A model generated the notes under the pieces. That model made no database searches. It was not told the DNA's origin and worked only from the letters and a program-made list of their open reading frames with translations. A stretch of 64,000 bases of DNA, from NCBI GenBank assembly GCA_007026445.1, contig VDMD01000014.1, forward strand, positions 186,001 to 250,000, read 5' to 3'. Of the stretch, positions 1-64,000 are shown piece by piece (position 1 is the stretch's first letter; the number at the start of each line of letters is the position of its first letter). The position numbers and the translations under genes are program-made. The stretch comes from Schizophyllum amplum. Taxonomy: Eukaryota > Basidiomycota > Agaricomycetes > Agaricales > Schizophyllaceae.

Positions 1-508
1 TTTGCAGGTTGTGCACGGTGCGCCTCATGACCTGCAAGGTCTCGTCCTTCTTTGACCCTTTATCTGACATGCCCGAGTTGTCCACCTCGGCTTGTAGTAG
101 CTTGGACTGGATGTCGCGCAGCAGGTGCTCGAAGTGAGTGATGTCCTTCGCCTTGTTGTCTATGGCAGCTCTGATACGTCGTTCAGCTCTTTGCTCGCTC
201 ACTATCAGCAAGGCATCCATTTCCAGCTGCTGTTTCTTGTGGCTCGCTTCTGCGTCGCGCAATCTGTCCTCGCGTCGCTTTGCATTCTTGAATTCGGACC
301 GGAATGTAGCGTCGGCCGTCTTCAGCTGCCTGTTCTCGCGTTCGAGCACCCGGTTTCGGTTGCTCAGTGATTGTATCTTGTGCTCTGCGTCGCTCAGGGG
401 TGGGACATTCTCTTGGCCCGGCGCCTTTTCTGCCTTTGCTGCCTTAGCTGCACGCATCTTTGTAGTACGTTCTCTGTTCAATTTCGTCTTCCCCTTCGCT
501 AATGCCAT
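1..508 (-). CDS. Coiled-coil protein, N-terminal part (cut by window edge)
   Basis: An open minus-strand frame starts with ATG at 508 and runs without a stop to the window edge, giving about 169 visible residues. The N-terminus is very basic and Ala/Lys-rich (MALAKGKTKLNRERTTKMRA). It is followed by a long charged helix with heptad-like spacing of Leu and Ile (SNRNRVLERENRQLKTAD and onwards), typical of a coiled coil. There is no signal peptide or membrane segment. I do not recognise the family. The composition suggests a nuclear or cytoskeletal scaffold-type protein, but that is only inference. The C-terminal part and any catalytic domain lie outside the window. Confidence 0.6.
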   Translation of the reverse strand, partial: MALAKGKTKLNRERTTKMRAAKAAKAEKAPGQENVPPLSDAEHKIQSLSNRNRVLERENRQLKTADATFRSEFKNAKRREDRLRDAEASHKKQQLEMDALLIVSEQRAERRIRAAIDNKAKDITHFEHLLRDIQSKLLQAEVDNSGMSDKGSKKDETLQVMRRTVHNLQ

Positions 509-1584
509 GTTGATAGCTGCAGGGTTAGCTGGAATCGATAGGTCTGTGCAGATATAGCTCACCTAAAGCCCGCTACAGGCTGTTCTAGTGCAGGGAGGCG
601 AGCGGATAGACGTCGTTAGGAATGTAGCGTCGTTGCTACGGCAAGCCGTTCGTTTGTGAGTCTCACGTGACATGATCACGCTAGCAGCGATTGCCTCATG
701 TGGACATATGGGTGGTATCGCACTCGAGCTCCTTGGGCATTGATTACTCTGGATGGATGGGTACCATAACTTATTCCATGTCTGTTCTCGTCATTTGGAA
801 GGCGTTCGAGGAGCCGATCACAAATATCTTTACTAGATCTCCGGATTCCTACATCCGAGCAGACCATTGACCAAATACTTAACTTTTAGCTCTTCAGAGA
901 GGTCGATATAGTAGTCAAACCAAGTTTCCGCACCATCCGAAAGCTCAATTCAAGTCAGAGTGGAGGCCCAAGACCAAACCATCCATCAGCAAACTTTTGG
1001 AGGCCGGAAGGCTTTGCCAAACAAGGACAAGCTGTCCGGTTTGAGAACCGCGGGTGCCCACCACCATCACCAAGCTTAATTTGCGATATTCGAATTCAAT
1101 GAAAGTATTGTACACGTACCCGGCCCCCATTGACGGTGACTGTCTCCCGCCAGCCTGCGTACACACATAGAGCGCCATGACTGTAATCAAGGCGGGCGTC
1201 CCACTCGAACGGCTGCATAGCGAAGACGTATAGCGGCTCAACTGAAACTCATGACCATCTATCTACCTGACTTCAGCCTCAGGATAATCATGTACGAGGG
1301 CTTGACAGGACCGACGGTCATCGCCGCCCTCTTGGATGTGCCGGGTCTTCCGAGTCGGACTGTCCGGCATCGAACGGACCTCACAGAACGCTTGTGCCAG
1401 TCGGGTCCAAGTTGTGCGACATCTCGAGCATGTCGTCGGCATCGTGCTTGAATCCAGAACTCAACGTGTGCCACAGACCCTGGAGGCAGCGCGAGGCGAC
1501 GGGCGCGCATGCTAGATGAATGACTGACGTAGACTGGCGGCGTGTTTCTCGAACGTCCGCTCCGGTCGCACGCAGGCGCCGACA
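509..1584. other. Gene-poor stretch with possible decayed minus-strand exons
   Basis: No convincing complete gene is visible. On the minus strand two short stretches look protein-like: one around 1390-1470 reads ...HDADDMLEMSHNLDPTGTS and one around 1130-1230 reads ...MQPFEWDARLDYSHGALC. Splice-like GT/AG signals lie between them, but I could not join them into one uninterrupted frame. They may be remnants of a decayed gene or exons of an unrecognised one. Confidence 0.2.
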
Positions 1585-1593
1585 ACATATAAA
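1585..1593 (+). promoter_or_regulatory. TATA-like element upstream of the F-box gene
   Basis: CATATAAAG lies about 85 bp upstream of the first ATG (1677) of the F-box gene. That distance fits a TATA box followed by a short 5' leader with no earlier ATG. Confidence 0.45.
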
Positions 1594-1676
1594 GCGGTGT
1601 CTAGGCTACGCCAGCCGCGCTCAGTTGCCCTCTGCACGTTGCTCATCCTTGCCCGCATCCCATTCGATTCCGACCG

Positions 1677-3271
1677 ATGCGGCTGCAAACGAACGTGGCG
1701 AAGTCGCAGGTATTCCAGGTGAGTTGCCCAAAGGTTGACTACATATATAGATTCCAGCCTGATATTGTTTTCTTGCGCAGTTATCACGCCTACCGGAGTG
1801 CAAACTATGCGGTCGGTCTGCGTGTCCATCGTGTACCCGACCAATCGACATTCGCGGCCGATACGCGCCTACCATCCCACTTGATGCCTGGTGTAACGAT
1901 GGCGCTGTCCTCGGGCACAGGAGAGTCGACATCAATCAAATTGTCGCCAACCTTCAGGGCGATGTATGTCTTCTCAGGCGCTCTATATGCGATGAGGGGA
2001 GCAGAGACCAGGTGATAGAGCTATGCGAGCAGCTCGAGCGCTTCCGGCTTCAATGCCTGGCTCTCCTCGCACCAATCCGCGCTCTTCCTAGCGAGATACT
2101 TTCCGAGATATTCCACCACGTCAAAGCTAGCTCAGCCGCCAACGGTGTTCGACCCAACGCGCGCGATGTGACCGTGGCTTTGACATTCGTCTGCCGCAGA
2201 TGGCGCGCTGTAGCCGCCGCAGACCGCCGCCTCTGGACATGCATCGACGCTAGCTACTCGCGCACGCAGCCGGCGCACCCTCTCATTACGCAGCGCATAC
2301 TCGCGTACTCCAGTGATCTCCCTCTCGATGTCCGTCTCTGGCTGCCGTCGCACACCGGAGCGCTCGCAGATGCGCATGCAGCACTATGCTCGCACCATCG
2401 ACGGTGGCGGCGCGTAGACGCTGACGTGTTCCGCTTTGGTGCGTTTCTCGGGAGGCATGGTCCGGCTGGCGGTATGCCGCTGCTGGAACACCTTCTCGTG
2501 CACAACAGCCACACAGAAGAAGAGGAGCTCGCGCACGTGTTGCCAGCACCGCGGCTACGAAGCCTGGCATTGCATTCGCCTTGGCCCTTTCTCTGCGCCC
2601 CCACTACACCTTGGACGCAACTGACGGCGTATTCGGGGCCCGCTGTCGTTGATGGCTTAGTCGTGTTGCCGCTGCTCGTAAACGTGGAAACATGCGATCT
2701 GTTAGGCAGAATGGAGGACGCAGGGGACGCATGGGATGAGGCGGTGGAACTGCCACGATTGTACGCTCTGCGCGTGAGCGACGCCGCGTATCTGCGCTCA
2801 GTCGCTGCTCCGAACCTCGAGGTGTGCGCAGTGCCTCCGGATCGCAGGAGCTTTTCGAGCACTGTTGCTTTTCTGGAGCGGTCGCGCTGCGCTTCGCTGA
2901 CTGAGCTTCGATGTGGGCCCGTCGATTGCGCCGAGCTTCACTCCATCGTAACGGTCGCACCGAGGCTGAAGACCCTGGGCGTTTTCCTGGAAGCGCCGGG
3001 GCGCATTAGAAGTCTCGCCTTCATCGTAGAATGCAGGAAAGCCCTCGCACAAATCGACACGCTCGACTTTTACCTGCGCGCGCCGATGAAGGATCCTGGT
3101 GCGTGGCGACATAAGCTTCTTCATGCAGTGAAAAAGGGGGATATGCCTTGTCCGGCTCGTATCCGTATATTCGGTGTGGGTTACGACGAAGGCGTGGGTT
3201 CTGCATCCAGTTCAGGAGTTCGCGTGGAAACCTATCATGACTTGCACAACGAGCCTTTTGTCGACTTTTGA
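1677..3271 (+). CDS. F-box domain protein with degenerate LRR-like C-terminal region
   Basis: There are two exons, 1677-1718 and 1781-3271, separated by a 62-bp intron (GTGAGT...GCGCAG); the join gives 510 residues. The start is the first ATG after a TATA-like box. The N-terminal part has a small Cys cluster (CKLCGRSACPSC). It is followed by the helix and F-box seen in basidiomycete F-box families (LAPIRALPSEILSEIFHHV, then VCRRWRAVAAADRRLWTCID). The remaining ~350 residues contain irregular Leu-rich segments such as LPRLYALRVSDAAYL, as expected for the substrate-recognition half of an SCF ubiquitin-ligase adaptor. F-box proteins bind Skp1 through the F-box. The substrate cannot be inferred. 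Many such genes are expanded and poorly conserved in agaricomycetes. Confidence 0.8.
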
Positions 3272-3519
3272 TCTTCGCTATGTATATCTAATTCATTCAA
3301 CGACACCGCTCTATCATAGTCACTCGTAACTTCTCCCCTCTTCCTCAAACATTAGTACTAACATATGCATATAATCTCTCGGATACTTACATACAGAATC
3401 GAACGACGAGCCCTTTTTCTCCCCCATCTCCTGATAATCACGCCTAGAGAGGTGCAGTTAGAAACTTAAAAGGTATAGCTGCGTTCGTTTTATTGGCTTA
3501 CGGTAGTGTCAGATAAAAC

Positions 3520-5150
3520 TTAGAGATCGTCATGGACGACATCCAGTTCCCCGACGCGGAAAAATAACTTTACGCCGGCGGCAGCCATGATGCGCATGCG
3601 GGCCGTAATTTGCGGCTCGACACGGAGATTGGAATCCGTGCAATGGACGTTGATATAGCGAAGAGGCGAAGCGGGGGATGTCTCCGAGGTGATCTTGGCG
3701 GGGCCATCGACCGAAAGCGCCTTGGTAGATGCGAACTCGTTCGACAGAGGCGGATCGTTTCGTCTAGGCACTGTTCTCGAGCGAATCATCTGCATGAAGG
3801 ACTCCGCGGAAAACGAAGCAGGACAGGTGACGTGGAGCCGCTCGAGTACCGGCACTGGTGGCAACTGGGCTTGCGATGCTCCCTCCCCCGTCTGCTCGTC
3901 CGCATTCCCGTCAGATTCTGTATCAGTCAACGCTGCAGCTTATCAGTATCAGCAGCTTGCTCGCTCGACGAAGGTGACTCGCCTTCATCTAGGGCTAGCA
4001 ACTCGAGAAGCCGATCCGTGACGGTGCCGTCGGTGCGTGAATCTATCCATAGATCCCTCAGGTGGGGGATCTCGCGCAGACAGGATGTTAGATCGACATC
4101 TGGAATGGGGACGTTGATCAAGGCTAGTTGCTGTAGATTTGGCCGCCCTGTTGCGCCGGCAGACATGTCATCCTGTCTCGAGCGCCTCAGCATCTTGAGG
4201 AACTCCTCGGACGGCGTCCACTTTGTTGTAGAGGTAGTCTTGTCCTGCATGATCTGCACATCGCGTAGCGAGGGCAGGATGAGCATCCCGAAGAGCCGCG
4301 CGAGAAGATAGAGATCTGTGCGCGTGGCTTCCATATTGACAACTAGGCGCTCAAGACTGGGCAGGCGCACCGCGCTGCTATCCTTCGGTCCAGCACGGTA
4401 GGGAAAGGGGCCGTCCAAGTTTCCGATGACGTTGAGAGTGAGGAGAGCATGGCACTGGCTCAGTACGATGGGCATGTCCGGGAGATAGACGGTGTTCAGA
4501 GTGAGGATAGAGAGCTGGGGATACGGCAGGAAGAAGCGCGGGGCGCGATGATCGAAAGCGAACGCGCGAAGAGCTAGAGCTTGTACAAATATCTGAGACG
4601 CACCCGCCTGCTTGACGCTTTTGTCGAGGGTGAGCGAGACGAGGGACGATAAACGCCCGCGGAGATTGTCGAGGAACGGTAGAAGGTGCTGCGCGGTGTC
4701 GATGTGAAGGGACGCCCATCTGTGGACATGTTCCTCCGCGGCCTGAAGAGCGCGTACATCTGTCTGGTCAACCTGAGTGAACATGCCGGTGAGGTGGATG
4801 TGCAGGGCGGGATATCCAAGCGAACGCTGTAAAGAAAGTGTGACAAGGGCCATTTGGTTGTCGTGAGCGCGTGGAGATGAGGGTATCATCCGGCTCGAGA
4901 CGGATATTGGGATTGTGTTCCAAAGATCCGGCGTTGAAATCACCACGTCTCGCCAGGGACTGCAGATGGAGCTGAGCAGGACGGCGGGGAAGCGGTCCGA
5001 GAAGGGATGTTCATTGCCGTCCGTGAACGCGGATGGTGTGAAGACCAATTTATGGTACTGCCTGAATATCGATTGCAGCAATTCTGTTGGAATAGCGGTG
5101 CTTGGACGGCCTGCAGTGGCATTGTTTTCTGATTGCAGAGTCGTGGCCAT
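3520..5150 (-). CDS. F-box-like protein; frame changes near 3,900-3,980
   Basis: The main frame runs from ATG 5150 to a stop at 3927 (407 residues). It begins with an F-box-like segment (IPTELLQSIFRQY, then SSICSPWRDVVISTPDLWNTI), followed by Leu-rich segments (LPSLERLVVNMEATRTDLYLL). A second frame, 3930-3520, clearly continues the same kind of protein (LPPVPVLERLHVTCPASFSAESFMQMIRSR...), so the two are probably one gene. I could not find a clean GT-AG intron that joins them in phase. The obvious donor GTCACC with acceptor ATACAG gives the wrong phase. A weak intron starting at GTTGAC, or a frameshift, are both possible. The likely role is that of an SCF adaptor, by family. It is divergently arranged with the next gene. 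Confidence 0.6.
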
Positions 5151-5501
5151 TGGCTACGGCTTTGGCCCGAGATCTTCGAATTAACTGCACAGGTGGTTCT
5201 CAGATATATCATTCCAAGTACTATGGGTGGTCCTGACCGTCTTATCGACGTAGGCTGGAGAGCTTCGTGATTCTCGCAGACGTTTAGCAGATGGAGGTCT
5301 GGATGAAGTTGAACAATGACGCGCGTCGCCGGCCCGACCATGCCCCTTCGGCATCTTCCGGCGCGATACTACCCCAATTTGCATTGCAATTGTTGGCCTC
5401 AACGTTGACCTTGCGTTGGACTGCCAACTGGCTGAAGCAGTTCACTCCCTACATGCTGCGGTGAAGATCAAGCAACCTTTCATTTGGATAACAGCTCGAA
5501 G
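5151..5501. other. Divergent intergenic region
   Basis: This is a 351-bp spacer between the minus-strand F-box gene (ATG 5150) and the plus-strand gene starting at 5502. It presumably holds both promoters. I see no clear TATA box or repeat in it. Confidence 0.3.
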
Positions 5502-6868
5502 ATGATTCTGTAGGTCAAGCTTGTTTTGGCGGCAGCAGTCGCACTTAGCTTCCTTATACAGCCCAGACACTTGCGACGATCTGCTTTGCTCATGTATGAC
5601 GCCTCGAGAACTCTTCCGATACTCCTTAACATGCAGAGACGGAAGAAGGGCTGTGACATCGTATCGCCAACGCGCGTACAACCTCAAGAAAACGATGGGG
5701 CGTTTTATGTCAGGCGACGAGGTCGATCGCTTCCAGCTCCTCCAAAGTGAGACGGGGACAGTCATCTCCGGATCTGTCGCTCTGCAGTATCTCGGCCGAT
5801 ATGATTTCACCGCTTCAGACCTCGATATCTATACCGAACATCGCTACGCAGAGCAAGTCTGCGATTTCCTTGTCGGCCTTGGATACCATTATCAGCCACG
5901 CACGAACCAGCACCTCTCCTTCACCGCCCAACTCACGCGCGACGAAGTACAGGGCGCCCACCTCGGGGGATTCATGATGCCAGGAGCATACAGCTCGAAC
6001 TCCATGTGTGGCGCCTACAACTTCGTCAAACCAAACAATGACGACGTCGTCATCCAGTTGATCACTGCGCGTATAGCCGTGATGGACATAATTCTGGACT
6101 TCCACTCGAGTACGTTCGCACCCTTGATCATGTCGCGTAGCTATCTCACGTTTCGCCAGCCGTCGTCATGAACGTGATCACGCATAGGAATGCGTACTCC
6201 CTGTATCCTTACGAGACATTCGAGGAAAGAAGAGCGCTGACCGCGCGCAAAACTCCTGCGCGTCGCGAGCAGGTGGCCTTCGCCAAATATCGCGAGCGCG
6301 GCTGGCGAATCCGCAGCTCAGTGAACGCATCTGAGGCGTTCGACCCTACCCAGGAGTTTAGCGAGGGTACACGCCGCGTCGGCGACGAGATGACTTGGGT
6401 TCTTCCCCTCGACCAGACTGGACGGCATGGGGCCCTCGCCATCGACACCTTGCCAGGGAATTCCTGGTATTTGATATATCTTGAGCGCTTCCTCTCGGAC
6501 TCGGGACGAGAGATGCGCAGCTATGCGAAGATGATGCGACAGCGTGTGGTACTGGAAGGCGATGAGTGGCGACAGGCTTACACGTTCGCGACCGATGCAC
6601 ATTACACGGCCTTCAGAGCTGAGATACAGCGAATTCAACCTGATGAGTCGAGGTGCGAGGTCTTCCCAGCGTTACTATCAGTACTCACATTTGGCCCAGG
6701 CAAACTGATGCAGACGTCGTCTGTGCCGTCGAGGCGTCATATCGCAAGATAATCGTGACCAACGAGGACGACGAGTCTGATGACGACTTTAGCGTCATTT
6801 TGCAGGCTGTATCGGACTATGAGAGACACATCTTCCGTAGGTACAGCAACGTCGACGAAGCAGAATGA
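5502..6868 (+). CDS. Basidiomycete family protein with F-box-like N-terminus and nucleotidyltransferase-like motif
   Basis: Four exons (5502-5509, 5562-6109, 6160-6652, 6700-6868) join in frame to give 405 residues. The introns are 52, 50 and 47 bp and start GTAGGT, GTACGT and GTGCGA. Exon 1 supplies only the first 8 coding bases. The N-terminal MTPRELFRYSLTCR resembles an F-box-type helix pair. Residues ~70-100 read SGSVALQYL, a spacer, then SDLDIY. This fits the hG[GS]-x(n)-DhDh signature of minimal nucleotidyltransferase folds. Downstream, FHSTVVMNVITHRNAYSLYP is the hallmark of a large uncharacterised agaricomycete family that I recognise only by pattern. The C-terminus is acidic (NEDDESDDDF). 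No function is established. Nucleotidyltransferase activity is my inference. Confidence 0.75.
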
Positions 6869-7739
6869 AAATGAGCAAGAAGGACAGCAGCATATTGTTG
6901 CACCATGTACTCATCATGAAGTAGAGATATCTTCTTGATGCTTGTCCCAGATACATGCCTGTGGAAGAAAGCATCTGTGTACATTTGCGGTGGTCCGTGG
7001 GCGCCATTGATTTCCATTGTGCCGGTGAGGAAATTGGGGCCCTGCACGTCATCAAATTGAGGCACGTGATTTTCCCTCGTGGTTCACCGCGTGTAAGTAC
7101 TCGATAATCAATACCAGTCAACAACGGCGTCTCTTTCGTCAAATTGCAATTCGAGTGTCCTCATCTTTCCTTGAGTAATCACAAACTTGGACTGTTGAGT
7201 CGCAGGAAGGATTTCGAGGCGTGAAAAGACAGGCATGCAGCACAGTGCCGAACCGTCGCAATCGTGTGTACTTTCAACGGAGAACGAAACAAACGCCAGC
7301 TCCGTCATATCTCATGATTGTGTCGTCCGCCGTCCCGCTCATTAATTGACAGCTTCACTAATGACCAGCGGCCCGTTCCATTGACTTCATCTTTCTCCAG
7401 CTGACATCGCCGCCGTTTGAGACGACATGCCTGCTGCATTCTGTCCAACCTACCCCGTTCATTTCTCCGTTGTTGAACTTTCGCCTGCACCTGGCCTGCA
7501 CCGTCCATGCGTCCCAGTCTCCCAGATGCGTCCTCGCGCCATCCTTGGCTTCGCGCAGCGGCCCGTTGCCAGGCACATGGTGATCAGGTTCATGAAAGCT
7601 CGTCGGGTTGCCGCCGGCAGCTGACGCCTCGCCCGCCTTTGGCGCCCGTGGTATATCCGTGAGTGTACTTATATGACCGGCGAGGGATCGCGAGAATCCA
7701 TTCAATACCCATCCCTCTTCTGGTCTCATCTTCTTAGCT
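6869..7739. other. Intergenic region
   Basis: No gene, tRNA or repeat is recognisable here. The last 80 bp contain a TATA-like ACTTATATGACC at about 7668, roughly 70 bp before the pectinesterase ATG, which probably belongs to that gene's promoter. Confidence 0.3.
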
Positions 7740-9174
7740 ATGTCGCGCAGCTGGTTTACTTCATTCGTTTCCATCACCTTCGTTTCCTCGCTCGTGCTCG
7801 CAGCGTCGCGTACCGACCCGCCATCGGGCGCTATAGTCGTTCCGGATGATTATTCCACCGTTCAAGCTGCGATCGACTCGCTCGACGACTCTTCCGACGC
7901 GGTGATCTTCATCAATCCCGGCACGTACAAGGAGCAGGTGTACATCGAGCGCAACGGTCCACTCACTGTATGTCTTTCTCGTATTTATCATTGCCACGCG
8001 TATCTTCACTCTAACGCACTCGAATAGATCTACGGCTACACCGAGGACACAGCCGACTACCAGAACAACGAGGTCACGATAACCTACGGCTTGGACGCCA
8101 CAGCAGCGGGCTCGAACGACGCGAGTGGCACCCTGCGCGTACATAGCGACAACGTCGCCATCTACAACATCGACATCGTGAACTCCTTCGGCTCTGGGTC
8201 GCAGGCGATCGCTGTTAGCCAGTATGGTAGCCAGGTTGGGTTCTATGGCTGCGGAATGTACGGCTACCAGGACACGCTGCTCGCGGTGCGTATTATCGTA
8301 TACGTTTAAGGTGGAAGGACTGATTCTGACGATCTGGCTATAGAACGTAGGAACACAGGTCTATTTGAAGGGATACATTGAGGTGCGATGTCTCTGCTTG
8401 TATCCACTATATACGTCTCTGACTATGTATCATTGCGTAGGGCGCGACGGACTTCATCTTTGGGCAACTCGCATCGGCGTACTTCGGTGGGAACACCATC
8501 GGTGCGTTTTGAATACTCACGCGTGAGATCATCGCTAATGTACCAAAACTCATCCAGCGGTGCGCGGCAAGGGATGGATTACCGCGAGCGGACGCCAGTC
8601 AGATGACGGAGGCAGCTGTGCGTTCGCTCGAATATCATGCAGCCGTTTCATTGACATGCATATGCGGCTGCACCAGACGTTTTCAACAAGAACACGATTG
8701 TCCTTGCTGACAACGCTGACTCGAACACGGCGGGTAACTTCTACCTCGGTAGGCCATGGAGAGGCAAGTCTTTTCATTTTCTTTCTTTAATCTGCGGCTC
8801 ACTTGTCCGATTCTGTAGAATACGCCAAGTGAGTGCACGAACATGTAACCAAAATTGCGGTATCTCATGCAGTACCTAGGGTCATCTTCATGAACACCGA
8901 CATCCAGGGTGAGCGCTTGTCCTTCTTCGCGTCCCTCCTACTTCGGCCGCTTACGTGCCACTTCCCAGCCGACATCAACCCTGCCCTCTGGTCCATCTGG
9001 AACAGCGGCGACGAGCGCACCGGCCACGTCACCTTCGCTGATTATGGCACGTCAGGCGTATCTGGCATTAAGCGTCCATCTTTCGCGAAGGAGCTGAGCA
9101 GCCAAAGCTACTCGATCTCGACGTGCGTGGGCAGCGACTACGCGGACTGGGTGGACTCAGAGTACTTTGTTTGA
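7740..9174 (+). CDS. Pectin methylesterase (carbohydrate esterase family 8), nine exons
   Basis: The exons are 7740-7967, 8028-8285, 8344-8382, 8441-8501, 8558-8617, 8677-8763, 8819-8828, 8880-8908 and 8969-9174, totalling 325 residues in frame. The protein starts with a hydrophobic secretion signal (FVSITFVSSLVLAAS). The CE8 landmarks follow in order: GTYKEQVYI, the Gln-containing YQDTLLA, GATDFIFGQ with the catalytic Asp, then LGRPWREYAKVIFMNTD. Pectinesterases remove methyl groups from homogalacturonan outside the cell, exposing it to polygalacturonases and lyases. Intron 6 appears to use a GC donor (GCAAGT), and exon 7 is only 10 bp. All key residues are present, so the gene looks functional. 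The 3' end of this gene seems to be copied, decayed, at 10,997-11,041. Confidence 0.93.
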
Positions 9175-9301
9175 GGGAAGGGCCTAGGAGGCTTCCCGCA
9201 GGTCGGTACAAGCCATCTTCATTGCGGTGAATATTTGTGTATCAGTACCAATATGAGACTTGTTCTGTTGAAGTTCATGGGAGGATCTATTCTATAGTTC
9301 T

Positions 9302-10370
9302 TCACGAGCTCGTTTCCCTAAGATCTTTCTTGAGGTCGTCCGGGATCAATGGCTCGACGTCCTGCCAAGAGGGCGCGGGCATGCGATAGACGTCGCCGAT
9401 GGTGCCGTACGAGATATCGCCCATGCGCGCGACGGGCTTGTATTTCTGCACGTCGAGAGCGCCCTTCTCATTAAGAAGAGAGCGACGTAGGTGAATATAC
9501 CTAGAGAGACACATGAAATAAGTGCGGGTCGCGCAAGCGGCAGAAAAAGCTGCACGAGCACACTTACTTGACCTCTCCAAGCACGTGCGTGTATAAGAGC
9601 GTGCCATCGCGCGGATGGCGCACCTCGTACTGGTGAAGAAACTGAGAGGCACATGAGCATGAAATAGAAAAAGGGCTAAAGCTCAAAGCACCTCGCATTC
9701 CATGGCAAACGCGCTCTCCTTGACGCGCGGCGCCTTCACGAGTTTCTGTAGCCATCGATGAGCGAAGACCAACGCTGGGTCAGCGCTTACTCACACTCGG
9801 CGCTTTGGTGAGTCCGGAGAAGCCCCATTCGCTGACACCGGGCGGTGCGGGGATGGCGGCTGCATGAGCGTTGACAACCCAAGGCTCACTAATGAGATTG
9901 ACGACAAAGCCATTATGGATATTCGCAAGGGTATCCTTCGTGCTCCCGCTCCCATCAATAGAGAACGCGACGCCCCCAGTCATGATGTTGAAAAAACTGC
10001 TTGTGTCAATCACCAGATGTGGAATACGAGTAGGAGGCGCTCACCTGAAGGGTGCTAGGTTGTCAATCCCGTCCGCCGAAGTAGTGGAGACGAAAGCAAT
10101 AGGCCGCGGGACGACACCGCTCTTCATGACGTTGTACAGATCCCTGAGATGTCTTCAGTGGGCGGAAAGGGTTCTACTCCATAATTCGCACCTAGGGGAG
10201 GTTGTGGACGGATCTACGCCCTTGAATGCGTCGTCCGCCTCCGTACCCTCCATCCACTTCTTCCCCTCTTCAGTTGCCGTGACGGGCGTGCCGTACTTCC
10301 ATTCGGGATGCGGCGGCTGGACGAACTCCGGTGTGCGAGATCGGAAAGGTGGAAGACTTTGGTTAGACAT
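9302..10370 (-). CDS. Flavin reductase-like FMN-binding split-barrel protein, copy A
   Basis: Six exons (10370-10192, 10143-10045, 9996-9795, 9745-9692, 9641-9568, 9500-9302) join in frame to give 268 residues. Landmarks of the flavin-reductase-like split-barrel family are SGVVPRPIAFVSTTSADGIDNLAPFSFFN, read across the junctions of exons 2 and 3, then NGFVVNLISEPWVVNAHA and the closing GDISYGTIGDVYRMPAPSW. Such proteins bind FMN and reduce or transfer flavin. The physiological substrate is unknown. There is no signal peptide, so a cytosolic location is likely. The gene is convergent with the pectinesterase, only 127 bp away, and has a close tandem paralogue (11179-12257) with the same exon layout. 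Confidence 0.85.
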
Positions 10371-10996
10371 AGTTGCAGACGCAGGGGAGAACTTGAGGTG
10401 GGACTCTACGATCTCTCCGATGAGTTATAGCTTCTCGGCGACGTCACTTGACTTCCGGACCGCGACACGTCGGACGCGGAGCTGGCTGACCAAGAACCAG
10501 TCCCCAGTAGAAGGCTTTGCTGTCATCGCAGGAAGACGCATGCGTAGTCGATGCGTAGTTATACGCAACGAAGGATCTCGACTGAGGAAGGCCAGCTACC
10601 GGATGAACCCGAAGTTGAACTTGGCAGGTGACTGTCACTCCGGGTGCGTTCAACGATATTTGGGAAACGACGAAGACGGACTATGAGCGTCAAGCAATCA
10701 TCTTTCGACGGGCAAAATTCCTGTATTGGCGAAGGATCGCTCATCGTCGTCTACGAGGAGACTCAAATGGTGATCACGGATCCGGGCAAGAGCTGTCACG
10801 TTTTGTCACGTGCTTCCTGTTTGGTTGATCTGCGTCACACCGCGCCTCCTTCTCGAAATGTCAGCCTGATGCCAGCGCACGGGGGATATGGCATACACAG
10901 CATAGAGTGCACGGGAGTGGGTCTCTCGTGATAACTGCAGACGGTTGCACGATGATATCCGGCTCGCTGATCCCTGTTTGATGTCCATGACGCTTG
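10371..10996. other. Duplicated upstream segment of flavin-reductase copy A
   Basis: No gene is visible. Two blocks, 10441-10473 and 10840-10906, resemble 12354-12389 and 12838-12896 upstream of copy B in the same order. This indicates that the tandem duplication extends well beyond the coding region. The sequence between the blocks has diverged. Confidence 0.4.
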
Positions 10997-11041
10997 AGCG
11001 ACGCCGCCGACGCGGCCTCGGGAATAAAGTACTTCGTCTGA
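10997..11041 (+). pseudogene. Remnant of pectinesterase 3' end
   Basis: This stretch can be read as SDAADAASGIKYFV-stop. It aligns with the end of the intact pectinesterase (SDYADWVDSEYFV-stop), both as DNA and in its position just before a flavin-reductase gene on the opposite strand. The following untranslated DNA also matches (CAGGTC..TACAA, then TGTATCAGTAC in both). The rest of the pectinesterase copy is not recognisable. Confidence 0.45.
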
Positions 11042-11178
11042 AGGGCGTGAGAGATTTTCCACAGGTCAATACAAAGTCATATAAGGATAACGACAAATAG
11101 GTGTATCAGTACAAGTATCAGATTCGTTGCGTTGTGTAGTTTATGGTGAGAGAACTTGACTTCATCCTATTGATACAT

Positions 11179-12257
11179 TCACGAGCTCGACGCCGTAAGA
11201 TCCTTCTTGAGGTCGTCCGGAATCAGCGACTCGACCTCCGCCCAGGAAGGCGCGGGCATGCGATAGACGTTGCCGATGGTGCCGTACGAGATATCGCCCA
11301 TGCGCGCAACTGGCTTGTACTTCTGCACGTCGATCATGCCCTTCTCATTGAGAACAGAGCGGCGAAGGTGCATATACCTAGGGAGACGCATGGGATCAGT
11401 ACAGGTCACCTACGCATGAAGCTGAACGAGAATACTGACTTGACCTGCCCAATCACGTGGATGTATAAGATCGTGCCGTCCCCGGGGTGGCGTATCTCGT
11501 ATTGGTTAAGGTACTGGGAGGCACATAAGCCTGAGTAGGTCGCAAGGACCGTTGAACCGCAGGCTCACCTCGCACTCCATGGCAAACGCGCTCTCCTTGA
11601 CGCGTGGCGCCTTCACAAATTTCTGTATCATCGAGGGGATGAGTGAGGACTAACGCTGGACGTCGACGACTCACGCTCGGCACTTTGGTGAGCCCAGAGA
11701 AACCCCACTCGCTGACGCCGTGCGGCGCGGGGATGGCGGCTGCATGAGAGTTCATGACCCAAGGCTCGTTAATGAGGTTGACGACAAAGCCATTGCGGAC
11801 GTTCGCAAGGGTATCTGTCATGTTCTCGGCCTTGGTAATAGAAAAGGCGACGTGTCCAGTCATGATGTTGAAGAAGCTGCGAACATCAGCTATCAAATGC
11901 GGGCTTCAAGTAGGCGTAGAAGGTGCTTACCTGAAGGGTGCTATGTTGTCGATCCCGTCATCCGAGGTGGTAGAGACGAAAGCTATGGGTCGCGGGATAA
12001 CACCACTCTTCATGACATTGTACAGATCCCTGGTATTTCTTGAGTGGACGGAAAAGGGCTCTACTGCATTAAACGCACCTGTGCGACAGCGTGAGCGGGT
12101 CTACGCCCTTGAATGCGTCGTCATCGTCCGTGCCCTCCATCCACTTCCTCCCCTCCTCGGTTGCCGTGCACGGCGTTCCAAACTTCCAATCGGGAATCGG
12201 CGGCTGGACGAACTCGGGAGTGCGAGACCGGAAAGGTGGAAGATCTTGGCTGGACAT
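11179..12257 (-). CDS. Flavin reductase-like FMN-binding split-barrel protein, copy B
   Basis: This is a tandem paralogue of the 9302-10370 gene with six exons and five introns at equivalent positions. I chose the ATG at 12257 (MSSQDLPPFRSRTPEF), which aligns with the start of copy A. All segments are conserved and open: WMEGTDDDDAFKGVD, SFFNIMTGHVAFSI, NGFVVNLINEPWVMNSHAA, KAPRVKESAFAMECE, and DISYGTIGNVYRMPAPSW, ending TASSS-stop. Both copies therefore look functional, with substitutions scattered through the protein. The predicted role is FMN binding or flavin reduction in the cytosol, by family. The conserved intron positions point to DNA-level duplication rather than retrocopying. Confidence 0.83.
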
Positions 12258-15200
12258 GGTTGCAGACAAAGGCGGGAGTTGTACAGGAGCTGGGCCAGGA
12301 CTACATAAAGGTTGAAGGATTCATTATCTGGCATTAGGCACAACGTCTCGCCTACGGGCCTTGACTTATCGAGCCGCGACGGCGTCGGGCAACGCCAATG
12401 CCGCCGAGGAGGTTTAGTCTGGTATTACTTGCCTATCGACGACGATAGCCTCGAATGCACCTCCGAGTCAAAGGCGATGTTGTACCATTGTACGCCGTGC
12501 GTCGCAGTGCTCAACTACGCAACTGAAGAAGGAACGTTGGCCGCGGGAGACTACTGAAGAAGGAGGGCAAGAGGATAGTCATGATGAGTACTCACTATCA
12601 GGCGCTACGAGCGTCAGCCACATGTCTGACGCGAAGGGCTCGACCGCATTGCGCATTGGGACGTCTCAAGAGCGACACTCGTCGTTCGTGGACGTTCGAA
12701 GTTCGGTGTCCCAGATTTTGCGTCGTCGAAGTCGACGAGAACGCGCATGGCGCCGATCACTGCTGGGGCTGTGCTGCACGTCGTGGTGGGTCACCGTCAC
12801 GTCTTGAGTCCGTTTTGCTGGCCGTCACGCCAGTATGCGCGTCTCCTTCTCGATAGGTATGCCAGCGCATGCGACATCTGGGATACGGAGCATAGCAAGT
12901 CTGAGAAGGTGCCTCTCGCCGGTCTTACTGTCACAGCCTGAAGATGGTCGCAGATTTGATCCACCCTTCGAAGCTGAGTTCGCAGGTAGCTCTACGAGAG
13001 GATGTCGACCGTTGCTCCGCCAGCAATCTTACCTCTTTGCCCGAGATCCTGCTCTTCCGCTATTGAACATCAAAGTATGTGGAGCAGAGGCCGTGGTGGG
13101 CATAATTGTCCCTTCGAAGCACACGTGGGCTGCAGGCTGACGCCACGGTGTCGCTCGACTTCTTGTACGCCTGGCACTCACCGCCGCATGCCCGGCGCTC
13201 CCTCCTCAATTCGTGATCCAATTCCATATGATCAATGCTCTGGTACGAGCATTTCATGCGCATTTTGACACGTCCTACGCGCATCGCGAAGTCGTATGGA
13301 ACCATAGCTGCCGCTCGTGACGGACGTTCGCCCTACATGGGCAAAGATCAAGGAAGGGAGACCTCGAGCGTCATTCCGTGGAGATCTCATACGAGCTATA
13401 CTCACTCCTGCTACTGACGTTCAGCCCAGATCAACTCTTCACGAGTTAAGACTGCATGACGGCCGAATGCCTTGCAAGCCCGGATGGGCTGGCAGTGGCA
13501 TGCGCTTCTCGGAATCTGGTACGGAGCTGCTTCTTCTTGTCGTGTCTTTTGTTATCGCGCAGGGTCTGCAAACACCCGGTGTCGAGCGAGCTGCAATCTT
13601 CAGGTATTCCCAAACATGCTCAGCGGCGAGCGCCCATCCGGAACATGCCATGCGCAACACACTAGTAGGTCAGCCGTCTGCATAGTCAGCCCGTCACGCA
13701 CTCCACGAAAAGGCTGACGCGTCCCTTGCAGGATATTTCTGTCCTGGGATGGCAGTCCTGAGCAACGGGAACCGCTCGCGCAATAGCCTCTTCATCGTCA
13801 GTCGGCGCCACCAACGCGCCTTCACGATCTGCCAGTCGGGCGTCGCTATCAGTCTTCTGGCATTGAACCTATTTCCTGCCACTCACACGATCTATGCTTG
13901 CCCCGCACGGTATGCCACCACCTTTTCATATGTTTTCGTTGTGCTCATCCAGCAGTGCCAGTGAGAGCCGATATGCCCCTCGTGCAAGGGGTCCAGCAGT
14001 TTCTCTTTCTGGAATGCGGACGATCAACTGACAACAGACCTACTGCTTGAAGGTGCTAGAAGCAGAATTGACTCCGCGTCGCGAGCGGAGGCGCCAGTGT
14101 TTTACGGATGTGCATGGCCCACGTGCGTATATCTACGCGGCTGCGCTGCACGGGGTTCCATTTTCTGACTCTCTACGAGTCTAGTCCCATGCCTGCGTGC
14201 CATGGAAGGTGTTTCGAATTTTGGTATGCGGTTTCCTGTGCGGCGTATTCAGACAACTGATTTTTGCATCAGCTGATCCCCGCGAGCGAGGTTTTGTACG
14301 GAGCCTTCACGCATTGAGAGACGATGCCTGGCGTCTCCAATTACTGAAGATCCTAGTTCAATTCATCACTCACTGCCGGCCACGCGTCCGACGCGTTCAA
14401 GGTGCGCATCAGTAATTGTGGCAACCGCTTATACACCTATATGCGAGCCTTTCGTAGACCCCCTCGTATATAACAAGCACTACGAGAGCTCCGAAGCAGG
14501 GTGGCACCCAGGTGGCGCTCCACCCTGCGGGCTGTCGGGCATGGGAAGCCAGCGCACGCTTGGAAATTGGTGCAGAGCGACACGTCGGTAGCGTCATTGC
14601 CTCTCATACGCGTGCAAAACCTTGACTTGCACTGAGGAGCACGGCGCTGCTCATATAGATTGGTGCGCTGTATGCCTCGTAGTCTATCAAATGAAGGTCA
14701 ACGTGCAGATAAAGTATTCACCTGCCATGATGAGGAGCATGAAGGACAGAGACGTTATGGGGGGTATCTGTCATGTCGAACGGAGTTATAGCAGTTATGA
14801 CTTCAAGTGACCGAGCTCCCAGAGCGTCAGCTCCATACTTTCGCTGGCACCAGCCATTGATGGGTGGTTATGGGTCCGACTTCAACCAGTCACACCTGCC
14901 ATAACGAGCTTCGGCAAATGCCGAACAGTGGTTCTCCTGAACGCTGGCGGTCATGGAATCTCGAGACGTGTGCGACGCTTCCCAGGCTTCAGCAACCCCG
15001 CACAAGAGGTTATCGTACATTTGGAAAAACTCCAGCGAGGAAATGATTGCGAAGCACCGCTCATGATATGCGGCATACATGGTTTGCGGTCTCCCATTTC
15101 CCAGCCCCTGGGGCTATTCTGGGCCGGGCGACGGAGTGCGGGTGATGGGCCTGGGTAATTGCCTTGCGCGCAGGCTACATAAGAGGCGGGTGCGGTGCGC

Positions 15201-15576
15201 TGGGTGCTGCCCCCGCCCCCGCCGACGATCTGCTCTCTGTCTCTTGTCTGCCGTCGATAGCAACGATCGGATCTAAAGCCACGTCACTCGTAAGTTCGCA
15301 TCTGCTCTTTGCCTCCTCCCCTCATCATCGCGCCTCTGCTGCCGAGCATGTTCTTGCACGCCCCCCTCTCCTCCTTCTTCAATCGTTCAACTCGAACTTC
15401 TCGATCTCAGGCGCCGATCCTCACGTGATTCCATTGTCGCGTCAAATGTCGCAATTGGGTCGCAATTGTTAATTTGGTCATACTTGCAGAACGTCTGGCG
15501 CTGGTTGCGACATTCTGCGACCTCCCCCTCATCGTCGCCTCTACTTCTCCGCACGCCTAGGACCCAAATTCTCGTC
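12258..15576. other. Long gene-poor stretch; first ~640 bp duplicated from copy A flank
   Basis: Bases 12258-12900 share ordered anchors with the region upstream of flavin-reductase copy A. Beyond that I recognise no gene. An open stretch at about 13145-13316 (...LALTAACPALPPQFVIQF...) looks weakly protein-like. Around 13530-13640 a stretch reading ...AAIFRYSQTCSAASAH recalls the F-box-like N-terminus of the 5502 family. Both may be decayed gene fragments. Confidence 0.3.
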
Positions 15577-16530
15577 ATGGACACTTGCCCGACGGAGCTT
15601 CACCTATACATCTGCCAACTCGTATCCTGCGTGGACGATGGCCGCACGATCCGCTCTCTAGCAAGCGTATCTCACTACTACCGATCGCTGGCGCGGCACC
15701 TCATTCACACATCCGTGTCGCTATCCTCCGCGGAGAGAATCATCGACTTCGCGAGGAAGCTCGAAGACGACACCCTACGAAAAGGCGTCAGACATCTGTT
15801 CATGTCCGACCGCCATGCGACCTCCAAATCTCACCCGCCACAACAGACGGTACAAGAATCCATAGCACGGATCCTTACCCTCACCGGCCCCGCACTCGAG
15901 ACGCTCTCCATCCACTGCAGCAGCCTGCTCTCCAGCGCGTCCCTCCTTGCCCACACCGCCTTCCGTATACCCCTCCCCCGTCTCGAGGAACTCGCAGTAC
16001 ACGGCCTATACCCGTTCCCCTCCGACGCCCATACCCACCTCCCACGACTGCACCGGCTGCACCTCTCGGGGCACCGCAATCCGCACGGGCTCCTCCAGCT
16101 CGGCGGAATCGAGACCGCATGCCCAGACCTGCGTGTCCTGCGGATCGACGGCGTCTCCGGCGCGCCTGCCTTCGCGCGTGAGCTGCAGCAGGCGATGTGC
16201 GAGCTGCGCGACCCGCATCCGATGGACGACGAGCCGGCAGGGACGGCACTGGAGCTTTTCCCCGCCCGCTTCCCGCCGCTCATCGAGCGTGTTACGGTGC
16301 AGCCGGCGAGATCGGAGGGCCGCGCATCTGCGACGAAGCGGGTGAAGGAGGAGACGATGATGCGGGTGTTCGATGCTATGCGGAAGGAATTCGTGATGGG
16401 GAGCGGCGAGGACGAGCTCGTGTTCGACTTACTCGAGCCTCCTGCGGGCGCGGAGGATGTGCACGCGGTGATGCGCGACTCTTGGGCACGGAGGATTAGC
16501 GGTGATGATGGCGACGTACTTCGTATATAG
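15577..16530 (+). CDS. F-box-like protein, single exon
   Basis: The frame opens at ATG 15577 (MDTCPTELHLYICQL) and gives 317 residues without introns. The first ~45 residues have the short F-box-like layout PTELHLYICQLV...IRSLASVSHYYRSLARHLIHTSVSL that is common in agaricomycetes. It is followed by Leu-rich segments (LPRLEELAVHGLYPF, LPRLHRLHLSGHRN, CPDLRVLRIDGV) consistent with a short LRR-like fold, and then a charged C-terminus. The likely role is an SCF adaptor, although the F-box is divergent and Skp1 binding is not assured. No signal peptide is seen. Confidence 0.7.
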   Translation: MDTCPTELHLYICQLVSCVDDGRTIRSLASVSHYYRSLARHLIHTSVSLSSAERIIDFARKLEDDTLRKGVRHLFMSDRHATSKSHPPQQTVQESIARILTLTGPALETLSIHCSSLLSSASLLAHTAFRIPLPRLEELAVHGLYPFPSDAHTHLPRLHRLHLSGHRNPHGLLQLGGIETACPDLRVLRIDGVSGAPAFARELQQAMCELRDPHPMDDEPAGTALELFPARFPPLIERVTVQPARSEGRASATKRVKEETMMRVFDAMRKEFVMGSGEDELVFDLLEPPAGAEDVHAVMRDSWARRISGDDGDVLRI

Positions 16531-16764
16531 AGAAGGGTGCGCAGTTCTGGGAACTGCTATGAGGGGATTGTATCTTGTGGCGTACATGTTTATTTCTATC
16601 TTGCAAGAGCCGCGTCCCGCAGAGTTTTCAGTCCCGTTCAAGTCCTGTTCACACATAAAGCTGTTAACTGGCCGGCTTTTGCCTTCTGAATGGGTTATTG
16701 TACCGCGGCTGACGAGGAGCAGTGGAACATAGTGATGAGCGGTGACCGGTGATGACTTCGGATA

Positions 16765-17156
16765 CTATGCCTCACCGGGTCTTTCAAAATTCTTACCCGA
16801 ATTTTGAAACACCCGGGAAACCCCTCTACTTTGACCGTTTTTCTTTCGGAAAAAAATCCAGGCCATGTTTACAACCTTTCTCTATCCAACGGTGCTACTC
16901 TCATGAGGAAGAGAGGTGTGGAAGGTACGACAAGCGGGAGGGGACACCCTGATGGGCTTTTGATGGCATCAATTCGTGTGTCGCGCTTACCCTCACAACT
17001 CCTTCACTTCGTGGCCTTGAAAGTACCACCATTAGACAGTGTTCAGTCGAAAACCCCACCTACTTTTTTTCCCGGACGAATTTCGACGGCTTGAAGGGGG
17101 TTTCCCGGGTGTTTCAAAATTCGGGTAAGAATTTTGAAAGACCCGGTGAGGCATAG
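16765..17156. mobile_element. 392-bp TA-flanked MITE (Tc1/mariner-like), copy 1
   Basis: The ends carry a perfect ~60-bp terminal inverted repeat beginning CTATGCCTCACCGGGTCTTT. The element is flanked by TA on both sides (16763-16764 and 17157-17158), as expected for Tc1/mariner-type target duplications. Within each inverted repeat lies a 10-bp stem (TTCAAAATTC / GAATTTTGAA) that can fold into a small hairpin. There is no coding capacity, so the element is non-autonomous. A second, inverted copy lies at 41482-41872. Confidence 0.85.
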
Positions 17157-17505
17157 TAGGGGCGGCGCTAAGCGCCGCGCCACATCGGCCCGATCTACCG
17201 AGCCGTCGGATTCTGCCATGCGGCGTGCGCGTGATCAACACCTGTTCTCAACTTCCATCTCCAGCATGTTGAGTTTCTTGACTTATGGCTGATGTCCTTC
17301 TTCCAGTTTCTCTTGCCTTCAGCATTTCCCTTGCTTCATGCATATCCTTTTTCTGCCGCCTTCTTCTGAACTGCGAGGCCGGAACCGCGGGACAGCAAGT
17401 CCCTCCGAGACACTCCGTCATGGGAAGTGAACACCTCTCGCGCACGTTCCGCTCGATCTCAGCAGTGAATCAAGACGGTCTCTCTTCTCCTATACTGCAT
17501 CCGGT

Positions 17506-17513
17506 TTATAAGG
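17506..17513 (+). promoter_or_regulatory. TATA-like element upstream of the kinase gene
   Basis: TTATAAGG lies about 110 bp before the kinase ATG at 17623. The stretch from there to the ATG contains no other ATG, which favours this as the core promoter. Confidence 0.4.
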
Positions 17514-17622
17514 TGTAGAATGAAGAGTGCATATCCCCTCTACGTCTCTTCCACGGCGACACATATACCTCCCCCGCCGCCGACGCCACCACCTTCGCCG
17601 CCCTGCCGCCTCACCATCCGAC

Positions 17623-18726
17623 ATGCGCCCCTCAAACGACGAGCCCGTCCTCGGCGCGGACTACACTTATAACCCACTCGAGCCCGGCCGCTTCACCCTC
17701 GATAGCGAGGAGGACTGCATCGGCCAAGGCACATACGGCACCGTCTTCCGCGCGATCGACACTCACAATGATAACCGCACCATCGCCTTCAAAGCCCAGA
17801 AACTCGGGCACCCCAAATCTGCCCTGCGCGCTATGCAGAGACAGGAAGCCCTCATCCACGCCGCCATCTCCGACCACCCAAACATCGTCACCTTCCACGG
17901 CGCCTTCGCCGACGACGAGCACCTCTTCCACGCCATGGAGCTCGTCGACGGCACCGACCTCTACGACACCGCCGCCTCCGGCATCTTCAAGGGCCACCCC
18001 GAGCTCATCCGCGACGGGTTTTTGCAGATGATCAGCGCCCTGCGCGCCATGCACGCCGAGGACTTTTACCACCGCGACATCAAGCCCGAGAACATCGTCG
18101 TCTCCGCGGATGGGCGCGAGTGGCGGCTCTGCGACTTTGGGCTCGCTAGCGCAAACCCGACCTCGCGCTGGAGCGGGTGGGGCACGGACGCGTACCGCGC
18201 GCCCGAGTGCAATGGGGGCGAGTACCGCAATGCGCCCGCGGACGTTTGGGCGCTCGGCGTCGCGCTCTTCGTCGCGGTCACGCAGTGCGCGCCCTGGGGG
18301 GAGGCGAAGCCCGAGGACGTGTTCTTCCGCGCTTTCATCCGCGACGGGCCGCGGTACTTGTTGCGCGCGGCGAGTTTGACGCCCGAGTTTTATCGGCTGC
18401 TGCGCCGGTTTTTCGAGACGGATCCGGAGGAGCGGATAACGCTGGAGGAGGCGGAGGAGGCGCTGCGGGGGCTGGGGGTGTTCACGACGGAGGGGGAGGT
18501 CGACATCGACAGTTATTTGCAGTACCGGCTTCCTGTGGAGTTTGATCCACCGGCGGGGAAGACGCCGTCGCTGGGTGCGTCGTCGTCGAGCTCGCGATCT
18601 ACGGTTTCTGTCGACATGCCCTCGCCATCCGCGCAGCAGCTGCCGCAGCCCTCGTCTGAGTCAAAGCGTGTTTTGACGGCGGAGTTGAATGCTCTGCATC
18701 TGGGCGACGAAGTGGTCGTCGCATAG
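17623..18726 (+). CDS. Serine/threonine protein kinase, single exon
   Basis: The frame from ATG 17623 (MRPSNDEPVLGADY) gives 367 residues. All kinase landmarks are present: glycine loop GQGTYGTVF (~residues 34-42), the VAIK-type lysine in IAFKAQK (~57), the catalytic loop HRDIKPENIV (~152), DFG in LCDFGLA (~172), the APE motif in YRAPECNGG (~193) and the F-helix Asp in ADVWALGVAL. The C-terminal ~60 residues are Ser/Pro-rich and probably disordered. The enzyme should phosphorylate Ser/Thr on protein substrates. The closest subgroup is not evident, and the substrate is unknown. An upstream in-frame extension exists but uses no ATG. Long antisense frames here result from high GC content. Confidence 0.88.
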   Translation: MRPSNDEPVLGADYTYNPLEPGRFTLDSEEDCIGQGTYGTVFRAIDTHNDNRTIAFKAQKLGHPKSALRAMQRQEALIHAAISDHPNIVTFHGAFADDEHLFHAMELVDGTDLYDTAASGIFKGHPELIRDGFLQMISALRAMHAEDFYHRDIKPENIVVSADGREWRLCDFGLASANPTSRWSGWGTDAYRAPECNGGEYRNAPADVWALGVALFVAVTQCAPWGEAKPEDVFFRAFIRDGPRYLLRAASLTPEFYRLLRRFFETDPEERITLEEAEEALRGLGVFTTEGEVDIDSYLQYRLPVEFDPPAGKTPSLGASSSSSRSTVSVDMPSPSAQQLPQPSSESKRVLTAELNALHLGDEVVVA

Positions 18727-19021
18727 CGTGAGGCTGGTTTTGATGTTCGCTCGTATCCTTCGGACCACATAGAGTAGATTATAGACAGGGACTTCCTGGG
18801 ACTTTCGGCTTCGGATACCTCGCAGTACCTACATTGCTTTACTGTACTTGTATCATCTAAGTGTTGTTGTTGTACATATGTATTGAGTGTAGGACAAGGA
18901 AATCGCCAACTACCAGATATGAATTCGAATGAGAAGGCAGCATTGACCCCGGCGCTTGAATATGTGCATTCCGATATATTACAATCCATGATGTATAAGG
19001 GCTGTTGTGTATCTTGAGATA

Positions 19022-19108
19022 GCCCGCCTAGCTCAATCGGCTAGAGCGTCAGACTTTTACGGGTAACGTAGAATCTGAAGGCTGCGGGTTCGACCCCCGC
19101 GGTGGGCT
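19022..19108 (+). tRNA. tRNA-Lys(UUU) with 13-nt intron
   Basis: The 87-nt gene folds as a cloverleaf: acceptor GCCCGCC/GGTGGGC with one G-T pair, a D-arm with GCTC/GAGC, anticodon stem TCAGA/TCTGA around loop CTTTTAA, and T-arm GCGGG-TTCGACC-CCCGC. The anticodon TTT reads Lys AAA/AAG. A 13-nt intron sits after position 37, the canonical place. A second copy on the opposite strand (24452-24538) has the same mature sequence but a slightly different intron. Confidence 0.93.
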
Positions 19109-19495
19109 GTCTTCATGACTTCGTAGACCATATTTTTGGCCACCAGTTTATCTCGTAAACCTCGTCGCATATACCAACATACTCGATGCCTTCGTCAACT
19201 CGATGGCTCACTCAACTCCAGGTAGCTCGCTTGCATCAGGCATTTTGCTTCCAACTGCGCCCAGTTTCTTCGATTTGGCCCGTCAGGTCAGCTTGGTATG
19301 AATGTTCCAGACCACACGAATTATTACGCGATGCAATTTTCCACCTTGAGATACTTAGAAGCCATGATGGAGAAGAAGGATGGAGGGTCAAGAAATTATG
19401 ATGTGCGGGTGACAAGTATTGATACTAAAGCCTTGAGCGTCCATTGAAACGGCAATGATTACAGTGATGAACTTCATGAGGTTGAGACAGGTCCG

Positions 19496-22400
19496 TTAAG
19501 CCGAGTCGTGAGGCCCTTTCGTGGCCGAGGTGGAGGATCGGACGCTTGCATTACTGGGAAGTCGCCGAGGACCACCAGGCGCGCGCTGAGGACGAGAAAG
19601 AAAAGACAGAGACGTACGTCGCAGCGAGGTAATAGACGCCGTGGGTGACGGAGGTCCTCGTGTAGGATCCATCTCGCCGGGAGAATCCGTTAGAGGCACG
19701 TCTCCATGAGAGCCGCCCCCAGCACCCCCAGCTACCGAGCTTTCAGCCGAGTTCTCCTCCGAGCGCACGTCCATGATGGGCTCCAGCGTGATAGCATGGT
19801 GCGAAAAGTCAGGCAACCACGAATGTGCAAGCTCGGGCAACCGCGGCGCATGCGCCGGATGTGTCGAGGGCGATAAGCCATCGGGGGTGCGGACCAGCAG
19901 ATCGGGAGTGGCCAGCGCGGGCGGCAGAGGGCTCGCCGCACCCCGCGGGACCGACATGGCGCTATCCCGGCTACTCCTCCTCCGGTTGGACGCATGCAGG
20001 TCGCCGACGTTGAAGTACTCGAACTGCAGCTCCGCCGACCGGTCCCTCGGAGTCAGCCCATGTCGTCCGCGCCGCTCCTCCGGGCTCGGTGGCGCCCGCT
20101 GACCGTAGTCGCGGACGCCAACCTCGCTGTCGCCACCATCCTCGTCGCCCGACCCGACGGCTGCCGCCCACGGTTCTTCCTGCTGGTACGGGAAGAAGGA
20201 CGCGCGCGACCCCGAGGTCTCTTGCTTCACGTGTCTGGGACGCGACGCCGAGCGTGGGCGTGCGCCAGCGAACACGGCTGACGGCGGCTGCGGCGATACC
20301 CCTCGCCTGGAGTAGATCGAGTCCCGTTGAGCGGCGGTGAGCGACGACGAGGCCGATGCGCCGCGGGTGTGGGCAGTGTCCAGCAATGGGTACGGGCCGG
20401 CCTCGCTGACCGGTGTCGTGCGTGCAGGTTGATCGCTGTCGAACATACTCGACCGGTCCGGGGGGTTGAAATAGGCCTTCCGCAGACGGGCGCGCGTTTC
20501 CTCGGGCGTGCTTGCCAGGAGAGGCGCATGCGTCGGCGACGCCAGCTCTCCGAACTCGCCAAGGCCGGGGCTATCGTATTGCTGCTCAGCCGAGTGTGGA
20601 CGCGGCGTCGCAGGCGTCAGGTCTAGCGAAGGTGGTCGATGTTTCGGGGGCGGTGGTGGAGGGATGCCTATTCATATGATGAGCGACCATGTATGAACGT
20701 CTAGGGTTCGACATACCACCATCTGTGCTGCCGCTGCCGACGCTTGCATGCGTAGGATTCCAGGAGTTCAGCGTAGCTCCGGAGTCCCAAACCACATCCC
20801 GATCTTCATGATTCACCGGCTCATATTTGCCCTTCCCATTGGCCATACCGATCAACGTATGCGAGGTGGACATGCTGAACTCGCTGCCAATGCGCGCTTG
20901 CGCGAGTGGCCTAGTAGGCTCATCGTGCAGATTCGTGAGCTCATAGACACCCTGAATTATCGAAGGTCGGAAATCAGCTCATGAATCAGCCGGAGTAAAA
21001 GTCGACGCACCTTCGCTTGCTTGTCCTTCCCGCGCCTGAAGATGCCGAGAAACGATAAGCGCCGCGTTGTCTGCGCCTCCTGCGTGCGCTTCCCATCCGC
21101 ATCAGCGAACCAGCCCGCCTCGCCTGTCCCGCGCAAAGTCGGTGCGAGTTTGCGATCGCGCCGACGAACATAGAAGAATCGCAAGGCAAAGAGACCGAAG
21201 CAGACGAGGAAGAATGCTGCGCGTGGGATGAGCCCTGGGCAAACGGGTGTGCACGTGCAACTTACCGAGGCAGCCCAGGAGCACCTTGATACCAGTGGAA
21301 AGACCTGGCAATCAAGTCGTGTCAGCAAGGAGGATGCGAAGGAAGGAGAGATGGGGGGAGGGATAAATCTAAGCGAGGGCGGATAGATAAAGGAAAGATT
21401 CAGCCCGCCTTCCGACCGACGGGGCAACCACCGAACCGAGCATCGACGTGATATCGCTTCCTCACCGTCCGCTCTTCCCCCACCTCGCGCTAGCTCTTTC
21501 CCCCACCTCGCGCTAGTCGACGTGGTTCGTAACACATGGCATCGCGCGCACCACCGGCCGATTACAGTCCGAGAAGAATCGCTTCGTGTGCAGATACATG
21601 GCGGTCGCGGACGCCCTCATGATAATCGAAGCGATACAATCGACCAAGGACAACGATGACTCGCTTGAGGACAGATAGATTCCCCGAGGACAGACGAATT
21701 TCCCGAGGACAGACGAATTTCCCGACAACATATGGATTCCCCGAGAACATATGGATTCCCCGAGAACAGAAAAATTCCCCGAGAACAAAACAAATTCCCC
21801 AAGAACAGATGAATTCCCCAAGAACAGATGAATTCCCCAAGAACAGATGAATTCCCCAAGAACAGAAAAATTCCCCAAGAACAAGAACAGATGGAATATT
21901 TCCCAAAAAGGATGGAACCAAAACTCACCATGGCCACCACCACCAGCTTCGTCTTCCGTATTCGTCGTAGCGTCTGCACTGGGATATGCCAAGCCATTTA
22001 TTCGCACGGCGTCAAACTCCTCCGCCGCCCAGGTGTGGTTGGTGAGGGGGATGAGACCGAAGAAGGGCTGGTCGTCGTCGTAGCCGCGGGGCTGGTCGTC
22101 GTCGTAGCCGCGGGGCTGGTCGTCGTCGTAGCCGCGGGGGTCGTCGTCGTCGTAGCCGCGGGGGTCGTCGTCGTCGTAGCCGCGGGTGATTATGGTGTCG
22201 GTGTTGTAAGCAGGATGGTCGTGAGGAGGAAGGAGGTCGGAAGGAGGATGGTGGTCGGAAGGAGGATGGTGGTCGTGAGAAGGATGGTGGTCGTGAGGAG
22301 GAAGGAGGTCGGTAGAAGAATGGTGGTCGGAAAGAGATTGGCGGTGCTGTTCAAGAGGAGGGTGCAGGTCGGAAGGAGGATGGCGGTGCTGTTCGAGAGG

Positions 22401-24042
22401 AGGGTGCTGGTCGGAAGGAGGATGGCGGTGCTGGTCGGAAGGAGGATGGCGGTGCTGGTCGGAAGGAGGATGGCGGTGCTGGTCGGCAGGAGGGCGCTGA
22501 TTGCATTGGTCGCAAGGAGGGTAACGGATGTGCGAGTACCGGTCGACGTAATAGTGGAATGGGTCGTCCGAGGTGGGTTCAGGGAAGGGTAGTATTGTCC
22601 GCCGCCTTCTCCTGCGCGAAGACGAGACTGCACGGGATGCTGCACGGCGCCTATTGTGGCCGCCCTTGTTATCGTCTTCGTCCTCCTCGTTCTCCTCGTT
22701 CTCCTCTCCGTCACTGCCCTCCGTCGTCGTGCCATTATCGAACGTGCTCGGATTCCGGTACGCCATCACGCTATACACATTCCGCATGAATGGCGCCCCA
22801 AGCACGATATCCACAGTCGCCGCCGCCGCCCCGCCCCCCAGATTCGTCGTGCTCTGTATCGCCCCCGTACAGCTCCCCCCGCCGCCCGAGTTCGCCCCGC
22901 TCTCGCCGCGCGTGTCGAGGCTCAGGTCGATCGGGTGCACCGGCACCTCGACCTCCACGCCCGTCGTCGTGTCGGCCATAGTGAACGTCAGATTCAGCGG
23001 CGTGGAGCAGGGGATGTAGAAGAGGCCGTCCGCGCCGGGGCCGACGCCGACGGCGCCGTAGATGGCGTTGGCGACATCGGGGCGGGCGAGGATGAGGGGC
23101 ACGCCGGAGTCGAGGACGGCGCGAAGGGGCGTGGCAAGGAGGGACTGGTCCTTGTCGAGGGCGTTGGAGTGGCCGGCGAGCGTGGAGGGGTGTGCGACGA
23201 TGTCTTTGACGAGGACGTTGAAGAGGAGCGTGCCGGAGAGGGAGGACACGAGGGTGAGGTAGTTGAGGGCGGCGTGGGGGGACTGGTCGAGACGCAGCTG
23301 CGTTGCGGAAGGGTGGGTGCCGATGCCCATGAGTGAGGGGTAGCGGTCACTCCCGGGCCGCTCGAGGAGCAGGGATATGAACGCGCTGGCGGGCGGGTCG
23401 TCGATGGCGAACAGGTTTGTCGTGATCGCCTCGCCATTCGGCGCGTCATCGTCGTCGTCCTCGGCCGGCTCGGGCACTTGCTGCCTGATGATGGAGTTTG
23501 CAGAGAACGCGAGCCCGAGCACGCCGTCGAATCTTCGCGAGAGCGGCTCGTTGTCGACCGTGGTCGCCGCGGAGAGCGCTTGCGCGGGGATCTCGAAGCC
23601 GTCGTCGCCCCCTAGACGCACCGCATCGTACACGATCTCGCCGGCGACGCTGCCTTGAAGGTATGCGATGGAGAAGGGCGTGCCGCCGGAGCCTTGCATG
23701 GAGTCCGACGCGGAGGGATCATAGCGCTCCCCCGCATCCCCGCATGGGTCGCTCTCGCAGTCCGCGCCTGCGACCCAGAGGTCCGAGGAGCCAGTGTCGA
23801 CCTGCACATTCAGAGTCTGCGCGGGCGAGCCCAGCTCGATGGGTATTGCGTACGAACTAGGGCGGGGGTGAGCTGGGTTCACGAAGACAGGAATCCGCGG
23901 CGCACACATCGTATTGGCCGTTCTGAAAGGTCTGCATCTCGATGAGCACGCCGCGCCCATCGCGTTTCTGGCGCTGCCGCCTGTGCACATCGTGGCTTGC
24001 GTCGTGCGCGCCGTCGTCCGTCCTTGGGCGCTTGCCATTCAT
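19496..24042 (-). CDS. Membrane-anchored pepsin-like aspartic protease with repeat-rich linker and long cytosolic tail
   Basis: Six exons (24042-23906, 23856-21929, 21304-21266, 21216-21011, 20951-20717, 20667-19496) join in frame to give 1,238 residues. The A1-family catalytic motifs are DTGSSDLW (~residue 66) and DSGVPLIL in the second lobe. A linker follows with tandem DQHRHPPS-type repeats (~500-590) and RGYDDDDP-type repeats (~600-640). Next come a single hydrophobic segment (FFLVCFGLFALRFFYVRRR, ~705) and a ~520-residue Ser/Pro-rich tail ending in GPHDSA. The topology predicted is an external protease domain with a cytosolic tail. No N-terminal signal peptide is visible, so an upstream exon may have been missed. 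Intron 2 is 624 bp and contains a minisatellite. The paralogue at 26672-28590 shares the protease, membrane segment and intron positions but lacks the repeats and long tail. Confidence 0.82.
21662..21895. repeat. 19-bp minisatellite inside protease intron 2
   Basis: About a dozen units of roughly GAACAGATGAATTCCCCAA (plus strand), with variants carrying GACAGACGAATTTCCCGAG or ACATATGGATTCCCCGAG, are arranged head to tail. They lie inside the 624-bp second intron of the aspartic protease gene. The equivalent intron of the paralogue is 53 bp. Confidence 0.85.
22070..22190. repeat. 24-bp coding tandem repeat (RGYDDDDP)
   Basis: Five near-identical 24-bp units encode RGYDDDDP or RGYDDDQP on the minus strand in the linker of the aspartic protease. 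Because the unit is a multiple of three, copy-number change preserves the frame. Confidence 0.88.
22240..22510. repeat. Coding tandem repeat (DQHRHPPS type)
   Basis: Imperfect 24-bp and shorter in-frame units encode His/Pro-rich peptides (DQHRHPPS, EQHRHPPSD, DHHPPSD) on the minus strand. The segment is directly upstream, in protein order, of the acidic RGYDDDDP array. Confidence 0.82.
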
Positions 24043-24451
24043 GGTCAGGCTCTTGCGCTCGTCGTTATGCACTCATATAGGAGCCGCTTCGTACGAGCTG
24101 GTGATCAGACACAAACGCGTTGGTTTGGGAGGATGGAAGTAAGAGACAACCGCTGTCGTCGTCGTCGTCTGACCATTTGGCCTAGACTTGGTGATCATCG
24201 CCACGACGGTCACGAAAGGCCGGGCGCTCAATTGAATCTGCAATCTATCATCAAGAAACACTCCGCCGATCCTGATTGGACAGTGGCTACCAGCCTACCT
24301 TGGATCGAAACACGTTGCAGAAAGTCCTGGAAATGCTTGAACAGACATAGTCATCTGCCTGCGAATGAGAACAGGGCAGCGCAATTTGACTGGGGGTTAC
24401 ATCGCAGTAGCCTCTGTGAGGGCAAAAAGAATGTCGTCAACATCATGGACG

Positions 24452-24538
24452 AGCCCACCGCGGGGGTCGAACCCGCAGCCTTCAGATTCTACATTAGCCG
24501 TAAAAGTCTGACGCTCTAGCCGATTGAGCTAGGCGGGC
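24452..24538 (-). tRNA. tRNA-Lys(UUU) with 13-nt intron, inverted copy
   Basis: The mature sequence is the same as the tRNA at 19022-19108 but on the opposite strand. The intron differs at two positions. Anticodon TTT, acceptor stem and T-arm are intact, so both genes look functional. They flank the aspartic protease gene in inverted orientation. Confidence 0.93.
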
Positions 24539-24705
24539 TTACCTGCCATCATTTTATAGCATTTGTGTCCGCAGTTTTTCTTCAAATGGTTACAGGAAAA
24601 CGCCCTCCACACCTGAGCTCTATCACTATAAGTACAAGAACCAAGAACCAAGACTTCTACGTTCATATGACTCTTCCGCTGCCATTGCGCGTAGCTTGCG
24701 TATGC
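24539..24705. other. Short spacer; with 24043-24451, no gene seen
   Basis: The stretches on either side of the tRNA (24043-24451 and 24539-24705) contain no recognisable gene. The first may hold the promoter or a missed first exon of the aspartic protease. Confidence 0.3.
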
Positions 24706-26177
24706 TCACTCCTGGATCACTCCTCGGATCCCTGAATGGAGGTCAGCTACAGTAACGAGCACACGAGCGGAAATGCTCGACGTACACATATCCTCCTTCA
24801 GGTAGTCTCTGAACTTCAAAATATCGCGCGCCTGGCATTCCGTCATGTACCCCTGGATGATCTCTTTCGTTCTCGAGGTGCGGAATGTCCGCGGCTCCAT
24901 GCGCGTCGCTAACACGACGGTGAACCTCTGTAGTGGTGGATGTTTGGTGGTATCCCCATGGGCGACCAGTGAGTCAATCGCGCGCCAGCTGGCTGCCGCA
25001 GCGGTCGTAGACAAGGCCAGTTCGTTCGCCGTGTACGTGTAAGGCGGTAGCTCCCAGGCAAGGACGAGCGCGGCGCGGCGTAAGCTGGGCCCGAACATTC
25101 GTAGTACGGTAGAGACCAGCTCGACGTGCCAGAACGCCGAAGGCGCGTACACAGTGAGCATATTTGCGTTCATACACACGACGAGATCCTTGAGGCAGAC
25201 GGTTCGGACGACACTGTGAGCGGGAAGAGGACCCATGGCGAGCAGATCTGTAATTGGGTTGAGAGTGGGTGGAACGAAGACGGATCAGACATACCAGTCA
25301 CGCCCTGGGGGTTGAGCGGCAGCTCGAGGTAGTCCAGTTGTACGCCTGGGGTGGATATATAGCGATGAAGAGATTGGTAGCTGTCACGCTCAAGGATGCC
25401 GAAGAGCTCGAGCGAGCGAAGCGTATGCGTGTCCGCGGCCTGCAACCAGGTCTCCCATCCAGCGAAAGACGTCACCTTGAGTCTGTGCAGGTGAGGAGGT
25501 GGCGCCAGGCATTCACATCCAGTAGGGTCGTGCACACTGAGACAGTCCGTTGCCAGAATGCGCAGGTTAGACAGTTGTGCTACGAAGGCGGTCAACGCGC
25601 ATAGGTTGGGGAATATGACGTCGCGATGCATTGTCAGGCTAGTAATCTGGGCCGAGAAGGGCGGATAGGACCACAGATAGCCCCAGGTCTCGGTTTCCAG
25701 TTCTTGTGAGAGCGCTTCGAGCTCGATAGTGGTCACGCCTGTGAGCTCATCGACGCGCTCAGCAAGTGTCTTGAGCCAAGTGACACTGTTGACCAAGGCA
25801 ATTCGTTGTATGTCACCGCTTATCGCGAGGGTTTGGACGAGTGGGAGGAAGCCGCAGGTGCGGGCAGGCTGCTCAAAGAACCGAAGTGCGCTCTTCCAGC
25901 CGGGTGGCGCGACGGGGAGGCGGCGGAAGAGGTGAACGCGAGCAGACTGGGACCAAGCGCGGCATACGAGGCTACAAGCACGCACTACGCGCGGGTTTCC
26001 GGTGGCATACTTGATGATCAGGTCGCACAATTCTTGGGGAAGAAGGGGAGCGGTTTGATTAATCCTCGTCCGCTGTGGCGTGGTCAGTTGAAGGTTGGCA
26101 GGATGGAGCTGAGTACGCACCATGCGAGTCTTGCGCTTTGCGGGAGACGCCATAGGAGCATCCTGATGGTGATCCAT
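24706..26177 (-). CDS. F-box protein, two exons
   Basis: Exons 26177-25295 and 25247-24706, separated by a 47-bp intron (GTATGT...TTACAG), give 474 residues in frame. I chose the ATG at 26177 (MDHHQDAPMASPAKRK); longer versions lack an ATG. The N-terminus is basic. It is followed by an F-box-like segment, LLPQELCDLIIKYATG...VVRACSLVCRAWSQSARVHLF (~residues 45-90), and then Leu-rich segments (HLHRLKVTSFAGWETWL, LRSLELFGIL, VQLDYLELPLNP). This is a common agaricomycete design in which the C-terminal half presumably recognises a target for SCF-dependent ubiquitylation. It is divergent to the second aspartic protease gene. Confidence 0.8.
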
Positions 26178-26671
26178 GATGGTGGATGAAGACAAGGTGG
26201 GTGGCACAAGTCCCCCGGCCTATTTATGCGTGACATTTGAGAACAAAGACCAGGGGTGACGTGACGCGGGGAATGATCATTCATGATTCGGCTCCGTGCT
26301 ATGACCGGAGATCGGACCGATGGAGCGCAAGAATTTCCAACATTTGACGGTTGCACACAACCCCGCATCTCGGGTTCTGAAGATCATATCCTCGCGACGG
26401 TCGAGGATTCCTGCTCGCCTTTCCCATCTCATCTCCTTCGAACCCAGTACGTTTCCGCTGCTGCTATACAGCTCTTGGCGCTAACCGCTACCCAATAGGG
26501 AGGTTGAAGCTTGCAGCTGCATCAGAATCGCCCTTCTTTCTTTCTCTCGTGCTTTCATTGTTCTCAGTCTTTACTCGTCCCAGACCTTTCCTACAACACA
26601 TGCAGCATTGACCTGCGTGCTATACCATTCATCCCACCCTTTATCCTGCTCGGTCCAGGACAGTCACGAAC
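26178..26671. other. Divergent intergenic region
   Basis: This is a 494-bp spacer between the divergently transcribed F-box gene and the second aspartic protease gene. There is no clear repeat. It could contain a missed signal-peptide exon of the protease, but I could not find one with an ATG. Confidence 0.3.
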
Positions 26672-28590
26672 ATGAACATGGCACGCGCAGACGGCGGCAA
26701 CGCCTACCTCATCGAAATGAGCGCTCTGCAGAACGGCGACTACGACATGTGAGTCCCCGTGCGCGATCTCCTCCTCCCCCCTCGCTCATCTTTCCCCAGG
26801 TCGTACATGGTCCCCCTCCAGATCGGCACCCCGCCGCAGTCGGTCTACGTCCAGGTTGACACCGGCTCCTCCGACCTCTGGATCGCGTCCCCCTCCTGCT
26901 CCACATCCGCGTGCGGCGCCTCTGGCCACACCTACGACCCCTCCTCCTCCTCCTCTGCCCAGACCACCGACGCGGACTTCTCCATCACCTACCTCCAGGG
27001 CCAAGTCTCCGGCGACATCGTCAATGATGTCGTGCGCCTCGGCCCCACTTCTGTCACCGCCCAGTCGCTCGCGGCAGCATCCAACGTCACCAACGAGCCC
27101 CTTGACGACAAGTTCAATGGCGTGCTGGGGCTCGCGCTCCCGGCGAACTCGCTGATCAAGGCGGACGGCGGTGGCGACGCCATCACTGCGGGGCTCTTCG
27201 GCGCTGATGGTGCACCGGGGGACCCGTTCGTCGGGCTCCTGATGGAGCGCCCGGGCAGCGACCGCTACCCGTCTCTCATGGGGCTCGGCATGCACCCCTC
27301 GGCGGACCAGCTGCGCCTGTCGGGCGGCGGCGCCGTCGAGGACGCGGTGACCTATCTGGGCCTCTCAGCGGACGAGGCGGGCGAGCTGCTCTTCAAGGTG
27401 CAGCTCGCCGGCATCGAGGCGCACCCGTCGACGCTGGACACGGCGTCCGAGAACACGCTCGACAAGGACGTGTCCCTGCTCGGCGCGCCGCTGCGCGCGG
27501 TCTTCGACTCCGGCGTCCCCCTCATCCTCACCACGTCCACGATTGCGAACGCGGTGTACGGGAGCATCGGCGTCGGCCCTGGCAGCGACGGCATCTACTA
27601 CCTCCCGTGCTCGACCCCGCTCAACCTCACCTTCACGCTCGCCGAGTCCGGGTCGAACGACTCGCCGCGCATCGACGTCCCTATCCATCCCAGCGATCTC
27701 GTCCTGCAGGCCGGCGGCGGCGGACAGGGCGCGGGCACCGGATCGTGCACGGGCGCCATTCAGGCCGTCGCCGACCTCGACAGCTCCTCCGCGAACGGCG
27801 CAGGCGTCGACATCGTCCTCGGCACGCCCTTCATGCGCAACGTCTACAGCGTCTTCGCGTACGAGAACCCCGACGCCTGGCACGGCAAGCGCAGGCGCAG
27901 AGAAGAGGGATCCGCGAGAGCCCTCTCGGACTGGCGGCGAGAGGGTGGCGGCGATGCGCGCCTCTCGGACTGGCGACGAGACAAGCACGATGATCACGTG
28001 CCACGTCTGCGCCGCCGCAGGCGTCGGGCTGACCGTGATGTGCCCTCGTCCCCTCGGTCTTCGCGCAAATCCGCTCGCTCCTCCAGGGCAACCTCCGACA
28101 CGCCGTTCCTCGGCATAGTTCCGCTGACCGACCCTACATGGGCGGCGCGCGAGTTTGAGGTCGTGAACGTCCGCGGGCTGTCGTATCCGGACCCCGACGC
28201 GGTCGATGCTGGCGACGTGGATGCTTCGGGAGCGACGACCGGAAGCAGCGGCGGCTTAGCGCTGGGCGTGAAGATCTTCCTGGGCATTCTCGGTGAGCTA
28301 TGGGCGACGCTGGAAAGTAGGATATTGCTAAACTTGCAATTGTAGGCTTCTTCATCCTCTGCGGGCTACTCTTCGCTGCCCGGTTCTTCTATATACGTCG
28401 GAAAGCGCAGAACGCCACGCCGGAGGAGAAGGCTGCGGCAGAGGCCAAGCAGACAGGTGTGTGGTATGCGGTGGATGCTCGACAGCTAGCTGACACTTAC
28501 CTAGAAACCACTGCGAGCTGGCGCTCGTCTGCGGAGCTTGTCAAGGACAAGTCGCAGTTCCAGGACATCAACGGCGTCAAGCTGGACTGA
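26672..28590 (+). CDS. Membrane-anchored pepsin-like aspartic protease, short paralogue
   Basis: Exons 26672-26748, 26800-28292 and 28346-28590 (introns 51 and 53 bp) give 604 residues in frame. A1-family motifs are DTGSSDLW (D ~residue 46) and FDSGVPLIL (D ~262), and the fold-typical FNGVLGLALPANS is present. The C-terminal part has a basic, Arg-rich linker, then a single hydrophobic segment after GVKIFLGILGFFILCGLLFAARFF (described here in pieces around residues 513-535) and a ~70-residue tail. The protein should be a type I membrane protease acting outside the cytosol. No signal peptide is visible at the chosen ATG, so an additional 5' exon is possible. Both intron positions are shared with the 19496-24042 gene, showing common ancestry. 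Confidence 0.85.
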
Positions 28591-29261
28591 TCGCGGCTAT
28601 CGACTACGAGCATGGGCTATGGCGCTGATGGACGCTCTCCTACCTATCGTCGAGTACCGGCTCGTTATATACCGCGCCCCCCTGTGCCCTCATGGACATA
28701 CGATGGCCTGCGTTGAGCGTCGCCCTACCTTCTGCACGACTATATCGCCTGCTGTATTCAGTAAGTACCTGGCCTGAACGTTATACAGTACTCGAGAACT
28801 ACATGGACTCAACACTTCTCGCTGTGGCGATGTTCAGGACAAGGGCGACCGCACCTAAGGCGCGGATATGAGTCCTTTGAATGAGTGCCCCCCCCCCCAA
28901 CGGCCTGCTTTCATACAAAATTCGGAAGCAAGCCCAAGCAGAGTTGACGTTGACAATGAAAGCCCAGATACCGGGCACACATCGCGTGACGAAGCACCAT
29001 CACCGCCTGTGACGCATATCCCGATGGCGCTGGAGAATGCCCTCGGCAAACGCCGCCATCCATCCTCCCTTCGGGAAACGCTCACTGAAGTGGCTACTCG
29101 ATGGCGCCTGGGATCCAGATGATTCATGTAATATCGGATGTAGCACATTCGTCATATCCGACGACCCACTTTCCCCTCTCATAAAAGCGCAACCCCACCA
29201 GCACTTTCCTTCCAAGACTCCGTCTGAACAGAGTGAATCTCCAGCGACCTTTTGATCAGCC
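28591..29261. other. Intergenic region with duplicated promoter block and C11 tract
   Basis: There is no gene. A run of 11 C lies at 28888-28898. Bases 29019-29090, about 170 bp before the dehydrogenase ATG, are repeated in inverted orientation at 36812-36892. This shows that the promoter region was part of an inverted duplication. Confidence 0.5.
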
Positions 29262-31462
29262 ATGGCTACTCCGAGTATTCCCGCTGAGGAGATGTTATTT
29301 CCCCGTGGCGAGGTGAGTCCACCTTTCATCGGAAAGCGTACAGGGCAGTCCTCATCCTCCATAGAGATATGATATCTCAATCATTCCCGACCTTACTGAC
29401 AAGGTCACCCTCGTCACCGGCGCCAAGTATGTGTATCCGTGCTATTGCCAAAACCTCGCACTTATCAACATCGTTCCAGCTCGCCAGGGAGCATTGGCTA
29501 CCATGTCGCGCAGCACCTGGCCTCCAAGGGAGCCAAGGTCTACATTGGCGCTCGCGCCGCGGCAAAGGCCAACAGTGCTATAGCACAAATGCTGCAGGAC
29601 AATCCTACGCTCGAACCCAACCAGCTTGCACCATTCATCGCGGATCTCGGCGATCTGAAGCAGGTTGCCGGTGCAGCCGATGAGCTCTTGAAAAAAGAGA
29701 GTCGCCTGGATATACTTGTCAACAACGCAGCGCTGTGAGTGAGCCTCATTTTCCGGCGATACCGTGCTCTGATGTATATATCGTAGACTCGCTCGTCCGC
29801 TAGACAAGAACGACTACGGTATATCCGTGTCGATGACGACGAAGTAGGCGTCTCTGTGCAAATTCGTGCCGAGGTCTCATCTTGCCCACAGTCATCTCGG
29901 ACCCTTCCTCCTCACAACAAAGCTTTTGCCGCTGCTCAAGGACGCCGCGGAGCAAAGTGCAGAAGTTCCGCGAGTCGTCTTCGTCAGTTTTGTCGTCTCG
30001 TCGTTGCTGGTATGCGATGCGCTAATGCTCTTGACCTAGGTTGCCGCTGGGTCCATCAAGTGGCTGCCACCTACAGTCCGCTTCCGGTCTGTCGACGATC
30101 TTAACGCGGACATGGGCGGGCCGGATGGCTTCATGCCCAACTTCACCCGTTACTGTACTCCCCGCCACGGAAAAAAGTTGCCATTCCGGGCTGAGATGAT
30201 CATGCCCCCATGCGGCTGTACTTCACACGTCTGGTAATAAAAGTGGATGTATATGAGCTACACCCTCTTAGCTATCTGCATATGCAAGATCATTGTGTCG
30301 GACGACAGAAATCGGCGTGAATTATGGGAGACAAACACAGGTCACGTGGCCCATTGATTCAAGGCAGATTTATCAATTCACTGAGCCAAGCTTCCCCACG
30401 TAAGTGTATGCAGAAGATACAGGGGATCTCTCTGAGCATGCTGCGCCCTTCCATGGCCGCTGTCTAGGCATTGCTGCGAAATATCTACAGCGAGATTCAA
30501 TGATGCCTTTTTGGGCTTCACAGCCGCTGCACTACGATCACGGCTAGGATGGCCGTACTATGCTAAACCTCGAGTGGGGGGGAGGAATATCATGCAAAGA
30601 AACAGGGATGGGGCTCTCTACAGGAGCGACATTTTCATGATGACCTCTTGCCGCGCTAACTTATTTCACCCCTGACGGCATAAGATTTCCCTATTTCTCG
30701 TTGGAGAAAATTCCAAAAATTTCCAGACATCTATAGTCAAACGAGATGCATCTAAGGTCTGGATTGTGCGTGGCTGCGAAGGTCATTGTAGCCGTACAGT
30801 AGCAGCGCCAGGCAATCAACGAGCCGTGGGAGAAATTCACGATGTTGATTTTGATTGCATCGCGCAGCGAGCAGCACGCTTTGCTCCGGCTCAGTCAACT
30901 GTGCTTTGGGCAGGTAAGATATCACTATACATATACGTGATTGACCAAAGTGCAGACTCCCTCAAGGCGCGATGCAGCGTCGTGAAGAAACGAGGACCGG
31001 ATCTTCGGGCCGACCGGCAACTTTTTTCCGTGGCGGGGAGTATGTCCTTACCGCATCTTCTTTCGTCTTCTTCTCATCCCCTGGCCTTCGGAGATCTATT
31101 GGAAAACTCACTTTGCCTCAGCTCTCAGCAAACTCGCCAACGTCCTCACCGCGAAGGAGCTGCAACGCCGGGCACCCTTCCTCACTGCACTGGCTGTGCA
31201 CCCGGGCGAGGTTGTCACTACTGGGACGCGCGTCATGATGGAGGTCTCGGGCGGCGCTCCCGCGCTCGCAATGAATGTCAAAGACGGCGCGCTGACACCG
31301 CTCTACGCTGCCGCGGCCCCCGAGGCGGGAAAGCTTGGCGGCGCATTTATCTTTCCGTACAAGGAGGTCGCCCCCGAAGAGGGACTTCCGGCTGATGCGG
31401 CGCTGGCCATGGAACTGTGGGAAACCAGTGAGAAGGTCGTTGCAGAGGTTCTCGCGTCATGA
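29262..31462 (+). CDS. Short-chain dehydrogenase/reductase, seven exons with one 967-bp intron
   Basis: The exons are 29262-29312, 29365-29426, 29480-29734, 29787-29843, 29892-29982, 30040-30154 and 31122-31462; together they give 323 residues in frame. The cofactor-binding motif is VTGANSPGSIGYHVA, followed by DILVNNAAL (the NNAG-type motif), NHLGPFLLT, the catalytic Ser region VVFVAAGSIKWL, and TRYSLSKLANVL with the YxxxK pair split by the last intron. The protein should be an NAD(P)-dependent oxidoreductase of the classical/WW-oxidoreductase-like group; its substrate is unknown. The last intron is about 18 times longer than its neighbours, so it probably contains an insertion, but I recognise no element ends. 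A decayed inverted copy lies at 35055-36596. Confidence 0.85.
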
Positions 31463-32379
31463 GCCTTGGTGACCATAACAGGCTTCGAAAACACTGACTC
31501 TTTGGACTATGCGCGAATAGTCTGTATTACCAGGTCTGTACTACAATATCGTAAGCTTCATCTGAAGCGCTCTTCGATATCTTGCGACCTTCGACGGCCT
31601 ACTTTCTCTGCGAGCCTCAAGACCTTAGAGAGAAGAGGTGCCGCTGGAAAGGTCCGTCTTCCCGTTAATGCCAGCCGTAGCTGTACGGAGACGGCGAATG
31701 GCGCATTACATCGACAACACAACTAGTAACATAGATTTGCGGCACGACCGCGGAGTGCTCGCGGGGAAACCTGCCATGCAGGCGTGAGCAATGTCAGAAA
31801 ACCGGCTGTGATTGAACCTGGATTGAACGAGACTGCACGCTTGCGGCAAATGCCGGCGGCCACAGCGTCATCAATGTGTGGCGCGCGTCGTCGCGCGACG
31901 TCCGAACTTCAGGCTTCCACCCCGCGTTCAAGAGTCTGCCTACATATTGATAAAGCTCTGAACTGAAAGCTATAGACATAGTGTACCCATTGCCGCTTCA
32001 AGCGTCCGAAAGGATGAGAAACTGGGTGTCCTGCGGACGCGCCATTTTACGCGGGAGAATTCTCAGATCTCAAGCAAAACCCTTCAAACTTCGTAGGAGT
32101 GTCCGATGATCCCATTAGATCAGACTGTCCCTTTACACTACAGCAAGATGCTTGTAATCAGAGGCGCTGTGCGCCGGACAAAATCTGAGCAGGTGAAAAC
32201 CCATTTGCACAGCCACCGTTTGCGAAGGGGCCCTAAACGGACTCACGTGAATAGCACATTGCTCACGCCCTCCCCCTGCCGAGGAACGAGGCAGGTCGGG
32301 CGCGAGCAATCAACCGACAGTACACCCATCCACAGAATCACACCCGAGCCCTGCGTCGCCTCATCTCCTGCTTACTCGA
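31463..32379. other. Intergenic region
   Basis: No gene, tRNA or clear repeat is seen in this stretch. It borders the minisatellite cluster starting near 32380. Confidence 0.35.
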
Positions 32380-32384
32380 TGGCC

Positions 32385-32505
32385 GTAGCCGCCCACAATG
32401 ATGGTAGCAGCTGCCCACAATAATGATGGTATAGCTGCCCAGTCATGATACATAGTACATAGCTGCCCAGTCATGATGCATAACTACCCAGTCATGATGA
32501 TAGCG
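32385..32505. repeat. Degenerate minisatellite (GCTGCCCAGTCATGATG type)
   Basis: Several diverged copies of a ~25-bp unit containing TAGCTGCCCAGTCATGATNCATA and related TAGC(AG)CTGCCCACAATNATGATGGTA are arranged head to tail. Confidence 0.65.
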
Positions 32506-32567
32506 CTAGCCACCGCCACACTGGGTAGTACTTGGTGGGCCCTACATCCGGGGGCCTACAACGATGG

Positions 32568-32690
32568 TAGGCCACAATTATACTTGGGTGACTACGGCCA
32601 CAATTATACTTGGGTGATTACGGCCACAATTATACTTGAGTGATTACAGCCACGAGTTGTGTGATTACGGCCACAATGGTATTAGTTCCG
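32568..32690. repeat. 26-bp minisatellite
   Basis: Three to four units of GGCCACAATTATACTTGGGTGATTAC with small changes are followed by a degraded copy. Confidence 0.85.
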
Positions 32691-32744
32691 CGAGGCCCAT
32701 GCAGGTATATATAAAGAAACACAGATATGCCACACCTAGTCTGT

Positions 32745-32828
32745 TCGTGCACCCTAGTACTTACATAGGTACACCCAGTACCGAGGTGCACCCAGTACTT
32801 AGGTGCACCTAGTACTTGGGTGCACGAT
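32745..32828. repeat. 17-bp minisatellite (GTGCACCCAGTACTTAG)
   Basis: Four or five variants of GTGCACCCAGTACTTAG, including GGTGCACCTAGTACTTGG, are arranged in tandem. The motif contains the palindrome GTGCAC. Confidence 0.8.
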
Positions 32829-32837
32829 CCATAGCCC

Positions 32838-33030
32838 AACCCTCGACACGCTCAACCCCTCGACACGCTCAACCCCTCGACACTGCCGAACCATCGCCCC
32901 CGCTCCATACATATATCCGCGCCTGAAAACGCAGGACTCGCAGGACGCGTGCACCCACCCGCAGGACTCGTGCACCCACCCGCAGGACGCGTGTCCACCC
33001 GGATGACGCGCAGGGCACCCCCATGATGCG
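32838..33030. repeat. Two adjacent short-unit arrays
   Basis: CTCGACACGCTCAACCC repeats occupy about 32838-32882. After a short spacer, CCGCAGGACTCGTGCACCCAC repeats and a variant with GATGATGCGCAGGGCACCC run to about 33030, just downstream of the glycosyltransferase stop codon. Confidence 0.75.
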
Positions 33031-33081
33031 CAGGGCCCAGACGTCTCTGCTTACCGTCATTCCCGCTCACCACCGCTTCTC

Positions 33082-34343
33082 TCACCACCGCTTCTCCCCC
33101 GCCCCCGGACTCGGGCTGCGCGGTGACGCACTCCGCGGTGTTAGCGCGTGCTCCTCGTCCCACGGCAGCGAGCTGTACGCCGCGCGTTTTCGCTCGTGCG
33201 CGGCCGAGCAGAGCGACTGCGCCGCGTAGCCGCCGCACACGAACACGCCGAGCGCGAGGATGGGCCGCCACGTCCAGCGGATGATGCGCAGGATCCACTC
33301 GACGATTTTGCCGACTATCTTGATCGCGGTGGCGTCGCCGCGGTGCCAGGAGCTGTAGGGGAAGTTAGCTGGGATGACTGGGGGAGGGGAGGGGAGGGGG
33401 GTGATGCGAGGGCGAGTTGAGGGAGTTGACGTACGCGGCGCCGAAGTGCTCGAAGATGTGGTTGTTGCTGATCCCGCCGAGCTTGTAGCCCTCGGGGAGG
33501 ACCTTGAGCTGGTCGCGTTGCGGGTAGTGGGCGTGCATGGTGGAGATGAAGTGGCAGCCCGCGGAGAACCTAGCCAGCGAGGTCAGTGACTGAGGCGCCG
33601 ACGACAAGCCCAGACCAGAAACGCACATGTCCGTCGCGTAGAGCGAGATCCAGTTGAGATCGTACGCGCGGAGGCGGTCGATCACAAAGCCGAGGAAGGG
33701 GTTGCCCGGTGTGGAGGTGAGGAACGCGTTGTTGATGCCGGTCGGGAGTCCCGGCGGGGAGAGCCAGGACTGCGTAAGGAACGCGTCAAGGGGGACCTTG
33801 CACTTGACGTCCAAATCGAGGTAGATACCACCCATTTTGTTGAGAATGAGGTACCGGATGACGTTGGAGCGCTGGATCTCTGCGAGGGGGAAGGTGAGCG
33901 GGCGGGACGCCTCAAGGCGCGGGGCACGCACCCTGTCCGTACCCGCGATACATGTCGTACAAGTCGGGGTAGTTCTCCTGCACGAACGCATTCGCGTTCT
34001 CGTCCTCCCACATGATGAAGGTCCAGTTGCGCCCTTGGTGCGCGTCGAGACAGGACTGGCGCCCCGCGATCCACTTGTCGCGCATCTCGATATCGCCTAA
34101 GCGGACCTGGTGCAGAATGCGGGGGACGATCTCTGGCGCGTCGGGCGGGGGGCGGACGGCTGCCAGGTCGAAGCCGTCGCCCTCGCCGATGATGGAAGTC
34201 GGGAGGAAGGTGAAAGCAAAGTAGGTGTACGCGAGGCAGTAGGCGATGTAGATGCGGTGGCGCGCAAACCAGGTGAGGGCGAGCACGGCGGGGGCGGCAA
34301 TGCAGGCGAGCCGGCGCGCTGAGGAGCGCGGGAGGGAGGGCAT
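33082..34343 (-). CDS. GT32-type glycosyltransferase (DXD), predicted Golgi membrane protein
   Basis: Exons 34343-33932, 33879-33627, 33569-33435 and 33352-33082 give 356 residues in frame. An N-terminal hydrophobic segment (IAAPAVLALTWFA...) predicts a type II membrane anchor. The GT32/OCH1-type core follows: IVPRILHQVRLGD, NWTFIMWEDENANAFVQENYPDLY, then RYLILNKMGGIYLDLDVKC with the DXD metal/nucleotide-sugar site, and NNAFLTSTPGNPFL. A second hydrophobic segment near the C-terminus (RPILALGVFVCGGYAAQSL) is followed by a short Ser/Pro tail. Family members add mannose or inositol-phosphorylceramide sugars in the secretory pathway. The small size and second hydrophobic segment are closer to mannosyl-inositol-phosphorylceramide synthase-like enzymes, but this is not certain. 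Confidence 0.83.
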
Positions 34344-35054
34344 GGTGGGCAATAGGAAGGTGTACAGAAACAAGAAACACAAACAAAAGGCGATACAATA
34401 CTGCCAAGATAAATAACCAATCAGCCGTGCAAAATAGCAGCTGATTCAAGATTGCCGTTCCACGCTCGCAGGCACCGCCCTCCGTCGACTTGCCCATGCC
34501 CCATGCCGCTCAGACGGTACTTGGACCCTCCTGGTGACGGTAAAACGGTATACGGGGCGAGGTGGGTAAGCCCAGGGTAAGCCCGCTAAATATTGCTCTC
34601 CAGATCCAGACCTCGCAGAACAATGGAAGCGCGCGTGAAACAATTGCATTACGAGCTCATTCTTATGTCACCGTTCCTCGGGACTCGGCGCCTATCCTGT
34701 TCGGGCCGATATTCCGGTTACCCTCCGACGCTTGACCGCCGCCACGACGCGTCTGCCGCCGAGCAAGGCGAACGACGCCCGTGTCCCGAGAATCGACACA
34801 GCAACTGACTCCATGTCAAGTATAAAGTCTAACACAGACACGTGATAAGCGTCCGCCGCGCTGCCGAGCCGCTGCCCAAGCGTGCCTTCAACGTTCAATC
34901 GAAGTGGGAAGGCATCTGTACGTTGTGTCGAGAATGATACTGGATAGTAGGACCATTGTATTCCAGTGATACATACAACCATTCTGTATCCGCACATGGC
35001 CCACCCACAGTTGGTTCTCGAAACCCCGCCTTAGTTATCTCTGCCACTCTGGCC
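34344..35054. other. Intergenic region
   Basis: No gene is recognised. The stretch separates the glycosyltransferase from the 3' end of the decayed dehydrogenase copy and has no obvious repeat. Confidence 0.35.
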
Positions 35055-35139
35055 TCAGGTCGTGAGCAAACGACCTTCAACTCACTGATCTCCTACAGCT
35101 TCTTCGCCAGCGCCGCATCAGCCGGAGATCCTCTTCGGG

Positions 35140-35205
35140 GGCGAGCTCCTTGTACGCCCTTTGGGGCTGAGCTCCTTGTACGCTCTTCGAGGGCGACCTC
35201 CTTGT
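35140..35205. repeat. Triplication of a ~25-bp coding unit in the pseudogene
   Basis: The unit GTACAAGGAGCTCGCCCCCGAAGAG (minus strand; one copy in the intact gene) is present three times with small changes. Confidence 0.7.
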
Positions 35206-35389
35206 ACGGAAAGATAGATGCGCCGCCGAGCTTTCCCGCAACGGGGGCCGCGGCAGCGTAGAGCGGTGTCCGCGCGCCGTCTTTCAGTCTTCAGATCCAT
35301 TGCGTGCGCGGGAGCGCCTCCCGAGACCTCCATCATAACGCGCGCCCGTGCCCGTCGAACGTCGGTCGCGGGAGACTATGTGCCCGTGG

Positions 35390-35482
35390 TGACAATCCCT
35401 GCCTGTAGTGACAATCCTTGCCTGCAGTGACAATCCTTGCCTGCAGTGACAATTCTTGCCCGCAGTGACAATCTCGTCCGGA
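35390..35482. repeat. 19-bp tandem expansion in the pseudogene
   Basis: Four or five copies of about GTGACAATCCTTGCCTGCA (plus strand) occupy the place of a single GTTGTCACTACTGGG in the intact dehydrogenase gene, shifting the frame. Confidence 0.8.
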
Positions 35483-35544
35483 TGCACGGTGAGCGCCGTG
35501 AGGAAAGGTGCCCGTCCGTCGCGGTGATGACGTTGGCGAGCTTG

Positions 35545-35785
35545 CCGAGGGCTGATGAGAAGTGAGCTTGTCGAGAGCTGATGAGAAGCGAGCTTAGGAC
35601 TGAGAGCTGGGAGAAGTCATGAGCTTGCTGAGTGAGAGCTGCGGAGAAGTGAGCTTGCGTCCAGCTGGGAGAAGTGAGCTTGCCGAGAGCTGGGAGAAGT
35701 GAGCTTGGCGAGCTGAGAGAAGTGAGCTTGCTGAGTGAGAGCTGGGAGAAGTGAGCTTGCTGAGAGCTGGGAGAAGTGAGCTTCC
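35545..35785. repeat. ~24-bp minisatellite derived from a splice acceptor
   Basis: About ten units of GAGAGCTGGGAGAAGTGAGCTTGC type are present. On the minus strand the unit reads CTTCTCCCAGCTCTCAGCAAGCTCA. This matches the last-intron acceptor and exon start of the intact gene (TTTGCCTCAG|CTCTCAGCAAAC), so the acceptor region itself was amplified. Confidence 0.8.
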
Positions 35786-35799
35786 ATGATCGATCTCGG

Positions 35800-36010
35800 A
35801 AATGAAGGCGAGGGAGGGAGGGAGGACGACAGAGGGTACGGCGAGGACGATGGTAGAAGGTACGGCAAGGACGATGGCAGAAGGTACGGTGAGGACGACA
35901 GAAGGTACGGTGAGGGAGGGAGGGAGGACGACAGGACTTGGAACCGCGAGGACGACAGGACTTGGTACGGCAAGGATGACAGGACTTGATACGGCAAGGA
36001 CATACGTACA
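35800..36010. repeat. Minisatellite in the former last intron of the pseudogene
   Basis: Variant units such as GAGGACGATGGTAGAAGGTACGGCAAG and GAGGACGACAGGACTTGGTACGG lie just inside the donor side of the large intron of the decayed copy (minus GTACGTATGTCCTTGCC). Confidence 0.75.
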
Positions 36011-36811
36011 GTAACGGGAGAAGTTGGGCATGAAGCCATCCGGTCCGCGTTGAGATCGTCGACAGGACTGTAGGTGCCAGCCACATGATAGAGGCAGCGG
36101 TCACTTGATAGAGGCAGCGGCCACTTGATGGACCCAGCGGCAACCTAGGTCGAGAGCATTAGCGCCTCGCATACCAGTGGCGACGAGACGACAAGACCGA
36201 ATAGACCACAAGACTGACCAAGACGACTCGTGGAACTTCTGCACTGTGCTTGAGGAGCGGCATCTTTGAGGAGCAGCAGAAGCTTTCTCGTGAGGAGGAA
36301 GAGTCCGAGATGGCTGTAGGCAAGATGAGATTTCGATGGGAATCCGCGGAAGAGACGCCTACCTCGTCGACGTCGACACGGATAGAGCGTGTTCGTTCTT
36401 ATACGAGCCTACGATAGGTCAGTGCACGGAAGTCAACCTCACTCACAGTGCCGCTGCGTTGTTGACGGGTATAGTATCGTAGAGATCATATATCTGTGGA
36501 GGATGAGGTCCGTCCTGTCAGGTGCTACGCAGGCGACTTACATATCTTGCCACGGGGAGGAAACGTATCTTCAGCGGGTATTTCCGGAGAGGCAATGACT
36601 AGTCAACAAACGGCTGGACGTTCACTGATATGAAGGTGAAGGAATGTGCGGGTGGGTCGTGCAGAACGGCTGTCCGGCGGCGATTCGGATGTCCTATGCG
36701 CTTGCATGGGAGAGGGGATGTGGGTCGACGCAGAGAACTTGAGCTTGAACATGCGCTACAGCCGGCATCATGTTATTGATAATCATCCGTGCCGAGGTAG
36801 GCGGAGCAGCC

Positions 36812-36892
36812 GCTTCAGCGAATGTTTCCCGAAGGGAGGATATCGATGGACGGCGGTGTTTCAAGCATGGGCATTTTCCTGTGCCATCGGGA
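36812..36892 (-). repeat. Inverted copy of the dehydrogenase promoter block
   Basis: The reverse complement aligns over about 75 bp with 29019-29090 upstream of the intact dehydrogenase gene. Shared motifs include TCCCGATGGC, CGCCGYCCATC and CTCCCTTCGGGAAAC. This marks the outer edge of the recognisable inverted duplication. Confidence 0.65.
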
Positions 36893-37224
36893 CAGCATCG
36901 GGATAGGCGGTCGAAAGTACCCGAGAGCGCATCGTCCAATACATTTCAGATGCAGATCACTGTAAATCAACATTTGGAAGCAAGAGTATAGCACTGCCCA
37001 GGGAGCAGGCTGGGAGCAGGGGAAGAAGAGGAAAAATGAACGTGACCGGTACGTGACCTTCATTGATTGGTCACAGCCCCACGTGCCTCCGTGACGCAGC
37101 GCGTGCCTGTCATTTGCACTTGCGTCCGAACTGCGTCCGAACTTTCATGTTCATCTTTCGCGGCGTTGTTCACTCCAGAAGACATCGCCGTTGAATTGTT
37201 TGCTGTAAAAATTCCCGCTGAACC
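36893..37224. other. Intergenic region upstream of the CAAX protease gene
   Basis: No gene or repeat is seen. The spacer presumably includes the promoter of the gene starting at 37225. Confidence 0.3.
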
Positions 37225-38463
37225 ATGCCTCCGGTGTCGGTCTCCATGAGCCTACCGACCTCTCAAGCGCACTTGCTCGCCTTTGTGTTCGCCCTATCTT
37301 ATGTTGGCTCTCTCTACGTCGCCAAAGAGGGCCGACTGAGCTTTACCTCTGGCGCTTCATCAAGTGAGAACTTGGTATGCTGAAAGTGCTCGACTGACGG
37401 AAAATCGGCATGCAGATTTTCGCAGCAAAGGTCGTGATGATCCCGAAGTCATCCGTACGCGCTTGCGTGCCGTCACCTTTTCCAGCATCTTTTCTGCCCT
37501 CCTTTTGTTGTACATTTGTAGCATGGTGATTAAGACTCCTTTATTGGTGCTGTTTGTGATCTGACTTGCGCAAAGGACGTCCTGAAGTGGCGCAAACTGA
37601 CTGGCCTGGCTCTTCCTCTGCCGTCGTTCTCTGTTTTCCTCACTCTCAGTCCTGTGGGCGTGGCGTCCAACATCACTCGTTTCTACTTGCCATATCTTCT
37701 TATTCCCATCCTCTACACCGGCCCGCTTTATGTGATATACCTTCGCAAGCGCATGCCGTTTCAGCAGAACTCATTGGGCCTATTACCGAGCCTGAAGTCT
37801 GTCATCGGCAACATCATTGGCGTTAGGAACTACGTTGTGGTACGCCTTCGCCAATTTTACGCTCTGGCATCCTCATGTAGACTTGCCTGACAGGCCCCCA
37901 TTACGGAAGAAGTCGTGTTCCGAGCGTGTATCGTCGCCGTATACAGGCTATCTGGCGCGACACGCTGGAAGATCGTATGGGGAGCGCCTCTTTGGTTCGG
38001 GATGGGTGCGTTTACGTGTGGCCCCGATACGATGAAGTTCATTGTCCGCCTAGCCCATCTTCACCACGCCTGGGAGACCTATAACACTCTCGGCAAATCT
38101 CCCGACGCGCTCAAGCAGGCTGTCGCGCAGACCGGTAAGCGTTTTGCTCAGCATGAAAGACGGTTCATTGACGAAGTCTTCCAGCCTTTCAGTTCATCTA
38201 CACCACGCTCTTCGGCGCGTACTGCGTGGACGTGTTCCTACTATCGTCAAATATACTGGCGCCTCTGATAGCCCATGTCGTAGCGAACTTCATGGGCATG
38301 CCCATGCTTGGATACGAGAAGCGCATGCTTCCGAGGCATCAGAGAAGTGAGTCTTGATCAGTATTAAGATATTCGTTGCTCACGTGTCCCAGGCATAACT
38401 GCCATGTACCTCCTCGGCGTCGCGTTGTTCACCACCGGCCTCGTCTCCTGTCATAGTATATGA
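37225..38463 (+). CDS. RCE1: CAAX prenyl protease 2 (RCE1-type, CPBP family)
   Basis: Seven exons (37225-37363, 37416-37525, 37576-37839, 37894-38005, 38054-38134, 38185-38346, 38393-38463) join in frame to give 312 residues. Several hydrophobic membrane segments are spread along the protein (HLLAFVFALSYVGSLYV, FSSIFSALLLLYICSM, LPYLLIPILYTGPLYVIYL). The conserved glutamyl-protease motifs of the CPBP/Rce1 family are present: APITEEVVFRACIVAVYR with the catalytic Glu pair, AHLHHAWE with the second-motif His residues, and IAHVVANFMG. The enzyme should cleave the -AAX tripeptide from prenylated proteins such as Ras and mating factors in the ER membrane. The gene is convergent with the monooxygenase gene and only about 40 bp from it. 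All catalytic positions look intact. Confidence 0.9.
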
Positions 38464-38504
38464 TCATAGATGTACATTGCGGCCTTACGAGTAGAACGAC
38501 CCCA

Positions 38505-41004
38505 TCACTCGAAAGCAAAGATCCCTCTGAAGTACACTTCCAGCGCCTCGATTTCGTCCACGCCAGCGATTGTCCCGACCCACCCATCTGGGCGCATTAC
38601 AACGAGTGCGCCGCGCTCGACGTCAACGCCGTACACCTCATGCGCAGCACGCGTTGTGTCTAAGTACACGCGCCCACCGCCCATAGGAGCCATGCCTAGT
38701 ACTTCATGCGCCGCATTTCCGCTGTCGGCGCACAATATTATCCAACGCACGGCGCGACGGGAAAGTCGACTGATCCATATGTCGGATGCGTTGAGCGCGT
38801 CGCAGAGCTTTGCCAGATATGGCCGCGAGACGCGAGGTGCACCGGCAAAGACAAGGATACTGGAATATGTCAGGGAGATGCAGTAGATCAAAATTAAGAT
38901 TGGGCATACGAGAAAGCGCCTGTGTTCTTAAGTATCTGATGTAGTCGGATGGGATCGGCGGTGCTGCAAAGGCACATGTTAGCCCTCAATTAACGATGCA
39001 GACCGCAACTCACCCTAGGGTGCTCACGAAGACGTCGGGAGCACGCTCGCCCACGTCGACAGTCGCCTTCGATGAGCCAACACTGACCTTGTTGATGAGA
39101 TTGGCAGCTGGAGGGGATGTGAGCAGGCATAATTATCTAGCGCGATCTGAGGACGTACGATACGATACGCCTGTCATATGCCGTGGGTCAGAAAAGCTAC
39201 TGCAGATATGTCGTTTAACCGTACCTAAGCCTAACGTGAACGACTGCATGTTCATGTCGCTGAACCACTCCTTCAGTATCTCCCTATATCGCATAGCGTC
39301 AGATACCAGATAAGGGAAGGCGGAAGAAACAAGATACCTAGGAGGCTCCGCTCGCCCAGCAAACTTGGGCGGGTAATGCCCTGAGATGAGCGTACTAATT
39401 GTGCGGTCGTTGTCGATGATCTGCTGAACAACGTGTCGGCGCTCGGTATTGTATGTCTCCAGAAGCCCCGGGCGTGCGGCACCCTTGAGCACGAGCTGAC
39501 GCAGGGTGAGCAAATCACAAACAACAAAGATAGGTTGACTTACTGCCAGTTTCCATGCTAGATTCACGGCGCTAGCAGGTGTATAAGCGGGAAGATCGAT
39601 ATGTTCGTACTACCCATCTAACGTACTCGTGTATTCCGGTGTTCAACCCTTGAGCAGACCCTGAGCTGTGCGTGTGGCATGCGTCTCCGGCCAGGATAAC
39701 TCGCTCTTCATGCAAGAACGTGTCGGCGATGCGTTGTCCGATACCCTACGAACCGACTCAGCCATCAGGACGCATAACATGGAATATGGACGCACATAAA
39801 TCGTGAACCAGTCCACGCGGAGGAAATCAACTCTGAAGGGAGCGAGCGCCTCTTTCGCCTCGCGCACGACGACCTCTTGCGTTATACCCTCTACGCCGCC
39901 GTACTTGTCTATGAGAGCTTGCGAGAAGACATAACCGATGCGCGTCATGCCACCGTCGATGGGGCACCAGAGGATCTGCCCATGCGATGCGCTATCAATG
40001 GAGTTGAGGCAACGCGGATTGGGCATGTCTGTTTCGACCAGAGCGTCCATGCGGATCCAGCGATGCGTCGTACTCTCGCCTGGGAAGCCTATACCAGCAA
40101 GCTTGCGCACGGTAGATTTGCCACCCTAGTAGCGCGTCAGGCGCCATAGACCTCCGATGACGACGACTCACATCTGCCCCAATGATGTACTTGCTACATA
40201 CTGGGTGTAAGGAGGTTGGCGTGAATAGTCAAGGCGGCACATACCTTTGGATAGTGAAAATCTCGCCGCTTTTAAGATCCTTGACCATCGTCTTCACGGG
40301 ATGGACTGCTTCAGCGTCTCCGAGTAGCTGAACGTCAATTAGTTGCTGCTGCATATGCAGGTCCACGCCAAGGTCTTCCATGATCTGCGTAAATTGTTGC
40401 TCGATGATGCGCTGTCGAAGATGCAGGCTGACAGTGACCGCTTAGAGTTGACGAAGTCGAGAGTAAGAATATACATACGCGAATTTGAAGGATGTATCGC
40501 CTGTCGCAGACATTCAGGTAATTATGGGAGTAGTACGCGAACAAAGACGTACCAAGCTTGTCCATTCGACTGGCGTACATGAGTCCTCCCGGTACGCGTT
40601 TACCTCTGCGGTGACGCTCGTTAATAAGGGCCGGTGTGCCGTCGGCTGACTTACTCATGAAAGTGCAGCGCATTACGAGTGGCAACGCCCAACTGGATAA
40701 GTGGCTCGGCCATATCCACCTGGTCAAGGAGCTCGATGCTCCTTGGCCACAGCGTGCATGCCCGACCATAGCACGGCATAACTGTCTTGTCATCTTGCTC
40801 TGCATTCTTTCCTCAGATCCGGCCACGATGGTATACTCTGTGCAACGCGTACCGAGAACGTATGGCTTGATCCCAAAGCGTGCGAGCTGGGCGGCGATAA
40901 GGCATCCTACTGGACCACCTCCCACGCTGGGAGGTTATGAGCACTCCTTCCCATCTAATCGAGCCCTGTCGTACTCACATCACCACGTCGACATTCGATG
41001 ACAT
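38505..41004 (-). CDS. FAD-dependent monooxygenase, phenol-hydroxylase type (multi-exon)
   Basis: The gene starts with a 26-bp exon (41004-40979, MSSNVDVVI). A 52-bp intron leads to VGGGPVGCLIAAQLARFGIKPYVL, the GXGXXG dinucleotide-binding motif. Later exons give CTLWPRSIELLDQVDMAEPLIQLG, VKDLKSGEIF, YIIGADGGKSTVRK (GADG motif), LVETDMPNPR, CPIDGGMTRIGYV, then ERVILAGDACHTHSS...AQGLNTG (GD motif). The final exons hold the thioredoxin-like C-terminal domain typical of phenol 2-monooxygenases, ending AFE-stop at 38505. The reaction expected is NAD(P)H-dependent hydroxylation of a phenolic ring, useful in metabolism of lignin-derived aromatics. The substrate is unknown. I did not fix every middle exon border, but each expected motif occurs in order and is open. 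Confidence 0.83.
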
Positions 41005-41481
41005 GCTGGATGAGGGAGAGAAGCAATGGACAGGGTATGGTCAGTGGCAAGGTTTCGATGAGAGACAAGCAATCCGTCCTTGATAACGGCTTCGCGATCC
41101 CGATGGATATTGTCCCATGCTTGTCTTTGCAAGGCGCCTGGCGTCTTAGTGGGGATGGGCGATTGCTCTTGGCGATATTGCGGTAGGATATCGACTGGCT
41201 CGCCGCGCGGCAGTAAACGCTCAAATCCAAGGTCAACGGATTCTTGGTTTCGACGGGGAAGACTCGGAGGGAAGGGTTCGCGTATCCAGACATGGGCTGG
41301 CTTCATTTCAGCAGGTTCATGTGGGTTTTGCAAGGCCGTACAAGTTAGCCCTACAAGTGACGAGGTTGCCCCCCATGGAGGCGGGAAACCGCCACGCGAC
41401 GCAAGCGACCGCTGAAGGAAGCCGCGGGGATTCGGAAGTTTCCGACTGTGAGCGATCTGAGATCTGAGATCTGAGTACTTA
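41005..41481. other. Intergenic region upstream of the monooxygenase
   Basis: No gene is recognised. The stretch ends in AGTACTTA, the inverted complement of TAAGTACT on the far side of the MITE at 41482-41872. Confidence 0.3.
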
Positions 41482-41872
41482 CCATGCCTCATCGGGTCTT
41501 TGACGATTCTGCTCAAATCGTCAAACTCCCGGGAAACCCCCTTCATGTGGTCCAATTCTGCCCGGAAAATTTTGTAGCGCCCGTTTTCAAGCGCTGGCTA
41601 TCCAACGGTGCACATTTTGTGGCCGGGAACTCGAAGGATGGTGTTGAAGCTCGCGGGTGGAAGAATTGATGGCCATCAGCCCACGTGCTGGCATCGTCCC
41701 CGTCTTGCCACCAATTTCTCTCATTTACACGCAGAAAAAATAGCATCACCGGATAGAGGGAGGACGAAAACCCTGCCTGTTCTTTTTCCGGAAGAAAAAC
41801 GGTACATGTAGGGGGTTTTCCCGGGTGTTTGACCATTCTGCTCAGAATCGTCAAAGACCCGATGAGGCATAG
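41482..41872. mobile_element. 391-bp TA-flanked MITE, inverted copy 2
   Basis: The termini match copy 1 (TGCCTCATCGGGTCTTT at both ends, inverted), with TA on each side (41480-41481 and 41873-41874). The interior aligns with copy 1 when reversed (for example CCGTTTTTCTTCCGGAAAAA, and TATCCAACGGTG in the opposite sense). There is no coding capacity. Confidence 0.83.
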
Positions 41873-42424
41873 TAAGTACTTAGTCTTGGGAGACTGGTAC
41901 TATGTAGTCTGAGTAATTGCCTGGCGGGCTTACCTGGCGATGACCTGGACCGCCAGCAGACCGGTGACCTCTGCCCTGGAGACTGCAGTGCTTCACTCAT
42001 CTTAGCCATACTTAAACATGTCCCCTGTTTTTGACCATTCACTTCACACCATTCGACGTTTCCATCTAGAAGGTACATTTCACGGGCACTAAAGGCCTCG
42101 TCGTTCGGGACCGCGCTCGCGCGGCCCATAAACTATTCTACATGATGCTCTATGCATAAGTTACAGTAACGAGTGCATAAAGGAAAAGGCAGTCTCCCGC
42201 AGAAAAACGGAAGATAAGATCGTGTCGAGGCGTCAAGCCGTGACGGACTGCTCGCAGCCCGCCCCCAGCACGTAAGTATAAGTAATAAGAAAAAGGAGAG
42301 GGACAGAGGAAGGAGACGATCGCAGATCCATAAAGATATGGAGAACGGCATGAACGGAGGTGGCACTGGGAGGAACGTGACTGGTCGTGAGGAACATGGG
42401 TGCTTGACATACGTGCATACGCCC
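41873..42424. other. Intergenic region
   Basis: No gene is recognised between the MITE and the stop codon of the AA11-like gene. Confidence 0.3.
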
Positions 42425-43847
42425 TTAGGTGTGGCGCCGGCTGGTCCAGTGGCGTTTGTGCGAGACGTACGCCCTCGGGAGAGCGCGCGCGCTCGCGGAA
42501 GCCGACGATGAATCGTTCGACCCCGACGCGGACGACGAGTCATCCACGACCATGGCCCCGTTCGCGCACTTCATGCCCCCGGCCGTGCTGCCCATGTTCT
42601 GCCAGATGCCCGAGCCGCACATGCTCCACGACGTCGCGGAGTCGCAGCGCATCTCGCCCTCGTTGTCGCACGGCACGGCGGAGCCCGTCGCGCCAGAGGC
42701 GGAGTCGGTGCCCGAAGCGGCGCCGCTGGCAGAGGAGCCCGCAGCGGAACCGGCGGCGGAGCCCGAGGCACCGCCGGCGGCAGACGCGCCAGATGCGGAG
42801 CCGGTAGCGGACGCTCCAGATGCACCAGACGCGGAGGCACCAGATGCGCCAGTGGCGGTGGCCGAGCTCGCGCCACCCAGAGCAGACGAGAGACCGCCCG
42901 CACCGGCACCGTCGCCGCCGTTGTTGACACCGGTCGCAGACGGGGCGGCCGCGGAAGAAGTCGCGTCGGACCCGCCGCCGATGCCGACGGACAGAGATGC
43001 AGAGACAGTCGCGCCGGGGCCGGATGCGGACGACGAGGAGCTGCCACCAGAGGAACCGCCGCTGCCGCCGCTGGACGACGAGCCGCAGTCGCCCTCGGGG
43101 TCGCCGAGGGCTGAGTCGCCGTCGGCGGTCTCGACCTGGTCGCCGGGGTTCGGGTACTTGACGTCGATGCCCTCGGCGATGGTGCAGGAGTTGATGCCGC
43201 TGAGCTGGGCGACGAACATCTCGGGGTAGCTGTCGAGGCCGGAGCCGCCGTTCTCGATGGTGACCATGGCGCTGGAGGTAGGTTAGCAGGTGAGGGGACA
43301 GATGTATAGGTTTGTACACACCAGTTCATATAGAACTCGCGGTTGCCGACGCGGTTGTTCCAAGTCCAGGCGAAGACGACGTCTCCATCCTTGACATCGG
43401 CGGGGATGTCGACGTCGAGGGTGACCTCGCCGGTGTTCGCGGGGCAGTTACCCTCGAAAGACTTGATGGCCTTGAAGGTCTTGCCTTCGTCCTCGGAGAT
43501 CGACAGCTGGCAAGAGCCGCCGTTGTGGTTCGCACCGCCGGTGATGCTGAACATACAAGTTAATGACGCGTCAGAAGCATTGATAAGACCACGTACGTGA
43601 CGGTCTGCGAAGACCCTGCCTGCCAGGTGGCAACGGACTCCTTGCCTTCTGTGTCATCGAGATAGCCCTTGCACGGGAAGTTCGAGCCAGATGCCTCAAG
43701 CGGGGAGGTCATACTGTAGTCCTGTTTGCCCTCCGGTGTGTTCTTGTTCGCCTTGCTGCGCAGTGGCGCCGGGCTGGTCATCTCCATATGTGCGGAAACC
43801 GACGCGACGAGCGCGGCGGCAACAGATGCGATCGTGAAAGCTCTCAT
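42425..43847 (-). CDS. AA11-like lytic polysaccharide monooxygenase with C-terminal Cys module
   Basis: Three exons (43847-43597, 43546-43322, 43271-42425; introns 50 and 50 bp) give 440 residues. A signal peptide (MRAFTIASVAAALVASVSA) ends directly before His20, which would be the N-terminal histidine of the copper 'histidine brace'. The second His lies in ITGGANHNGGSCQ (~residue 91), and the domain closes with FAWTWNNRVGNREFYMNC. The layout SGSNFPCKGY...GGSCQ...GNCPA resembles AA11 enzymes, which oxidatively cleave chitin. A long Ser/Gly/Ala-rich linker follows, then a small Cys-rich module (CDNEGEMRC...WSMCGSGIWQNMG...GMKC) like the X278 module attached to AA11 proteins. The predicted protein is secreted. 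The family assignment is by motif only. Confidence 0.8.
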
Positions 43848-43980
43848 CGTGAATATAATGGATGAAGAGAGTGCGGTTGGGTGGAGAGTTCGCGGTGGGG
43901 ATTACGCGGAGGTGGTGAGAGACAGTGAAGGGAGGAGGTTCGGAAGAGAGTGAATTCAACGGCGCTGCTTGCAGACGACC

Positions 43981-43988
43981 GCTTTATA
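43981..43988 (-). promoter_or_regulatory. TATA-like element of the AA11-like gene
   Basis: Read on the minus strand the site is GGTATAAAGC, about 135 bp upstream of the ATG at 43847, and no ATG intervenes in the immediate leader. Confidence 0.4.
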
Positions 43989-45167
43989 CCGAGGCGATGA
44001 AGGGACGGAGAAAGAGAGGAAATGTAAAGAAACGCGTCTTTCCGAAAGGGCGCAACCTTTATACATAAACCCCGCGTCACATGACGTCGTAAATTTAGGT
44101 CCCGAAAACTTGGATGGCGCTGTGCGCCGCTCCACAACCACCAGTCCTTTCCCATTGTTCTCCTCCAGGCAGTGGCGCCGCCCATTGTCGTTCATCGTTT
44201 GTGGTGCTTTACAGGGCGATCCTGTCCTTTCTCTTGTCCTCCCTCGTCCGATCCTCGACAAGGCACGCCGAGGCGGCCTCGTCCCAGCATCGCGTGCACG
44301 TTGCCTGACATGAGCTTCTTCGATTCCTTCTCGTCTCTTTCCAATTTTTTAACACAGTTCGTAGCCAATGACATGTCGTTGCCACGACGCCTTGGTTACG
44401 CATTGTAGCCACGAACTTCGAAGCTCCTCTTTGGCCGGGCTGCGCAAGACTGCTCCTTTGGGCGACGCGATGCTCTGCCTTCGGGTCCGATGCGATGCTC
44501 ACGAAAGCCGAGCTCGCCCACGCGCCAAAGACCACACAAACCATCCTAAAACATGGTCGGTCCACCGAGAAGACGAAGGCCTCTGCAAGGACCATCGCAG
44601 ACCCAAAGAGCGGCGATAATAGAGCCCAAGGATTCGACCCTTCGGTCGCTTTACATACGCCGCCCAGCGTACGGATTACGCTCAAGCCTGCATGTTGAAC
44701 AGAGCGTCCCTGGAAGACGGGCGACATGTCATCTGGTAGACAGGCAACGACAAACACGCTTCCGCCTGCCGGCAAACAGCACCTTCATGTTACATACCTG
44801 TACGTGCTCGTCATGCGTCCCGTTCATAGAGGTCCGTAGATATCAGGTCTACGCAGTATGTGACAAGATGCAAAGCCCGTTCGCTATCTGCATGTCCGTG
44901 CCTCCCATCCCCGGCCGTATGTGCACGCACCTGCTGCGCCCGCGCGCCTCGAGGACACCCCGAGAACGCATCTCGTGTATTGATAGCCCGTCCATTGTTC
45001 CCAAAACGCAACCCCGTTGTGTATCCTAGTCTCCCAAGGCAGAGTCCGATCGAGTAATCGGACGTCTGCTAGCAAACGCGCCCCCGATATCGGCTGCGCG
45101 GGTAATGCTACACGTGATGCTTCCCACGATTTTCCGCATAGACCGCAAAAGTACCGTGACCTGTCAG
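43989..45167. other. Gene-poor stretch
   Basis: No gene, tRNA or repeat is recognisable between the AA11-like promoter and the helicase gene. Open frames here are short and overlap on all strands. Confidence 0.35.
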
Positions 45168-45208
45168 ACGCGTCTCCAATATAGCACACGACGCGTCTTT
45201 CGACGCGT
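45168..45208 (+). promoter_or_regulatory. Three ACGCGT (MCB-like) boxes before the helicase ATG
   Basis: ACGCGT occurs at 45168, 45191 and 45203, within 52 bp of the helicase start at 45220. ACGCGT is the core of the MluI cell-cycle box bound by MBF-type factors in yeasts, which drive genes for DNA replication at G1/S. Function here is inferred from the clustering only. Confidence 0.4.
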
Positions 45209-45219
45209 TAGTGCGCGCC

Positions 45220-45693
45220 ATGTCCTTCCAATTCGTGTCTGAAGAAGGCAGAGACATCATCCGACGCATACTTGTCGATAAAATCCAGGAAGAGCCACAC
45301 GATCACCAACTAGACCTCATCACGCACGTCCTCGACCGCCGCGACACGCTCTCTGTGACTTACACCGGAAGCGGTAAATCGGGCTACATCTACATGCTGA
45401 TGACAGTTGCTCTGGCGATTCTGGAAGACTCCCGGCTATGTCCCTCCGCATGCATTCCCCTGAAACCTCTGGCTATTGTCGTATGTCCGACAATTGCCCT
45501 TGAGGATGATCTGGTATGTTCTCAGCCGAATCTTTAGAGTCGCAGCTCACAAGAACAGGAGCGAAAGATGATCAAATACAATATCCCTTCTCTCGTTCTC
45601 AGTCAGGCGAGACATGACAAGATGCGAGCTCAAGGCAAGAATTTATTCGCTGAGTTGAAGAGCCATCACTACAACGTGCTGCTCCTCACTCCG
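45220..45693 (+). pseudogene. RecQ-like DNA helicase gene, 5' part (split by retrotransposon)
   Basis: The start ATG is 45220 (MSFQFVSEEGRDIIRRIL). Exon 1 ends at 45513, and a 45-bp intron (GTATGT...GAACAG) leads to ERKMIKYNIPSLVLSQ. This part carries the Walker A motif TYTGSGKSGY (~residues 46-55) and motif Ia-like IVVCPTIALEDDL. The frame is cut at TP (ACTCCG) by the left LTR at 45694. The remaining domains are at 62361-63896. Joining the two parts across one copy of CTCCG keeps the frame and gives about 654 residues. Such helicases unwind DNA 3' to 5'. This 5' fragment alone lacks the DEAH box and the second RecA domain and cannot be active. Confidence 0.85.
45689..45693. repeat. Target site duplication, left (CTCCG)
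   Basis: CTCCG directly precedes the left LTR and is repeated directly after the right LTR at 62356-62360. This 5-bp duplication is typical of Ty3-type integrases. Confidence 0.92.
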
Positions 45694-46381
45694 TGTGGTA
45701 CGGATGGACGATGGACATGCTCGACGGCCTACAAGCCGTATTTACTTATTGTTGTATTCTTGTGACACGCGCACGTGAGCGTGACTCTTGGTTAAGCGGC
45801 GGTAGATCTGTCGTAATATCATCTTGCTTTTACCCATCGTCTCGTCTGTCTCGTGCCTCGTGTCTCGTCTCGTCGCCCTCCGCGGTACGTCTCGTACTAG
45901 CGGCGGGCTCATATCACTGACAGCCCGCGGCGGATGCTTCGCATCCAGCACGCGGGCTCATATCACTGACAGCCCTTGGCGGATGCTCAGCCATCCAGCA
46001 CTCGGGCTCACTTAGGTACGCGCGCCGTCTACGGCTACCGCGAGTGCCTTCAGCGGCACCTGCGCCTTCAGCGGCGTTCAGCGCCTCCGCGGCGTATCCC
46101 GCCCTCACGACGTCCTGCGCCTCTGCGGCGTTACGATCGTTTGGGCGCTCGGCCCCAGGGAGCTCCACTCCCCCAGGACCTCGCGCCTTCAGCGGCGATC
46201 CCCTATGCTCTCCCCGCTCTCTCCCTTTCATCTCATTCACTTTCCTTACGCGCTCAGGCAGCGCTCTATTCTTATCCTACTCCTTCCACGTCGCCTCCAG
46301 TACTCTCTCCTCGGCGACGCCTACAGTCCTACCCATCTCGCCGGAGCTCTCTCCGAACGCTCGATGCACGACCGCATCACA
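45694..46381 (+). repeat. Left LTR (688 bp)
   Basis: It starts TGTGGTACGGATGG and ends GACCGCATCACA. It contains a direct repeat of about 49 bp (45903 and 45952, GCGGGCTCATATCACTGACA) with a small GGATGC/GCATCC hairpin, and several CGCC-N5/6-GGCG mini-hairpins. Its sequence recurs at 61668-62355 with a constant offset of 15,974. Confidence 0.95.
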
Positions 46382-46382
46382 A

Positions 46383-46402
46383 TGGTGGCATGACCGCGGA
46401 GC
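46383..46402 (+). other. Candidate primer-binding site
   Basis: TGGTGGCATGACCGCGGAG begins one base after the LTR end. A tRNA primer would end ...CGGTCATGCCACCA. I cannot name the tRNA. Confidence 0.4.
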
Positions 46403-46624
46403 TTCGACGAGATGGCTACACTATCGACGACAGCTCCTGAGCGCTATCTAATTAGCGACTCCACGGAACCTTCTTCAAACAAACGGGACCAAAAACGGGC
46501 GTCCGAATCCGCCCGGTCGCAAGGCACCTGGACGACAGTCACTCCCTATCGCCCTTAAAAAGAGCTCGAACCGGCTCTCGCTCTCTCGCTCCCTGCTTCC
46601 TCTCGCGCCTGCTACTTGCCCAAC

Positions 46625-49600
46625 ATGTCGCAGACCTCGAATCGCTCCAAACGCTACCAGAAGCGCGACGAACGTCGCACCGTCGAACCCCCTCCTGCTC
46701 CGGACCCCCCGCGTACTCCGCCCGACCGCGCAGCCGCGGCCACCGAGGAATCCCCCTCCTCCACTCGCACCGTGTCATATACTCCCGCGGAGAGGGATCA
46801 CCCGGCGGAAGCGCCTTCTGCGGCGTCGTCGGGTGCTACCATCTCGACGGCTGGAGCGCTACCCGCAGCGTCTAGTCGGTTGGAGACTCCCGCGACTTAC
46901 GCAATAGCCGTCCCGTCCCCGTTCAACGCCAGGACGGCTGCGTCTCCTGCGACTCATACGTCGACGGAAGACGAAGGGCCTCGAGTAGCCTCGCCGACCC
47001 CGGCTCCTTCCGGGTTGTCCAACATCTCGCTGTCATCAAGCGCGCAGGATGTACAAAGTATCTCGGCGGCCCTGCACGCTCACTCGTCGGTGGAACACGA
47101 GGAACCCCGTTCCCCTCTGCCGGTGTACTGGGGCACGAATTTCGGCTGCTACGATGAGGACTTAGAGGAATCGGTAGAGCGCCTCTGCGGCGGACTATGG
47201 AACGAAGGAGAGGAGGAAGACCCACTCGCTCCTTACGGCGCTATCGACGGCGTACTTCCTGGCAGGAATGCGTATAAATCGCACGTTATACGCTGCGCAG
47301 TCATGCGTTACGAGTCGCATCACCGCGACCACATCTGGGACTGCTTCTCAGAGGGCATCGAGACCTTGAAGGTCGTTCCTCTGAACTCGACCGTCCTATG
47401 GGCCTTCGTCAGCCCGGACGACATGTCAAAGCAGCTACAGTGCGTCAACCCCTTGTACCTCCAGACGATCTCGCACCTGGTGGTCGCCGGTAACCAGATC
47501 ATCTCGGCCATCGGCAACTTTTTCGACACACCTAACAAGCAAATCTTCCTGGTCGACCCCGGCTACAAGCTTCTCGAAATCGTTGGAGGTCATGAAGACG
47601 CCCAGGAGGTCATCCTCGCCCTCGTATCTCTTCTCCGACGGCTTCAAGTGGCGGACCGTTATATCGAGTCGCGCCTGCAAGCCCTCACCCGGATTTTGGC
47701 GAATGAGATCGAGTTCGACGACTTGGCCTCCCAGAAGTCAACTCTCTCCTCGATCCGCTCCCGCTTTGGAACGGCATCTCCTCGCATGGAACTGGCGAAG
47801 TTGGCAGTACGTCCCGACTATCGAGAGAAGTTCGACTTGATCGACTCCGCCAAGGCGGCAGAATTGGAGGAGTATTACCGCAAGGACGGGCGCTCCATAC
47901 CGACTGCCATCTATCGCGCGGACCGCCCTAGCTCGCGCGCCTCTACCGCCTCTGGCCGCGCGTCGACGAGAGGACCCTGGTCTCTGGGTCCCTCTCAGGA
48001 GCTAGCGGCTTTGGCTCCGTACGTAGCGCGACCCCGCGCGAACGACGACCCTCCCGCCGCACAGCCGATATCGATCATGCAGCCGCGACAGGCTCCCCGG
48101 TCGTCGAGCGACACCTTGTCCACCCTAGGTCAGCGACGGCACCATGTACGCTCCATCATGGGATACTCCGTTCCTACCGAGGAGACGGAATCGAAGAGTG
48201 GGGGGCCATTGTTACAGCGGTCGAACCCAGCAGCGCCTCCAGCGGCGAACGCTACCGCTCCTCCCACCTCGAGGCGAGCTCGCTTCATCAATTTGGAAAG
48301 AGAAGAACCTCCTCATTGGAATTCGAACGGAAGGACCGGCAACGCCTCCGCCTCAGCAGCTCCAATCGAGGAGAGCTTCGGCAACGCACAGCTAGGAGGC
48401 AGCAACACAATCACCGCCCCTGTGACTGTCCTTGGCGGTGGTCAGATACCGCTTGACCAGCCTAAGGAACCCTCGGGACCCGGGAGACTACCACCCGGAG
48501 GTTCGGGGCGCCCGAGCGGAGGTCCAGGATTCCCTGGGTTTGGAGGAGGACCTGGCGGGTTCGGCGGGGGTCCCCCGGGCAGCGGCGGCCCTCCAGGTGG
48601 CGGCGGCCCTCCAGGCGGCGGCCCGCCCGGAGGCGGAGGTCCCCCAGGAGGAGGTGGCCCTCTTGGAGGCGGTGGTGCGCCGACCCCTCATTTCATAGGA
48701 TGGCCCGGCAATCCCGTCCCAGGTGGCGGCCCTCCTGGAGGCCCTCCTGACGGAAACGGACCACCACCGGGCGATCCTCATGCTCAGCAGCCGCCTCCAG
48801 CGCCTTCAGCGGCGAAAGAGGAGCAGTGGCAAATGAACCGGAAGATTCCCCTGAGCGACGTTCCTTCCTGGAACGGACAAGGGTCCTCTCTTATCGACTA
48901 CCTCATCGAGCTACAAGAATTAGCTCGTCTCGGCCCGCTTGTACAGGCGGGGGTAGCGCAATACGCTCCCCGTCGATGGTCAGGTCCAGGCGATTCTTGG
49001 TGGAGGACGTTGCCGTTCGGTGCTCGCGTCCAGATCACGAGCTCATGGGATTCGCTCATGCTAGCGATACGCGACCACTTCATGGACGATCGCTGGATTC
49101 GCGACCGTACGAACGAGTTCAACGATATGGAATTCCGCAAGGGCAATCGTACGGAGACGCCTTTGGAGTACCTTCAACGTCGTATCCGTATGGCCTACTT
49201 CCTGTACTACAACCTCGGCGACACGCACAACTTCGTGTACGAGGTACTGCGGAACATACCCTCCGAGTGGAGAGCGACGCTCAATGAGCAGCTACAAGTC
49301 AACGTCTACGAGCTCGAGAACGCCGCACACTTCTTCGAGACCTCCCTGCTTAGCATGTGGGACCTACATCAGCGCTCTCGAGTTCCGGCTCCCGCGACGA
49401 GCGCTTCCACCCCTGGCCGCTTCTACTTTAAGAAAGGAGCTCGGCCGGTGGAAGTCGAGGTTATACCGGACGACGAGGGTAATCAGATCGACCCTATTCC
49501 GTTCGAGGAGGGCATCCTACTGGAAGAGAGGACTCCGGTTAAAGAGGCAGCTGCAGCCGATGCGCGGCGTGCCCCGAAGCCAGCTCAAGGCAAGACAGAC

Positions 49601-52600
49601 TGGCCGAAAGGACGTACTATCAACGGCCACGCCTTCCCTCGTCGCGACGACGTCAAGAGCAACATCGCCCCGCTCAAGGGCGACTGCTTTATATGCACGA
49701 GTCCGAACCATTACGCGCGGGATTGCCCTCACTACGGTCGATGGGATGCGATGCGCCGCGCGAATCTGGTTGAGTTTGACGAGGAACTTTTAGATATGTC
49801 GGATCGTGAATATGTTGCTATGCTTGTGTCGACTCAATCTACCTCTTCTTCCGCTTATCATGGTGTGAACCCGGCTTTCCAAACCTTGAGCGACGCTGTA
49901 CGGACAGGGGCTTGGGCATTGAGTGTGGACGTAACGTCTCCTGCATCCAACCGTAACGAGAGGCGCTCTCGCGCGGAGGACCACGCTAAGGCCCTGAAGC
50001 ATAAGGGAAAGCAGCGAGCGAGCCCTTCTCCCTTGCCCCGCCGTGAACGACGAGCGTCGCCTAAACCTGGATCCGCGGCGGCTTATGCGGCCAATCGTCA
50101 TGGGGCGGTCGACGTCCCGACGTTCAGCGCCTCTGCGGCGGATAGCCCGATCTTCTACGCGCCTAAAGTGGCTTCACACCCTGCGGGCTACGGAGCGCTT
50201 GATGCTCGTTCCCTACAGTGCTCAGTGTCCATCGGCTCTCCCGATGCAGAACCGACCAGCGGACGTCTTGACTCGGGCGCGGACCTCACCCTTATTTCGG
50301 AGGACTATTTCAACTCCATCCCGGATCTGCCCCCTCCCAAGGAAGGCATGCGTATGAAGCTGTACCATTTAACGGGCGAAGCTTCGCTGTTGGGATACAC
50401 CACCTTTCCGATGTTCACAACGACCGACACCGGCGAGAAGGTGTGCTTTGAAGTCGAGGCTTACGTCGTACGCGGCATGAAAGTGCCTTTACTACTCGGC
50501 GAAGACTTCCATACGGCGTACGAGCTCAACGTGCAACGCTACGCAAATGGCACCTCTTCGGTACGAGTCGGCCGCTCCGGGCGTGTCATCCCAGCTTCTT
50601 CGTCACGACGCATCAGCGCGGGGTTCATGGTCCTCAAGCGCGACAACAGCCAGTCGTTCGTGCGTGCTCGCGGCCGTAAACGGGCCAAAGCTAAAGCGCG
50701 ACGCTCGAAGGCGGACCCAGTGCCAGTATATGCGGCGGAGGATTATATTATCGTACAAGGAAGCGTACATAATATTCGCATCGACGCGCCTATGGAGGAC
50801 CGCGAGGACTGGCTCATTGACCGCCTAGCCATTGGCACTGAAGATGGTTCGGTCATGGCCGCTCCGCTCACCTGGGTCAACTCGGCTTCTCCCTACGTCC
50901 CTATGGCGAATCCCGGCTCGAGGCCTCACCTCATCCGCAAGGGAGACATCGTTGGCTATCTCTGCAGCCCAGAAGACTGGATCGACAAACCGGTCAATGA
51001 CGAAGAGCGCCATCGCTATGCGGCGTCTTTGGAGGTTATTGAGACAGTCATTCAGGGTTCCTTGCGCCAACAAGACCTCTATACGAGGCCAGCGGCGGAG
51101 GCGTCTGACGGTGCGGGTCCTTGCCCGCCGAATGACAAGGCGGGGGAAGTCGAGGACGAGCTATGGGGGCCGAAGACAACCGCTCTGCCAGACGAGCCCC
51201 TACCCGACTTGCCTATCGAAGAGCTCGTCAACCTGGGCCCAGACATCCCCGACGAGTACAAGGGACCGCTGGCAGACGTCTTACGCCGCAACGCTCGCGC
51301 CTTCGGCGTCGGAGGACGACTAGGAGAAGTGCCTACTAAGGTCCGAATACCCCTCAAGGAAGGATCTCAACCTGTGTCTCTTCCGGGTTATGGCGCGTCA
51401 CCCCTGAAGCGCGAAGTCATTGAGAAGCAAGTCCACGAGTGGCTTGAGAAGGAAGTAATTGAAGCTTCTCAGAGCCCGTGGGGCTTCCCGGTCGTAGTTG
51501 TCTTTCGAAACGGCAAAGCCCGCTGCGCAATCGACTATCGACGCTTGAACGCCATGACCATACCGGACGAATTCCCCATTCCTCGCCAATCCGAGATCAT
51601 CCAAACATTGTCTGGGGCGCAAGTTATCAGCTCGTTTGACGCTCTCGCTGGCTTCACTCAGCTCAGCATGGCCAATGAGGATAAGGAGAAGACGGCCTTC
51701 CGCAGCCACATGGGTCTGTACCAGTTCAAGCGAATGCCCTTCGGGTTACGCAATGGACCATCCATCTTCCAGCGGGTCATGCAGAGCGTGCTCTCGCCGT
51801 ACTTGTGGTTATTCGCGCTTGTGTATATCGATGATATCGTCGTGTTCTCAAAATCCTGGGACGACCACCTCGTGCATTTGGAGAAGGTCTTGAGCGCCAT
51901 CGCGGCGTCCGGCATTACACTCTCTCCCAAGAAGTGTTTCATTGGATTCTCCTCGATCTTGCTCCTTGGCCAGAAGGTCTCACGGCTGGGCTTGTCAACG
52001 CATGAGGAAAAGATACAGGCGATCCAAGAGCTCGAACGGCCGAAAAATGTGGCCGACCTACAGCGTTTCCTAGGCATGGTTGTGTATTTTTCGATGTACA
52101 TTCCCTTCTACTCCTACATCGCTTCGCCTCTCTTCCGGCTTCTCAAGAAAGGGTGCAAATGGTCCTGGGAAGCAGAGCACGAAATCGCGTTCCAGCAGGC
52201 CAAGGACGCGCTCATGGAAGCGCCAGTGCTCGGCCATCCCATGATGGGTCGGCCGTATCGGCTGTATACGGACGCCTCCGACTTCGCTCTCGGCGCCTGC
52301 CTGCAGCAGGTTCAGCCCATTAAGGTGGCCGACCTACAGGGTACAGCGGCGTACAAGCGCCTGGAATCCGCATGGTCGAAGGGTCTCCCGGTGCCGTCTA
52401 TGTACACTACGTACAAGGACTCCGCAGAGCAAGACGCGCCGGACGAATGGGCGGCGACTCTGGACGATACCACCGTTCACGTGGAGCGCGTCCTGATTTA
52501 CTGGAGCCGTACTTTGCAACCGGCAGAGCGGAATTACAGCGCCACGGAGAGGGAAGCCCTGGGTGCAAAGGAAGCTCTCGTCAAGTTCCAGCCGATCATT

Positions 52601-54835
52601 GAGGGCGAGCGCATCCTCCTCATCACTGATCACGCCGCCCTCCAATGGGCCCGCGTCTACGAGAACGCCAATCGGCGCCTCGCGGCGTGGGGGGCCGTAT
52701 TCGCAGCGTACCCGAACCTACGTATTATACACAGGCCGGGGCGGATTCACTCGAACGTGGACCCTCTGTCGCGTTTACCCCGCGTGCCGCCTCACAGTTC
52801 TCCGACGCGGGACCGAGCCGCGCATATACCGGTCGACGAGTCTAAGCAATCCTGGCGCCAAGCGGCGGAGGATGCGGATAAGTCGACGCCGGCGCCGAAG
52901 GCGGTCTTCGCGGCGGAGGCAGGCGCTCGGGACGCCTTCGCGGGGGCTTTATTCTGGGAAGAGTTATTGGAGACCCCGCAAGGCCACTCACCTTTCGCGG
53001 CGTACGCCATACAGACTCGACGTCAAAGACGCATGGCAGAAGCTCCGCAAGGACTGGAGCAATTCCCGGGTCAGGAAGCTTTGAGTCGGACGAGCTCGCC
53101 CGCGCCTAATAGTGGCGAAGCGAGCCGTCCCGTTTCTCCAGCGCCGGATAGTGGCGAGGAGAGCGACTCAGACAGCGAAGGAGGGGACGACCTGCCGTAT
53201 CCCAAGGGCGACCACTGGACGCACCCTCCCGGAGTTCCAGACTTCGAACCATCAGAGGAACCTGAAGCCCACCTCCTCGTACAGTTGGCTCCCGAGCTGG
53301 TTGAACGATTCTCCCGCGGGTACGAGGAGGACGCGTTCTTCGCCAAGCACGTCGTGGAAAAGGAGGCGAACGCCCAGACACTACTCACGCCGTCGCGATT
53401 TCAGAAGGGCCGTAACGGTCTTCTCTACTTCATCAATGCCGACTGGCAGTACCGTCTCTGCGTGCCGAGGAGCGAGGTCAATTTCGTCCTACGCCTAATA
53501 CATGATTCCCCCTTCGAGAGTGCGCATGCTGGTGCGACTCGATTTATCTCTCGCTTGCGAGACACCTTCTTCTGGCCTTCAATGTTCAAGGATGCCGACC
53601 GCTTCGCTCTCACCTGCGACATTTGCCAGAAAATCAAGTACGACCGTTCGGGCAAAAGCGGCGGCTTGCGACCGGCTCACGTTCCAAAGCGACCCTTCGA
53701 AACCGTATCCTTGGATCTCATTACGGGGTTACCGCCTTCTGGGAAGGAGAAATATACCGCGATTCTGGTAATCGTCGACAAGCTCACCAAATTCTCGATG
53801 TTCATACCGACGTATAACCAACTCAAACGCGAGGATTTCGCCCGAATCTTTGTCGAGCGAGTGGTGAACGTCTACGGACTCCCGCAACGTATCATCACCG
53901 ATCGGGACGCTCGTTGGGCTACTGACTTCTGGAAGTCAGTCGTCTCTTTCTACGGCAGTAAAATGGCATTGTCTTCGTCGCACCACCCTCAAACCGACGG
54001 CCAAACGGAAGTTATGAACGCGATGCTGGAACAGATGCTTCGTGCCTACGCTACACCGGACCGTTCCTCCTGGGCGAAATGGCTGAGCGTTCTTGCGGCC
54101 TCCTACAACTCCAGTGTCCACGCCTCGACCCGCTTCACTCCCAACTTCCTTCTGTACGGTTATAGCCCCAGCATGTTCGCCGGGCTATTTGCGACATCCC
54201 CCAAGGAAGTACAGCGCCCCCAGCTACGCAGCAAACTCGCCGAGGACTTTGTGGAAGAACTGGAGCTATACCGCGAAGCCGCTCGGGAATCGGTAGTCTT
54301 GGCTCAGGAGAGGCAGGCTCGCGCCTATAACAAGGGGCGGAAGCCGCCGATCGAGTTCAAGGAAGGCGACTGGGCCCTGGTTAATCCTCACGCTCTGGAA
54401 TTGGTCGAATCCGAAGGCAACGGCGCCAAGCTAGTGCAACGAGCCCTAGGTCCTTTCGAGGTGACCGAGAAGATCAACCCTATGGTATATCGGCTACGTC
54501 TACCAGCGAACTACCCTATGCATACGGTGTTCAACTTGTCTCATCTCAAGAAATACCACCCCTCGCCGGCCCAATTCGGCGAGCGCGACGTGTTACCGGA
54601 TCCTCGCGGCGTTTTACCAGAGCAAGAAGAGTATGAAGTAGAGGCCATCATGGGCCATCGCTTCACGAAGCGAAAGACAGGGAATCGTCTTCAATACCAT
54701 GTACGGTGGAAGAACTACGGCCCCGAGGACGATCTATGGATATCCGAGAACGCGTTGCGCAACTCGCCTTTGCTCAGGGCGGAGTACTGGCGTATGAAGG
54801 AAGCGATAACGGGTGAAAAGCCGCCCTCGACTTGA
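46625..54835 (+). CDS. Gag-Pol polyprotein of chromovirus, single uninterrupted frame
   Basis: The ATG at 46625 (MSQTSNRSKRYQKRDE) opens 2,736 residues without a frameshift between gag and pol. In order: a long Ala/Ser-rich N-terminus; a Gly/Pro-rich stretch (~630-720, GGPPGGGGPPGGG type); a retrotransposon gag core (~735-915); a CCHC knuckle CFICTSPNHYARDC (~1021-1034); a retropepsin with LDSGADLTLI (D1216); reverse transcriptase with FDALAGFTQL and YIDD (1734-1737); RNase H with YTDAS (D1883) and ITDHAALQW; and an integrase with H-x7-H and CDIC zinc ligands, then D2364, D2426, E2462 (DD35E). The chromodomain (~2670-2725) includes YHVRWKNYGPEDDLW. All catalytic residues are present, so the element looks competent. 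A fused gag-pol without frameshift implies another way of setting the Gag:Pol ratio. Confidence 0.95.
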   Translation: MSQTSNRSKRYQKRDERRTVEPPPAPDPPRTPPDRAAAATEESPSSTRTVSYTPAERDHPAEAPSAASSGATISTAGALPAASSRLETPATYAIAVPSPFNARTAASPATHTSTEDEGPRVASPTPAPSGLSNISLSSSAQDVQSISAALHAHSSVEHEEPRSPLPVYWGTNFGCYDEDLEESVERLCGGLWNEGEEEDPLAPYGAIDGVLPGRNAYKSHVIRCAVMRYESHHRDHIWDCFSEGIETLKVVPLNSTVLWAFVSPDDMSKQLQCVNPLYLQTISHLVVAGNQIISAIGNFFDTPNKQIFLVDPGYKLLEIVGGHEDAQEVILALVSLLRRLQVADRYIESRLQALTRILANEIEFDDLASQKSTLSSIRSRFGTASPRMELAKLAVRPDYREKFDLIDSAKAAELEEYYRKDGRSIPTAIYRADRPSSRASTASGRASTRGPWSLGPSQELAALAPYVARPRANDDPPAAQPISIMQPRQAPRSSSDTLSTLGQRRHHVRSIMGYSVPTEETESKSGGPLLQRSNPAAPPAANATAPPTSRRARFINLEREEPPHWNSNGRTGNASASAAPIEESFGNAQLGGSNTITAPVTVLGGGQIPLDQPKEPSGPGRLPPGGSGRPSGGPGFPGFGGGPGGFGGGPPGSGGPPGGGGPPGGGPPGGGGPPGGGGPLGGGGAPTPHFIGWPGNPVPGGGPPGGPPDGNGPPPGDPHAQQPPPAPSAAKEEQWQMNRKIPLSDVPSWNGQGSSLIDYLIELQELARLGPLVQAGVAQYAPRRWSGPGDSWWRTLPFGARVQITSSWDSLMLAIRDHFMDDRWIRDRTNEFNDMEFRKGNRTETPLEYLQRRIRMAYFLYYNLGDTHNFVYEVLRNIPSEWRATLNEQLQVNVYELENAAHFFETSLLSMWDLHQRSRVPAPATSASTPGRFYFKKGARPVEVEVIPDDEGNQIDPIPFEEGILLEERTPVKEAAAADARRAPKPAQGKTDWPKGRTINGHAFPRRDDVKSNIAPLKGDCFICTSPNHYARDCPHYGRWDAMRRANLVEFDEELLDMSDREYVAMLVSTQSTSSSAYHGVNPAFQTLSDAVRTGAWALSVDVTSPASNRNERRSRAEDHAKALKHKGKQRASPSPLPRRERRASPKPGSAAAYAANRHGAVDVPTFSASAADSPIFYAPKVASHPAGYGALDARSLQCSVSIGSPDAEPTSGRLDSGADLTLISEDYFNSIPDLPPPKEGMRMKLYHLTGEASLLGYTTFPMFTTTDTGEKVCFEVEAYVVRGMKVPLLLGEDFHTAYELNVQRYANGTSSVRVGRSGRVIPASSSRRISAGFMVLKRDNSQSFVRARGRKRAKAKARRSKADPVPVYAAEDYIIVQGSVHNIRIDAPMEDREDWLIDRLAIGTEDGSVMAAPLTWVNSASPYVPMANPGSRPHLIRKGDIVGYLCSPEDWIDKPVNDEERHRYAASLEVIETVIQGSLRQQDLYTRPAAEASDGAGPCPPNDKAGEVEDELWGPKTTALPDEPLPDLPIEELVNLGPDIPDEYKGPLADVLRRNARAFGVGGRLGEVPTKVRIPLKEGSQPVSLPGYGASPLKREVIEKQVHEWLEKEVIEASQSPWGFPVVVVFRNGKARCAIDYRRLNAMTIPDEFPIPRQSEIIQTLSGAQVISSFDALAGFTQLSMANEDKEKTAFRSHMGLYQFKRMPFGLRNGPSIFQRVMQSVLSPYLWLFALVYIDDIVVFSKSWDDHLVHLEKVLSAIAASGITLSPKKCFIGFSSILLLGQKVSRLGLSTHEEKIQAIQELERPKNVADLQRFLGMVVYFSMYIPFYSYIASPLFRLLKKGCKWSWEAEHEIAFQQAKDALMEAPVLGHPMMGRPYRLYTDASDFALGACLQQVQPIKVADLQGTAAYKRLESAWSKGLPVPSMYTTYKDSAEQDAPDEWAATLDDTTVHVERVLIYWSRTLQPAERNYSATEREALGAKEALVKFQPIIEGERILLITDHAALQWARVYENANRRLAAWGAVFAAYPNLRIIHRPGRIHSNVDPLSRLPRVPPHSSPTRDRAAHIPVDESKQSWRQAAEDADKSTPAPKAVFAAEAGARDAFAGALFWEELLETPQGHSPFAAYAIQTRRQRRMAEAPQGLEQFPGQEALSRTSSPAPNSGEASRPVSPAPDSGEESDSDSEGGDDLPYPKGDHWTHPPGVPDFEPSEEPEAHLLVQLAPELVERFSRGYEEDAFFAKHVVEKEANAQTLLTPSRFQKGRNGLLYFINADWQYRLCVPRSEVNFVLRLIHDSPFESAHAGATRFISRLRDTFFWPSMFKDADRFALTCDICQKIKYDRSGKSGGLRPAHVPKRPFETVSLDLITGLPPSGKEKYTAILVIVDKLTKFSMFIPTYNQLKREDFARIFVERVVNVYGLPQRIITDRDARWATDFWKSVVSFYGSKMALSSSHHPQTDGQTEVMNAMLEQMLRAYATPDRSSWAKWLSVLAASYNSSVHASTRFTPNFLLYGYSPSMFAGLFATSPKEVQRPQLRSKLAEDFVEELELYREAARESVVLAQERQARAYNKGRKPPIEFKEGDWALVNPHALELVESEGNGAKLVQRALGPFEVTEKINPMVYRLRLPANYPMHTVFNLSHLKKYHPSPAQFGERDVLPDPRGVLPEQEEYEVEAIMGHRFTKRKTGNRLQYHVRWKNYGPEDDLWISENALRNSPLLRAEYWRMKEAITGEKPPST

Positions 54836-54890
54836 CGTGTAGGCGCCGGCGTGGCGTGTTGGTCACTTATCGCGATGGTGCCTGCTGCGG

Positions 54891-54902
54891 CGTCACGTGA
54901 CG
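54891..54902. promoter_or_regulatory. 12-bp palindrome CGTCACGTGACG before accessory ORF
   Basis: A perfect palindrome centred on the E-box CACGTG lies between the pol stop (54835) and the accessory ORF start (54993). A TATA-like ATACATACTTAAGG lies downstream of it. Together they suggest an internal promoter for the accessory ORF, although no direct evidence exists. Confidence 0.4.
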
Positions 54903-54992
54903 GATAGCTTATCACTGATGGATATACATACTTAAGGGACCAGGGTACGAACGATCGCTTTTCATTCTTGCCTTCCCCCACCATCTGCTCTT

Positions 54993-57604
54993 ATGTCGGA
55001 CGCCCCGCCTGCCGACCCTTCGACGAGTAGTGCCAGTGGCGGTAACGCGCCCAGCGGCGGACTCACGCCAAGCGGCGTTCCAGCGCCTAGTGCGAGTACA
55101 TCGAGCGGCAGCGGGGCTGCGGCCACGGCAGGTTCCGCGGCGCCCTCAGCGCCCGCCTGGCCCCTGACATTTCGTCAACCACGGCTCCCGTCGATTGCTC
55201 ACTACGACCGGACGCCCGTAGCAGACGTCCAACTGGGATGGGTCCTTCCCTGGAGCTTCCGCATCGTACACCGCGTCCAGCTGGGATTCACGCAAGACTC
55301 ACCTGGCGCCGACCCCGGTCCCGTCAGTCTCTGGTCGTGCAACATCGTCCTTCATCCTTCTTCGACGACGGCGCACATTCCTTACTTTCCCGGCATCGTC
55401 GGCGACCCCATCCGCCATGACTCGCTCACCGACATACTCGCCCCTGCCGCAGACTCATCGCACCGCTACTCGGACGGTCACCTAGGTCCTGGCGATCCGT
55501 GCGAGCACGCCCAATACTACCGACCGGGCTACCCTCATCTCGCATTTATTCGCCGTTCGTCACCGGACCTCGCTGGCCACTACCCGTCTTACCGTGTAGT
55601 CTTCCATTCGGGAAACACGGAGGTTGAGGCAAGCACCAACCGGTGCTGTGCCACCTCCGCGTTTGTCGACTCCCTGCTCACCGAGAACGCCGAGCATGAG
55701 ACGGTTATGCTCCAGCTGGCGGACGTTACGGGCCAATCGTGGCCGGACGTCGCAAGGAACCGCCCTCTGTTCCCGAGTGAGCTCGACATCCGTCGCTTGG
55801 GTTCGCCTAGCAGTCTGGACGACTACGTCGATCTTGTTGCTCATGTCCAGCGAGGTCTGCGCGTCAAACTGGCGTGGATTGAGCTTGCTCGCCTCCTCCA
55901 GGAGGACGGCTGCCGTCTTCCTGTAACGGAACTACGGCGTCGGGGTCCTCTCGACGCGAACATGTCCTTCCTGGGCGTATGGATCAATACGGCGCCGCAG
56001 GACGAGGGGTTATGGTTATACATCCGGGGGCGCGTGCCGATATATGTGGCAGGCCCCTCCTCGAACAAGGCATCAGCTCAGGACGCCGTCGCGCCGCTCA
56101 GGCGCTTACCTTCTCGAACCATTAGCCGTACCGTGGTCGACGCGGCACTAACCCAGGCGTCGTCCTTCGCACCCGACCGTCCACCAGCTGCCGCGCCGCG
56201 GCCTCGCGGTTCGTTCCTCGCCCGCGCCAAGAACATCGGTTGGCGCGAGCAACCGCAACTCGAGCACGACGTGGTCGAGGTGGACGGCTTCCCTCACGGG
56301 TGGATTCAGACACCCACGGTACCCGCTGCGCGTACGACCCGCAGCTGGGACACTTGGGCCGAGAGCACCGACTGGCTTGGTGAGCCTTGTTTCCTCAAGG
56401 TGGCGCCCAAGAAGGTGTCCTCGGTTTGCAAGGGCAAGGTCACGCTCTACGACGAGGAGAACTCACGGCGTTACTCGCTCAACAAGCCGTTGTCCTACGA
56501 AGGCCTGGTCGACGCTGGTACGTTCGGGTGGCCTCTTCCACGCTGGCCGCACTACTACACGCAGTACATCGACTCCGTCGACGTGGAGGACTTCCAGCCT
56601 CGCGGGAGTGGGCGGTGGGTCTACGCCGCCGCCAACCCGGGTGAGCAATGGTCCGGTCTCGTCCAAGTCAGGCCGGCTCCCCCTCGAGCTCAAAACCCGC
56701 GCGCGGACGAAGAGGAGACGATCAGCCTGGGGTCCGACGATGAGGACTGGAGCGGCTTACCGGGGCGGAGACCCCCCAGTTGCGCCTGTCGCGGCGTCTG
56801 GGCCCTCCCCGCAGCCTGCGCCTCCAGCGGCGACCGCGGCTACCGGCGCTCCCACTCCAGCTCAACCCGACGTCTTGATGGCGTCTCCGCTCCCCGAGGC
56901 CCCCATGGATCTGGATCCTCGTCCAACCACTCCAGCGGCTGGCCGCCCACCTACGCCTCCGCTGCTTGAGGCGGAGATCCAGGACGCAGTCCGTCGCTTC
57001 AATGAGTGGCAGACATCGTTCCCCCAGGACGTTGGACGCATGAGCCTCCGCGCTCCACGAGGCTCACCTCCCACGTTCGCGGGCGCTTCGCGTATTACGT
57101 GCGCGTCACGCCTTTCGCGGCCTTGTCCTGGCCAGCGTTCCTACGCGGTCTCACGCAAGGGGCGCACTTCCAGACGATTGAGATCGACTCCGCGTTTCGA
57201 GCGATCGAGGACGGTAACGTTCTGTTCGGCGTTACGCTACCGGACCTCCAGCTGGCGGATGCCCTGGTCACTACCTTGCGTCTTCATGGTATTGCGGGCG
57301 CCGGCGCGGCGGCGCAAACCTTAACCGCATCGGAGTACTCGGCAATGGCCGTGCACGGTCAGTCCTCCTTCCGCTGGGAACGGCCGCCCGTCGCTCCTTC
57401 CGTTCGCGCTGCTTGGTACCGTGCGTCGACCGGGCGGGGCGCGATCAACCGTTTGCGCCGGTCCCCATCGCCTGTGCGTCCTCGCCGAACGCCCTCGCCA
57501 GCTCGCTCCTGGAGGCGCCGACGATCACCGTCGCCTCCGCGTCGCCGTTCTCCTTCGCCGCGCCGACGGGATGACTCTCCACGGCGACGACATCCTAGTC
57601 CCCG
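54993..57604 (+). CDS. Accessory retrotransposon ORF of unknown function, 5' part
   Basis: The frame opens at ATG 54993 (MSDAPPADPSTSSASGG), 157 bp after the pol stop, in the sense direction. After a low-complexity start come ~550 globular-looking residues (FRQPRLPSIAHYDRTP, GYPHLAFIRRSS, NMSFLGVWINTAPQDEGLWL, GWPLPRWPHYYTQY). An acidic patch (GSDDEDWSG) follows. Near 56,760 the reading moves to the +1 frame (APVAASGPSPQP...RFNEWQTSFPQDVGRM), and near 57,070 it returns to the first frame (GRFAYYVRVTPFAALSW). The segment ends in an Arg/Ser-Pro-rich region (RRRSPSPRRR) and is cut at 57604 by a DNA transposon. There is no signal peptide or membrane segment, so it is not envelope-like. I recognise no known domain. 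Confidence 0.72.
57598..57604. repeat. Target site duplication, left (GTCCCCG)
   Basis: GTCCCCG borders the nested DNA element and recurs at 60783-60789. An 8-bp duplication with one mismatch (A/G in front) is also possible, which would suit hAT-type transposases. Confidence 0.75.
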
Positions 57605-60600
57605 CAGCTCATGCTGTGCAGTGATATATAATAGATGCCGAAAGTTTCCATGGCATTAATTGCAATAACCAGCATAAATTCTCTGCTAAACATACCGACG
57701 GTTCATTTGCACTGTGGGCCGGTCTGGCTCGCCGGGAGCGTGCCGGGCAGCCCGCGGCACGAGGCGACGACTGGCTCGCGCGCGCTGCGGCCTCAGCCGC
57801 GTGCACGCTCGCGCGCCTCGGTCCACGATCCGACGCGTGCCGAGCGCGTCCGGATGACGCATGCCGCCCGTCGTCGCCGCGTCGCTTGCGCTCGCCGCCG
57901 CATGCAGCATGGGCTGCAAACATGCCGTGTAGAGTAAAAACAATCATATATCATTGTATCTACATTATGAGAAAGCGAAAATTTTCGCAGGAGAAGGGGA
58001 TAGGGATGGGGGATGAGGTGCGCGTCGGGAACGCGACGCGTCTGTGTGCGGCGGCGGGCGCGCGTTGAGAGCAGAGCCCGTCCACGCGTTGCGCGAGGGC
58101 GCGTCAGGAGCGCGACGCGTCCGCGCGTTGCGGCGTGGGCACGTCGCGGCGCGTCGCGGGTGGAGCCGCCGCCGACGCTCAGCGCACGATCGTTGTTGCA
58201 CGCTGCCAACGAGCGGTCACACGCAGCGACAAGCAGACCGTCGAGGACGTAGCTCTCGACTGCGTCGCTGTGGCTGCGCGCTCACTCGACGCCCTATGCC
58301 CGACGCGACGCGACGCGTCATCGCGTTATTCTTGATATCCCGGACCGCATTTGACGCGTCAGGGGGTCGTTCGGTTACCGCGGCGTGGGGGGAGTCAACG
58401 AGGGGTAGGGTGGGGCATGGGGAGCAGCCGTGGTGAGGAGACGACGGGCTGGCTAGGCCCGATCGCCCTTGTTTGGTGCTGTTGTTGCAGATGCGGGCAG
58501 GCGCGAGAGGGTGCGCGTCGTGCAGGGCGGCTAAGAGGAGACCCTCCGCGTCTCACTACTGCGGAGGTGACGACGGCTGGTCTTCTCAGGCTCGCCCCGA
58601 GCGACGCGCGTCCTCGCGCGCTTGCTCGGGTCGCGTGAGATCAGAACGAAATGTAAGTATATTATTGATGAGCAGGGTGGGGGGACGCACCTGGAAGGGC
58701 CTCCGTGCCCGAATACTCCTTTGCGCTCTTCGGGGGCGCGCTCAGCGCGTCGCGGTGGACGGCGCGACGTGGTTGAGGACAAGGAGAGACGTGACAGTAA
58801 CGTCACGAACGCGTTCATTTGGGCGCGTCCGGGAGGATGCCGGCGCGTTAGTGAGGCATCGCGGATCTCCCCTGCCATACAAACAATGTAGATACTAATT
58901 ATCGTGTATGCTATAGACCGATCGGGGCTTTGGATGGGTCTCAGACCCTTGGAATATACTCAAGTTAAGTAAGGTATTCAGAAGGTGTTCAAAATGCAGT
59001 CCTAATGCGAGTTTGTACTATTTTCACATATATCTAAGCAATCTAAACTACATAGATATGTTGAGGCCACTGCACTGTATACGCTGCAACTTTGACTGAA
59101 ACGAGAACCCCAATATGCGCCTCAGAAATGTTGAAAACGTTGGTAATCGGATGCTCGAGAAGTGGTTTGAGCATACATCTTGCCCGAACTCAGAGGTGTT
59201 CAAAGTTCGACCCCTTAGTATAGTCGGATTCTTACAGGAATTCGTATATGTACTCTAATTGCTATCTAAGTAAGCTTCCCGAAGGGCCTGTGAGGGATTT
59301 TGCCTCTCGGCACGATCCCGAGGACGTCGAAGGCAACGCCGGCGACCTTCGGACTTCGGTCCGAGGCGCCGAACGTCCGCGATCAACACTCCTTTGCCTG
59401 CAACCGCGACCGCGGCGCGGTCGCGGTTGCTGGCCGCCCCTCTGCTTCATCACCGTACACTTCAGAAGCCTTCCCCCTGCCTATTCCCCGACTTCTACGC
59501 AAATCGGCGCGTTCAAAAGCACCCGATGCTGGATTTGGCGAGCGAGGCGGCGCGGGGAGCGCCCCTCCTCAGGTGCGTCCGCTAAACACAGCCCGTGAGC
59601 TTCGAACTAACAACATCATAGAGATACCCTTGGAGCTCGTGGGCTCGCGCGGAAGAGCGCTCGCGGCGAAGAGCGTGCGGGAGAGCGTACACGCTCTCCC
59701 GCACGGCGCCGGACCGCTTGCCGCGCGACTACGTCCCCAAGGACGAGCGCACCCAAACGCACGCGTGTCAGACGCCGGGGAAGCGGAGGAGGCGCAACGA
59801 TGGAGGGGAGGACCAGCGTGGCGAGCAGGCGAGGGTGTTGCCCGTTATTGCCAGCGGCCAGCGCGCGTCGGGCGCTAGCCGCTTGCTGGCAACACGCACG
59901 CTCACCGCCGTCCGTGCAGCACGGCTCGCACGGCTCTACGCAGCTGAAGCGCCATGTGCGGCGGCAGGCATAGCGCTGTCGCCGTCGCTTCGCTCTCCCC
60001 CCCCCTCTCCAGGCCTCGCCTCCCGCGCGTCCCGCCAGCGCGCCTCGCCTCGCGCACCTCCCCCCTTCCCGCGCTACCTAGGTGCCCTCGCACGCGCCTT
60101 TGCACCTACATGCGCGACATACGCAAGCCATCGCCAGACGCGAGCGCGCAGGCGATCACAAGCAACGCGCCTCCCCCCCACAGCACGCCGTGCACCGCAT
60201 CCCGGTGCTGTACATTCCCGCGCTCATCGCGGCAGACCCTCCCTCCCTACACACACACAAGCTGGAGCACCGGCGGCCGCTTTACGCGCGCCGCGCGCGG
60301 GGCGCGGCGCAAGGCGCGCTGCAGCTCGCTCCGTATTGCGTCCCCGCCTGCTGCAGCGGGCGGGGACACTTACATTCATGTACTGAGCACTTCGAACCCC
60401 CCTAAAATATCATTTTTTATCATTTTTGGACGAGCGCGAGGGGGCGCGCCGCCGACGCCGCGTGCAGCGGCGAGCGCGGCGCCAGCGGCGACGCCGGCAG
60501 TGCGTCATCAACTCGCAGCCGGCACGCGACGGAGCCGGGGCCGAGGGCCCGCGCGTGCCGGTCGTGGCCGAGCAGAGCCGTGCAGGCTCGCGCGCGAGCA

Positions 60601-60782
60601 CGAGCCGGGCCCCAGCCGCCGCGCGGGCTGCCCTAGGGCCTACCCGACGAGCCGGACCAGCCCAATAGCCCTAGAAGGGCAGTAGCTCGTCGGTATCTTA
60701 ACGCGAGAATTTGTGCTGGTTAATGCAATTAATGTCATAGAAACTTTTGTATACTAATACATTAGGTGCACAGCATAAGGTG
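57605..60782. mobile_element. Nested DNA transposon with long terminal inverted repeats (3.18 kb, non-autonomous)
   Basis: The left end reads CAGCTCATGCTGTGCA and the right end, reversed, CACCTTATGCTGTGCA. The imperfect inverted match continues through AGTTTC, CATTAATTGCA, AACCAGCA and ATACCGACG to about 100 bp. It then continues weakly through a GC-rich part (GGCYGGTCYGGCTCGYCGGG, GGGCAGCCCGCG) to ~170 bp. A 7-bp GTCCCCG duplication flanks it. The interior has a block rich in ACGCGT and GCGTC near the left, an AT-richer non-coding block (58890-59290) and GC-rich sequence. No transposase motif is recognisable. hAT-like affinity is inferred from the CA-start and duplication length. Confidence 0.82.
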
Positions 60783-61636
60783 GTCCCCGACGTCGTTATT
60801 CTCCCCTCCGTCGGACGATATCGCCGCGTCGGCGCTCGCGCAGCCCAGTCGCCTGGGGCTCACAAAGCGGCGGATGGGGCAACACCTCCGACAGCGGTTG
60901 GGGGGCGCGTTCCAACCTTGGTGCGGGGTCAACAGGATCAGCGCCTACAGCGCCTTCAGCGGCGGTAGGCTCTGCAGCGTCGCCAACCCCTTCGAGTGGC
61001 GTGCTTTCGACGGCCCCTCGGCTCACGCTGAACCTGCACGCTCCTCCCCCCCCTCCACCCGCGGTGACGTTCCCCGCCTGGCCTTTGCCGGAGCTGCCAC
61101 ACGACTACCACTACGGCATCTTTTGTCGTATGATGGCGGCCTGGCCTTCGACCGACCCCTTCGCCGTTGCGCAAGCGGCTCTGTCCACGCCGCTCGCCCC
61201 GGTCGTGTCCTTGGTGCCCCCGACGCCGACCACGCCTGCCCCCGCCCACGGCGTGTCGCTGCTGGACCGTTTCTCGGATCCGTTGGTCGCTCTGGACACT
61301 CCGGGGGCTTCTTCCTCGGCCGGCGCCGCCTCCTCGTCGCTGCTCGGGCGCGTCGCGCCCCTTCCTTTGGCGTCACGCCTGTCCGACGGTCCCGGGGTCC
61401 CCCCGCTCGAGGACCGCCTGTCCGCGGATGCCGGGCGCGACGACGACGACGACATGGTAATCGACGACCCCAAGGGCAAGTCCAAGGCGAAGGGCAAGCA
61501 CCGCGGCGGGAAGAAGGTGCGCGAACGCTGGGCACGCGCGAAGGAGCGCGACGGCAATCCGGACCCGCGTTATCCTGACGGCTTCGGGCCTGGAGGTCCC
61601 CCGCCCCCGGGCGCAGGAGCGGCGGCACCTATCTGA
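60783..61636 (+). CDS. Accessory retrotransposon ORF, 3' part after the nested transposon
   Basis: Directly after the second GTCCCCG the frame reads RRYSPLRRTISPRRRSRSPVAWG, continuing the Arg/Ser-Pro-rich region broken at 57604. Removing 3,185 bp leaves the codon phase unchanged. The remainder contains a Pro-rich stretch (APPPPPPAVTFPAWPLPELP), a short conserved-looking DYHYGIFCRMMAAWP, an acidic run (DDDDDMVIDD), a basic Lys/Arg region (KGKSKAKGKHRGGKK) and a Gly/Pro tail ending at TGA 61636, 31 bp before the right LTR. Without the insertion the whole protein would be about 1,150 residues. The Arg/Ser, acidic and basic patches suggest nucleic acid or chromatin interaction, which is only inference. 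Confidence 0.65.
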
Positions 61637-61652
61637 AGTGCTGAGCCCGTCT

Positions 61653-61667
61653 CGCATGTGGGGGCGT
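61653..61667 (+). other. Candidate polypurine tract
   Basis: A G-rich stretch (CATGTGGGGGCGT) lies immediately before the right LTR, where plus-strand priming would start. It is short and imperfect. Confidence 0.35.
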
Positions 61668-62355
61668 TGTGGTACGGATGGACGATGGACATGCTCGACG
61701 GCCTACAAGCCGTATTTACTTATTGTTGTATTCTTGTGACACGCGCACGTGAGCGTGACTCTTGGTTAAGCGGCGGTAGATCTGTCGTAATATCATCTTG
61801 CTTTTACCCATCGTCTCGTCTGTCTCGTGCCTCGTGTCTCGTCTCGTCGCCCTCCGCGGTACGTCTCGTACTAGCGGCGGGCTCATATCACTGACAGCCC
61901 GCGGCGGATGCTTCGCATCCAGCACGCGGGCTCATATCACTGACAGCCCTTGGCGGATGCTCAGCCATCCAGCACTCGGGCTCACTTAGGTACGCGCGCC
62001 GTCTACGGCTACCGCGAGTGCCTTCAGCGGCACCTGCGCCTTCAGCGGCGTTCAGCGCCTCCGCGGCGTATCCCGCCCTCACGACGTCCTGCGCCTCTGC
62101 GGCGTTACGATCGTTTGGGCGCTCGGCCCCAGGGAGCTCCACTCCCCCAGGACCTCGCGCCTTCAGCGGCGATCCCCTATGCTCTCCCCGCTCTCTCCCT
62201 TTCATCTCATTCACTTTCCTTACGCGCTCAGGCAGCGCTCTATTCTTATCCTACTCCTTCCACGTCGCCTCCAGTACTCTCTCCTCGGCGACGCCTACAG
62301 TCCTACCCATCTCGCCGGAGCTCTCTCCGAACGCTCGATGCACGACCGCATCACA
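61668..62355 (+). repeat. Right LTR (688 bp)
   Basis: It has the same length and, as far as I can compare by eye in all reading frames, the same sequence as 45694-46381. The last part is open in frame with the helicase sequence downstream. Confidence 0.95.
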
Positions 62356-62360
62356 CTCCG
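62356..62360. repeat. Target site duplication, right (CTCCG)
   Basis: CTCCG follows the right LTR directly and duplicates 45689-45693. Confidence 0.92.
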
Positions 62361-63896
62361 GAGATGCTCTGCTCGAACGTGCTCGCTCCGGTGCTTGAGC
62401 TTCCCGACTTCCAGCGGCGCCAAGTTGCAATCATGGTCGACGAAGCGCACTTGATGTACGTCTGGGGACGATCCTTTCGCACGCAGTACACACAGATTGG
62501 CTTTGTTCGACAGCGCTTCTCTGCGAGCGCACCGCTTGTCGCCTTCACTGCTACGCTCCGACGCGGACGGACTCCCGAACAATCTCCTCTCGACTGTGTA
62601 CGACGCTTCCTAGGCTTTGATGAAGGCTCGTATCACTTCATTCATCGCTCGTGCGCGCGGTACGAAATGCAAATCACCGTGCGACCATTCAGCCACGGAC
62701 GGCAGAGCGAAGCGTACCCCGAGCTTGACTGGCTCCTCGGTCTCCCTGGGAAGACACTCGTCTTCTGCTCGAGCATCAAATGGGGCGCCAAGATAGCACT
62801 CTATCTGCTCAGCAAGTCGCCTGGCGCTTCACTCAAAAGGCGGCCTCGCACGTACAGTCGACTCCAGACGGACGAGCACAACAACGAGACCCTTGAGCTA
62901 CTGCTATCACCCTCGAAGATGCTTGTCATTGCCACCGACACGCTCGCCGTCGGTATTGACATTCCCGACATCCTCACCGTCATCATCATTGAGCCCGAGG
63001 ACCTCGACGATGCTATTCAGAAGGGTGGTCGCAGTGGGCGCGACGCCTCCCTTGTCCCACATCCTCGTGCTGTGATATACCTGCCGAGCAGGGTTTACAA
63101 CGACCCGCAGTCTGTTCTAGACAATGCGGAAGCCACTGCATCCCAAGGCTCGAAGCGGATAGACACGAGTCTCGCAGAACTCGCGCTCGCATCGTGCAAA
63201 CTGCGCAGTATCGACGAGCAGTACGGCAACGACCCAGACGAGCCACCCTGCTCCTGCACGCGCTGCACACTACATCCGCGTGCCCTATTCCCTTCGAACT
63301 GCGACTGCTCTGGCTGCCAGCCCGAGATCTTCGAGGTGTCCAAGAGGACAATGAAGAAGAAAACAAAACAAGTTCCCGAACGACTTGTCATTCGGAAGCC
63401 GGAGCGCGAGCTGGGGCGAAGCTACCTCCGTCGCTTCCGAGAGGACGTGGCCATCGCTGGCGGCCACAACGCACCCGCCGTTGCGGTGCTCTCCAATGGA
63501 GAGATCGAAACCATTCTTGACCTCATGCAGACGGAGGCGCACGACATCCAGTCTATGGCCGCAGTTTGGGACGCCTATCCCATGGAGACAACGACCGATG
63601 CGCTACAACGTCACCCGCTTGCCGACCATCCTGCTCTTCTGCCCTTCCTTCAGGACAACCCCATCCTGCAGGCCAAAGCACCAGAACTCCATCAAGTCAT
63701 CCTACACATGCACCACGAGTTTGAAGAGGTACGGAAAGCGAAGGGCGCTGCACGCAGGGAGAAAGCAGCTGCCAAACGAGCCAGCAAGTCGAACGAAGAC
63801 GGGGCGCGAGTGGTTTTGGACGAGAGGGCAGATTCGGACTCGGAAGAGTTGGTGGACATTGATAACAATGAGGAGACGACGATAGCTATTGAGTAG
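62361..63896 (+). pseudogene. RecQ-like DNA helicase gene, 3' part
   Basis: From GAG at 62361 the sequence continues the helicase frame to TAG at 63896 (511 residues). It begins with EMLCSNVLAPVLEL and then the DEAH box (IMVDEAHLMYVWG). The aromatic-rich loop characteristic of RecQ proteins (WGRSFRTQY), motif III-like AFTATL, the second RecA domain (TLVFCSSIKWG, VIATDTLAVGIDIPDI) and motif VI GGRSGRD follow. A Cys cluster (CSCTRCTLH...CDCSGC) and a basic/acidic C-terminal tail end the protein. Walker A is lost to the other side of the retrotransposon, so this part cannot hydrolyse ATP alone. An in-frame ATG inside the LTR (or one at 62364 or further in) could still start a truncated protein. 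Confidence 0.85.
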
Positions 63897-63912
63897 TACT
63901 GGCATTGTACAT

Positions 63913-64000
63913 CTAGTCTATGTCCATCTCATCGTCCGTATCCTCTAGTGAAAGTTCCAGTTTGTCAAGAGATACCTCACTGTCAGCGTCACTGTACTCG
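63913..64000 (-). CDS. Acidic C-terminal end of a minus-strand gene (cut by window edge)
   Basis: On the minus strand an open frame enters from the window edge and ends EYSDADSEVSLDKLELS...EMDID-stop at 63913. The strongly acidic tail is protein-like and would make the gene convergent with the helicase, but only about 28 residues are visible. Confidence 0.35.
   Translation of the reverse strand, partial: EYSDADSEVSLDKLELSLEDTDDEMDID

What the first reader, a model, noticed from the sequence alone, without database searches (positions are those of the whole stretch)
54993..61636. Large accessory ORF of unknown function between pol and the 3' LTR
Ty3-type elements that carry a third ORF here usually have an envelope-like gene. 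This ORF (~1,150 residues when mentally freed of the insertion) has no signal peptide or membrane segment. It instead combines a globular N-terminal ~550 residues, an acidic patch, an Arg/Ser-Pro domain, an acidic run and a Lys/Arg-rich tail. It ends 31 bp before the LTR, so it belongs to the element. I cannot match it to any known domain. It may represent an undescribed retrotransposon-encoded nucleic-acid or chromatin-binding factor.
Basis: partly seen in the sequence, partly recalled or inferred. Interest (0 to 1): 0.75.

Follow-up and report, generated by a model that had tools for sequence, protein, structure and literature searches.

The report
Retrotransposon gene resembling RNA-handling proteins
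A family of jumping genes in split-gill mushrooms carries an extra, evolutionarily kept gene whose protein is built like the cell's own RNA-handling (SR-type) proteins, which suggests that the element brings its own helper for managing its RNA in the nucleus.

Summary
The third ORF is real and belongs to the element, a Ty3/gypsy chromovirus (identical LTRs, target duplication CTCCG) in a probable Schizophyllum amplum assembly. This copy of the ORF is broken: a 3.2-kb TIR transposon sits in it, and about 270 bp before that reads in another frame. Relatives keep it open: 1,236 aa in the C255 element (45% identical), a 1,126-codon frame in C223 (22%). Against the C266 lineage, dN/dS is 0.11 for ORF3 and 0.045 for gag-pol, at equal dS (about 1.2). 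Ten of 13 RT places with at least 74% identity have ORF3 downstream. It is not env-like and not a capture unique to this copy. Parts: an N-terminal domain without a fold match, an RRM-like module, an RS domain, a twin LASRLS/LxDRLS motif, a basic tail. RRM-like plus RS is the plan of an SR protein. Best reading: an element-encoded nuclear RNA-binding factor acting on the element's own RNA (export, splicing escape or packaging), comparable in role to CERV of Cer1; RNA binding and role are inferred. The pol-ORF3 spacer is unusually conserved and may be ORF3's own promoter. A sister element (RT 66%) carries an unrelated third ORF.

The parts
45694..46381 (+). 5' LTR (688 bp), target duplication CTCCG at 45689-45693
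   Evidence: identical to the 3' LTR; sequence
46625..54835 (+). gag-pol in one ORF: zinc knuckle, RT, RNase H, integrase, chromodomain
54836..54992 (+). conserved pol-ORF3 spacer with CACGTG, GATAGCTTATCA and a CT-rich stretch before the ATG; possible ORF3 promoter (inference)
54993..61636 (+). ORF3 region as a whole; broken in this copy by a stretch in another frame (about 56757-57029) and by a transposon
55266..56672 (+). N-terminal conserved domain (about residues 92-560); no known fold found
56697..56756 (+). acidic patch
57087..57383 (+). RRM-like module (fold predicted on the C266 homologue)
57444..57604 (+). RS domain, cut by the transposon; it goes on after 60782
57605..60782 (.). TIR transposon inserted in ORF3, 7-bp target duplication GTCCCCG; not part of the gene
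61367..61423 (+). twin motif LASRLS / LEDRLS, starts 13 residues apart
61409..61549 (+). acidic run followed by a basic, nuclear-localisation-like tail
61668..62355 (+). 3' LTR, target duplication CTCCG at 62356-62360

Best explanation
ORF3 is a conserved accessory gene of one clade of Schizophyllum chromoviruses. It encodes an SR-like protein: an N-terminal domain of unknown fold, then an RRM-like module, an RS domain, conserved short motifs and a basic tail. Shown: it belongs to the element, has evolved under purifying selection together with gag-pol, has an RRM-like predicted fold and RS composition in the window-type lineages, and lacks membrane features. Inferred: the protein enters the nucleus, binds the element's own RNA and, through its RS domain, links that RNA to host export or splicing machinery so that unspliced genomic RNA leaves the nucleus for translation and packaging. 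It is probably expressed from its own promoter in the conserved pol-ORF3 spacer.
Confidence: 0.5

Rival explanations
1. Anti-silencing or transcriptional regulator: the protein binds element DNA, small RNAs or chromatin and keeps the element active. The RS and acidic stretches would be contact surfaces for host factors.
For: Ferredoxin-like DNA-binding folds (EBNA1) also occur in the Foldseek list; basic tail and acidic patches; a DNA-binding regulatory role was proposed for the TRP28 ORFs of plant Retand elements (PMC11963269, passages).
Against: RRMs dominate the top of both fold lists; the integrase already carries a chromodomain for chromatin contact.
Confidence: 0.25
2. Particle component: ORF3 is a structural or packaging protein that binds RNA inside the virus-like particle and needs no nuclear step.
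For: RRM-like module and basic tail suit RNA packaging; the N-terminal domain is large and conserved.
Against: An RS domain is typical of nuclear RNA factors (established knowledge); gag already has a zinc knuckle (18.3 bits, just under the cut-off of 20.8).
Confidence: 0.15
3. Env-like membrane glycoprotein, as often assumed for third ORFs.
For: Position between pol and the 3' LTR; marginal hydropathy peaks of 1.61-1.65 in four of the pieces and homologues.
Against: No signal peptide, no membrane segment at a consistent place; RS domain and long disordered acidic parts.
Confidence: 0.03
4. A host gene captured by this copy alone.
For: A stand-alone ORF3-like gene with an open 1,161-codon frame lies on C278, without a pol match in the 19.5 kb read and without an LTR pair found there.
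Against: ORF3 dS equals gag-pol dS and ORF3 is present across the clade. The C278 gene may equally be a detached element gene. An ancient capture remains open.
Confidence: 0.02

Closest known systems
CERV of Cer1, a C. elegans Ty3/gypsy-type LTR element (PMC10309623; abstract and one discussion section seen)
   Same: Large element-encoded protein besides gag-pol, no similarity to known retroviral proteins, conserved between related elements; a proline-directed phosphorylation site is essential in CERV, and ORF3 has many SP/TP sites in its RS domain
   Different: CERV has a G-protein-like domain and a Cys loop and is made from a spliced mRNA; ORF3 has an RRM-like module plus RS domain; no sequence comparison was made; nuclear export role not tested for ORF3
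SR proteins (host RRM-plus-RS splicing and export factors)
   Same: RRM-like fold and RS domain in one protein (window, C266 and C255 types)
   Different: RRM not detectable by Pfam, no clear RNP1; very large extra N-terminal domain; encoded by a retrotransposon; RS lacking in the C223 type
Diverse ORF3s of bdelloid rotifer LTR elements (PMC5408684; passages seen)
   Same: Non-env ORF3 in the same slot, of different kinds in different lineages
   Different: Those are GDSL esterases, DEDDy exonucleases, coiled-coil or TM proteins; none described there in the passages seen is RRM-plus-RS
TRP28 antisense ORFs of plant Retand elements (PMC11963269; passages seen)
   Same: Conserved extra ORF between pol and the 3' LTR, suggested regulator
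   Different: Antisense, different domain, plants
HIV-1 Rev (described in the PMC10309623 section seen; its small size recalled)
   Same: Proposed task: bring unspliced genomic RNA out of the nucleus
   Different: Rev is small and binds via an arginine-rich motif (recalled); no relation claimed

Membership tests
Ty3/gypsy chromovirus (the element) | LTR pair with short target duplication | tested here: met
   identical 688-bp LTRs, CTCCG on both sides
Ty3/gypsy chromovirus (the element) | order RT - RNase H - integrase, then a chromodomain | tested here: met
   Pfam order, Chromo 39.5 bits (cut-off 25.1)
Conserved gene of the element | kept in related copies under purifying selection | tested here: met
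   dN/dS 0.113; 10 of 13 RT places at 74% or more
Env-like third ORF | signal peptide and membrane segment | tested here: not met
   hydropathy scan only: no N-terminal signal, no segment at a consistent place; dedicated predictors were not at hand
SR protein | RS domain | tested here: met
   window, C266, C255, C278; the C223 homologue has none
SR protein | at least one RRM | tested here: inconclusive
   fold RRM-like, but no Pfam RRM and no clear RNP1
SR protein | nuclear, binds RNA, acts in splicing or export | not testable with these tools
   needs experiments
CERV-type genomic RNA export factor | needed for export of unspliced element RNA | not testable with these tools
   needs experiments
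CERV-type genomic RNA export factor | sequence or structural similarity to CERV | not tested
   CERV sequence was not compared
Host gene captured by this copy only | absent from other copies of the element | tested here: not met

The most novel reading that the evidence does not exclude
A clade of mushroom LTR retrotransposons encodes, from an internal promoter of its own, an SR-protein mimic that takes hold of unspliced element RNA in the nucleus and hands it to host export: a fungal Rev/CERV-type system built from an RRM-like module, an RS domain and a large domain of unknown fold.
Probability: 0.3. Interest if true: 0.8.

Novelty: new variant of a known kind. Interest (0 to 1): 0.6.

Why it matters
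Third ORFs of LTR retrotransposons are usually guessed to be env or left unexplained. Here is one kept by selection over near-saturated synonymous divergence, present through a clade, with an SR-like architecture that makes a direct prediction about how fungal retrotransposon RNA is handled in the nucleus. The conserved spacer offers a second test, expression of an accessory gene from an internal promoter. An unrelated ORF in the same slot of a sister element suggests that the slot takes different accessory functions.

Full report
Setting. The window is contig C46:186001-250000 of a 49.65-Mb assembly. A protein from a contig of the same length as C280 (130,029 bases) is named Schizophyllum amplum in the protein database, so the genome is very probably S. 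amplum. The element runs from 45694 to 62355. It has 688-bp LTRs that are identical and a 5-bp target duplication CTCCG. It lies between a weak DEAD-helicase match and a Helicase_C match, so it appears to have landed in a helicase-like gene. One ORF (46625-54835) holds gag with a zinc-knuckle-like match just under cut-off, RT, RNase H, integrase parts and a chromodomain.

The observation. Two corrections. First, 57605-60782 is a TIR transposon with a 7-bp duplication GTCCCCG; 7-bp duplications can also be read at three related copies (two on C281, one on C101). Second, the frame is broken outside the insertion too: the starting frame stops at 56967 and 57003, and homology between about 56757 and 57029 lies in another frame. 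The window copy as assembled therefore cannot encode the protein, although its LTRs are identical.

It is a real gene of the element. A search of the genome with the first 600 residues finds eight matches, among them C266 (80%, one in-frame TGA), C255 (45%, open over 1,236 aa from its ATG) and C278 (30%, open). Between window and C266, gag-pol has dS 1.20, dN 0.054 and dN/dS 0.045 over 2,724 codons. ORF3 has dS 1.16, dN 0.131 and dN/dS 0.113 over 977 codons in three pieces (587, 185 and 205), with a 95% bootstrap of 0.09-0.14 from 500 resamples. Left out of that count were the frame-shifted stretch, the insertion and the part from 60783 to about 61018. The first 150 codons are loosest (0.26); the other parts lie between 0.075 and 0.111. 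dS is near saturation, so the ratio is approximate, but constraint is plain.

How general it is. The RT search (100 of 132 candidates scored) gives, after merging fragments of one element, 13 places with at least 74% identity. Ten have an ORF3 match downstream on the same contig and strand (C46, C266, C275, C280, C255, C244, C168, C223, C35, C279). In C168 only the C-terminal part matched, about 11 kb away. Three partial RT places (two on C278, one on C255) have none that I count. Among full-length RT matches in this band it is 7 of 7. The C223 element has a 1,126-codon open frame directly after pol. Its relation to the window's N-domain is shown by profile comparison (probability 99.5%, E 5e-23, 272 columns). 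None of the five full-length RT matches with 59-66% identity (C267, C17, C254, C235, C273) lies near an ORF3 match. In C267 I read the DNA: a 979-codon ORF stands in the same place but shows no relation to ORF3 by blastp or hhalign. In C273 the 3.4 kb fetched hold no ORF above 222 codons. C17, C254 and C235 were not read.

Outside this genome. Protein searches gave homologues in S. commune (P0002, P0004, P0005, P0008), S. fasciatum (P0003, P0011), Favolaschia claudopus (P0009) and Desarmillaria tabescens (P0010), all called hypothetical or uncharacterized and without Pfam domains. About 8,000 candidates were scored in each search, so the list is a lower bound. The genomic context of these proteins was not seen.

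Expression. A gene 157 bp behind a pol stop needs its own mRNA or an unusual way of translation. The spacer is 125 of 156 identical to C266 overall, and 77 of 87 in its first 88 columns, a cut chosen after seeing the alignment; four-fold sites of gag-pol are 622 of 1,345 identical. It holds CACGTG followed by GATAGCTTATCA, also found exactly in the C255 spacer and at no third place in the genome with up to one mismatch. A CT-rich stretch precedes the ATG in the four spacers looked at (window, C266, C255, C223). It folds no better than shuffles. I read it as a promoter; this is inference.

Mechanism. RRM plus RS is the plan of SR proteins, which connect RNA to splicing and export machinery (established knowledge). 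Cer1 shows that an LTR element can need its own nuclear protein for export of unspliced RNA (PMC10309623). I therefore propose a factor acting on the element's RNA, at 0.5. Against it stand the missing RNP motif, the lack of RS in C223, the moderate fold scores and the absence of binding or expression data. Rivals: anti-silencing or DNA-binding regulator 0.25, particle component 0.15, env-like 0.03, capture by this copy alone 0.02.

Novelty. Third ORFs of unknown role are a known kind (PMC5408684, PMC11963269; passages). An RRM-like plus RS accessory protein of an LTR retrotransposon was not listed by my paper searches, which cover open-licence papers only. Verdict: new variant of a known kind.

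Noticed in passing
45694-46440 and 61637-62355: LTRs are 95-96% identical to those of the C266, C275, C280, C113 and C279 copies, while the interior is only about 79-82% identical to C266, C275 and C280 (dS about 1.2 against C266); the step comes shortly after the 5' LTR. This looks like an exchange of LTRs between lineages.
   Followed up: partly
57605-60782: Non-coding-looking TIR transposon with about 300-bp inverted ends and 7-bp target duplications. Related copies occur at many places; one lies close to an ORF3 fragment on C280 at a different site.
   Followed up: partly
C278:71407-74892 (L007, L043, L044): ORF3-like gene with an open 1,161-codon frame and RS domain, without a pol match in the 19.5 kb read and without an LTR pair found; a detached or domesticated copy, or a relative of the source gene.
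   Followed up: partly
L054:318-3257 (C267): Sister element (RT 66%) has an unrelated 979-codon ORF in the ORF3 slot, without a Pfam match above cut-off.
   Followed up: partly
45160-45537 and 62361-63896: The element sits within a helicase-like gene (DEAD match below cut-off on one side, Helicase_C on the other).
   Followed up: no
L041-L042 (C255): The C255 element is split by insertions with inverted repeats of 330 and 608 bp at about 98% identity, yet its ORF3 stays open over 1,236 codons.
   Followed up: no
19021-19109 and 24451-24538: ARAGORN reports a tRNA-Lys(ttt) and an odd tRNA-like hit with a four-base anticodon (bacterial settings).
   Followed up: no
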